DNA of 34,245 nucleotides from a virus, in IMG/VR virus record IMGVR_UViG_3300047557_001081, positions 1 to 34,245 of that record; one strand, 5' to 3'. A program made the translations under genes and the position numbers. Below, one piece after another: positions 1 through 34,245 of this stretch. Positions within the stretch are counted from its first letter, which is position 1. Every line of letters begins with the position of its first letter. Below the pieces are notes generated by a model, which worked only from the letters and a program-made list of their open reading frames with translations, did no database searches and was not told the DNA's origin.

Positions 1-1634
1 TTAATAAACTGATCAGGCGAACTCTTATACAAATCCATCGCTTTGGCACCAAGTTTAGTTTGGCCAATACGTTGCATACCTTTAGTGTAATCGGCTAAGT
101 ATTGACGATAACCTGTACCACCTGACGATTCAATAGCATCAACAATCAATGGTTTGATATCGCTTAATACTTGAGCAGCTAACTTCTTTTGTGATGACGC
201 ATCTAGTGTCGGACGTAACTGCTGAATAGCCGCGTTGACAGAGTTCTTACGGATGGCGTCTAGGGCGCGAGCATCAATCACACCGCCACTGCTAGTCCAT
301 TTAGCGATGTCATCGGCGACGTTACGCACCGCACCTGCCACGATGTCGTTACCAGCAAACGCAGGGTTGTCAGCGATTGACTTGATGTTTTGCGCTAAAG
401 GCAAGCCCTCGATGGGTTGAACACCAAAACTACGTAAAGTCTTGGCTGCATCATTAGCAAAACGGGCGCCTTGGCCAAGATCAAGCGACGCTTGTGCGGC
501 TTTATCTGACCACTCACCAAAAGCTTTTTCGGCCAACTCACCTGCATAGCTGTATCGAGCAGCGCCTACAGGTAGGTTTTTCTTAATCATTTGCAGTCTA
601 GCCCATGCTTCTGCGGCGTTGCCTGCGCTGATTAGGTCGCGTACTTTTTGTACTTGTTCGGCAGCTTCACCTGTAAGTTTACCAGCCTCGGCTTCGTACT
701 CGGCCACAGCTTTACCTAAGTTAGCACGATTTAACGCGGTTTCGCGTTGCGGGCCAGTCATAGCGTTTAAAGCGTTCTTTTGGTTTTCCAAAGTAACGCG
801 GGTTGCTGTGGCTGTTTCTCCCCCTGCTATCTTGGCTAATGAGTTTGCAGTTTTAAAATCTTGTTCTTTTAGCAAATCAGTGAAAAACTTAGGGTCGCGT
901 TGCGCTGCTCGTTTGAGCAAGGCTTGAGCCGTAGGTTCGTTTAGACCCGCTTGAGCCAACGCTTCAGCTGGTGTTTGACCAGGTTTAGCGTTACGCAAGG
1001 CGTTTACGATGTCATCCATTTCGCCACCTAGCGACTGACGCAAGATGTTAGCAGCCTTTTGCGTAGGAATCTGGCGCATATCGGCGACTTTACCAATGGC
1101 AGTGCTAACACCTTCACCTAGCTTTTGCGCTCCTTTGGCTACAATAGGGCCGACTACTCGACCACCCGCCTCGTAAGTTGCACCTTCTAAGATGTTTTTA
1201 GCTGGCTCCGTGACTATTTCAGCGCCTTTACGCGGTGCTTTAAGACCTAACGCTACGTCAACAGCTTCTAGACCTTCTTTAGCCATGCCGTAGCCTAACG
1301 CCGACCCGCCTACCGCACCTGTAGCTGTACCTATTGGCCCAGCGACTGTACCAGCCCCTGCGCCTAACGCACCGCCACCAACAGCACCTAGCATTTCAAC
1401 TGTAGGGCCAAGCATTTGACGGGCTGTGACAGCCCCTTCATACAGTTTAGGGTACTTCTTAGCCCATTCAGGCGCACGTTCGGCAGCTACGTTTTCACGC
1501 GTCGCTGTTGTTTCTACAGGTTGTAGCTTGCCGATGTCAAAACCATTAGCGGCTAGTTTCTCGGTTAACTGCGCTTTCGTCGTACCTTCTGGCACGTTAC
1601 GTATGATTGTTCCATCAGGCAGACGTACGTCCAT
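1..1634 (-). CDS. Ejection/internal virion protein, 3' end cut by window edge
   Basis: The minus-strand frame from ATG at 1632-1634 stays open to the left edge, about 544 codons with no stop, so the C-terminus is missing. The N-terminus (MDVRLPDGTIIRNVPEGTTK) matches the DGT-x-I-x-x-VPEGTTKAQ signature that begins many phage internal virion proteins. A Gly/Ala-rich segment at about residues 85-115 (GGGALGAGAGTVAGPIGTAT) has glycine-zipper spacing typical of segments that enter membranes. The rest is Ala/Lys/Glu-rich and probably helical. Seen in sequence: the open frame, N-terminal signature and glycine zipper. Inferred: it is packed in the head or tail and ejected with the DNA to help cross the envelope. 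It follows the 394-aa structural gene after 8 nt, inside the virion-gene run. No lytic transglycosylase motif was seen in the visible part. Confidence 0.7.
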   Translation of the reverse strand, partial: MDVRLPDGTIIRNVPEGTTKAQLTEKLAANGFDIGKLQPVETTATRENVAAERAPEWAKKYPKLYEGAVTARQMLGPTVEMLGAVGGGALGAGAGTVAGPIGTATGAVGGSALGYGMAKEGLEAVDVALGLKAPRKGAEIVTEPAKNILEGATYEAGGRVVGPIVAKGAQKLGEGVSTAIGKVADMRQIPTQKAANILRQSLGGEMDDIVNALRNAKPGQTPAEALAQAGLNEPTAQALLKRAAQRDPKFFTDLLKEQDFKTANSLAKIAGGETATATRVTLENQKNALNAMTGPQRETALNRANLGKAVAEYEAEAGKLTGEAAEQVQKVRDLISAGNAAEAWARLQMIKKNLPVGAARYSYAGELAEKAFGEWSDKAAQASLDLGQGARFANDAAKTLRSFGVQPIEGLPLAQNIKSIADNPAFAGNDIVAGAVRNVADDIAKWTSSGGVIDARALDAIRKNSVNAAIQQLRPTLDASSQKKLAAQVLSDIKPLIVDAIESSGGTGYRQYLADYTKGMQRIGQTKLGAKAMDLYKSSPDQFI

Positions 1635-1642
1635 GATTCGCC

Positions 1643-2827
1643 TTATTTCAATGAGTTAAAATCGATAACGTTTTCTGACCCAGCAGGGGCGCCAGTACGA
1701 GGTGCTGTAGCAGGGGTTGCGCTTGGTGTAACTACAGGTGATGTTTGACCTGCTTTAGCACGAGCGCGTTGCATACCTGTACGCAATACGTCTTGTAGTT
1801 CACGCGCGGCTGTAATGTACTCTTTTTCATTAGACGCTTTGTTCATACGCATAATGGCTTGAGTACCTTTTTCGCCTTCTTTTTCAGTGATAGAACCACC
1901 ACCTTTAAGGGCGTTAAACGCTTCCAAGAATGCTCTACCTTCAATCTGTTTTTGACGTACTTCAAACGCGGCGGTATCAGAACCTTCAATAAATCGCATA
2001 CCCGGTACCAATGTAGCGCCCACATAGCTTGAGAAGCCTGGATGTGGCTTAGTACCTTTCTGAATAACTTTACCGCTTGCGTCTTTAATCTCTGGCTTAC
2101 CAACCATTTCGTCGATGAGGCGGATACCTTCTTCAGCAGTCTGAATAGCTCCTGGCAACGCAGCTTCAGCTGTAGCGCGGTTCTTGCCAAGTGCTTGGCC
2201 ATACTCTTTAGCGTTAGATATTTTAGCCTGCAACTCAGGGTCAAAGTCTTTTTGTAGGCGCTCACGCTTGATAGCAAGGTCTTGCTTTTGCGCTTCGCTT
2301 AAAGTCATCATTTCTAAGCGTTTATCAGCGTTGACACCCATCTTTAGGAAATAATCTTTACGCTGTTCAGGTTTCATGGCGCCCACTTGCGACCATTGTT
2401 GTTTAGCTTGCTCAGGATTAATTTCACCACGCAATACAGAATCTTGTAGATGAGCTAAAACATTCTCATCGGATGGGTTAAACGCCAAATCAGACACACG
2501 TTGACGATGCGCTTCTAAGGTTTGCTTGTCAATATCTTTACGTAATTTTGTAGTTTCCAAACCTGCTTTTTCTTGCTCGGCTAACAATTTCCCGTAACCT
2601 AAGCCAGTCTTACCAAACTGCGACAGTTGAGCACGTGTTTCAGGTTTAGACAAGTCAGCGTTGCGTAAGAAATTACGCACTTCTTGTTCTTCTTGTAGAC
2701 CGCGTTGCAACTCTTGGTATTTCAGTGCATTGACCGCGCCTTCCATGGCACGGCCTTGAACGGCTAAGGGATTCTCAATCTGTACGGGTTTTACGCCTAA
2801 TACAATACTTGGGTCAATTTGTGCCAT
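1643..2827 (-). CDS. Probable ejection/internal virion protein (394 aa)
   Basis: A soluble, charged, mostly helical protein. Residues 40-220 are rich in Glu, Gln, Lys and Leu with heptad-like spacing (coiled-coil character). The tail, about residues 355-385, is Ala/Pro/Thr-rich and probably disordered. There is no signal peptide or membrane segment. It lies between the gp7-like ejection gene (9 nt upstream) and the large partial ejection gene (8 nt downstream), where podoviruses with P22-like necks usually encode the remaining ejected proteins. No catalytic motif was recognised. The structural role is inferred from position and composition; resemblance to P22 gp20 or gp16 in sequence was not established. 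Confidence that it is a real gene is high, and confidence in the role is moderate. Confidence 0.65.
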   Translation of the reverse strand: MAQIDPSIVLGVKPVQIENPLAVQGRAMEGAVNALKYQELQRGLQEEQEVRNFLRNADLSKPETRAQLSQFGKTGLGYGKLLAEQEKAGLETTKLRKDIDKQTLEAHRQRVSDLAFNPSDENVLAHLQDSVLRGEINPEQAKQQWSQVGAMKPEQRKDYFLKMGVNADKRLEMMTLSEAQKQDLAIKRERLQKDFDPELQAKISNAKEYGQALGKNRATAEAALPGAIQTAEEGIRLIDEMVGKPEIKDASGKVIQKGTKPHPGFSSYVGATLVPGMRFIEGSDTAAFEVRQKQIEGRAFLEAFNALKGGGSITEKEGEKGTQAIMRMNKASNEKEYITAARELQDVLRTGMQRARAKAGQTSPVVTPSATPATAPRTGAPAGSENVIDFNSLK

Positions 2828-2836
2828 GTCTAGTCC

Positions 2837-3553
2837 TTAATCCATTGTATATAGACCTGTTGAGGTCTGTTGCCATGACGGTGATGCGGCCGGGCTTGAT
2901 GACGGGAACAAGCGATCCATAAACATCCTGTTTTGATAAAAGTTAACCCCTTGGCCTACGCCTTGGCTAATAGCGTTGGCAGTACCAACCGTACCAGCAG
3001 CTGCGGCGTTACCTGCGCCGATGATGTTAGAGCCTATTTGTGAACCAAACTGACCTGCGGCGTTAGTTAGTGTATTTGCTGAAGTCTGACCTACGCCTGC
3101 CAAAGACTGTAATGGCTGTAGCATATTGGTTCGTTCAGCGTAGTAGCGATTGAACGCGTTTTGATATTCTTGAGAAGCTAAGTCTTGACCGTATTGTTGC
3201 GCGCCTTTAAGCGTTGCGCCTGACAACAAGCCACCTCTCGCAGCTGCTGTACGATCTAAAGCTTTTAAACCTTCAGACAGGCGGAACGCATAGCCTGGAT
3301 CAGCTGTAAATGGGCGGTCTGTGAATCTAACCCCGAACTCACCGCCGGGTTTAAGCCCTTCAGTTAGACGATTGAGGGATTCTTCACCCGCTTTGCGCCA
3401 TGGCTCTTGTAGCTCAACCTGACGCTCAAACATCCTTTCCTGAGCATCGGTTGCGGCTTGCGACGCCGCGGCTTGTTGACCTGCGGCTTTTTTAGCTGCT
3501 TGTGAGCTAATAAGTGCGCTACCGACTACGGCTGCTGCGACGACTCCGGCCAT
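2837..3553 (-). CDS. DNA transfer/ejection protein, P22 gp7-like
   Basis: 238 aa. It starts with a hydrophobic Ala/Val segment (residues 2-20) followed by a Gln/Ala-rich helix. The middle has the family core: YAFRLSEGLKALDRTAAARG at about residues 88-107, then LLSGATLKGAQQYGQDLASQ at about 109-128 and EYQNAFNRYY at about 129-138. This pattern, a YRFxLxEGxxALdR run followed by GLLSGaTlka...YGqdlas.ey, is characteristic of phage DNA-transfer proteins of the P22 gp7 type. The C-terminal half is Gly/Ala/Asn-rich. In P22, gp7 leaves the virion with the DNA and helps it reach the cytoplasm. The start ATG overlaps the TAA of the preceding 178-aa gene by one base, so translation is probably coupled. 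Confidence 0.75.
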   Translation of the reverse strand: MAGVVAAAVVGSALISSQAAKKAAGQQAAASQAATDAQERMFERQVELQEPWRKAGEESLNRLTEGLKPGGEFGVRFTDRPFTADPGYAFRLSEGLKALDRTAAARGGLLSGATLKGAQQYGQDLASQEYQNAFNRYYAERTNMLQPLQSLAGVGQTSANTLTNAAGQFGSQIGSNIIGAGNAAAAGTVGTANAISQGVGQGVNFYQNRMFMDRLFPSSSPAASPSWQQTSTGLYTMD

Positions 3554-4089
3554 TATGCTTCTCCTTCTAACATCGGCTGCGTTTCAGGGGCAGCCAGTAA
3601 ATTCTGTCTATTACTGAGTAAACCACATTCAGGGACTTCATACAAGCGATTCTCAAGCGCTTCAATGTCTGTGCAGTTATCAGGATTGTCGTATATATCA
3701 ACCCAAACTACAACTTCGTCAAACACGCGTCCGACCCGTTGTTCCCCTGCACAAGCATCAAATTCTAATGGCGCTGTTAAAACCTTGACTTCGTTGCCTA
3801 CGTTTACAGCGATTGTACCCTTTTCAAGCCTAACTTTGTAGGCTGTTTTGTGCGGTGCGCCAGTTAAAACACACCAAGGCGGTACAGTAATCTTACGTTC
3901 GTAAACGCCAGGCGTAAACGTGTGTTCTGTTACGATGTCTGCTTGCTCCATTTTGAGCAATTCATCTTGTAGCCGTACAATTTTGTTTTTAGTGACATCG
4001 AGTGTTGCTATACCCATATTCGCAAAGGTTGTCGTCAAAGCTTGCTGCTTTGGCTCAAACCCTTCGCCATAGGATATGCGGGTATACAT
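3553..4089 (-). CDS. Conserved phage protein of unknown function (178 aa)
   Basis: A mostly beta-rich acidic protein without signal peptide or membrane segment. Residues 1-50 look helical. Residues 55-150 alternate short hydrophobic strands with Gly/Pro turns (for example ITVPPWCVLTGAPHKTAYKV), which would suit a cupin-like or jelly-roll fold, but no metal-binding triad was confirmed. It lies between a small tail/head protein and the gp7-like ejection gene. Both junctions are one-base TAATG overlaps, so it belongs to the same translationally coupled chain. The function is unknown; a virion or assembly role is inferred only from its neighbours. Confidence 0.6.
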   Translation of the reverse strand: MYTRISYGEGFEPKQQALTTTFANMGIATLDVTKNKIVRLQDELLKMEQADIVTEHTFTPGVYERKITVPPWCVLTGAPHKTAYKVRLEKGTIAVNVGNEVKVLTAPLEFDACAGEQRVGRVFDEVVVWVDIYDNPDNCTDIEALENRLYEVPECGLLSNRQNLLAAPETQPMLEGEA

Positions 4090-4427
4090 TACGCCACCTG
4101 TCTACCAGACGCGCGGATGTTGATGGTGCCCGCCGCACTAGCTAAAGTTGAAATGAAGCCGTTAGGCGCAATCATGTGGCCTACAATTTCAGGAAACGTG
4201 TAAGTTTCACCTGCGACCAGTGATCGCGTCTTAACAGTTAAGTTTTGGTTACCTGCGGTGTCAGCCGCTGTGACCAAGTTCACGCTAAGAGTCGCCGTGG
4301 TTGCACCGTAGTTAGTAGCCGTGAACTTATCAATGATGGTCGTTACCCCCGCTGGCGATGTGTACTGCGTCGTCTGAGCGTTCTCAGCAATCTTAGAAGG
4401 GATAATGACCGTCGTTGTAATGGCCAT
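4089..4427 (-). CDS. Small virion-associated beta protein (112 aa)
   Basis: A Thr/Ala/Ile-rich protein with strand-turn-strand character throughout and no charged domain, signal peptide or transmembrane helix. The region around residues 30-75 (TATNYGATTATLSVNLV, then SLVAGETYTFPEIVGHMIAP) resembles small structural proteins seen beside podovirus tail fibres, but I cannot attach a family name. It starts two bases after the stop of the first of three paralogous tail genes and its stop overlaps the next start. It is probably a tail or fibre accessory protein (inferred). The plus-strand frame overlying it lacks a ribosome site and is taken as a shadow. Confidence 0.55.
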   Translation of the reverse strand: MAITTTVIIPSKIAENAQTTQYTSPAGVTTIIDKFTATNYGATTATLSVNLVTAADTAGNQNLTVKTRSLVAGETYTFPEIVGHMIAPNGFISTLASAAGTINIRASGRQVA

Positions 4428-4429
4428 GA

Positions 4430-5014
4430 TTACTCGTACAAAATGTTAATTGAGCCAGCATCAAAGGTGTCTGTTCCGTTAGTAGTAGTGATACGGACTC
4501 TATCAAGTACACCACCAAGAGCTAAAGAACCGCCAGCGTATGTTGAACAGCTAGTATTTGAATGACCATGAGCAGAAGTAAAACACCAAGTATTGCCTGT
4601 GATGTTTGTGATTGTAGCTATACCATGTCTTACAGATGAACTAGTTACTGAAGCATCTGAAGGCTCAATTCTAAATCCTGTTGAATTAGTATTAGTCGTT
4701 GCACTTGTTACATTAAGACAAGCAGTTCCTAGGTAACCTGTGGCAACCACCCCGCCACTTGTTCCAATCTGTACTAAAACTTGTGCTGTTCCTGATGTTG
4801 ATACACCACTAAACATTACTGTAATTTTTTTAGCCCATGAAGGGATACCTGTGAAGTCAATAGAAGTTCCTGAAGTAGAGGCAACGGCAATGCCGCTAGT
4901 GATAACAGAAGCACCCATTACAGGAGTACCGCTAATTGTAGGGCTTGTCAGCGTTGGTGTCGTTAACGTTGCGCTAGTAAGGTTCGGTGAATCACCACTT
5001 AGAGTAATTGCCAT
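4430..5014 (-). CDS. Tail-fibre/receptor-binding domain protein, paralogue 1 of 3
   Basis: 194 aa. The N-terminus (residues 1-40) is a Thr/Ser/Pro-rich beta stretch with TLTTPTLTSPTISGTP repeats, as in phage fibre shafts. Residues 44-95 hold the shared block ASTSGTSIDFTGIPSWAKKI plus TVMFSGVSTSGTAQVLVQIG. The C-terminus carries DRVRITTTNGTDTFDAGSIN before a final ILYE. The same three blocks recur in the genes at 5154-5789 and 5799-6413, so the genes arose by duplication. Such domains are common at the tips of phage fibres, and a surface-contact role is inferred. This copy has three cysteines (in ACLNV, TWCFT and TSCST) that the block regions of the others lack. Confidence 0.7.
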   Translation of the reverse strand: MAITLSGDSPNLTSATLTTPTLTSPTISGTPVMGASVITSGIAVASTSGTSIDFTGIPSWAKKITVMFSGVSTSGTAQVLVQIGTSGGVVATGYLGTACLNVTSATTNTNSTGFRIEPSDASVTSSSVRHGIATITNITGNTWCFTSAHGHSNTSCSTYAGGSLALGGVLDRVRITTTNGTDTFDAGSINILYE

Positions 5015-5015
5015 G

Positions 5016-5150
5016 CTATTCCTCTACTTGTTCTTGAGTTTGTTGAGCAGCTTGTTCTGCAATAGCAGCATCATAAGCTGCTTGTTCTTCTGCTGTTAAA
5101 GGAACTTGAGTTACTTCACCTGTTTGTAGATTAACAACGATTCTGTGCAT
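5016..5150 (-). CDS. Small acidic tail-associated protein (44 aa)
   Basis: A short gene with start ATG at 5148-5150, TAG at 5016-5018, and a GAGGGA ribosome site just upstream. The product begins MHRIVVNLQTGEVTQVPLT and continues with an Ala/Glu/Gln-rich helix ending in QVEE. This 'VVN-TGE-x-x-x-VPLT-x-EE-x-A' layout is a recurrent small phage protein found next to tail-fibre genes; chaperone or assembly roles have been suggested for such proteins but are unproven. It sits between paralogues 1 and 2 of the fibre family with 1-3 nt gaps, so it is tightly coupled. Confidence that it is real rests on the start context, the spacing and the recognisable N-terminus. Confidence 0.7.
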   Translation of the reverse strand: MHRIVVNLQTGEVTQVPLTAEEQAAYDAAIAEQAAQQTQEQVEE

Positions 5151-5153
5151 GAT

Positions 5154-5789
5154 TTATCCCTCGTATTGAATATTGATTGTTCCAGCATCAAAAGTGTCTG
5201 TACCGCCAACAGTAGTGATACGGACTCTATCAAGAGTCGCAGACAATTCTTTTGTGTATGAAAAAATACCGACGATTGTTGTGTTTGAATATGAATAGTT
5301 CCCCACCATCTGCCAAATATTTCCACTAATGTTGGAAATAATAAATGTACCTTGCCTCACGGCTGCGGCTGCGGCTGCCGTTCCGTTATCTAACAAAGCA
5401 CCAGCAGTGGCAGCAGTGGCAGCGTTACCCGCAGCGTTCGCCGTTAAAGTTACACCTGCGTAGCCAGTAGTTTCGATACCGCCTGAGTCGCCTAATTGGA
5501 TTTGTACAGCGCTTGTACCGTTTGTACTTACACCATTAAACAACACAGTAATCCGTTTAGCCCAACTTGGAATACTAGTAAAATCGATGCTTGTTCCGCT
5601 TGTAGATGCTACCGCAGTGCCTTGAACAATAGTTCCTTGAACAGTCGTCGCTGTTAATGATGGAATATTCACTCCACTAGCATTAACTGTTAGTCTAGTG
5701 TTTCCGTTATTTTGTAAAACAATCTCTCCGCTGGTATCAGCACTTTGTACGAATCCAGAGCTAGTAGAAGCATTTAATATAACTGCCAT
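5154..5789 (-). CDS. Tail-fibre/receptor-binding domain protein, paralogue 2 of 3
   Basis: 211 aa, the second member of the tandem trio. An N-terminal part (residues 1-55, including QSADTSGEIVLQNNGNTRLT) resembles short trimeric fibre stalk segments. It is followed by the shared block GTAVASTSGTSIDFTSIPSW, then AKRITVLFNGVSTNGTSAVQ and a Gly-Gly turn (DSGGIETTGYAG). The C-terminus has DRVRITTVGGTDTFDAGTIN and ends IQYEG. An Ala-rich loop at about residues 120-145 (TAGALLDNGTAAAAAAVRQG) is longer than in the other copies and may be the variable tip. It is separated from paralogue 3 by 9 nt. The receptor-contact role is inferred. Confidence 0.7.
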   Translation of the reverse strand: MAVILNASTSSGFVQSADTSGEIVLQNNGNTRLTVNASGVNIPSLTATTVQGTIVQGTAVASTSGTSIDFTSIPSWAKRITVLFNGVSTNGTSAVQIQLGDSGGIETTGYAGVTLTANAAGNAATAATAGALLDNGTAAAAAAVRQGTFIISNISGNIWQMVGNYSYSNTTIVGIFSYTKELSATLDRVRITTVGGTDTFDAGTINIQYEG

Positions 5790-5798
5790 GATTTATCC

Positions 5799-6413
5799 TT
5801 ATTCGTACAAGATGTTAACTGTCCCAGCATCGAAGGCGTCTGTGCCATTGACTGTTGTAATACGAACCGCTGTTAGAGCAGCCGCAAGAGCAATCGTACC
5901 CCCACCAGTAGTAAATCTAGCTGAATCCGAAAGGCCTAAAGCGCTAGAGGCTACCCATGTGTTACCTGTAATATTACTTAAAACCAAAGTTCCATGTCTA
6001 ACATATGTAGCTGCACCATCAGAGCCAATCATAAAACCTGTTGAATAGTTGGTGACAAGTGGAGAAACCCCTGTTAAACCCCCTACAGACGCTCCTAAAT
6101 AGCCTGAAGTTGTATAAGTAGGTGTTGCGCCCGTGCCTAATTGAACAATAATAATAGAACTACCGTTAGTAGAAACACCACTAAACTGAACGGTAATACG
6201 TTCAACCCAACTAGGAAGATTAGTAAAGTCTACGCTAGTACCCGACGTAGACGCCACAGCTGTGCCCGCAACGATAGGGTATAGCGTGCCATTAATGTTA
6301 GTGGCTAATGTTGCAGTAACAGCGGGTAAACTTAAAACATTAGTGCCCGCTACCGCTGGCGCGTCTAAGGTAATCTGCCCGCTTGTGTCGCCTTTAATTA
6401 CGATTGAACTCAT
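5799..6413 (-). CDS. Tail-fibre/receptor-binding domain protein, paralogue 3 of 3
   Basis: 204 aa, the first-transcribed member of the trio. The N-terminus (IVIKGDTSGQITLDAPAVAG, then TNVLSLPAVTATLATN) is a stalk motif very common in phage fibres. The shared block follows (GTAVASTSGTSVDFTNLPSW, then VERITVQFSGVSTNGSSIII). The C-terminus has VRITTVNGTDAFDAGTVNIL ending YE. The stalk differs in each paralogue while the tip block is conserved. The gene lies 9 nt after a 308-aa fibre gene with a classic tail-attachment N-terminus, so the four products may form one adhesion device, though that arrangement is inferred. Confidence 0.7.
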   Translation of the reverse strand: MSSIVIKGDTSGQITLDAPAVAGTNVLSLPAVTATLATNINGTLYPIVAGTAVASTSGTSVDFTNLPSWVERITVQFSGVSTNGSSIIIVQLGTGATPTYTTSGYLGASVGGLTGVSPLVTNYSTGFMIGSDGAATYVRHGTLVLSNITGNTWVASSALGLSDSARFTTGGGTIALAAALTAVRITTVNGTDAFDAGTVNILYE

Positions 6414-6422
6414 AATCTATCC

Positions 6423-7349
6423 TTATAAAACTACCCAGCGACTACCGCTTGGCACTGTTACGGTTGTTCCTGAATTGATGGTAATTGGCCCTACCGAGGA
6501 CGCATTTTTACCTGTTGGGATTGTGTAGCTCGTAGTCACGGTTTGACCATTTTCAAGAAATATCTGATCATTACCGCCGCCCGTAGCCCCACCACCAATC
6601 TGTGACCATAACTGAGCAACATAACTACCCAACACTGTGGCACTGCTACCAGGTGACGACACCATGGTGTATTGGAAAGTGGTTGGGCCAGTGACAGTAA
6701 TTACATATGAGCTGTTGTAATTAGAGGGTGATACCCCGCTAATGGTTACGTAGTCGTTCGTAGACAACCCGTGCGGCGCAGCCGTAGTTAGCGTAGCTAA
6801 CGTACCTACGCTAGTGATAGACGAAATAGCTTGGCCAGCAACGGCTCTATTACCTTCGTATTGATTGGTAGTTGTGTTATAGCGAATCATGCCACTAGCA
6901 GGGGTAGCTGATCTATTAGCTGTCGTACCTGCGGGGATTTGCATTTGGCCTGAGCCATTGAAAGTAATATTGCCTGACGCACTTAAAGTCGTGAATGTGG
7001 CTGGCCCTGGTGTGATGTTACCGATTGTTACGCCGTTAATCGTACCGCCAGTAATGATGACGTTGGCAAAATTAATACCAATGTTGATGTTATCTACTGT
7101 CCAAATAGTTGCGTCGTTTGCATCTTTAAGAACAAACTTGTAAGCCAAACTAGGGGATAGCCAAATGTTAGCTTCACCTCGTGAGTCTAATATGATTGGG
7201 TTGGTGTTGCTAACAAGCCCTGTTGAATCTTGAAAAGTCGCTAAAGGTGTAGATGTACCTGCGGCGTAAGTAAAGACTTTACCCCCGACCAAAGGTACGC
7301 CGGCATCACTAAAAAACTGCTGTTTGGCTGATGGGGTTAAAAAAGTCAT
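6423..7349 (-). CDS. Tail fibre/tailspike with phage attachment N-terminus (308 aa)
   Basis: Residues 1-90 form the widespread attachment domain, with AKQQFFSDAGVPLVGGKVFT, then YAAGTSTPLATFQDSTG, NPIILDSRGEANIW and YKFVLKDANDATIWTVDNI. Residues 130-165 have the fibre motif IPAGTTANRSATPASGMIRY followed by NTTTNQYEGN. The C-terminus (TTSYTIPTGKNASSVGPITI, then NSGTTVTVPSGSRWVVL) is a short beta-helical cap often found at fibre ends. There is no pectate-lyase-like or hydrolase domain, so this is a short fibre or adaptor rather than a full enzymatic spike. It probably docks on the tail through residues 1-90 and carries the adjoining tip proteins (inferred). There is a 9-nt gap to the next gene. 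Confidence 0.8.
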   Translation of the reverse strand: MTFLTPSAKQQFFSDAGVPLVGGKVFTYAAGTSTPLATFQDSTGLVSNTNPIILDSRGEANIWLSPSLAYKFVLKDANDATIWTVDNINIGINFANVIITGGTINGVTIGNITPGPATFTTLSASGNITFNGSGQMQIPAGTTANRSATPASGMIRYNTTTNQYEGNRAVAGQAISSITSVGTLATLTTAAPHGLSTNDYVTISGVSPSNYNSSYVITVTGPTTFQYTMVSSPGSSATVLGSYVAQLWSQIGGGATGGGNDQIFLENGQTVTTSYTIPTGKNASSVGPITINSGTTVTVPSGSRWVVL

Positions 7350-7369
7350 ATTAAATCCTTTATATCAAA

Positions 7370-8014
7370 TTATGCACTAATATTATCAGTAACAGTCAAA
7401 ATAATTGATGGGATTGCAGGTACTACGCCTGACGCTGGTTCGGCTAGTATTTGCACCGCTATATCTGACGCCGCCCACATAAGTTCAAAATAATCGTCTG
7501 ATTTAAAGTTGTATACATAGTTCCACGCCGCGATTGTTTCGGCCGCAGAGCCTTGTATGCGTATTTTACCTGCGGAGTTAGGCACATCCGTGCCATTTAC
7601 ACGCAACCAAATATATATGAGATGCGCGCCCCCCGAAGTGTTAGTACACTGGGCAGAAAACTGTATGTTGTATACGCCGTTTGATCTGACGTAAACGCGG
7701 GATGTTGGCGTTCCTAACTCCACCCCGTAACTTAAATCGGTATTATTAAAAGTTATAGCGTACGCTGTATTTGCTACAGCGGGGGTTTGCGTAGTAGTGT
7801 CGTAAAAACTGCCGTATCTAGGCGCTGAAAACAACGCTACGTCGTACGCGGGGGGTGATAGTTGTAGATCAGTAAGGCTGATAGTGTTATTGCCCGCGCT
7901 AGTTAAATTAAATACATTTTGTAAGTATCTATACCATTCACGGGTGACTAAACCGCTATCTCCTTCAATAAAAGGTACGCGCGAGGCGGGTATTTGCGTG
8001 ACGTTATCAGGCAT
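7370..8014 (-). CDS. Tail/neck fibre protein with jelly-roll-like tip (214 aa)
   Basis: The N-terminal 40 residues (VPFIEGDSGLVTREWYRYLQ) carry the 'G-L-x-T-R-E-W-Y-R-x-x-x-N' element found at the start of many phage fibre or neck proteins. The remaining beta-rich region includes YNIQFSAQCTNTSGGAHLIY, IWLRVNGTDVPNSAGKIRI and SDDYFELMWAASDIAVQI. This is similar in style to C1q/TNF-like jelly-roll heads in phage adhesins. The start overlaps the end of the gp10-like gene by 8 bp, tying its synthesis to the tail hub. It may be a fibre anchored to gp10 (inferred). Exact family membership was not verified. Confidence 0.6.
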   Translation of the reverse strand: MPDNVTQIPASRVPFIEGDSGLVTREWYRYLQNVFNLTSAGNNTISLTDLQLSPPAYDVALFSAPRYGSFYDTTTQTPAVANTAYAITFNNTDLSYGVELGTPTSRVYVRSNGVYNIQFSAQCTNTSGGAHLIYIWLRVNGTDVPNSAGKIRIQGSAAETIAAWNYVYNFKSDDYFELMWAASDIAVQILAEPASGVVPAIPSIILTVTDNISA

Positions 8015-9446
8015 TTGTTCCGCTGGCGATTAACTCAGCCCCCAAAATTACAATCTTGACAGGATCCGTGCCTGACACTTCATACACACGGTCACGCAAC
8101 TTCATGGTCATACCCAAACGACGCCAAATAGCACGGCGGAAGTATTGGCCTATCTTACCCATAGACACCCAATGTTCGTTAGACCACGTATGACCACCGT
8201 CGTCTGACCAACGAAGCATAACTTGAGGGTTGTCGCCTTGTCCTGTGTTAAGGCCTACGCCTGACTCGCAGTCAAGCTGTAATGAGTGTTGCGCTGTACG
8301 TTTAAGGTTGTTTTCACCTGTAGGTAAGGCTCTCCATGAACGAAGCCACTTTTGCACCGCACCATTGTCATCGTAAGTATTCAAGTCTAAAGCGTAAATA
8401 TTGCCGTTTAAATAGTCGCCGACAACTGTTTGGCTTTGGAAATTCATCTGGCAGTTTGATCTATGACGGGTAAAAATACCGTTTTCAAACCCTGCTCGCT
8501 CATGCCATAAACCTGTAGTGACGTCATAAACCCATGTCTTATTGACGGTAGGGAACGTTAATACGTAAAACAAATGGCCTTCTTGCTGGTATGTATACGC
8601 AATAGCGTCTGACACATCACCATAACCTTGAATAGCGTATTCAATAGCGTGCGTAGATACGCGGGCGCCTGTATAGCCATTGGCTCTGTAAACTACGCCG
8701 TAACCACGAGCGTCATTACCTAGCCAAAATACAGTATTGTCAAGCTTGGCTACTGAATAAGACGCCAAACAGCCTAGTTCGTTAAACGCGCCTTGAATAC
8801 GCTGAAGCGGGAATGGTGACGTACCAGCGTCATACCAAACTTCAACAGAATTGGTACCAAACACCCAAATTTCGCGGTGGTTTACGTTGATAGCAGAAAT
8901 TGGGTCTGGCGCGCCTTCAGCACTAGCAAAGTCCAACGGGTCGACCATGGTGCCGTCATACAAAGATGTCACCCATAGTTTTTGGCTGTCAGGTTCATTA
9001 AATACAAAATACCCGTCAACAAAACCTACAGTCTTAGCGCCAGGGAAGTCAGGGTCAGTTATTTCAGCAAACGTGTTGGTTTGCTCGTTGTAAATGTAGC
9101 CTTTAGGGTTAGTCGCCAAAAACAGCTGAATACCATTATCAGCGATAGATACAGGGCCTGTGCCTGCTACATCACCTAGTTTAGTCGCGCTGTAGCTTAA
9201 ATCAATCTTAAACAGCTCGTTACCTGATACAACATACGCTATGTCAGGATTAGTTTGATTGGCCCACAACGCCCGAATAGGGCCTTTACCAATGGTTGCC
9301 AATAGACGCAAACCTGGTGCTCTGTTTAAAAAGCCTGTTTCTTTACCTTGGTTTCCCAATGACTCAGGAAACAAATTAATCATTCTATTATCCGCAGCGT
9401 TGACGCTACGAGCTACGTAGGCTTGGCCAAGAATTTGCGATTTCAT
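8007..9446 (-). CDS. Packaged-DNA stabilisation protein, P22 gp10-like
   Basis: 479 aa, close to P22 gp10 (472 aa). The N-terminus (QAYVARSVNAADNRMINLFP) has the family's 'NAADNRMINLFPE' element, followed by FLNRAPGLRLLATIGKGPIR. The body repeats short WxxG/YxVSG strands (ALWANQTNPDIAYVVSGNEL, AKTVGFVDGYFVF), which fit a beta-propeller-like tail hub. The C-terminus keeps RWSDDGGHTWSNEHWVSMGK and FRRAIWRRLGMTMKLRDRV, typical of the family. In P22, gp10 adds after gp4 to close the portal channel and supports tail assembly. Its ATG overlaps the stop of the gp4-like gene at 9446. Confidence 0.85.
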   Translation of the reverse strand: MKSQILGQAYVARSVNAADNRMINLFPESLGNQGKETGFLNRAPGLRLLATIGKGPIRALWANQTNPDIAYVVSGNELFKIDLSYSATKLGDVAGTGPVSIADNGIQLFLATNPKGYIYNEQTNTFAEITDPDFPGAKTVGFVDGYFVFNEPDSQKLWVTSLYDGTMVDPLDFASAEGAPDPISAINVNHREIWVFGTNSVEVWYDAGTSPFPLQRIQGAFNELGCLASYSVAKLDNTVFWLGNDARGYGVVYRANGYTGARVSTHAIEYAIQGYGDVSDAIAYTYQQEGHLFYVLTFPTVNKTWVYDVTTGLWHERAGFENGIFTRHRSNCQMNFQSQTVVGDYLNGNIYALDLNTYDDNGAVQKWLRSWRALPTGENNLKRTAQHSLQLDCESGVGLNTGQGDNPQVMLRWSDDGGHTWSNEHWVSMGKIGQYFRRAIWRRLGMTMKLRDRVYEVSGTDPVKIVILGAELIASGTNA

Positions 9447-10156
9447 TAATAATTACCGGCGTAGATGTTGTAGCGTTGACGTGTGGCAACCAAACTGTAT
9501 GGTAAAGACATGATATCGTCTGGGTTGTTAATACGCTTCAAGTTGCGCTTAGATGTCATGGCAATACGCATTACTTGAGCATTAGGTTGAATACCAAACT
9601 CGCCAGCAATTTCAAGGGCTAGATTGTATTTAAATGCTCTTAAATAACCCGGTGGAAAAGTCAGCTGGGTCGTTAAGTTTGCTGGTTTAGTTAATTGCTC
9701 TACCGATACAAAGTGAAACTCTAGCGGGCGTAGCGGTACGGGGTAAACGTACAGTTCAACATCAGGGTATGTCATGTTGACCCACATCACCTGCGGATAT
9801 GTTGAAGTCACCGTTTTAACAGCGATACCGTTGTATTGCTGTTGATTAATTAGTTTGATACCGTAAGACACGTTGGTCTGTGGGTCAAAGAAGTATGTTG
9901 AGTCGTCAAGCAAAACAGGGCGTTGGCCAACAATAGTGCCTGTAGGGCCTAAGGTATTAAACCGCGTGCCAGGCGCCCATGTTTTAACTTGGTCAATCGT
10001 AGAAAATACAGCCAAACGCTCTGTATTCCATGAGTCAATCATTTGATTTAACGCCGTCAAAGCATCTTGCGAAGTTTCGCTTGACGGTGTTTCACCCTCG
10101 GCTAACACCCCTAGTAAGCGCAACGCGCCGTTTATTTGGTCATTCGCCGTGGTCAT
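9446..10156 (-). CDS. Tail accessory factor (head completion), P22 gp4-like
   Basis: 236 aa. The N-terminus (NDQINGALRLLGVLAEGETP, then SQDALTALNQMIDSWNTERL) is the standard start of the gp4 tail-accessory family. FPPGYLRAFKYNLALEIAGE near residue 165 is the helical segment that packs against the portal. In P22, gp4 binds the portal after packaging and is the platform for gp10; P22 gp4 is 166 aa, and longer versions such as this are frequent in other podoviruses. The peptidoglycan-hydrolase activity reported for P22 gp4 is not evident here. It abuts gp10 with a one-base overlap. The order gp4-gp10 with the coat gene upstream matches P22 logic. Confidence 0.85.
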   Translation of the reverse strand: MTTANDQINGALRLLGVLAEGETPSSETSQDALTALNQMIDSWNTERLAVFSTIDQVKTWAPGTRFNTLGPTGTIVGQRPVLLDDSTYFFDPQTNVSYGIKLINQQQYNGIAVKTVTSTYPQVMWVNMTYPDVELYVYPVPLRPLEFHFVSVEQLTKPANLTTQLTFPPGYLRAFKYNLALEIAGEFGIQPNAQVMRIAMTSKRNLKRINNPDDIMSLPYSLVATRQRYNIYAGNY

Positions 10157-10168
10157 GGCCGACTCCTT

Positions 10169-10369
10169 TTAAGCAGTTTTACGTCGTCTTGATTTTACTT
10201 CTAATGTGTTGACCGGCGCTACTACTTCTTGCGCTGGTTCGACTTCTTCTACAACGACATTTGCTTCCGGTTCAAATGGTTCCCACCCGTGCTGTCTATC
10301 ATGGTCTACTTCTAAATCAGAAGTAGCGATTTTAGTGCCATGGACAGGGTGACGTAGATAGATAATCAT
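10169..10369 (-). CDS. Small head-associated protein (66 aa)
   Basis: The product begins MIIYLRHPVHGTKIATSDLE, followed by an acidic, Val/Glu-rich middle and a basic tail (SRRRKTA). The 'IYLRHPxHGxKIA' opening recurs in small proteins encoded just before gp4 genes in related podoviruses; their function is unknown. An AAGGA ribosome site precedes the ATG. A stable tetraloop hairpin lies between it and the upstream 78-aa gene. With acidic and basic ends and no hydrophobic core it may be partly disordered and bind another virion part (inferred). Confidence 0.65.
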   Translation of the reverse strand: MIIYLRHPVHGTKIATSDLEVDHDRQHGWEPFEPEANVVVEEVEPAQEVVAPVNTLEVKSRRRKTA

Positions 10370-10386
10370 TAAATAATCCTTGTTAG

Positions 10387-10406
10387 ATAGGGGCCGAAGC
10401 CCCTAT
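10387..10406 (-). promoter_or_regulatory. UUCG tetraloop hairpin between head genes
   Basis: On the minus strand a perfect 8-bp stem ATAGGGGC/GCCCCTAT closes the very stable C(UUCG)G tetraloop. It lies 2 nt past the stop of the 78-aa gene and 17 nt before the 66-aa gene. No U-run follows, so it is more likely an mRNA processing or stability element, or an attenuator, than a full terminator. Confidence 0.6.
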
Positions 10407-10408
10407 GT

Positions 10409-10645
10409 TTAGCCAATACGCCAGTTAGTACCGTCGCAGAACACTGGTACAACGTTTGAGCCACCACCAGCAACGACAGCGCCAATTCCAGCAGTTAAAG
10501 CTGCGTTGGAATTAGTAACAACTGAACGTGTGCCAAGTAACTCAGCAGAAGCAGCAGGTAACTGCGCTACGGTAAAAGCTTGAAACTGAACGTTTTCAAC
10601 TAACGGATCAGCGTAAGCCACACCTACAGCTTTAGTATTTGACAT
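10409..10645 (-). CDS. Small head protein, possible capsid decoration (78 aa)
   Basis: The C-terminal half carries the sequence AELLGTRSVVTNSNAALTAG, then VVAGGGSNVVPVFCDGTNWR. The '(G)TRSVVTD...GGGSNxVPVxxDGTNWRIG' pattern is widespread in phage proteins with head-decoration or fibre-knob roles. The N-terminus (residues 1-30) is short and variable, so the domain is nearly the entire protein. It lies two genes after the coat gene and is bordered on both sides by tetraloop hairpins. A surface-decoration role is inferred from size and position and is not proven. Confidence 0.6.
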   Translation of the reverse strand: MSNTKAVGVAYADPLVENVQFQAFTVAQLPAASAELLGTRSVVTNSNAALTAGIGAVVAGGGSNVVPVFCDGTNWRIG

Positions 10646-10660
10646 GATATTTTCCTTTGT

Positions 10661-10682
10661 AAAAGACCGCCCCGAAGGGCGG
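10661..10682 (-). terminator. Tetraloop terminator/attenuator after the 137-aa head gene
   Basis: On the minus strand CCGCCC-UUCG-GGGCGG (6 bp, UUCG loop) is followed by UCUUUUAC. The GC-rich stem plus a short U-run suggests a partial intrinsic terminator, reducing read-through into the 78-aa gene. Confidence 0.6.
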
Positions 10683-10688
10683 AATTAA

Positions 10689-11102
10689 TTAAGCCATGCG
10701 ATACAAAGTCCAAGTACCAACGCCAGTCTTACGAGCACGGAATAATTGAGCTGTACCAGCAGTAGCTGCTACAGTCATTAAACCTACTAGTGTCCAACCA
10801 GTGTTTGTACCTAGAGTAATAACGCCTGAGCCTGAGCCGTCAACGTTAATTACAGAAAAATCCACTGTTGCGCCAGCTTTTTCTACTGAAGGCAAAGCTG
10901 CTTCTAAGTTTGCCACTGTAGGTAAAGTGTAGGTCGCAGCAGTGCTGCCAGGTGAACCCAAGACAAGGCCGCTCAATACCTGAGCTGCTGTCAAAGTGGC
11001 AGTAGCTGTAGCAGTAGCGGGGGTAGCGGTTACTGTAAAGTATGTTTCGTTAAGGTTGCCATCACCAATTTGATAGCCACCGGTTCCGTTTGGTAGTGCC
11101 AT
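10689..11102 (-). CDS. Probable capsid-associated protein (137 aa)
   Basis: A Thr/Ala/Gly-rich beta protein. Distinctive parts are YTLPTVANLEAALPSVEKAG (about residues 68-87), DFSVINVDGSGSGVITLGTN (about 91-110), TGWTLVGLMTVAATAGTAQL and FRARKTGVGTWTLYR at the end. The same order (tlPt-x-x-l-x-A-l-p, VIN, TGWTLvG, FRar-x-G-tf-tLYR) is common in small proteins encoded directly after phage coat genes. It lies 52 nt downstream of the coat gene beyond an intrinsic terminator, giving the coat gene a chance to be expressed at higher level. A decoration or cement role is likely (inferred). Confidence 0.65.
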   Translation of the reverse strand: MALPNGTGGYQIGDGNLNETYFTVTATPATATATATLTAAQVLSGLVLGSPGSTAATYTLPTVANLEAALPSVEKAGATVDFSVINVDGSGSGVITLGTNTGWTLVGLMTVAATAGTAQLFRARKTGVGTWTLYRMA

Positions 11103-11122
11103 AGTAATTCTCCAAAAAGATT

Positions 11123-11146
11123 AAAAAGCCCCCGCTTGCGCGGGAG
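11123..11146 (-). terminator. Intrinsic terminator behind the coat gene
   Basis: On the minus strand CTCCCGC-GCAA-GCGGGGG (one mismatch, GNRA-type GCAA loop) is followed by CTTTTT and more T's (AATCTTTTT). It begins 9 nt past the coat stop codon. This is a good rho-independent terminator, probably leaky because head and tail genes follow without an obvious new promoter. Confidence 0.75.
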
Positions 11147-11154
11147 CGTGTAGG

Positions 11155-12357
11155 TTAGCCCCAGAGGCGGCAAGCCATCTGTGGACGGATTGTGCTGTAA
11201 CCGTAGAGAACGTCAATACGGCAAGGCAAACGGTCGTTATTAATGTCGTATTGGCGAACAATACGCATAGAGATACCGTTGTGAACTTGACGTGAAGCCA
11301 TGTCTACGCCCTGTGGCATCAACAAGTCGGCTGTCGCGAAAGTGATAGCGTCTTTGTGATATACCAAGTTTTGAGCATATTGAGTGTTTGCAGAACCCAA
11401 CATAGTTACTGTCTTACCAGCAACAGGCAGCGCGTTAACAGTGGCCAAAGCTTGACCTGCTGAATACAAAGCTGGGCTGATAGTCAAAGTAGCTGTTGAT
11501 GAACCAGTAGTGGTTGATACAACTGTGAACTGCTGGAGTGAACCAGTAGACTCACGTGTTTGTGGGTTAACAGCAAAAACGTCAGCGATAGTAAATACGT
11601 CGCCAGCGTTCCAAGTCTTAGAAGAACCTGTGAAGCTGATGCCCAAAGTTGTAGAACCTTCAGTAGTTACTGTAGAAGTTACAGTAATGCCTGTACCCCA
11701 GTCACCGTTGGTGTGTTGCTTGATAGACTGGCTCATGTTGATCTCGTCAAAGCCGAGAACACCCATACCCATCATACCATTCTTAAATTGCTTAGAAATA
11801 GTATCAGTTGGGTTAAACAAGCCCTTCATGCCTTCAACCAAACCTGCGTTAGCTGCTGGGTTAACAGTTGCGTAACGTGGAGCCATTACAGCTGCGTTTT
11901 CGTTAAGCTTCTGTTGAGCTTGCAACAACACTAAAGATGTTGATGGGGTAGTTCCAGGAGTACCTACAGAGTTAGCGATTGAGCGATATGCGTTAGCTAC
12001 GTCTGCATCAATAGAAGATGCCAACTGGCTAATACGAGGCTTCAATACACGCTCTGCGAAGTCGTCTAACTGCATTGTCAATTCGGCAGTTGTAAAGTTC
12101 ACGCCAATGTGCTTTTGGTTAGCAACTGACAAAGTTGTGAACTGTTCGTTGTCGTCTTGAACTTGCAAGGCGGCACCGTCAGTTACCAAAGCGCGGTCTG
12201 GTAAACGGATACGGAGTGTTGAACCAATCTTAGCGCCTTCTACAGCGAAAGAGTCGTCATATTGACGGTTAACGTTACGTGTTAGGACAAGATTATTCTC
12301 AAGGATTTCTAAGGCCTTACGAGTAATCATGTCAATGGTTAAAATGCTATTTGACAT
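11155..12357 (-). CDS. Major capsid (coat) protein, P22 gp5-like
   Basis: 400 aa, close to P22 coat (430 aa). The N-terminus (NSILTIDMITRKALEILENN, then LVLTRNVNRQYDDSFAVEGA, KIGSTLRIRLPDRALVTDGA) is typical of the P22 coat family, as is the segment QKHIGVNFTTAELTMQLDDF that forms part of the HK97-like A domain. A beta-rich insert between about residues 215 and 290 is Thr/Ser-rich and may correspond to the P22 I-domain. C-terminal residues (DRLPCRIDVLYGYSTIRPQM) complete the fold. It assembles on scaffold into the procapsid shell. It is 22 nt downstream of scaffold and is followed by a terminator hairpin. Confidence 0.9.
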   Translation of the reverse strand: MSNSILTIDMITRKALEILENNLVLTRNVNRQYDDSFAVEGAKIGSTLRIRLPDRALVTDGAALQVQDDNEQFTTLSVANQKHIGVNFTTAELTMQLDDFAERVLKPRISQLASSIDADVANAYRSIANSVGTPGTTPSTSLVLLQAQQKLNENAAVMAPRYATVNPAANAGLVEGMKGLFNPTDTISKQFKNGMMGMGVLGFDEINMSQSIKQHTNGDWGTGITVTSTVTTEGSTTLGISFTGSSKTWNAGDVFTIADVFAVNPQTRESTGSLQQFTVVSTTTGSSTATLTISPALYSAGQALATVNALPVAGKTVTMLGSANTQYAQNLVYHKDAITFATADLLMPQGVDMASRQVHNGISMRIVRQYDINNDRLPCRIDVLYGYSTIRPQMACRLWG

Positions 12358-12379
12358 AATAATCTTTCAAAAAATAGGG

Positions 12380-13171
12380 TTAGCGGTTTCTCTGGGCTTC
12401 CCACTTTTTAATCTGGCGTTGACGCTCGGCTTCAATCCATTCTGACGTACTCATCGTTTTTAGCGAACGAGGGTCAGTTGTATCGTAACTCGGCGCGCCT
12501 TTAGACCTTGCGGTCACCGGATCAATCGGCGGTGGTGCACTAGAGGTTTTCTTTTGTGGCGGATTGTCGCTTAATTTAGCTTCAATCTTACCAATCTCTT
12601 TTGCCTGCAAAATAGGCGACAAACGGAAAATACGGTCGGCTTCTTTAGGGTTACTACCTAGGTAATAGGCAATATCAGGCCCTACTTCAGACGCCTGTAT
12701 GGTCTGAGCCATCACATCGCTGATTGGCAGTTTTGGGTTGTATGCGACTTGTTCAAAGTCATCATATTTATCCCTGGCTGCTTCTTCACGCTCGTGAAAT
12801 GCCTCTAAAATTTCAGCTTGACGTCTAGCTTCCTCGCGCTTGGCTATCAGCTCTTGGGCTTTGCGTTCTGCCAATAACTCGGCATATTGCTCAGGTTCCA
12901 TGCTGTCAGCTGGCGGTAATTCGGCTTTAAAGTCAGCTTTTGGTTGAGTTTCCTCACCTTTTAGACGCTGCTCTCGTTCCCACTTACGCTGTTCTCTTGC
13001 AAGACGTTTACCAATCAGGGCATCGACTTCTTCCTGTGTAAAGGTTTTAGAAGCTGTTTGCTCTACTGGCTGTTCTTCCGGCGTTACTACTTCAGACTCA
13101 GGCGCCGCCGTCGGTTCCTGTTCTGGCGCGGGAATATCCGCTGGTGCTACGTTTTGTTGACTCTCGTCCAT
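12380..13171 (-). CDS. Scaffolding protein (P22 gp8-like role)
   Basis: 263 aa. The N-terminal 45 residues are acidic and Pro/Gln/Glu-rich (disordered). Residues 45-150 form a highly charged, long-helix region (KTFTQEEVDALIGKRLAREQ, then RKWEREQRL) with coiled-coil character. The C-terminus ends in a basic helix, TSEWIEAERQRQIKKWEAQR. This layout, with an acidic N-terminus, helical rod and basic C-terminal coat-binding helix, is that of P22-type scaffold proteins. P22 scaffold is 303 aa, exits the procapsid intact and is reused. Its position directly before the coat gene supports the call. There is a GGAAAC ribosome-site region before the ATG. Confidence 0.8.
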   Translation of the reverse strand: MDESQQNVAPADIPAPEQEPTAAPESEVVTPEEQPVEQTASKTFTQEEVDALIGKRLAREQRKWEREQRLKGEETQPKADFKAELPPADSMEPEQYAELLAERKAQELIAKREEARRQAEILEAFHEREEAARDKYDDFEQVAYNPKLPISDVMAQTIQASEVGPDIAYYLGSNPKEADRIFRLSPILQAKEIGKIEAKLSDNPPQKKTSSAPPPIDPVTARSKGAPSYDTTDPRSLKTMSTSEWIEAERQRQIKKWEAQRNR

Positions 13172-13189
13172 TGTGTTTCCTTAGAAACC

Positions 13190-13206
13190 CTAGTGATCCG
13201 CACTAG
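13190..13206. repeat. Inverted repeat between 100-aa head gene and scaffold
   Basis: CTAGTG-ATCCG-CACTAG is a perfect 6-bp inverted repeat in the short gap upstream of scaffold. On the minus strand it could form a small hairpin in the mRNA leader of the scaffold gene. No U-run follows. Its function is unknown. Confidence 0.4.
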
Positions 13207-13225
13207 TACGGTTTAATACGTATTC

Positions 13226-13528
13226 TTACCTAATATTGATAGGTTTGCAATATATTGAACCACCTGCGCTGATTTGAACAGCACTAACGCGCCACGGGGC
13301 GCCTGTGCCAGGTGGTACTGTAAAAGGAACTGGTGTGTACGCAGGGAGTGGTGTATCCGCTGTTGTAGCTGTAACACCTTCGCCAACACGAACATAACAA
13401 TCAGTTGTTGACCAAATTAAAACGCCTTGTGGCCCAGCGTTCCAAGTGGCTGTAGAGCCAGCGGTGCCTGTGTAAGCTACAGTTCTAGCGGTAAAGTCAG
13501 AATCGGCGAGTGGTCTTAATAATTCCAT
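13226..13528 (-). CDS. Small beta-rich head protein (100 aa)
   Basis: No signal peptide or membrane segment. The centre reads QGVLIWSTTDCYVRVGEGVT followed by a Pro-rich PLPAYTPVPFTVPPGTGAP and ends with VSAVQISAGGSIYCKPINIR. Similar small proteins with a 'GVLV-x-s-t-d-CyvrvG' strand pattern sit near the portal and scaffold in many podoviruses; their function is not known. There is a 9-nt gap from the DUF5856 gene and a TTGGCTCCTTA context upstream. A head-assembly or minor structural role is inferred. Confidence 0.55.
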   Translation of the reverse strand: MELLRPLADSDFTARTVAYTGTAGSTATWNAGPQGVLIWSTTDCYVRVGEGVTATTADTPLPAYTPVPFTVPPGTGAPWRVSAVQISAGGSIYCKPINIR

Positions 13529-13537
13529 GTTGGCTCC

Positions 13538-13903
13538 TTATGCCAAAAATTTCAATTTATACAACGTTGATAAATAAAGTTCGATGATGCCATCAATTAA
13601 ATTTTGCAACGGTGTATCGGTTTTATCGCATACATCGTAACGCATAGCTTCAAGTTCGGCAAGTTGATCTTCTAAAAACTCAATAATGTTATTTGTTTTC
13701 TTAGCTGACATGAGGCTAATCGGCCCAATTAAACCATATCGGCCTTGATATGCTTCGGCAAACCCATCGGCTAGATCAATAATTTCATCATAAAAAGTAT
13801 TTAACGCCACGTGTTTTGCATAGCTACGTGTGTTTAGGTGTACCGAATGAGCCACATCACGAGCTAAAAACAACATTCCTAAAAAATCAGCGCATTTTTT
13901 CAT
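13538..13903 (-). CDS. Ferritin/Dps-like phage protein (DUF5856-type, 121 aa)
   Basis: An all-helical protein. The N-terminal helix FLGMLFLARDVAHSVHLNTR and the next segment SYAKHVALNTFYDEIIDLAD carry His, Asp and Glu residues at helix spacing (RDxAHxxHL...SYAxHxALxxFYDxI). A second helix pair runs DGFAEAYQGRYGLIGPISLM to FLEDQLAELEAMRYDVCDKT. This is the pattern of DUF5856, described as ferritin-like, common in phage head modules. The conserved H, E and D residues could bind metal; activity is untested. The start ATG overlaps the portal stop (ATGA), so translation is coupled to portal. A role such as nuclease inhibition or oxidative protection of packaged DNA would be speculation. Confidence 0.6.
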   Translation of the reverse strand: MKKCADFLGMLFLARDVAHSVHLNTRSYAKHVALNTFYDEIIDLADGFAEAYQGRYGLIGPISLMSAKKTNNIIEFLEDQLAELEAMRYDVCDKTDTPLQNLIDGIIELYLSTLYKLKFLA

Positions 13904-16152
13904 CTTGGCATCCCTTGTGGTGGCATCATTTCGCCTTCAGGGGGCGCCATAGGCTGTTCCATTGGCTGTTCCATCGGCATCGGGGGTTGCATTTCAGCTT
14001 CCATAGGCGGTACTTCACGCATTTGTGGAGCACTACCAATTAAGTCGCCTGTATCTAACGCAGCTGCGATTGTGCCCATCACAATATCTTGAATTTGCTC
14101 AGGGGTCATACCTGCTTGAACGGCTGAAATACGCTTAGTTTCAGCTTCATAGGCTTTAACTTCAGCTTCAAAGTCTTTACGAGCTTGTTCTTGAGCTTCG
14201 ATGGACTTGCTAACGTTTTGCAACATACCAAAGACGTTATCCAATTCAGCTTGTAGGGCGCCAATTTGTTGTTCAGCGGCCTGCAAAGCTGGGTCTTTAT
14301 CGTCAGTTTCCAAGATTTTAGGATCAATCGTCTTAGCAAAACGTTGAGCCATTTCTTGCGCGCCTGGCCAATCCATGTTCTTAATGAACAAGTCGCCAGC
14401 TACAGACCATAAGTTCGGGTTGGCTTGTAGCAACTGAGTCATAGCTTCCATGGCTTCTTGACGCTTAGTCATGTAGCTTGGGCCTGTAGTCACTACAACG
14501 TCGTACTTACCGACGCTTGGGTTGTAAATTTTCTCGATTACAACGCCGTTTTGGTCAATAATTTGCTTGACGGGTTCGGGTTGCTCAGGGTTAATCTTGA
14601 CAATGCCTACTTCGCCATCAACGCCGATAATACGGGCAATACGCTCGGTGTCGTAAATTTTAGGGATTAAATCCACTAATTGACGGGTTACATGGCGGAT
14701 AGCACGAGCTAAGTTGTCTACGTAATGGTAGGTTCCTACGTCGCCTTGACGCTCACGAGCTAAAATAGCCTTACCTGAACGCTCGTTACCTGCGGCTCCA
14801 AGGCTTGCATCATACTGACCTGTGGTCGACTTGATGTCCTCACTAGCCCCCATTTTGGCTTGAATCAAGCCTGTCTGTGGTAATGGCGGGGCGGCACGTT
14901 GTGGTAAAGGCAATACAGCGCCTTGACCATCTGTCACGTCAGGATTAACTTCCAAGTACGGCCAGTTGGTTGTGTTAGCAGTTTTCCACTGCATTTCATA
15001 GCCTTCAAACTGACCGCCATAACCAATAAACGGTGCTTTGGGTGCCAAAGCCAACATTTCAGCTTCTTGGCTAGTCCAATAGTTATACATACGCTGGGCG
15101 TCTTTTGCGTTACGCACCAAGCCTGATATGTAAATTTGACCATCTACTTCAAATTCGTTACCGACTACACGAACGACAGGAATCCATTTACCTGCCCACT
15201 CACGTTCTTCTAGGATTTCAAAACCGTTAGTTTTCATCCACATAACTTTACGCAAGTCCACGCGGCGTGAGCGAACGGGTCTTAGACCCATTTCTTTCAT
15301 GTTTTTATCTTCTGGCGAACCTTCGTAGTAGCTGACGTTGCCAGGGTATAGGTTAAGTTTGGCTTCTTCGTGCTTGATGTAGAAGTATTCAGCAATACGA
15401 ATAGTATCTTCAGTCAACCACTGGCTTAGATTTTGGTCACCTACGCCGTTAGCTAATAATGTACTGATGGGCGCCGCGTTGGGGTACTGACGATGATAGT
15501 CGTCTTTGTACATATCCTGAGTAATAAAGCACCACTCGGCGTCTGCCCCCGTTGGGTCTTGAATAGTCGGATCCATGTAAACGCTAAATGCGTTACGAAT
15601 ACGGCCAATTCTTAAATCTTGGTCAAAACTTTCAGGGTCGCAATATTCAGTAAGAATACGGATGTAACCTTCGCCGTACGTCACTTGGTTTTCGCAAGCG
15701 GTGTCGTACGCCACATCGGCATCACTGATGTACTCAATATGACGCACCATACCATCAAAAATTTCAGCGACTTTAACGTCAGCTTTGTCGTCTACGGGGA
15801 TAACTTTGCCTGATGGGCGATTTTGACGCTGTTCGTTAGTGACTTGCTTGACGTGTTGAGGTAGTTTGTTGATAGTCAAACAAGGGCGGGCGTTAATAGT
15901 CTGGCCTTGCACTGCACCACGAGTAGCCAATACGTCAGCAGGCCATTGCCACTGGTTATCGGGGCTACCTGCCATAAAGCGTAAGTCGTCTAACTCATCT
16001 TCACGGCTGTCTGAGTACGCCGCTACAGCCATTGTGTAGCGGTGACGCATTTCCTCTAAGACACTGCGTTGGTCGTCGATGCTTTTTTCACCAGAAGGGC
16101 CGCCACGGCCTGATACCGCGCCTGCTTTTTGTATTCCTGTTGGATCACTCAT
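13900..16152 (-). CDS. Portal protein, P22 gp1-like
   Basis: 750 aa, similar to P22 portal (725 aa). Early residues include TMAVAAYSDSREDELDDLRF and PCLTINKLPQHVKQVTNEQR, followed by VAYDTACENQVTYGEGYIRI and RIRNAFSVYMDPTIQDPTGA, a conserved P22-portal core. Residues 385-415 contain the stretch ending in the coiled-coil/helical wing (APPLPQTGLIQAKMGASEDI). The last 120 residues are Glu/Gln/Ala-rich helices (barrel) and end in a Pro/Met-rich tail with MEQPM repeats. The portal is the dodecameric DNA channel that docks TerL during packaging and gp4 afterwards. It overlaps the GroES-like gene by 8 bp at its start and the DUF5856 gene by 4 bp at its end. Confidence 0.9.
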   Translation of the reverse strand: MSDPTGIQKAGAVSGRGGPSGEKSIDDQRSVLEEMRHRYTMAVAAYSDSREDELDDLRFMAGSPDNQWQWPADVLATRGAVQGQTINARPCLTINKLPQHVKQVTNEQRQNRPSGKVIPVDDKADVKVAEIFDGMVRHIEYISDADVAYDTACENQVTYGEGYIRILTEYCDPESFDQDLRIGRIRNAFSVYMDPTIQDPTGADAEWCFITQDMYKDDYHRQYPNAAPISTLLANGVGDQNLSQWLTEDTIRIAEYFYIKHEEAKLNLYPGNVSYYEGSPEDKNMKEMGLRPVRSRRVDLRKVMWMKTNGFEILEEREWAGKWIPVVRVVGNEFEVDGQIYISGLVRNAKDAQRMYNYWTSQEAEMLALAPKAPFIGYGGQFEGYEMQWKTANTTNWPYLEVNPDVTDGQGAVLPLPQRAAPPLPQTGLIQAKMGASEDIKSTTGQYDASLGAAGNERSGKAILARERQGDVGTYHYVDNLARAIRHVTRQLVDLIPKIYDTERIARIIGVDGEVGIVKINPEQPEPVKQIIDQNGVVIEKIYNPSVGKYDVVVTTGPSYMTKRQEAMEAMTQLLQANPNLWSVAGDLFIKNMDWPGAQEMAQRFAKTIDPKILETDDKDPALQAAEQQIGALQAELDNVFGMLQNVSKSIEAQEQARKDFEAEVKAYEAETKRISAVQAGMTPEQIQDIVMGTIAAALDTGDLIGSAPQMREVPPMEAEMQPPMPMEQPMEQPMAPPEGEMMPPQGMPR

Positions 16153-16417
16153 CTAATATCCCAATCACGTCTGGTTCACGCATCATTAGTAATTCTTCGC
16201 CGTCGACTGTCACTTTTTGGCCTGAAAACTCACCAAATAGCACATGGTCGCCAACTTTTACGTTCATTGGCTCAATACCGCCTTTAGGTAATCTTTTACC
16301 CTCACCCATAGCGACAATAATACCGCTAAATAGCTTGTTTTGGGGTAAAACTATTAAATCAGACAACTTTTCAATGTCTTGACGAATTAAAACACAATTA
16401 CTTAGTGGGCGCATCAT
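16145..16417 (-). CDS. GroES-like co-chaperonin (90 aa)
   Basis: The protein has the full Cpn10 layout: MRPLSNCVLIRQD (first strand), a mobile-loop segment SDLIVLPQNK with the IVL tripeptide that touches GroEL, then GIIVAMGEG (hinge/strand), KVGDHVLFGEFSGQKVTVDG and EELLMMREPDVIGILDE. Bacterial GroES is about 97 aa, so it is near full length. It probably works with host GroEL, because no GroEL is in the window. P22-like coat folding depends on GroEL/ES, so a phage-specific GroES would assist coat or portal folding (inference). It lies directly upstream of portal with an 8-bp overlap. The first of two adjacent ATGs overlaps the stop of the 47-aa gene. Confidence 0.85.
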   Translation of the reverse strand: MMRPLSNCVLIRQDIEKLSDLIVLPQNKLFSGIIVAMGEGKRLPKGGIEPMNVKVGDHVLFGEFSGQKVTVDGEELLMMREPDVIGILDE

Positions 16418-16643
16418 TTTTTGCTTTTACCTTTCGCGGCTTGACGCTTGACCGCGTAGGCGATGGCAACGCTTTGCTTGACCGGCTTACCGCTTTTGAC
16501 TTCGGCTTTGATGTTTTGACGGAAGGCTTCTTTGCTGGTGCTTTTTTTAAGTGGCATTTTGTTTCCTTTTTAACTACTGGTTGAACAACCGGCGCCTGGG
16601 TTGGTTGATTAAAACCCAACCATATCAGTAATTTTTTGATCAT
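16398..16643 (-). CDS. Overlapping Lys/Pro-rich frame (81 aa), doubtful
   Basis: An open frame that starts two bases after the stop of the 82-aa gene (TAAAATG). It opens with a short hydrophobic patch (MIKKLLIWLGFNQPTQAPVV) and continues in Lys/Pro/Ser-rich sequence. From 16557 it overlaps, in another frame, the better supported 47-aa gene and the GroES start. No clear Shine-Dalgarno is present. It fills the otherwise empty 16558-16644 stretch, so a genuine membrane-anchored basic protein is possible, but the Lys-rich part may just mirror the AAA-rich sequence of its neighbour. Confidence 0.3.
   Translation of the reverse strand: MIKKLLIWLGFNQPTQAPVVQPVVKKETKCHLKKAPAKKPSVKTSKPKSKAVSRSSKALPSPTRSSVKPRKVKAKNDAPTK
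16414..16557 (-). CDS. Small basic phage protein (47 aa)
   Basis: It begins MPLKKSTSKEAFRQNIKAEV and continues KSGKPVKQSVAIAYAVKRQA, ending in KGKSKK. This is the familiar small phage protein pattern 'MPLKKGxSxx-x-x-x-NIkxE-x-x-x-GKpxKQAvAIA'. The start has an AAAAGGAAAC ribosome site, and the stop TGA overlaps the GroES ATG (ATGATG). Strong Lys content and helix propensity suggest nucleic-acid or head-interior binding (inferred). It is below 60 aa and easily missed. Confidence 0.75.
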   Translation of the reverse strand: MPLKKSTSKEAFRQNIKAEVKSGKPVKQSVAIAYAVKRQAAKGKSKK

Positions 16644-16644
16644 T

Positions 16645-16893
16645 TTAAGCCCACACCCTAAAAGGACTATTGACTTCTACTGCATGGGCTGACAAGTCTT
16701 GCCAGTCCTCTAACTCTTTAGACACTCTCAAGTTAGCATGAAAGCCTTTGACATCAGGGATTTCTCCGATGACATCTAAGGCTACCCCATCTGCTAGACT
16801 AAATCTGTCCTCTGTTTCTGTGGCTAACTCAGCTTGAACCAAGATGTTCTTTAGCTCTGTTTCTGAGCTTACCTTTAAGTAATAATCTCTCAT
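16645..16893 (-). CDS. Small conserved phage protein near fibre gene (82 aa)
   Basis: The product starts MRDYYLKVSSETELKNILVQ and contains ALDVIGEIPDVKGFHANLRV. The 'YYLKf-s-s-E-x-x-x...LDVIGxI...x-G-x-HxNLR' pattern is shared by small phage proteins encoded just after tail-fibre or head-spike genes. Function is unknown; a chaperone or adaptor for the neighbouring 942-aa protein is possible. It lies 10 nt after that gene. No membrane or signal sequence is seen. Confidence 0.6.
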   Translation of the reverse strand: MRDYYLKVSSETELKNILVQAELATETEDRFSLADGVALDVIGEIPDVKGFHANLRVSKELEDWQDLSAHAVEVNSPFRVWA

Positions 16894-16903
16894 CTATTTA
16901 GTC

Positions 16904-19732
16904 CTATGATGTAATAGCCATGAGCTCTTGATTAGAAAGTCTGCGAGGATAATATGCTATTTGACGGATGTGTCCGTTTAATATTCCGCCTGAAGTCAAG
17001 CCTTGTCCGACCTGCATAGTATTTACTCCTGAAGGCAGATTAACACTTGTGGCTGGTGTTATTGCAGAACCATTCGTTGAAATAGCAACATAATTGCTAG
17101 CGTAAGTAAACGCTGAACGATACAGCCCACTTGGAATCGCAGATATAGATGTAATGTTTGCTTGGCTTACATTGCCAGTAATTACTTGGATTCTGCGGGG
17201 GTCAAATCGCATCATCTCGCTACTTGTCGTATTGTTTAATGATGTCACCCCAGAAGCATTGCCTGTACTATCACCTTGGTTGAACGCAAGAGAACTAGCA
17301 TACAAACTACCCTCATTAGGGTTATACCAACTACTAAAGTTACTACCTTGAACGACTGCAATATCACGACTTCTAGTGACCTGTGCAGATGTCGTAGGGA
17401 TATAGCTAGTAGCAAATGCACCAGCCTCTAGTTGAGCACCCCAGATGTAAACTGATTCTGTACCAACTGGATTCCATGTTTCTGCTCTAGTGGCAGTAGC
17501 AGACGGAGACAACATAAAGAATGGTCTACGGTCTGTTCCACCAGCGGTGTAGACAAACTGCAAGCGATACCATCCATTACCTACTAGAGTGATTGTTGCA
17601 GTTGATGAGCCATTTGCAGAAGCTGTTCCGTTACCAGTTAATGTAAAGTTAGCCCATTCAGCAGCTTGATTGTTCAAGTAAATCTGAACAAACGAATGGG
17701 TATTTCTTTTAGCGTATATCGTTGCTGTATACACCGTAGACAAAACTGTTGCTGTTGAGATTTGTCCTACTCTTGGTATCGTTCCTGTTCCAGCATCTGC
17801 TGTAATAGTATCGGCATCTTGAGTCCCATCAGGACTTACAACCGAGTTAGCAGCAATAGTGGCTGCGTTTTTAGTCCACGCTGCATTGTCGAATTGCTCA
17901 GAGAATGTCAGCAGATTAGTCCTCTGCTCCTCAATCAGTAAACCTCTTGGCTGAAGTGTTACTGGGTCATAATCAAATCTAGGAGCATAGTAAGCTGTAG
18001 AGCTTGGTGCAGCTACTGGGTTGTTTACATAAGGGTCTAGTGATGCAGAGTCAGAAAGCTGTGCTCCCCAAATGTAGATACCGCTAGTTCCATCGCCTGT
18101 GTAAATATCAGAGTTGTCTGTAAGTGAAGTTGTAATTCTAGCCAACACACCAGTTGCGGTTGTTGCAGCGACCACAGCTACACGATACCACCCGTTACCA
18201 ATTGCTGTGATTGAACCAGTACCAGCAGTTGTTGCAGACACAGTTCCATTCAATAGGTTGAAAGTTACATTGGCATTGTTTGTAAAGGGAGATGTTGATT
18301 GAGCCAACAACATATTGACTCGGCTACGCTCACCAGCTTTTACATAAGCACTAAAGGTATAAGTAGTTCCTGTAACAACAGTAACACCAGCTTGAACATA
18401 GTGCTGGTTGTTAGCAGTATTCTCCACCAACTTATCCGCAGTCATCGTTCCGTTAGGAGCTTGGTACATCACAGGCAAAGCAGATGATGTAGTCTGCTGA
18501 TAATCACCAGCAACAGAGCCTTGGACTAATTGAGCACCCCAAATAGCAACATCGCCTGTGTAAACATTTCCACGAATCGCTTGTACTGATGTCACAGAAG
18601 TCGCGGCAGTCACAGTAAATGTCTGTCTAGTCCACTCTGTTGTTGGAGTAAATGTAACTGCTTGTGTTGCACCATCAACAACAAGTAAAATTCGTAGTGA
18701 GCCAGCTACTGTGAATGATAAAGACCTAACCCATATACTAAATGTATATGTCCCAGCACCTAAAGAAACAGTTTGGGCAATGTTAGACAAGTTAGTTGAA
18801 ATACTGAGTGTGTCAGCAGTTGTAGTTCCATTAGGGGCTACTGTTGTATTTGCTGTGACAGTTGCAGTAGCTTTATTCCAAGCTGCGTTATCAAACTGTT
18901 CGCTAAAAGTAAGCAAGTTAGTCTGAATAAATGAGTTACTCTTTGTCCACGCAGCGTTAGCAAAATCCTCTGAGAACCCTAGTAAGTTCTTGACAGTTGT
19001 AGGGTTATATGTGGTTGCAGTAGAGCCTACTTCGAGTTGAGCACCCCAAATGAAAGTACCGCTTGTTCCGTTTCCAGAGAATGAATAACCTACTGGGGTT
19101 CCTGATGTATAGCTATTGTCAATAGAGAATAACTGAACTGGGTATGATGCTGTACCAGCGTAGGACATTGAGCATCTAAACCATCCATTACCGACTGGTG
19201 TTATTGTTGCTGTTGTAGACGCAGAAGTTCCTACGACTACACCTGTGCTTAAATTAAAAGTAGCCCAAAGCCCTGAGCCACCTTCTCTAAAACCGCAGAA
19301 GTTATACCCGCTTGCTCTGAAGTAAGCAGATAAAGTATGTGTAGCTACTGCTAAAGTTGCAGACTGGAATACATTATGAAACCCACTTGTAGCTGTTGGT
19401 ATAACTAAATCAGCAGTAGTAGTCCCATCAGGAGCAACAGTATTATTTGCTGTTACAGTTGCATTAGTCTTTGTCCAAGCAGCATTATCAAACTGCTCAG
19501 AGAATGTCAGTAGGTTCATCGGGGCGAATTGAATTAGCCCACTAGAATTGGTCAGTGTGGCATTAGACGCGCGAGAAAAAGTTATCCGTGGATCAAGCGT
19601 ATTAGTGCCATCAGTAAAATTCTCATAAAAAGTCGCGCCGTACCCATTACGAAGGCCTTTATTGCCAGACATCGAGGGGATTGACTGAATGGCTACTGAT
19701 ATGCCTGTCTGCGTTGCTACGCCATAACCCAT
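16904..19732 (-). CDS. Phage head-spike/tail fibre with repeated carbohydrate-binding-like domains (942 aa)
   Basis: The N-terminus (residues 45-70, DPRITFSRASNATLTNSSGL) is the common lead-in of this family. A repeated module opens with NLLTFSEQFDNAAWTK and closes with an IWGAQL strand. Copies: A about 73-245, B about 272-415, C about 418-572 (no opening) and D about 605-786. A stub, NLLGFSEDFANAAWTKSNSF, lies at 249-268 between A and B. Each copy looks like a beta-sandwich carbohydrate-binding module. Residues 787-942 resemble a LamG/concanavalin-like lectin ending GHIRQIAYYPRRLSNQELMA. It is therefore probably a host-surface adhesin, possibly on the head or neck. It lies between small basic genes and the portal cluster, with 2 nt to the 55-aa gene upstream. 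No hydrolase motif seen. Confidence 0.75.
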   Translation of the reverse strand: MGYGVATQTGISVAIQSIPSMSGNKGLRNGYGATFYENFTDGTNTLDPRITFSRASNATLTNSSGLIQFAPMNLLTFSEQFDNAAWTKTNATVTANNTVAPDGTTTADLVIPTATSGFHNVFQSATLAVATHTLSAYFRASGYNFCGFREGGSGLWATFNLSTGVVVGTSASTTATITPVGNGWFRCSMSYAGTASYPVQLFSIDNSYTSGTPVGYSFSGNGTSGTFIWGAQLEVGSTATTYNPTTVKNLLGFSEDFANAAWTKSNSFIQTNLLTFSEQFDNAAWNKATATVTANTTVAPNGTTTADTLSISTNLSNIAQTVSLGAGTYTFSIWVRSLSFTVAGSLRILLVVDGATQAVTFTPTTEWTRQTFTVTAATSVTSVQAIRGNVYTGDVAIWGAQLVQGSVAGDYQQTTSSALPVMYQAPNGTMTADKLVENTANNQHYVQAGVTVVTGTTYTFSAYVKAGERSRVNMLLAQSTSPFTNNANVTFNLLNGTVSATTAGTGSITAIGNGWYRVAVVAATTATGVLARITTSLTDNSDIYTGDGTSGIYIWGAQLSDSASLDPYVNNPVAAPSSTAYYAPRFDYDPVTLQPRGLLIEEQRTNLLTFSEQFDNAAWTKNAATIAANSVVSPDGTQDADTITADAGTGTIPRVGQISTATVLSTVYTATIYAKRNTHSFVQIYLNNQAAEWANFTLTGNGTASANGSSTATITLVGNGWYRLQFVYTAGGTDRRPFFMLSPSATATRAETWNPVGTESVYIWGAQLEAGAFATSYIPTTSAQVTRSRDIAVVQGSNFSSWYNPNEGSLYASSLAFNQGDSTGNASGVTSLNNTTSSEMMRFDPRRIQVITGNVSQANITSISAIPSGLYRSAFTYASNYVAISTNGSAITPATSVNLPSGVNTMQVGQGLTSGGILNGHIRQIAYYPRRLSNQELMAITS

Positions 19733-19734
19733 AA

Positions 19735-19902
19735 TTATTTACCTTTTTTCATTGGTTTTTTAGCCGTTTTAGCAGACTCTTTGAAGTCTTTAGCTGTAGG
19801 AGCCCCTGCTGCGCCTGGTTTTCTCATTTTCTCACCGCTACCCGCTTTGATTCGCTCGCGTTTAGCATGAATGTTAGCATAAAGCCCTGGTTTAGTAGCC
19901 AT
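19735..19902 (-). CDS. Small basic phage protein (55 aa)
   Basis: Starts MATKPGLYANIHAKRERIKA, then GSGEKMRKPGAAGAPTAKDF and ends in Lys-rich KTAKKPMKKGK. The 'KxGLYANIHAKRERIKAGSGEKMRKPGxxGAPTAxxF' sequence is a well-known recurrent small phage protein encoded near terminase and portal. Function is unknown; very basic, so DNA or packaging association is plausible. ATG is preceded by AAAAAGGACACAAA, a good ribosome site. It lies between the DUF6321-type gene and the 942-aa spike gene. Confidence 0.75.
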   Translation of the reverse strand: MATKPGLYANIHAKRERIKAGSGEKMRKPGAAGAPTAKDFKESAKTAKKPMKKGK

Positions 19903-19914
19903 TTTGTGTCCTTT

Positions 19915-20205
19915 TTACTTTTTCTTACAGCCCCAACTCTTTAACGCCGCTTTAGCTCTAGGCGCATCGCCTTTAGCGTTGGCCACTACCCCAGACATAC
20001 GCGCGCAGAACGACTTCTTCCGTGCTGCATCAGCCTTCGTTTTAGGGTTGGGTGCTGGCGGTTTGAGGTTAGCGTTGTTCTTAGCGTTGTACTCGGCTCG
20101 TCCTTTGGCCGTCATACCCGCACCTTTCTCAGTGGGCTTGTAGTTGGCGTCCTTACCCTTGGTCGTGCGCGGTATCGGTTTGTCGTGCTTCTTTGTCGCC
20201 ATCAT
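19915..20205 (-). CDS. DUF6321-type small basic protein (96 aa)
   Basis: The central sequence GAGMTAKGRAEYNAKNNANL, followed by KPPAPNPKTKADAARKKSFC and ARMSGVV, matches the DUF6321-style protein common in phages and some cellular genomes. It ends WGCKKK. Two cysteines sit in the second half. It is strongly basic with no membrane segment. The start overlaps the TerL stop region (20202-20205, ATGA type), so it is made together with the terminase. Function is unknown; DNA packaging or internal-head association is inferred from position and charge. The second Met (MATKK) could be the true start. Confidence 0.7.
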   Translation of the reverse strand: MMATKKHDKPIPRTTKGKDANYKPTEKGAGMTAKGRAEYNAKNNANLKPPAPNPKTKADAARKKSFCARMSGVVANAKGDAPRAKAALKSWGCKKK

Positions 20206-21731
20206 GCCCCCATCCAGGATGTTGTGATTCCATTGGCAGAATACCCTCGCTGACCACGCTTGTCAACGATTCGTGATTCACGGTGCGCTACGGGGTACGC
20301 GAACGTCAGAGCGATGGCGTCTGCCGCGTCGGGTGAGGCTAGGCCTCTAGCCTTCATGTCCTTCTTGCTTTCCAAGAAGATAGACCCTTTGCTGTCAGGC
20401 TTCATCAGCGGGCTAATCAAGTCCGTCTTGAGGTAGCGATCCTTCGGGATGCTCGCACTGCGTAGCCAATCCCTCATGTCGCCCCACATTTCAGCCCGTT
20501 TGTTGCCGTACATCATGGGGTTTTTCGCTTTGTTCGCGAAGTTGACCCCTCTGATTTTGTACCGTTGCTCTTTGAGCCGGTCGACCACCCCCGCGCCCAA
20601 GCCACCCTCATCAATGTTGACGAGCGCTGGCTTGTATTCTTCAATCGCGTCGATGATACGCCCAACGGTTTCCATGGTGTCATCACCCTTGTACTTGTGA
20701 ATGGCGATAATGTCACGTCCTTGACGCACAGCAATAACTGTACTATCTGACCCAAATCGTGCGGGGTCAACGCCGATAACCACAGGCGCTGTTTGATCCT
20801 TGTGCCTGTCCCTCTCCATCGCTTCATCGACGATATGCGCTGGGATGAATTGATCGTCAGATGCCGAGGGAAATTGACCGTAGACTTCAACGTAAGCCTG
20901 CGATGAGTCAGGGCCATACTCGTCAATAATCTGCTGATAGACGTTCTTGTCGGTGCCTTCGACCGTACGGGCATCAACCGTCTTGTTTTTCCAAAAGTCG
21001 CGTTTTGCATTAAATGTTTCGTAGAAGTAGCCGGAGTTGCGGCGAGGGTTAGAAAACGCCAACCAAAAGCGATTCGGCGTGTTCTCCGTGAAGAACCCTG
21101 CCGCAACTGACCAGATGGAGTCGTCAATACCCGACGCCTCGTCAAATACCAGCAACACCCCCGCGAAGTTGTGCACCCCTGCGTACGCGTCTGGATTCTC
21201 AGCCGACCAGAGTCGACCTTCCGCACCCCAATACCTCGTACCCATCTTCAAGTCACGCTCGACTAGCTCCGTGATCCACTTGGCTGGCATCACTCGCGTC
21301 GCACTAACCTCAAACCAGTGCGAGTTGATGGCCATAGACAGCCACTTAGTAATCTCCGCCCAGGTGATAGACCGCAACTGTGACTCACTGTTGGCTGACA
21401 CAATGGTGGACGACCCAATACGGGTGGTTAACATCCAAATGACGACCCAACTGACTAAGGCTGACTTACCAATACCACGACCAGAACTGACTGCCATCCT
21501 GAACGTTTCAAAGTCTATCTTGCCATCGTTGGACTTGATGTGGTCAGCGAGCTGTTGCAACACCTCGCGTTGCCATTTTCTTGGCCCGTTAAAATGCTCC
21601 AAAGGCGTACCTTTACGCCCCCACGGAAAGGTAAACATCACGAACGCTAGTGGGTTGTCCTTAATGGCGGGCGCCCACAGCTGGCTCATCAGCTCCTGTT
21701 CTTCTTGCGCCGAGTAAATAGGGGTCTGCAA
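20202..21731 (-). CDS. terL: Terminase large subunit
   Basis: 509 aa. Motor domain: Walker A SSGRGIGKS at residues 82-90, Walker B VLLVFDE at 192-198 followed by AS, and coupling motif FSNPR at 226-230. Nuclease domain: GVDPARFGSDST with Asp322, VNIDEGGLGAG with Asp374 and SPDAADAIAL with Asp468, the three acidic sites of the RNase H-like fold. It translocates DNA into the procapsid through the portal and cuts the concatemer. It begins one base after the TerS stop, and its end overlaps the DUF6321-type gene by 4 bp. The length is typical for the family. Confidence 0.92.
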   Translation of the reverse strand: MQTPIYSAQEEQELMSQLWAPAIKDNPLAFVMFTFPWGRKGTPLEHFNGPRKWQREVLQQLADHIKSNDGKIDFETFRMAVSSGRGIGKSALVSWVVIWMLTTRIGSSTIVSANSESQLRSITWAEITKWLSMAINSHWFEVSATRVMPAKWITELVERDLKMGTRYWGAEGRLWSAENPDAYAGVHNFAGVLLVFDEASGIDDSIWSVAAGFFTENTPNRFWLAFSNPRRNSGYFYETFNAKRDFWKNKTVDARTVEGTDKNVYQQIIDEYGPDSSQAYVEVYGQFPSASDDQFIPAHIVDEAMERDRHKDQTAPVVIGVDPARFGSDSTVIAVRQGRDIIAIHKYKGDDTMETVGRIIDAIEEYKPALVNIDEGGLGAGVVDRLKEQRYKIRGVNFANKAKNPMMYGNKRAEMWGDMRDWLRSASIPKDRYLKTDLISPLMKPDSKGSIFLESKKDMKARGLASPDAADAIALTFAYPVAHRESRIVDKRGQRGYSANGITTSWMGA

Positions 21732-22181
21732 TTACGCCGCTTTCTGTTTATGTTCCACGTGAAGCGTATTGCTCGCTTCTTGTGGCACTTCGGTGATAAG
21801 ACCTTCAATGACGCGACTTTTAGCTTGTTCCAATGCGTCAGTGATGGAAATGCGCTGTTCCACTTCGATGTTGACTTGCTGTTTAGCCACCCAACCATGT
21901 TGATGCTTCAAGATTTCTAACGCTGCCTTAGCGTCGCCATTGCGTGCAGCTTCATGCAAGTACGCTGACATCTCACGCTCACCATCAGCGCGGCCCTTTA
22001 ATTCAGCCATTTCAGCCAATGGGTCAAATTCACACAAGCGACGAAACTCTACAGGCAACATCCCCGCAGCAAGTGCCAACGAATCACCCTTCAACCCTAG
22101 CTTGGCCGCTTCATAGATAGCTTCGAGCCGTGCTTCAGTTGCTTGGATCTTTCGCGGTTCGTATGGTAGCGATTTGAACAT
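21732..22181 (-). CDS. terS: Terminase small subunit
   Basis: 149 aa. Residues 10-60 form a helical DNA-binding-like part (EARLEAIYEAAKLGLKGDSL, then ALAAGMLPVEFRRLCEFDPL) consistent with a helix-turn-helix. Residues 85-120 (ARNGDAKAALEILKHQHGWV) followed by NIEVEQRISITDALEQAK are typical of TerS oligomerisation segments. TerS recognises the packaging start site and regulates TerL. It is the first gene of the leftward late block and lies beside the 809-bp repeat-rich region, so the packaging site may be in or near these genes. No clear Shine-Dalgarno precedes the ATG, so the start or translation mode is uncertain. Confidence 0.8.
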   Translation of the reverse strand: MFKSLPYEPRKIQATEARLEAIYEAAKLGLKGDSLALAAGMLPVEFRRLCEFDPLAEMAELKGRADGEREMSAYLHEAARNGDAKAALEILKHQHGWVAKQQVNIEVEQRISITDALEQAKSRVIEGLITEVPQEASNTLHVEHKQKAA

Positions 22182-22316
22182 GGGCTGATGATATCAAGGG
22201 TGGGAAAATTTTGCAAAAAATAAAAAAGTTTTTGTAAACCCTCCTGACCAAAACTCCCATTCCCGTTTGGCCCTACCCCCCCCCATGCTTTTTGAAAACT
22301 GCTTTTTGGTTAGCGG

Positions 22317-22391
22317 GCTGGGCGCCCTTATGTTATAAGGCTTTGCGGGTTATGAAAGCTGGGCGCCCTTATGTTATAAGGCTTTGCGGGT
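22317..22391. repeat. Direct repeat, 34 bp identical, 41-bp period
   Basis: Two identical 34-bp units at 22317-22350 and 22358-22391, 41 bp apart, each beginning GCTGGGCGCCCTTATGTTAT. Inside each is CCTTAT-GTT-ATAAGG, a perfect 6-bp inverted repeat, plus the palindrome GGGCGCCC. Possible protein-binding or origin elements. Confidence 0.75.
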
Positions 22392-22442
22392 CACATAGTT
22401 TTTATGTTAGTCATGTTAGTCATGTAGTCATGCAACCGAAAG

Positions 22443-22524
22443 CCGGGCGCCAAAATGTTAAAAGCTAGCGGGCGCCCGGTTAAATGTTAGTCATGTCAGT
22501 CATTAGTTTTTAAATGACTAACAT
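22443..22524. repeat. Two inverted repeats with equal 19-nt spacers
   Basis: CCGGGCGCC at 22443-22451 pairs with GGCGCCCGG at 22471-22479. ATGTTAGTCAT at 22484-22494 pairs with ATGACTAACAT at 22514-22524. Both have a 19-nt spacer. They may be cruciforms in DNA, RNA hairpins, or paired operator sites. Confidence 0.65.
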
Positions 22525-22622
22525 GACCTACAAAGTGAGGGAGATTTTTCCACGGGCCGGAAAGCGGGCGGGAAAATGTTAGTCATGTCGGTCATGTTAG
22601 TCATACCTTTTTAATCGCTGCC

Positions 22623-22650
22623 TTGTAACATTGCGCTGTCGTTATATAGT
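22623..22650 (+). promoter_or_regulatory. Candidate promoter 1 (rightward)
   Basis: TTGTAA at 22623-22628, 16-bp spacer, TATAGT at 22645-22650. The -10 differs from TATAAT by one base. It is upstream of several reverse iterons, which would lie in its transcript or act as operators. Confidence 0.4.
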
Positions 22651-22904
22651 ATTTTAGGAGTTTCTAGAATAAGTCTTAAAAAATGACTACATGACTAACA
22701 TAAAGGCAAAAAGATAGGTTTTATAAGGCCCCCGCGTTAGTCATTTCCCCGCTTTTTATGACTTACAAATTGACTACAAAATGACTACATGACTAACATT
22801 TTCCGGCCGCCAATTTTTGCCCCTGAATTTTCCCCTTGTTTTGTAGTCAATCTCAAAAAAGCCCGTTTTTCTCACAATGTGCAATAAAATATCATACAAA
22901 GCTC

Positions 22905-22932
22905 TTGTAAATGTAAAACAATGTATTACAAT
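22905..22932 (+). promoter_or_regulatory. Candidate promoter 2 for the ten-gene rightward operon
   Basis: TTGTAA at 22905-22910, 16-bp spacer, TACAAT at 22927-22932 (one mismatch to TATAAT). The -35 and spacing equal those of candidate promoter 1. The predicted start falls next to the hairpin at 22938-22962, about 50 nt before the first gene. Confidence 0.5.
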
Positions 22933-22937
22933 GTTAC

Positions 22938-22962
22938 TAACGGCGCGACAAAAAGGCCGTTA
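22938..22962 (+). promoter_or_regulatory. Hairpin at the predicted 5' end of the operon mRNA
   Basis: TAACGGC at 22938-22944 and GCCGTTA at 22956-22962 form a 7-bp stem with an 11-nt loop. It would sit at the very 5' end of the transcript from promoter 2, where it could stabilise mRNA, or be an operator in DNA. Confidence 0.5.
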
Positions 22963-22990
22963 TCAATAAACTAAAGTAAAGGGTAAAAAA

Positions 22991-23098
22991 ATGACTAAAT
23001 TAGAAGATTTTATACAAATTGGTATTTGTGCTGCTTTGGCGGCTTTAATGTTATATCCCGTTCTAGGTGTCACTTATCTATTGATCAAGGCGGCCTAA
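22991..23098 (+). CDS. Single-pass membrane microprotein (35 aa)
   Basis: ATG at 22991, TAA at 23096-23098; AAAGGGTAAAAAA upstream gives a ribosome site. The product starts MTKLEDFIQIGICAALAALM and continues with a hydrophobic stretch (LYPVLGVTYLLIKAA). About 24 of 35 residues are hydrophobic, so a membrane helix is likely, with the short acidic N-terminus probably outside the bilayer. It is the first gene of the operon, followed after 2 nt by another membrane peptide. No family recognised. Confidence 0.6.
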   Translation: MTKLEDFIQIGICAALAALMLYPVLGVTYLLIKAA

Positions 23099-23100
23099 TC

Positions 23101-23217
23101 ATGACTAAACAAGAGCAAAAAACCCGCAATATTGACGTAATTTTGAGCGCCCTTTTGGGCGCATTTATCGGCGCGATCTTGGCGCTTACTTACATCGTAC
23201 GTACTGGAGGCTTTTAA
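23101..23217 (+). CDS. Single-pass membrane microprotein (38 aa)
   Basis: ATG at 23101 opens MTKQEQKTRNIDVILSALLG; the rest (AFIGAILALTYIVRTGGF) is hydrophobic with a small-residue GxxxG-like face (LGAFIGA). Charged N-terminus and one helix suggest a small inner-membrane peptide. The reading frame also extends upstream to a TTG at 23026, but that would overlap the previous gene by most of its length and lacks a ribosome site, so the ATG is preferred. It lies 2 nt after gene 1 and 1 nt before gene 3. Function unknown; such peptides are often inhibitors or superinfection-exclusion factors (inferred). Confidence 0.6.
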   Translation: MTKQEQKTRNIDVILSALLGAFIGAILALTYIVRTGGF

Positions 23218-23218
23218 A

Positions 23219-23497
23219 ATGACTAAATCTTTAACCTTAAATTTCTATCAAGATCCAGGCCATGCCTGGGCCAAGATTGCTATTAAAAAGCTGCACGATT
23301 TGGGCATTGCCGGCCAGATTTCGCGATATTCCTATATGCGCGGCCAATACGCCTATTTAGAAGAAGATTGCGATCTGGGCCTATTGTTTAAAACGTGCGA
23401 CGCGGCCGGTATCACTTTAAAGCTTAAATCTTTTGTATGCCGTGAGCGCCAAAGTAAGATCCGCTCTTATCTTAACTACTCATTGGAGGCTATCTAA
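23219..23497 (+). CDS. Conserved phage protein, unknown function (92 aa)
   Basis: Starts MTKSLTLNFYQDPGHAWAKI; contains YSYMRGQYAYLEEDCDLGLL and ends in a basic/hydrophobic segment. The pattern 'FYqDPGHaWakv...LGIadqIS-x-YSYxRG-x-yaYLEEDCD' is known from small proteins of phages and plasmids, all of unknown role. Predicted mixed alpha/beta, soluble, with three cysteines (in EEDCDLG, KTCDA and FVCRE). GGAGG lies 8 nt before the ATG. It sits third in the operon, with 1-2 nt gaps on both sides. Confidence 0.65.
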   Translation: MTKSLTLNFYQDPGHAWAKIAIKKLHDLGIAGQISRYSYMRGQYAYLEEDCDLGLLFKTCDAAGITLKLKSFVCRERQSKIRSYLNYSLEAI

Positions 23498-23499
23498 TC

Positions 23500-24000
23500 A
23501 TGGCATATATGAACCAGGAAAAAAAGGCCATTATTAAGGCGGCATTGGATAAGGTATTAAAGCCGGCCGGGTTTAAGTACTCATTGGCCGTTAAAAATCA
23601 TATGTCGATAAGCTGCACGATATTGGCCGGCCCGCTGGATTTTATCGGTAATTTTAGCGCCGTGACTGGGGATAAATTTACTAGTATTCCTGGCCGCGAT
23701 ATAACTAATCTTCAGGTTAATATGTACTGGATTAATGATCATTTTTCCGGGATTTATGCCGACATTTTGACGCAATGCGCCGACGCGCTAAAGGCCGCGG
23801 ATTATTATGATCGATCCGACGCAATGACCGATTATTTCGACACGGCCTATTATATGGATCTAAATATTGGCCGCTGGGATAAGCCGTACAAATTGACGGG
23901 CGCGCCGTACCAAAAGCCGGCCACTAGTGGATCATTAATTGACTATATGCGCGACGCTGGCCGCCTTGAATTTATCCATATTGGAGGCGCGGAAAAATGA
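23500..24000 (+). CDS. Conserved phage protein, unknown function (166 aa)
   Basis: Starts MAYMNQEKKAIIKAALDKVL with KPAGFKYSLAVKNHMSISCT following. Conserved-looking elements are NMYWINDHFSGIYADILTQC, DRSDAMTDYFDTAYYMDLNI and GRWDKPYKL. I associate the order 'MaYMsQEkKa...KYSLAVrNHs...DyFDv-x-Y-x-dINiGrWdKPY' with a widespread phage/plasmid family of unknown function. No transmembrane segment. A GGAGG lies 10 nt before the ATG and the last codon overlaps the next ATG (ATGA). It is probably cytosolic. The motif resembles nothing catalytic that I know. Confidence 0.65.
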   Translation: MAYMNQEKKAIIKAALDKVLKPAGFKYSLAVKNHMSISCTILAGPLDFIGNFSAVTGDKFTSIPGRDITNLQVNMYWINDHFSGIYADILTQCADALKAADYYDRSDAMTDYFDTAYYMDLNIGRWDKPYKLTGAPYQKPATSGSLIDYMRDAGRLEFIHIGGAEK

Positions 24001-24203
24001 TCACAATCAATCGATTAAATAGAGGGAGCGGCGGCATATATGTATTGCGCGCTAGTGAGGCGGCCGATTTTGAGGCGCTGGATCTTGAGATTAAGCGGGT
24101 TTATGACTCAATCGATCCCTGGGCCTCCCCTAGTATTTCCCGCGCAATCGATCCAGTCACGGGCGGCGCTATTGTGAAAATTAAATATTATGGATTAGAT
24201 TAA
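23997..24203 (+). CDS. Unknown small protein (68 aa)
   Basis: Overlaps the previous gene's stop (ATGA) and follows a GGAGG site. Sequence MITINRLNRGSGGIYVLRAS then EAADFEALDLEIKRVYDSID has an alternating beta-alpha-beta feel and ends VKIKYYGLD. No motif or membrane segment recognised. It is translated in the same chain as the two conserved proteins flanking it. It is most likely a genuine gene because of the tight packing and strong ribosome site. Confidence 0.5.
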   Translation: MITINRLNRGSGGIYVLRASEAADFEALDLEIKRVYDSIDPWASPSISRAIDPVTGGAIVKIKYYGLD

Positions 24204-24204
24204 T

Positions 24205-24894
24205 ATGCTAAACGTACATTTAACCCCAAAATCGGCCAATGTTAAAACTGGCCCTATCCCCGTAAGTACCACAAGCGCGGCCACTTGCCCGCCAGATTGC
24301 CCTTTTAATAATAAAAATGGATGTTATGCCAGCAGCGGGCCATTGGCCTTACATTGGGCGGCCGTGACTAGCGGCGCCCGCGGTACAAGCTGGGATCAAT
24401 TTTGCGACGATATCGCGGCATTACCTGAGGGCCAATTGTGGCGCCACAATCAAGCCGGGGATTTACCAGGCAATGGCCTAGAGATTGACGGCGCGGCACT
24501 GGGCAATCTAGTAAAGGCCAATAAGGGCCGCCGCGGCTTTACTTATACTCATTACAATCCGGCCAATAGTAAAAATGCCGCCTATATCAAGGGCGCCAAT
24601 GACTGGGGCCTGACAGTCAACCTAAGCGCCAATACGCCGGCCCATGCCGACGATCTAGCGGCCCTAGGTATTGCGCCCGTGGTTACAGTATTGCCAATTG
24701 ATCAAAAAGAAAATAGCTATACCCCAGGCGGGCGCAAAATTGTAGTATGCCCGGCCACGATCCGCGACGGTATATCGTGCGCCACGTGCAAATTGTGCGC
24801 CGTCCGTGATCGATCCGTGATTATCGGCTTTCCGGCGCATGGTACCAGCGCCAAAAAGGCCGCCCGTGTTTTTACTATCCAGGAGATTAAATAA
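24205..24894 (+). CDS. Cys-rich phage protein, Gp88/DUF7227-like (229 aa)
   Basis: N-terminal MLNVHLTPKSANVKTGPIPV then TSAATCPPDCPFNNKNGCYA: cysteines 28, 32 and 40. A central WRHNQAGDLPGNG (residues 79-91) matches the 'W/V-R-x-H-x-s/a-GD' of the mycobacteriophage Gp88-type family. C-terminal C182 (VVCPATIRDG) and C192-x2-C195-x2-C198. Eight cysteines in total, suitable for a metal site or Fe-S cluster. The fold in this family is thought to be TIM-barrel-like, distantly like radical-SAM enzymes, but I cannot show that here. It is the largest gene of the cassette. The phage role is unknown. TAATG connects it to the next gene. Confidence 0.65.
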   Translation: MLNVHLTPKSANVKTGPIPVSTTSAATCPPDCPFNNKNGCYASSGPLALHWAAVTSGARGTSWDQFCDDIAALPEGQLWRHNQAGDLPGNGLEIDGAALGNLVKANKGRRGFTYTHYNPANSKNAAYIKGANDWGLTVNLSANTPAHADDLAALGIAPVVTVLPIDQKENSYTPGGRKIVVCPATIRDGISCATCKLCAVRDRSVIIGFPAHGTSAKKAARVFTIQEIK

Positions 24895-25178
24895 TGAATA
24901 TTTGGAGCAGCAGCAGCGGCCGTATTGAATTAAACCTAAACCAGGAGGCCGCGGGCCGTGGTTATCATCCTGGGCCATGCGATGATGATATAGCGGCATT
25001 AATGCATGATCCGGCCATTGCTAACCAATTGGCCGCCCTTGATCCGGCCATTGTAGCCAGTGAATTAAAAGAATTTGGCGCCTGGGACGCCATGGAATTA
25101 TCTAATCATGCCGATAATTTAATGCGCCTTTTGTGGATTGCTTGCGCGGATCTAGTGGAGGCGGCCCAGGATGACTAA
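24894..25178 (+). CDS. Unknown acidic helical protein (94 aa)
   Basis: Starts MNIWSSSSGRIELNLNQEAA, then acidic/Ala-rich helices (CDDDIAALMHDPAIANQLAA, LDPAIVASELKEFGAWDAME). No metal or enzyme motif seen. AGGAG lies 8 nt before the ATG, which overlaps the previous TAA; the stop overlaps the next ATG region by 8 bp. High acidity suggests a DNA-mimic or protein-binding inhibitor, but this is only a guess. Confidence 0.55.
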   Translation: MNIWSSSSGRIELNLNQEAAGRGYHPGPCDDDIAALMHDPAIANQLAALDPAIVASELKEFGAWDAMELSNHADNLMRLLWIACADLVEAAQDD

Positions 25179-25281
25179 ATATAAGATAACCCCTAAGCGC
25201 GGCGCGCCCTATTTTATCTGGGCGGCCAATTATTACCAAGCGGCCAAGCTGGCCGGTAAATCTAAACTAGAGGAGGTTTAA
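25171..25281 (+). CDS. Small basic protein (36 aa)
   Basis: ATG at 25171 with GGAGG before it (GTGGAGGCGGCCCAGG). Sequence MTKYKITPKRGAPYFIWAAN then YYQAAKLAGKSKLEEV. Aromatic and basic with one amphipathic helix. It overlaps the 94-aa gene by 8 bp and precedes the next gene by 2 nt. Function is unknown. The start ATGACTAAA matches three other starts in this operon. Confidence 0.5.
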   Translation: MTKYKITPKRGAPYFIWAANYYQAAKLAGKSKLEEV

Positions 25282-25283
25282 TA

Positions 25284-25421
25284 ATGAAATATAACGTATA
25301 CGCGCCAGATAATGCGCTTTTGGGATCTTATGATTGCGCTAGCGCGGCCATTGCGGCCGCGATAACGTATCAGACAATGACGGGCCAAGCGGCCCACGTG
25401 ATCCAAGAGGCGCCATTATGA
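25284..25421 (+). CDS. Small protein (45 aa)
   Basis: MKYNVYAPDNALLGSYDCAS, then AAIAAAITYQTMTGQAAHVI and QEAPL. GAGGAGG lies before the ATG. The Ala-rich middle could be a short amphipathic helix, and the 'Y-x-V-x-A-x-D' start resembles small beta-alpha proteins in phages. The stop overlaps the ATG of the last gene (ATGA). No function is recognised. Confidence 0.5.
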   Translation: MKYNVYAPDNALLGSYDCASAAIAAAITYQTMTGQAAHVIQEAPL

Positions 25422-25480
25422 TTGCTTTGGCCATTGCTTTATTTTTAGCCTGGATTGCAGTTATTATTTTTGATCTTTAA
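25418..25480 (+). CDS. 20-aa hydrophobic membrane peptide
   Basis: MIALAIALFLAWIAVIIFDL, almost wholly hydrophobic with one Asp near the end; one membrane helix. Start overlaps the previous stop (ATGA). It is the last gene, 28 nt before the operon's terminator. Such tiny peptides are real in some phages (holin-like or host-protein inhibitors), yet at 20 aa chance occurrence is possible. Confidence 0.4.
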   Translation: MIALAIALFLAWIAVIIFDL

Positions 25481-25508
25481 CTTTTAACTTTTAACTTATA
25501 CCCTTTTT

Positions 25509-25533
25509 GGCCCGCTTATCGCGGGCCTTTTTT
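25509..25533 (+). terminator. Intrinsic terminator of the rightward operon
   Basis: GGCCCGC-TTATC-GCGGGCC, a perfect 7-bp GC-rich stem with a 5-nt loop, followed by TTTTTTATTTT. It ends the plus-strand operon and sits at the junction with the convergent primase gene, whose TAA is at 25532-25534. The minus strand has no T-run after the stem, so it mainly stops rightward transcription. Confidence 0.85.
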
Positions 25534-27847
25534 ATTTTACGCGTACAAGGCCAGGCGCTGGCGCTTCTTCGACGGCGCGCCTCAATTCCGATTTACTAAG
25601 TATCGGCGCTAAATCAGGGGCACAAAATATATGCTTTTTGCCCGGATAATCGCGCGACATAAGGCGCCCGCAATCAATCCAACCCGCTTCCTTTAATGCA
25701 TGGAGGAGGGCCGCTTGGGGTATTTTGACGCCACTAGGCGCGGATCCGGCTAGACGATCGCATAGGCTATGAAATGGAGATCCAATAACCCCACGTGAAA
25801 ATTCCCCCGTGCGATTACGCATCATTTCCACTAGGTAACTTTCCGCCATGCTCATACCGTGCTCTACTAAATTCATTTTGAATTCAGTCATCGGCGGCGC
25901 GGCGGCAGGGTTAAACTGCGACACGTCGCGGGCGTATAGCCAGCGCGCGATTGATGCAAACCCGCCGGCCTTATACCAAGCCCATAAACGCTGGGCGACA
26001 GAGGCATCGATTCGGGGCGCACTCGACCAAATGCAAAACCAGCGACGGTCTTGTGAGGCCAATGAAATAGGCACGGGGTCGTTACTAAAGGCCAGCACAA
26101 AAAGGCGATTGGCCATCATGTAGGGGTGCAAGCCCTTACGATTGATAGGCAACATCTCAGGCGGCGCGGCTATGATTGGTTTCAGTTGGTTAGCTAATTG
26201 ACGGCGCGCAGCGGCATCGGGTTCCTTTAATTCGTTGATAAGCAGGATCTCCGACTCGAGTTGATAGCCCCATTGGGAATTGATTGAGTTATTATCCATA
26301 ATGCCACGGTTTTTCAAGTGATCACCGCAGACAGCCCAAATAAACGGCGCCCAAAACGTATCTTTACCACAGCCCTCATCACCCGCGTGCAGGACAGCAT
26401 GATTGATTTTGATTTCAGGGTGTTGAACTTTAAAAGCCATGATGTTGAACAGGTGCTCCAACTCGGTTTCTTCTGGAACTAACGTTTTGCAGTGATCAAG
26501 CCACATGGATATATCGCCGACAGGCGCATCTGCTACGTCTGGGCGCGCATCGCGCCAACGGTTGCCATATACGTCGCCATCACGCGACACCAACACCGAC
26601 TCACCTGCGGCGTAAGTGATACCGACAAGAGCTTTAGCGCCGTTAGCTTGGCGGTTCTCGTCAAAGCAGACAGAGGCCTCGACTCGACGGCCAGTGTGGA
26701 TAGATTTACAAGCGATATGCCTAAATAGAGCATTGAATGTAGAACGGCTAATCTCACGACGGTCTACAAGGTCAAAATAGGCTTCATCGTCTTGGATATA
26801 GGCGAAGCGCTCATACCATTGAGCTTTTTCGATACGACCCAACTCCTTACGCTCGACCTCAGCGATAATTTTAGCTGCATCATCAGTGAACATATCAGAG
26901 GGTTGCAGCTTGGATAGCGCCACGTCCATCGTGGCCGCGAGCAACTCATCACGCAGGCCATGATCTACTTCGGGGCCACCGTTATCAGCTACCCAATCTA
27001 AGAACGCCTGAGAGGACAGCCCTTGGCAGTGGGCGTGATAGCAACAAAACGAACGGTCTAGGGGCTTGTAACGCGCTTCAGGGTTGCCGTCGCTGTGCTG
27101 ATCCTTATTAGGGCAGATGATAGACAGCCAGCCCTCATGGTTAGCGTTGGATAACACTAAGCCTTGCTCGTTAAGCCATGTAAGGACTTTATCCTTACCG
27201 GTGTCTTTGAGGCGGATAGCGCCCACAGACGTGGTGTCGGCAGGCTCAGGAGATACGTTTAGGGCGGTGCAGATTTGGCCTAGCGTGTATTCACGCTCAG
27301 GGTGGAACTCGACGAGCTTGGCAGCGAAATTGCCCTTGCCAGGCTTGAGATTGATTGAGCCAGGCAGGCGGAAGTTACGCACGGCATTAGTTGCACCAGG
27401 GTCGCTATAGCCCGCAGCGGCGATTGCCTTGATAGCTGCGGTGTACTCGCCCTTGCTCGGTTGCTCGCTGAATGCGTAACCCCACTGGAACGAGCCTTCG
27501 GACGTTTCCATAATCCACGTCGGGGGTAGCTCAGGCGTCTTGGTCGTCTTGGCAGGGTCGCCCACGTCATCAAGCATCATTACAAGCACGTACTCGCAGT
27601 TGGCGGCAGAGGCACTAGGCTTGCCATCAGTAAAGCGGTCAACGATGAAGCTGCCCGTGTTGCCGTACCATGACTCGGTGTCCTTCATGCGAGCCGTTGG
27701 CAGGTATGCAGGCCATGTGCATTTGATAGCACCATCAGCATGGAACTGCAACTCACCGTCTTTAAGCTGTGGTTTTTGCTTGACAAACAGGGCGGTTTCA
27801 CCCTCAGGGGCTAATTTTGTTATGTAATCGATAAAGTCTTGCATCAT
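25532..27847 (-). CDS. Primase-helicase, D5-like SF3 helicase with primase N-terminus (771 aa)
   Basis: Residues 85-175 contain VLVMMLDDVGDPAK and the NFRLPGSINLKPGKG stretch, like an archaeo-eukaryotic primase fold (hDhD and RLPG-N-K motifs; inferred). A Zn-ribbon-like site follows: Cys245, His251, Cys268/269, His271/273, Cys274. Helicase: Walker A AGDEGCGKDTF (488-498), Walker B EILLINEL (533-540), FVLAFSND (583-590) and DRRW (600-603), as in SF3/D5 enzymes (DUF5906-like). It lies at the downstream end of the replication block. The last 150 residues are coded in GGCGC/GGCC-rich DNA like the neighbouring cassette, while the rest is not, hinting at a mosaic join near 26.0 kb. Confidence 0.85.
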   Translation of the reverse strand: MMQDFIDYITKLAPEGETALFVKQKPQLKDGELQFHADGAIKCTWPAYLPTARMKDTESWYGNTGSFIVDRFTDGKPSASAANCEYVLVMMLDDVGDPAKTTKTPELPPTWIMETSEGSFQWGYAFSEQPSKGEYTAAIKAIAAAGYSDPGATNAVRNFRLPGSINLKPGKGNFAAKLVEFHPEREYTLGQICTALNVSPEPADTTSVGAIRLKDTGKDKVLTWLNEQGLVLSNANHEGWLSIICPNKDQHSDGNPEARYKPLDRSFCCYHAHCQGLSSQAFLDWVADNGGPEVDHGLRDELLAATMDVALSKLQPSDMFTDDAAKIIAEVERKELGRIEKAQWYERFAYIQDDEAYFDLVDRREISRSTFNALFRHIACKSIHTGRRVEASVCFDENRQANGAKALVGITYAAGESVLVSRDGDVYGNRWRDARPDVADAPVGDISMWLDHCKTLVPEETELEHLFNIMAFKVQHPEIKINHAVLHAGDEGCGKDTFWAPFIWAVCGDHLKNRGIMDNNSINSQWGYQLESEILLINELKEPDAAARRQLANQLKPIIAAPPEMLPINRKGLHPYMMANRLFVLAFSNDPVPISLASQDRRWFCIWSSAPRIDASVAQRLWAWYKAGGFASIARWLYARDVSQFNPAAAPPMTEFKMNLVEHGMSMAESYLVEMMRNRTGEFSRGVIGSPFHSLCDRLAGSAPSGVKIPQAALLHALKEAGWIDCGRLMSRDYPGKKHIFCAPDLAPILSKSELRRAVEEAPAPGLVRVK

Positions 27848-28338
27848 TTAACTTCCTTAAACGGGTGATACTGTTGTTCTGCTTTTTTACGTGCCGCGAT
27901 AGCGTCGCTGAGGTTTTTAAAACGACCTACACGTATTACTTTGTAATTTAATCGTAGACGTACTATCCATTTTTGATCTCTGGCATACCATGTAACCCCA
28001 CGGCAGCCACTGCGTGTACTTGCGTCGGCCACGTTTTGCATATTCTCGCTTTGGTTACATTCACGTAGATTAGCTATGCGATTATCCGCTTTGTCGCGGT
28101 TGATGTGGTCAATATTTAATGTTGGCATGACGCCATGTACATAGAGCCAAGCTAAACGATGCGCTTTGTACATACGAGTATCAACGCGGATGACTTTGTA
28201 GCCATCAGCATCAAAGCAACCAGCAGGTGCGCCCGCGCTTTTATTACCGCGTTTAACTAGCCATGTAAATTTACCCGTATCGGGCTGATAATCAAGCAAC
28301 TCTTGAAGTCGCTTTTGCGTTAGAATGCCGCAAGCCAT
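27844..28338 (-). CDS. HNH homing endonuclease with AP2-like C-terminus (164 aa)
   Basis: Starts MACGILTQKRLQELLDYQPD; the ATG has AGGAG 8 nt before it, preferred over an upstream in-frame ATG at 28377 that lacks one. The HNH core is AHRLAWLYVHGVMPTLNIDH then INRDKADNRIANLRECNQSE. The C-terminal part GCRGVTWYARDQKWIVRLRL then VGRFKNLSDAIAARKKAEQQ is an AP2/ERF-like DNA-binding region. This pair is typical of phage free-standing homing endonucleases. It sits between the DNA polymerase and primase genes and its stop overlaps the primase ATG (TGATG). Likely an insertion without function for the phage (inferred). Confidence 0.85.
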   Translation of the reverse strand: MACGILTQKRLQELLDYQPDTGKFTWLVKRGNKSAGAPAGCFDADGYKVIRVDTRMYKAHRLAWLYVHGVMPTLNIDHINRDKADNRIANLRECNQSENMQNVADASTRSGCRGVTWYARDQKWIVRLRLNYKVIRVGRFKNLSDAIAARKKAEQQYHPFKEVK

Positions 28339-28366
28339 TTTAATTCTCCTGTAATTAAGGTGGTCA

Positions 28367-28400
28367 GAAACGCTCAATATTTGTCGGTATTGGGCGTTTC
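28367..28400. repeat. Long inverted repeat between DNA polymerase and HNH gene
   Basis: GAAACGCTCAATA at 28367-28379 and TATTGGGCGTTTC at 28388-28400 pair over 13 bp with one mismatch and an 8-nt loop. A plus-strand GTTTT follows. It could be a transcript-processing or termination element, or a footprint of the homing gene insertion. Confidence 0.65.
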
Positions 28401-28421
28401 GTTTTATAGACGATTAGTATA

Positions 28422-30410
28422 CTACTTACCATACCTTGTCATCACTTTTATTTCTACATCTAAGGGTAAACCTGACGCCCAAGCAGGTGGTTCGCACATA
28501 ATCTCAATCATACGTTGCTTAACTTCATCAGCCTGATCTGCAGGGCATTCCACCACTACTTCATCATGCACGTGCGCCACAGCCGTATAACCTTCTTGAT
28601 CTAAACGACGCAACGCATAGCGAAGCACATCATTTGCAACTGCTTGAGTTACGTTTTCACACGCTAACCCACGCCATAAGCGACCTTTAGGCCATTCTTT
28701 TGCGTCCGCCGCAGGCTTCCAAGACGCTTTTGCGTACGCTACGCCATCTTCATCTAGCACTGCAAACGGATAGCAAAGGATACGCCCGCTAGGTAGTACA
28801 TACCAAAGGTGTTGGCCATCAAACAGATAAGTTACTCGCCCGGCGCTAAATTCATGGCCTTTATTGCGCATCGCTCTAGTATATGCAGACTCTAAATCTT
28901 GACCATGCTTCATGGCCCACATATTTGCACGGCGCCAAGTCTTAATAGCTTTTTGAATCTCAGATTCAGATAGCCGCACACCATAAACGCGGCCAAAAGT
29001 TTCAAAAGAACCTGCTCCACCTAAAAACCCTAGCGCCAATTCTTGAACTTTGCCTACCTGTCTTTCGTCAGACTTGCCTGCGTTTTCATACTCATCTGCA
29101 ATCACGGCGTAGGGTTTATTGAATGTAGCAGCAGCGTTGACGATATATGGATCAAGACCTTTTCTAAACGCGTCTAGCTTATCTTCACCTGACGGGCAAT
29201 TAGATAGCCAAGGGTGTACTCGGCCTTCAATCGCTGACCAATCGGCGACAACTAAAACATTTCCTTCGGCTGGGATAATAGCGGGGCGTAGCATTCCTTT
29301 AAGCACATCTGTAACGCGCTTTCCGTAGGCCGGAACGATTTGGTGTCCTCGCACCATGGCGTGTCGTACAGCGTCGGGATCTTTTGCGCATCGACGTGCA
29401 AAATTGTGAAGCTGAGCCCCGTACGATGAAGCACGTCCAGTGGCACTACCGCCAGCAAAGACAAAAGCTCCTCTAACCCTTGAATCTTCTTCATCTGATA
29501 ACTCCGCTAATCTCTTGAATTTTGCAACACTAGACGCCCATAGGTCGTCCGCACATTGGATAACATCTGCAACTTCCGCTGGTATTTCATCGGGGTTTTC
29601 ATCAGCAAGAATAAGTAGGTTAGCTCGAACTGTTTTGTCGATTGAATATTTCTTCTCGCCATCTTTGTAATTCTCCATGAGTTTCTTGGCTTGGTCGCCA
29701 ACGCGAGCAAGCACCCATTCTCTCATGCGTGGGCTACGAACTGAAGTAATCTCGCCTTGCGTGATGTCCGCTACCAACGATTGAATCTCCTCAAGCTCGT
29801 CACTAGCGTACTTGACGGCCGACAACGCTAAGGCTTTGTCCAACAGCACACCCTTGTCATTGATGCGCTCGTTGACGTGGTAGTCAAGCAACTCCTCGTT
29901 AGACAGCTCACGCATGGCCTGACTGACTGCTCGCATGGTACGGACATCCTGTTCGCAGTATTGGATCATCTCTTGCATGAGCGCAGGGTCGTCGTTAAAT
30001 GTACCATCCGCCCGTGGGATAGACAGCAAACGAATAAGTTGCGAACCGCGGTGGTCTTTACGCATATTGACTGAGGCAAACCGCCCCACATCCTCAAGCG
30101 AACCAGGCGCGCAGTTGGCACGGGCTTGAGCAGCTGTACAGTAGAACTGCTCAAGGTTAAAGTTAATCTGTAAAACATACCAGAAAGTCAAACGCTCGAA
30201 CGCTGCGTTATGCGCTCGGATTTGACCGGTATGGTTGCGTACTCGCTCAGGAAACGGTTGATCTGGCGTCCATGTCACCACGTCCTCGTCATCGAAGGCG
30301 TAGCTCATGCAGAGCACCTCGGTACTGCCGTCTTGAGCGTAGTTGTAGACGCCACGACTAGGTAAGTCGCAACGGCTACGGGTTTCAAAATCAATCCAAA
30401 GTATATTCAT
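28422..30410 (-). CDS. DNA polymerase, family A with 3'-5' exonuclease
   Basis: 662 aa. Exo I WIDFETRS (Asp7, Glu9), Exo II AHNAAFE (66-72), Exo III YCEQD (Asp155). Polymerase motif A VVADWSAIEGRV (Asp390), O-helix R450-x3-K454-x3-L458-x3-F462 and motif C HVHDEVVVE (Asp616, Glu617). The order is that of replicative family A enzymes. The O-helix has Leu458 where E. coli Pol I has Phe762, and Phe462 for Tyr766. No 5'-3' exonuclease domain. It replicates phage DNA together with the SSB-like protein, primase-helicase and nucleases around it. Stop at 28422 is followed by a long inverted repeat. Confidence 0.92.
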   Translation of the reverse strand: MNILWIDFETRSRCDLPSRGVYNYAQDGSTEVLCMSYAFDDEDVVTWTPDQPFPERVRNHTGQIRAHNAAFERLTFWYVLQINFNLEQFYCTAAQARANCAPGSLEDVGRFASVNMRKDHRGSQLIRLLSIPRADGTFNDDPALMQEMIQYCEQDVRTMRAVSQAMRELSNEELLDYHVNERINDKGVLLDKALALSAVKYASDELEEIQSLVADITQGEITSVRSPRMREWVLARVGDQAKKLMENYKDGEKKYSIDKTVRANLLILADENPDEIPAEVADVIQCADDLWASSVAKFKRLAELSDEEDSRVRGAFVFAGGSATGRASSYGAQLHNFARRCAKDPDAVRHAMVRGHQIVPAYGKRVTDVLKGMLRPAIIPAEGNVLVVADWSAIEGRVHPWLSNCPSGEDKLDAFRKGLDPYIVNAAATFNKPYAVIADEYENAGKSDERQVGKVQELALGFLGGAGSFETFGRVYGVRLSESEIQKAIKTWRRANMWAMKHGQDLESAYTRAMRNKGHEFSAGRVTYLFDGQHLWYVLPSGRILCYPFAVLDEDGVAYAKASWKPAADAKEWPKGRLWRGLACENVTQAVANDVLRYALRRLDQEGYTAVAHVHDEVVVECPADQADEVKQRMIEIMCEPPAWASGLPLDVEIKVMTRYGK

Positions 30411-30497
30411 AGTGTTAGGTGGGGCTACTCGCTACGTCTGTCGCTAAGTGTCGGTAGCCACGTTTGCAAGACAGCATCCGCTTTTGCCCCGTAAACC

Positions 30498-30626
30498 TTA
30501 TCTACAAATAGTTACCCATTGGCAACCGCCACCACCGCAAACATACTGTTGCCAACAGTTTGCTTGTTGTGCTACGGCAAAACCAACTACAAAAAAGGCT
30601 GCAAAGGCTAAAAGTGCTTTTTTCAT
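30498..30626 (-). CDS. Secreted Cys-rich micropeptide (42 aa)
   Basis: MKKALLAFAAFFVVGFAVAQ then QANCWQQYVCGGGGCQWVTI and CR. Residues 1-19 are a classic Sec signal (MKK, hydrophobic core, AVA cleavage site), leaving a 23-aa mature peptide with four cysteines (C24, C30, C35, C41), likely two disulfides, two Trp and a GGGG turn. AAGGAG lies 8 nt before ATG. It is in the replication block between the SSB-like gene and the polymerase. It is predicted periplasmic or extracellular. Alternatives: a lipoprotein is excluded as no Cys follows the cleavage site. Too short for any standard gene list. Confidence 0.65.
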   Translation of the reverse strand: MKKALLAFAAFFVVGFAVAQQANCWQQYVCGGGGCQWVTICR

Positions 30627-30640
30627 GGTAATACTCCTTA

Positions 30641-31291
30641 TTAAACGCTACGGCGACGGCGAGCTGGCGCGGCTTCTACAGCAGGTGCGGAGGCTTCTTC
30701 AGCAGGTTCGTCATTAGTTTCACCTTCCATGTTCACCCATTCTTGAATGTCAAACACAGGCGTGTAGATGCGGCCGTATGACTTGTGCTGGTAGTGCTCC
30801 TTTTTGAGCAACACGACTGGCACAGGTTTGCTTTGGTCTTTTTCTACTTGTGTAGCAATCGCTACTGCCAAGGCTTGTACTGCGCGCTTACCGCCAACAG
30901 ACGTGGTGGTGTAGCGCACTTCAAGGCCCTTGTCAGAACCAGAGATACACTTCATAGACATACCAACTTGCGTTTCCCAACCCTTTTTAGCGTTAGGTGG
31001 GGCAGCATCTAGCTCAGGCAATGGCTGTGATACAGATACCATCTTTTCACCCAATACCTCACCATCACCCCAAGCAATAAAGCCGTGAACGAAGGAGAAA
31101 GGATTGACGGCCCACAACGCGTCATCTTCGGCTTCAGTTTGGTCTGCACCAAACACCCAATGACCTGTTTTGTCCATCTTGATGATTGCTGTACCTGCCT
31201 CACCCACGTCGGTTTCCAACGTACGCAAGGCTGTAGACAATGATTGAACTGAAGGTAGGTTTGCTGAACTGAACTTTACTAGATTAGACAT
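30641..31291 (-). CDS. Putative SSB-like replication accessory protein (216 aa)
   Basis: N-terminus MSNLVKFSSANLPSVQSLST. The middle contains GTAIIKMDKTGHWVFGADQT, NPFSFVHGFIAWGDGEVLGE and KSYGRIYTPVFDIQEWV; the end is an acidic-then-basic Ala-rich tail (EEASAPAVEAAPARRRRSV). This order is common in phage proteins beside DUF2800 nuclease and Pol A genes, whose role is probably ssDNA binding, though activity is not demonstrated here. The aromatic/basic mid-region and flexible tail suit an OB-type SSB. It begins 10 nt after the nuclease stop and has a GGAAAATCGT site before ATG. Confidence 0.6.
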   Translation of the reverse strand: MSNLVKFSSANLPSVQSLSTALRTLETDVGEAGTAIIKMDKTGHWVFGADQTEAEDDALWAVNPFSFVHGFIAWGDGEVLGEKMVSVSQPLPELDAAPPNAKKGWETQVGMSMKCISGSDKGLEVRYTTTSVGGKRAVQALAVAIATQVEKDQSKPVPVVLLKKEHYQHKSYGRIYTPVFDIQEWVNMEGETNDEPAEEASAPAVEAAPARRRRSV

Positions 31292-31301
31292 ACGATTTTC
31301 C

Positions 31302-32438
31302 TTATTGAAGTTTAGAAAGAGCCGCAGTTAACTGCTGCCCGATTTGCAACACCGCTGGGCGTGGATCATCCACGGGTGCCAACGTACTACCAGAGGACAC
31401 GGCAACAACCAAGTCCTTCGGGAGTTCTTTTTTAGCCTTCTTCAAGACCTTTTCGGCTTGAGCTGGCGAAATAAGCTTTTTAGTATACAGCTCGTCCTGG
31501 CTCATATCCTGAGCTAGTGACTTAGCCGCTTCATCTTCATCGATCCACTGACGTGTAGCCCGTTTAGCGACAAGCTTCCAGCCGGGCACTTCTTTGCCAG
31601 ACTCTAAGACTTGATGCGCTAACCCACGTAAGTCAGTAATCCACTGCTCTAACAGCTCGGCGTTCTTGAGGTAGCCACCGATGTGTACCACATCTAGCTC
31701 GTCAATCTTAGCCTTCAAGGCACGGTCAACAGCGCCTGTCATCTTAGGACAGACAGGCTTGGCGGCACACCAACGGCAATGGTCGCCATGTTGTAGCGGT
31801 GCATTAGGTTGCTGGGCTAACTTGACGGCTGTTTTGAGTTCGTTCTCAAAGGCCATGATGCGGTCTTTGGTCGTCACCCAACGTTTAATAGAGGGCGGCT
31901 GCACGATGATGCACTCGATTTCGGTTGCACCATCAAATACCCACTTCACGGCGTCGGTACGCATCGCAGCCGCCGCATAGAACATTAACTGAGCATTTTC
32001 CTCAGCTTCAACGGCAACGCCATCACCAAACTTCCAGTCCAATACAATAGCGCGAGTACCAATACGCCCAAGTAGGTCAGTGGAACCAAAAACATCAGGC
32101 AAAAAATCCCCAAAACCGACACGCGTTTCAACTGCATATTCCATTTCCCTATTCGGATCAACCTCATCGAGCAAGTCTAACGCAGGGAACAGCTTGTCCT
32201 CAAGCAACTCTTTCGTGAATGTGATGTCGTTGTATTTAGTACCAAGGAAATCTACAGGCGCTTTATTGCCTTCAAGAACCTCGGAGATAATATTGTGCAA
32301 GAGCGTACCCTCATCGGCGTACTTGCTACTTGGCTTTTCTGGCATGGTAGCGCATAAGGCTACTGAACCAGGGCAGTTGATGACTCGTTTAGCGGTAGAG
32401 CCACCGACCACTCGACTGTGGGCTGTTACGACTGTCAT
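31302..32438 (-). CDS. DUF2800 Cas4/RecB-like exonuclease (378 aa)
   Basis: PD-(D/E)XK nuclease features: Glu43 and His48 in ADEGTLLH, Asp121 in VFGSTDLLG, Asp134-x-Lys136 in IVLDWKFGDG and QLMFYA near 150. Iron-sulphur cysteines: C22 (NCPGS), C221-x2-C224-x5-C230 (DHCRWCAAKPVC), as in Cas4/AddB. This is the DUF2800 family; it processes DNA ends or recombination intermediates, probably during replication. The gene is first in the leftward replication block, just downstream of the divergent promoter at 32.47 kb. Ribosome site AAAGGAAATTAC precedes the ATG. Confidence 0.85.
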   Translation of the reverse strand: MTVVTAHSRVVGGSTAKRVINCPGSVALCATMPEKPSSKYADEGTLLHNIISEVLEGNKAPVDFLGTKYNDITFTKELLEDKLFPALDLLDEVDPNREMEYAVETRVGFGDFLPDVFGSTDLLGRIGTRAIVLDWKFGDGVAVEAEENAQLMFYAAAAMRTDAVKWVFDGATEIECIIVQPPSIKRWVTTKDRIMAFENELKTAVKLAQQPNAPLQHGDHCRWCAAKPVCPKMTGAVDRALKAKIDELDVVHIGGYLKNAELLEQWITDLRGLAHQVLESGKEVPGWKLVAKRATRQWIDEDEAAKSLAQDMSQDELYTKKLISPAQAEKVLKKAKKELPKDLVVAVSSGSTLAPVDDPRPAVLQIGQQLTAALSKLQ

Positions 32439-32447
32439 GTAATTTCC

Positions 32448-32522
32448 TTTACTGTAGTTGACTGAGATTCCACTGTATCACAGAAATTTTAGTTGTGCAA
32501 AACTTTTTTACTGTGGTATATT
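32448..32522. promoter_or_regulatory. Divergent promoter region with repeated TTTACTGTRGT operator-like boxes
   Basis: Rightward: TTGTGC at 32493-32498, 18 bp, TATATT at 32517-32522 with TG extension. Leftward (minus strand): TTGCAC at 32500-32495, 17 bp, TACAGT at 32477-32472 with TGA extension. TTTACTGTAGT at 32448-32458 and TTTACTGTGGT at 32507-32517 form a direct repeat, and CTGTATCACAG (32473-32483) has 4-bp palindromic arms. It would control both the DUF2800-polymerase block and the VRR-NUC block. Confidence 0.6.
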
Positions 32523-32547
32523 ATTTTACATTAACAAGGAGATAAAC

Positions 32548-32829
32548 GTGAAAGAAAGTGAAATAGAAAAGTATTTTATTTGGGCCGTACAGCGTATGGG
32601 CGGTATTACATATAAGTTCCGTAGCCCTACGCAACGCGGTGTGACCGACCGCATCGCTTGTTTGCCTGGTGGTGTGACGTGGTTTGTGGAGTTGAAAGCA
32701 CCCAACGGTAAGCTATCTGCACTGCAACAACTCCACGCTAAGAACCTGCAGACGCTACAGCAGAACTATGCTTGCTTGTGGTCTACCGAACACATTGATT
32801 TATGGGCTGAAAATGCGCTACCTCGTTAA
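32548..32829 (+). CDS. VRR-NUC domain nuclease (93 aa)
   Basis: GTG start at 32548 preceded by AAGGAG, 6 nt spacing, preferred over an ATG at 32458 that would include the promoter. The product KESEIEKYFIWAVQRMGGIT, then YKFRSPTQRGVTDRIACLPG and GVTWFVELKAPNGKLSALQQ shows VRR-NUC motifs: GVTDR (Asp34), VELK (Glu48-x-Lys50) and the trailing Q. A stand-alone VRR-NUC is a DNA-repair or junction nuclease often found near SNF2-like helicases in phages. It is the first gene of the rightward block and overlaps the next gene by 17 bp. Confidence 0.85.
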   Translation: MKESEIEKYFIWAVQRMGGITYKFRSPTQRGVTDRIACLPGGVTWFVELKAPNGKLSALQQLHAKNLQTLQQNYACLWSTEHIDLWAENALPR

Positions 32830-32971
32830 AGACGAAACAGGTCAAGCCCTGCGTGTATTCCAAACACGTGCAGAAGCTGTTGCTTTTATGCAACATGATT
32901 GGTCTTTGGTTGTGCTACCGCGCAAAGCCAAGCCTAACCCGTTTAATTTAGTTGGAGATGCACCATTTTGA
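32813..32971 (+). CDS. Small phage protein between VRR-NUC and helicase (52 aa)
   Basis: MRYLVKDETGQALRVFQTRA then EAVAFMQHDWSLVVLPRKAK ending FNLVGDAPF. The 'YlVKDe-x-G-x-x-lRvF-x-T-R-x-EA-x-x-F' pattern recurs in small phage proteins beside SNF2 helicases. Predicted alpha/beta, soluble; function unknown. It overlaps both neighbours: 17 bp with VRR-NUC and 4 bp with the helicase. An upstream in-frame TTG is less likely because it lies deeper within the VRR-NUC gene. Confidence 0.6.
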   Translation: MRYLVKDETGQALRVFQTRAEAVAFMQHDWSLVVLPRKAKPNPFNLVGDAPF

Positions 32972-34245
32972 AACTACGTGATTATCAAGAGCAGGCGGCT
33001 GATTTCCTGTACGAACGCGACCGCGCCATGATCTTGGCGCCCGTCGGTGCAGGTAAGACAGCCATCACGCTCACAGCCATGCAAGACATGATTCGCTACG
33101 GCGTCATCAAGCGTTGGCTCGTCTTGGCGCCCAAGCGCGTCTGTACGGACGTGTGGCCTGTAGAGCAACCCAAATGGGCGACTGACACACCTTTGGCAGT
33201 CGCTGTAGGCACACCCGCACAACGCTTGGCGGCCTTGGCATCAGGCTACCCTGTGGTTGTCACTAACTACGACAACATACAGTGGCTCGCTACGCAAGAT
33301 TTAGACTTCGATGGTATCGTGTTCGATGAGCTAACTAGACTCAAGAACCCGTCAGGACAACGCTTCAAAGCCTTGGAGAAGGTTATCAAAGACGTCAAGA
33401 TACGCTGGGGGCTGACAGGCTCGTTTACTAGCAACGGTCTTGAGGACGTGTTCGGTCAATGTAAGATTATCGACCAGTCGTTGCTTGGCCGTAGCAAGGG
33501 TGCCTTTCTGCAACGCTACTTCGTCTGTACCAATAAGGACTTTGGCGAGTGGGCGCCTCGTGTCGGCGCACTACAGATGGTCATGCAGGAAATCAAACCT
33601 GCGACCTTCTTGCTAGACGCTGGCGAGTACAAGGACAAGCTACCGCCATGCCACACTGTTGAAATGAAGTGTGACCTAGAGGACAGACAGCCCTACGAGA
33701 AGATGAAGAAGCACTACGTGGTGGAGTTAAAAGACCAGCAGATTACCGCGGTCAACGCAGGGGTAGTGACTGCCAAACTACAACAGATGGCCGGTGGTTT
33801 CGTGTACAACAGTGAAACGACTGCATCGGATACGCCTGGCAAATTCAATGTGACGAACACGCCACTGTGGTTTAGCTACCATAAGTTCGACTTACTTGAT
33901 GAGATATTGGAAGAAAACCAACGGGCTAACACCATCGTGGTTTATAACTTCGTTGAGGAGTTGGCTGAACTCAAGCGTCGCTATCCCCACGCTCAGACGA
34001 TTAACGACCCCAAGGCCGTTGAACGTTGGAACGAAGGCAAGATTGAACTGTTATTGATTCACCCTAAGTCCGCGGGGCATGGCCTGAACCTGCAATACGG
34101 CGGTAATAAGATGGTATTCATGTCCTTGCCTTGGAGCTTGGAGTTGTACGAACAAACCGTTGGGCGCTTGCACCGATCAGGGCAGACGCGCGACGTTTGG
34201 GTCTATATCATCATGGCTAATAAAACCATTGATGAGAAGATTTGG
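32968..34245 (+). CDS. SNF2/SWI-type DNA helicase, 3' end cut by window edge
   Basis: TTG start at 32968 overlaps the previous TGA; the frame is open to the end (426 codons). Motifs: I PVGAGKT (25-31), II DELT (120-123, instead of DEAH), III LTGS (149-152), V IHPKSAGHGLNLQ (364-376), VI QTVGRLHRSGQ (396-406). All helicase motifs are present, so only a short tail is missing. It probably translocates on dsDNA and works with VRR-NUC and Pol A in phage replication. No in-frame ATG precedes motif I (first is Met21), which supports the TTG start. GGAG lies 10 nt before. Confidence 0.85.
   Translation, partial: MKLRDYQEQAADFLYERDRAMILAPVGAGKTAITLTAMQDMIRYGVIKRWLVLAPKRVCTDVWPVEQPKWATDTPLAVAVGTPAQRLAALASGYPVVVTNYDNIQWLATQDLDFDGIVFDELTRLKNPSGQRFKALEKVIKDVKIRWGLTGSFTSNGLEDVFGQCKIIDQSLLGRSKGAFLQRYFVCTNKDFGEWAPRVGALQMVMQEIKPATFLLDAGEYKDKLPPCHTVEMKCDLEDRQPYEKMKKHYVVELKDQQITAVNAGVVTAKLQQMAGGFVYNSETTASDTPGKFNVTNTPLWFSYHKFDLLDEILEENQRANTIVVYNFVEELAELKRRYPHAQTINDPKAVERWNEGKIELLLIHPKSAGHGLNLQYGGNKMVFMSLPWSLELYEQTVGRLHRSGQTRDVWVYIIMANKTIDEKIW

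Follow-up and report, generated by a model that had tools for sequence, protein, structure and literature searches.

In the early accessory regions of T7-like phages, such as the left end of Burkholderia phage Paku, small unnamed genes occur in runs, and in Paku a homologue of one gene of the locus described here (g7) lies 5' of the primase. Anti-defence clusters of phages and plasmids are also alike in that small, swappable genes are gathered in one locus. Holins and lysis peptides resemble the last product of the locus as small hydrophobic phage proteins. Among takeover proteins, micropeptides that are encoded by early genes and act from the membrane are an established type, and Gp11 of phage phiNM1 is a small membrane protein that blocks host functions (PMC11237401). 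Gp11 is comparable to the last product in kind; it has 53 residues and two predicted helices, and the peptide described below has 20 residues and one.

The window analysed is the whole 34,245-nucleotide stretch of the viral record IMGVR_UViG_3300047557_001081 (positions 1–34,245), and the cassette occupies 22991–25480 on the + strand. In contrast to T7-like early regions, the cassette has its small genes in the primase–terminase interval, oriented against both neighbours and closed by a constant membrane peptide of 17–20 aa. Unlike anti-defence clusters, the window copy has no recognised anti-defence gene, though an ArdC protein and a DNA methyltransferase are carried as cargo in relatives. 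We consider it somewhat probable (roughly 60%) that the cassette is the window copy of a hypervariable accessory slot, presumably expressed early and with a putative role in takeover or counter-defence, arranged around a constant micropeptide predicted to insert in the membrane. The lineage consists of podovirus-like phages from fresh water; their structural genes are P22-type, and their hosts are probably betaproteobacterial.

Layout of the cassette and its borders

An earlier note on this DNA, made from the sequence alone, had described ten tightly spaced genes running in a single direction. Their number, sizes and spacing (Table 1) were borne out by the coordinates, by the successive junctions from g1 to g10 (+2, +1, +2, −4, +1, −1, −8, +2 and −4 nt), and by a codon-usage chain model that returned precisely g1–g10 and nothing extra. 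The three membrane micropeptides it had counted correspond to g1, g2 and g10, and hydropathy agrees. The strong ribosome sites were found 5' of g3, g4, g5, g7, g8, g9 and g10 (Shine-Dalgarno sequences with at least 4 matching bases), but those of g1, g2 and g6 are weak. The cassette is compact, encodes mostly unnamed proteins and runs against the replication and late genes, as the note had held, which fits an accessory early region.

Table 1. Features of the cassette and its flanks in the window
Feature	Coordinates	Strand	Description
Terminase small subunit (slot border)	21732..22181	-	Adjoins terminase large subunit
Leader, ca. 0.8 kb	22182..22990	.	Non-coding, between terminase small-subunit start and g1
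g1	22991..23098	+	35 aa membrane micropeptide (hydropathy)
g2	23101..23217	+	38 aa membrane micropeptide, LGAxxxGAxLGA...GGF kind (persistent upstream peptide)
g3	23219..23497	+	92 aa
g4	23500..24000	+	166 aa, phrog_10415 (function unannotated), widespread phage family
g5	23997..24203	+	68 aa
g6	24205..24894	+	229 aa, DUF7227 (PF23872)
g7	24894..25178	+	94 aa, phrog_14450 (function unannotated)
g8	25171..25281	+	36 aa
g9	25284..25421	+	45 aa
g10	25418..25480	+	20 aa single-helix membrane micropeptide MIALAIALFLAWIAVIIFDL, last gene of slot
Intrinsic terminator of cassette	25509..25533	+	7-bp GC stem and T tail
Primase/helicase-like replication protein (slot border)	25532..27847	-	Counterpart in MW202483 annotated virulence associated protein E

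The leader contains eight copies, on both strands, of ATGTTAGTCAT/ATGACTAACAT, where shuffled sequences give at most two. Leaders of ca. 650–900 bp are found in many relatives, each with its own repeated 11-mers, and the repeats mark a candidate regulator-binding or origin region. The promoter reported in front of the cassette was not upheld – there were 13 consensus matches, no excess over shuffles (10.2 ± 3.5), and the candidate at 22905–22932 is missing from the sister contig (L086), in which only ca. 38 nt 5' of g1 are conserved. The perfect terminator reported behind the cassette was borne out, with a perfectly paired 7-bp GC stem and a T tail (−16 kcal/mol, z −3.4).

The sister contig is the closest comparison, with nine of the ten ORFs comparable. 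Purifying selection was apparent across g1, g2 and g4–g9, with dN/dS of 0.03–0.37 (0.09 for g1, 0.03 for g2, 0.37 for g5, 0.06 for g8 and 0.12 for g9). The g3 position is a clean swap, occupied in the sister contig by an unrelated gene of 101 aa. The two g10 genes are diverged alleles with a dN/dS of 0.77, so the coding status of g10 rests on the wider family described below.

Some of the genes have a narrow distribution, g1 and g5 occurring only in the window and the sister contig and g9 in a loose BLAST cluster in 13 loci. The homologous cluster of g2 is found in 28 loci, or 48 once analogous families are added; a generic scan for an upstream micropeptide (70 of 76 slots) was not above its antisense control (55 of 76), so this peptide is claimed by homology only. 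Homologues of g3 are found in Limnohabitans phage DC31 and MW202701. The g4 product matches phrog_10415 (E 2.7e-32, PHROGs), and its family extends to 191 IMG/VR loci and 60 phage records. Its structure model (pLDDT 80.7) gave only middling fold matches (best Z 5.4), and a search of solved structures by sequence gave only weak ones (best E 0.0064). An assignment of g4 to the LPD29-type polyvalent-protein domains found no Pfam support in 50 members, and a plasmid origin of g3 and g4 was discounted, with just two plasmid records apiece. The g7 product matches phrog_14450 (E 6.1e-19, PHROGs), with homologues in Limnohabitans phage DC33 and MW202722 in addition to Paku.

The largest product, g6, had been called Gp88/DUF7227-like, and only the second half of that name stands. 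It is a full-length DUF7227 protein (E 1.7e-94, 316 bits against a Pfam gathering cut-off of 27), with residues 3–223 of 229 aligned to positions 2–221 of 223 in the profile. GP88 (PF17338) is a different Pfam family with no match to g6 at E ≤ 1, and a relation between the two families was not supported by hhalign with a GP88 member from the slots (probability 0.3%). The g6 model (pLDDT 94.5) is TIM-barrel-like. Seven cysteines are invariant in the alignment (C28-x3-C32-x7-C40, C182, C192, C195 and C198); the canonical radical SAM motif CX3CX2C is absent from them. Non-canonical cluster loops exist among radical SAM enzymes, as in QueE. Fold comparison of the model (VIA) gave QueE at Z 6.0 (rmsd 6.2, 158 aligned), OxsB at 5.5 and SkfB at 5.1, with which ordinary TIM barrels tie; the best Foldseek match had an E of 5e-3, and a search of solved structures by sequence found none. 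Other DUF7227 proteins are also encoded among small genes – gene 105 of Pseudomonas phage PAK_P1, inside a small-gene block, and gp04 of Roseobacter phage CRP-345, near the left end – but their neighbours are different unnamed small genes. Homologues of single window genes are found in unrelated phages, in regions of small genes or at the left end.

A DNA-level search of 50,697 phage records gave zero matches. No anti-defence protein was recognised among the window genes with Pfam, PHROGs, NCBIfam or PADLOC, the last of which covers defence, not anti-defence, families. For a prophage in bacterial genomes the sole match was one short betaproteobacterial MAG contig, and this reading was set aside. 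The literature searched had nothing pertinent on DUF7227, GP88 or a cassette of this type.

An exchangeable slot with a constant last gene

In the 80 related, primase-anchored IMG/VR loci compared, the slot is bounded by the 3' end of the primase and by the terminase genes; 76 slots, and 28 more distant ones, were scanned for the last peptide. In the relatives, too, the terminase small subunit is beside the large subunit, both on the primase strand. Of 74 testable slots, 72 have a better gene chain on the strand opposite to these genes than on theirs. Slots are 1.6–4.1 kb long (median 3.0 kb), and turnover within them is high – the 522 proteins predicted form 201 clusters, of which 110 are singletons. 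Among the cargo of the relatives are GP88, an ArdC antirestriction protein (L219), an amidoligase-like/GATase pair and a beta-clamp-like protein; MW202483 has a cytosine DNA methyltransferase in its slot. The counter-restriction genes (ArdC and methyltransferase) are found only in the slots of relatives, none in the window copy. The earlier note had held that its cassette idea would fail if the genes were scattered among relatives with known, unrelated functions; they are scattered singly, yet their functions are not known ones.

The exception to this turnover is the last gene, and g10 has the features of its family: a helix of 17–20 aa with a hydrophobic C-terminal residue, last before the terminator and convergent with the primase. 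In a relaxed scan a terminal micropeptide was found in 100 of 104 slots (74 of 76 in the primase-anchored set and 26 of 28 in the more distant set), counts that are not independent because the loci share kinship. The controls gave 5 of 520 in shuffles (ca. 1%) and, on the antisense strand, 7 of 76 and 0 of 28. A strict scan found the peptide in 56 of 76 slots, with none on the antisense strand and 1 of 1520 in shuffles. L232, L233, L016, L017 and MW202483 are without it. Other phage DNA, 2.16 Mb in all, gave seven micropeptide matches, none followed by a terminator, compared to 66 of 73 in the slots.

The family is under selection at the protein level, with a pN/pS of 0.20 in frame and 1.03 and 3.35 in the shifted frames. 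There are 52 distinct peptides, with a core that excludes Asp, Lys, Arg and His and a C-terminus that is mostly Asp-Leu/Ile; the length is 17–20 aa overall and 19–20 aa in the primase set. No family library searched gave the peptide a name. PHROG matches of the micropeptides were weak (best E 0.02 for the last gene and 0.0023 for the upstream one) and fell in families unrelated to one another; they were left aside. The 20-aa last gene had been overlooked as a conserved element in the first reading of this DNA.

Possible roles of the slot and its last peptide

With 100 of 104 slots retaining it, the last peptide probably meets a need of the phage within the host membrane. The odds are about even that it is both the near-invariable gene of a freely exchanged cassette in this freshwater lineage and a dedicated membrane effector of infection, acting in takeover, exclusion or defence blocking. 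The slot is fixed between primase and terminase and runs against the late and replication genes, and its cargo genes are gained, lost and swapped singly. The last gene is the constant part, a 17–20 aa hydrophobic helix, usually with the Asp-Leu/Ile end, normally with a membrane micropeptide of 28–45 aa further upstream. In the mechanism proposed, the polycistron may be transcribed early from the repeat-bearing leader, and the last peptide would often be translationally coupled to the preceding gene through a 4-nt ATGA overlap. It is predicted to insert in the inner membrane as a single helix and could act on a host membrane protein through contacts between helices, or could act in oligomeric form. 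Soluble cargo products would act on targets in the host or its defences, with specificity for the strain.

Superinfection exclusion is a possible but doubtful role. Here the peptide would block DNA entry of related phages at the inner membrane, and the variable cargo would be unrelated to it. Small membrane proteins give superinfection exclusion in other phages, and constant presence with a lineage-specific sequence amid swapped cargo fits a function in self versus others; however, the exclusion proteins known to us are all longer than 19–20 aa.

A lysis element is improbable. Holins are small membrane proteins, and the membrane peptides adjoin the terminator, as could be expected if the last peptide, with its upstream partner, were a minimal holin/antiholin and the cassette late. 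However, the slot peptide is in the wrong operon and on the wrong strand for a holin, and it has 17–20 aa, one helix and no charged loop. In three relatives the late operon, which lies on the opposite strand, has an endolysin preceded by several membrane proteins, with candidate holins beside the endolysin. With lysis genes elsewhere in the relatives, the last peptide is unlikely to be a holin; in the contig of the window itself, an endolysin was not recognised.

The earlier note had treated the ten genes as a unit, in effect a fixed system for takeover or counter-defence whose parts had evolved together. In its favour, the genes are contiguous, partly overlapping and under purifying selection, and nine of ten positions are kept in the sister contig. 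However, that contig is the only other one with most of the set, the other close relatives compared share 0–3 families, and g3 and the g10 allele have already been exchanged between the two closest contigs. Such a system is therefore very unlikely, being largely refuted by the neighbourhood comparison. Of the takeover or counter-defence operon that the note had proposed, the accessory layout and the ArdC and methyltransferase cargo of relatives still speak in favour, and the single ten-gene unit is lost.

That the last ORF is a by-product of T-rich terminator sequence and no gene can be all but dismissed, despite its very short length and the weak Shine-Dalgarno sequence in many relatives, on the frame-specific pN/pS, the near absence from shuffles, and the fixed length in the primase set and fixed Asp-Leu/Ile end.

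The preferred reading remains an accessory slot around a constant membrane micropeptide. Accessory early regions of phages are already known and are usually variable throughout; here a peptide of 20 residues, shorter than common gene callers accept, stays constant. The slot also serves as a marker, as the primase–terminase interval in this lineage yields hundreds of small unnamed proteins. Counter-restriction genes are included among them, and candidates for anti-defence genes can thus readily be drawn from the slot.

The ten-gene cassette and its surroundings

An earlier note had described ten small genes, some of them overlapping, running in one direction at 22991–25480, and all ten ORFs (g1–g10) are present, with g2 starting at 23101. 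A chain model whose training relied chiefly on codon usage in the large phage genes recovered exactly these ten, and none besides, in 22401–25531. The terminator proposed behind the cassette was borne out (7 GC pairs, -16 kcal/mol, z -3.4). The promoter proposed in front was not: sigma-70-like matches were no commoner than in shuffled sequence, and conservation 5' of g1 in the sister contig L086 is limited to about 38 nt. The repeats of the leader resemble ATGACTAAA, found at the starts of g1, g2, g3 and g8. The leaders of many relatives are similar in length and have repeated 11-mers of their own: GTCATGTAGTC, GTCAAATTGTC, TGTGGACAATG and TGGCAATATTG.

Features of the window outside the ten genes
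Feature	Positions	Strand	Basis or description
Late genes (P22-like coat, portal, tail) and terminase	1643–22181	-	translations read; annotation of MW202483
Three adjacent proteins	4430–6413	-	common motif VASTSGTSIDFTxIPSWxKxITV, end like RITTxNGTDTFDAG; tandem paralogues with a probable tail or fibre role
942-aa protein	16904–19732	-	repeated NLLTFSEQFDNAAWTK segments, internal duplication
Leader repeats	22401–22808		ATGTTAGTCAT/ATGACTAACAT, eight copies, both orientations
Replication genes (primase/helicase, HNH, DNA polymerase A, DUF2815-like, DUF2800-like)	25532–32438	-	translations read; annotation of MW202483

No integrase was recognised in the large-ORF translations of the window, an IMG/VR virus record of 34,245 bases. 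In a collection of bacterial genomes, the primase has just one close match, a short contig from a betaproteobacterial MAG. Three relatives (L254, L255, L256) have a second opposite-strand module encoding a SNF2-like helicase and a VRR-NUC-like nuclease, with a cytosine DNA methyltransferase as well in L255 (named by eye).

In L086 (IMGVR_UViG_3300020043_000497), whose primase is 85% identical to that of the window, g1, g2 and g4–g10 are kept in unchanged order, and the gap between g2 and g4 is filled not by g3 (92 aa) but by an unrelated gene of 101 aa. Between the two contigs, dN/dS is 0.09 for g1, 0.03 for g2, 0.07 for g4, 0.37 for g5, 0.12 for g6, 0.27 for g7, 0.06 for g8 and 0.12 for g9. 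It is 0.77 for g10, the 20-aa last gene, whose alleles look exchanged. 8 of the 10 window families are common to L086, and the next relatives share 0–3. The set of genes, which the earlier note suggested might be an undescribed takeover or counter-defence operon, is real, but it is not one fixed ten-gene system.

The protein encoded by g6 belongs to DUF7227 (E 1.7e-94), with homologues in 184 phage records, mostly of Pseudomonas; in PAK_P1 the homologue is surrounded by small unknown genes, and in CRP-345 it is close to the left end. g4 is phrog_10415 (191 IMG/VR loci, 60 phage records). g7 is phrog_14450, with relatives in the left-end region of the T7-like Burkholderia phage Paku, ahead of the primase; in MW202722, where exonuclease and RecT genes lie downstream of it; and in Limnohabitans phage DC33. 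Relatives of g3 occur in Limnohabitans phage DC31 and MW202701. Homologues of these four genes are placed singly in other phages, so the cassette genes turn up one by one in accessory regions, as though drawn from a common pool. The DC33 record (PQ492659.1) is filed under Inoviridae, yet its 39-kb genome contains one very large gene as well as an endolysin, which looks like a taxonomy error.

The predicted structure of g6 (pLDDT 94.5) has a TIM-barrel-like arrangement, and its best matches include radical-SAM enzymes (QueE, Z 6.0), tied with ordinary barrels; a radical-SAM-like protein is a lead from this model rather than an assignment. Seven cysteines are invariant in the family, and suggest that g6 may bind a metal or Fe-S cluster.

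Turnover of genes in the slot

80 IMG/VR loci were surveyed with the primase as anchor for the slot, the opposite-strand region of small genes between the primase 3' end and the terminase genes. Wherever both borders are present (55 slots, window included), the terminase genes are on the primase strand, and slot length is 1.6–4.1 kb (median 3.0 kb). In 72 of the 74 slots that could be tested, the opposite-strand gene chain scores above the other strand. The predicted content, 522 proteins, falls into 201 BLAST clusters, 110 of them singletons; single gene calls can be wrong because the gene-calling model is simple.

Two kinds of recognisable cargo are common in the slots of relatives: DUF7227 in 15 loci and a DNA polymerase III beta-like protein in 19 (Pfam E 3e-9). 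Relatives also carry GP88 (E 1e-36), a metallophosphoesterase (E 5.5e-6) and an ArdC antirestriction protein (E 5e-11). A cytosine DNA methyltransferase occupies the slot of MW202483, a complete metagenome-derived genome. An amidoligase-like and class II glutamine-amidotransferase-like pair occurs in 7 loci, with E values (0.006 and 0.004) that both fall short of the Pfam cut-off. In these (L186, L188, L190, L193, L195, L200, L201) the pair, of 440–472 and 326–345 aa respectively, takes up most of the slot, and a micropeptide is still found at its end. The GP88 (PF17338) proteins of L243 and L248 have a cysteine-rich N-terminal pattern in common with DUF7227; homology between the two families was not detected despite this.

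The micropeptide at the slot end

A strict scan of the last 300 nt of each slot (ATG start, 17–22 aa, hydrophobic, ending in Asp, Glu or Asn plus a hydrophobic residue) found counterparts of g10 in 56 of 76 slots, with none antisense and 1 in 1520 dinucleotide shuffles. A relaxed rule (17–20 aa, hydrophobic C-terminal residue, within 650 nt) gave 74 of 76 (antisense 7, shuffles 5 of 380). Searching through DUF7227 or g4, not the primase, added a second set: 28 slots that are more distant (primase identity 48–69%). The relaxed rule, which took in 17-aa peptides and every hydrophobic last residue only once part of this set had been inspected, found the peptide in 26 (antisense 0, shuffles 0 of 140); 14 qualify under the first rule. 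A terminator follows 66 of 73 slot peptides, and none of the 7 such ORFs in 2.16 Mb of other phage DNA.

The 74 first-set peptides are 19 or 20 aa long, with 52 distinct sequences. Position -2 is Asp in 76–85%, and the last residue is mostly Leu or Ile. Asp, Lys, Arg and His are absent from the core, where Glu makes up 10 of 859 residues. pN/pS is 0.20 in frame vs 1.03 and 3.35 in shifted frames (87 pairs, at least 70% DNA identity). The start overlaps the preceding stop by 4 nt in 28 of the 60 cases having an upstream ORF. The peptide had no name in any family library searched. A second membrane micropeptide (28–45 aa, g2-like) is usual by homology (48 loci); a generic scan for it was not separable from chance.

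A slot fixed in position and strand thus turns over its genes and ends in a micropeptide under protein-level selection and a terminator. The micropeptide is unlikely to be a holin because the lysis cassette is located elsewhere in relatives: the endolysin is in the late operon, with membrane proteins ahead of it. The cassette may be transcribed early, its last peptide inserting into the membrane, with a possible role in takeover, exclusion or counter-defence. Early-made phage membrane micropeptides can block host functions, as with the 53-aa Gp11 of phiNM1 (PMC11237401). As an accessory gene region, the cassette is itself a known kind of thing; new here is a swappable cassette built round a constant membrane peptide of 17–20 aa.
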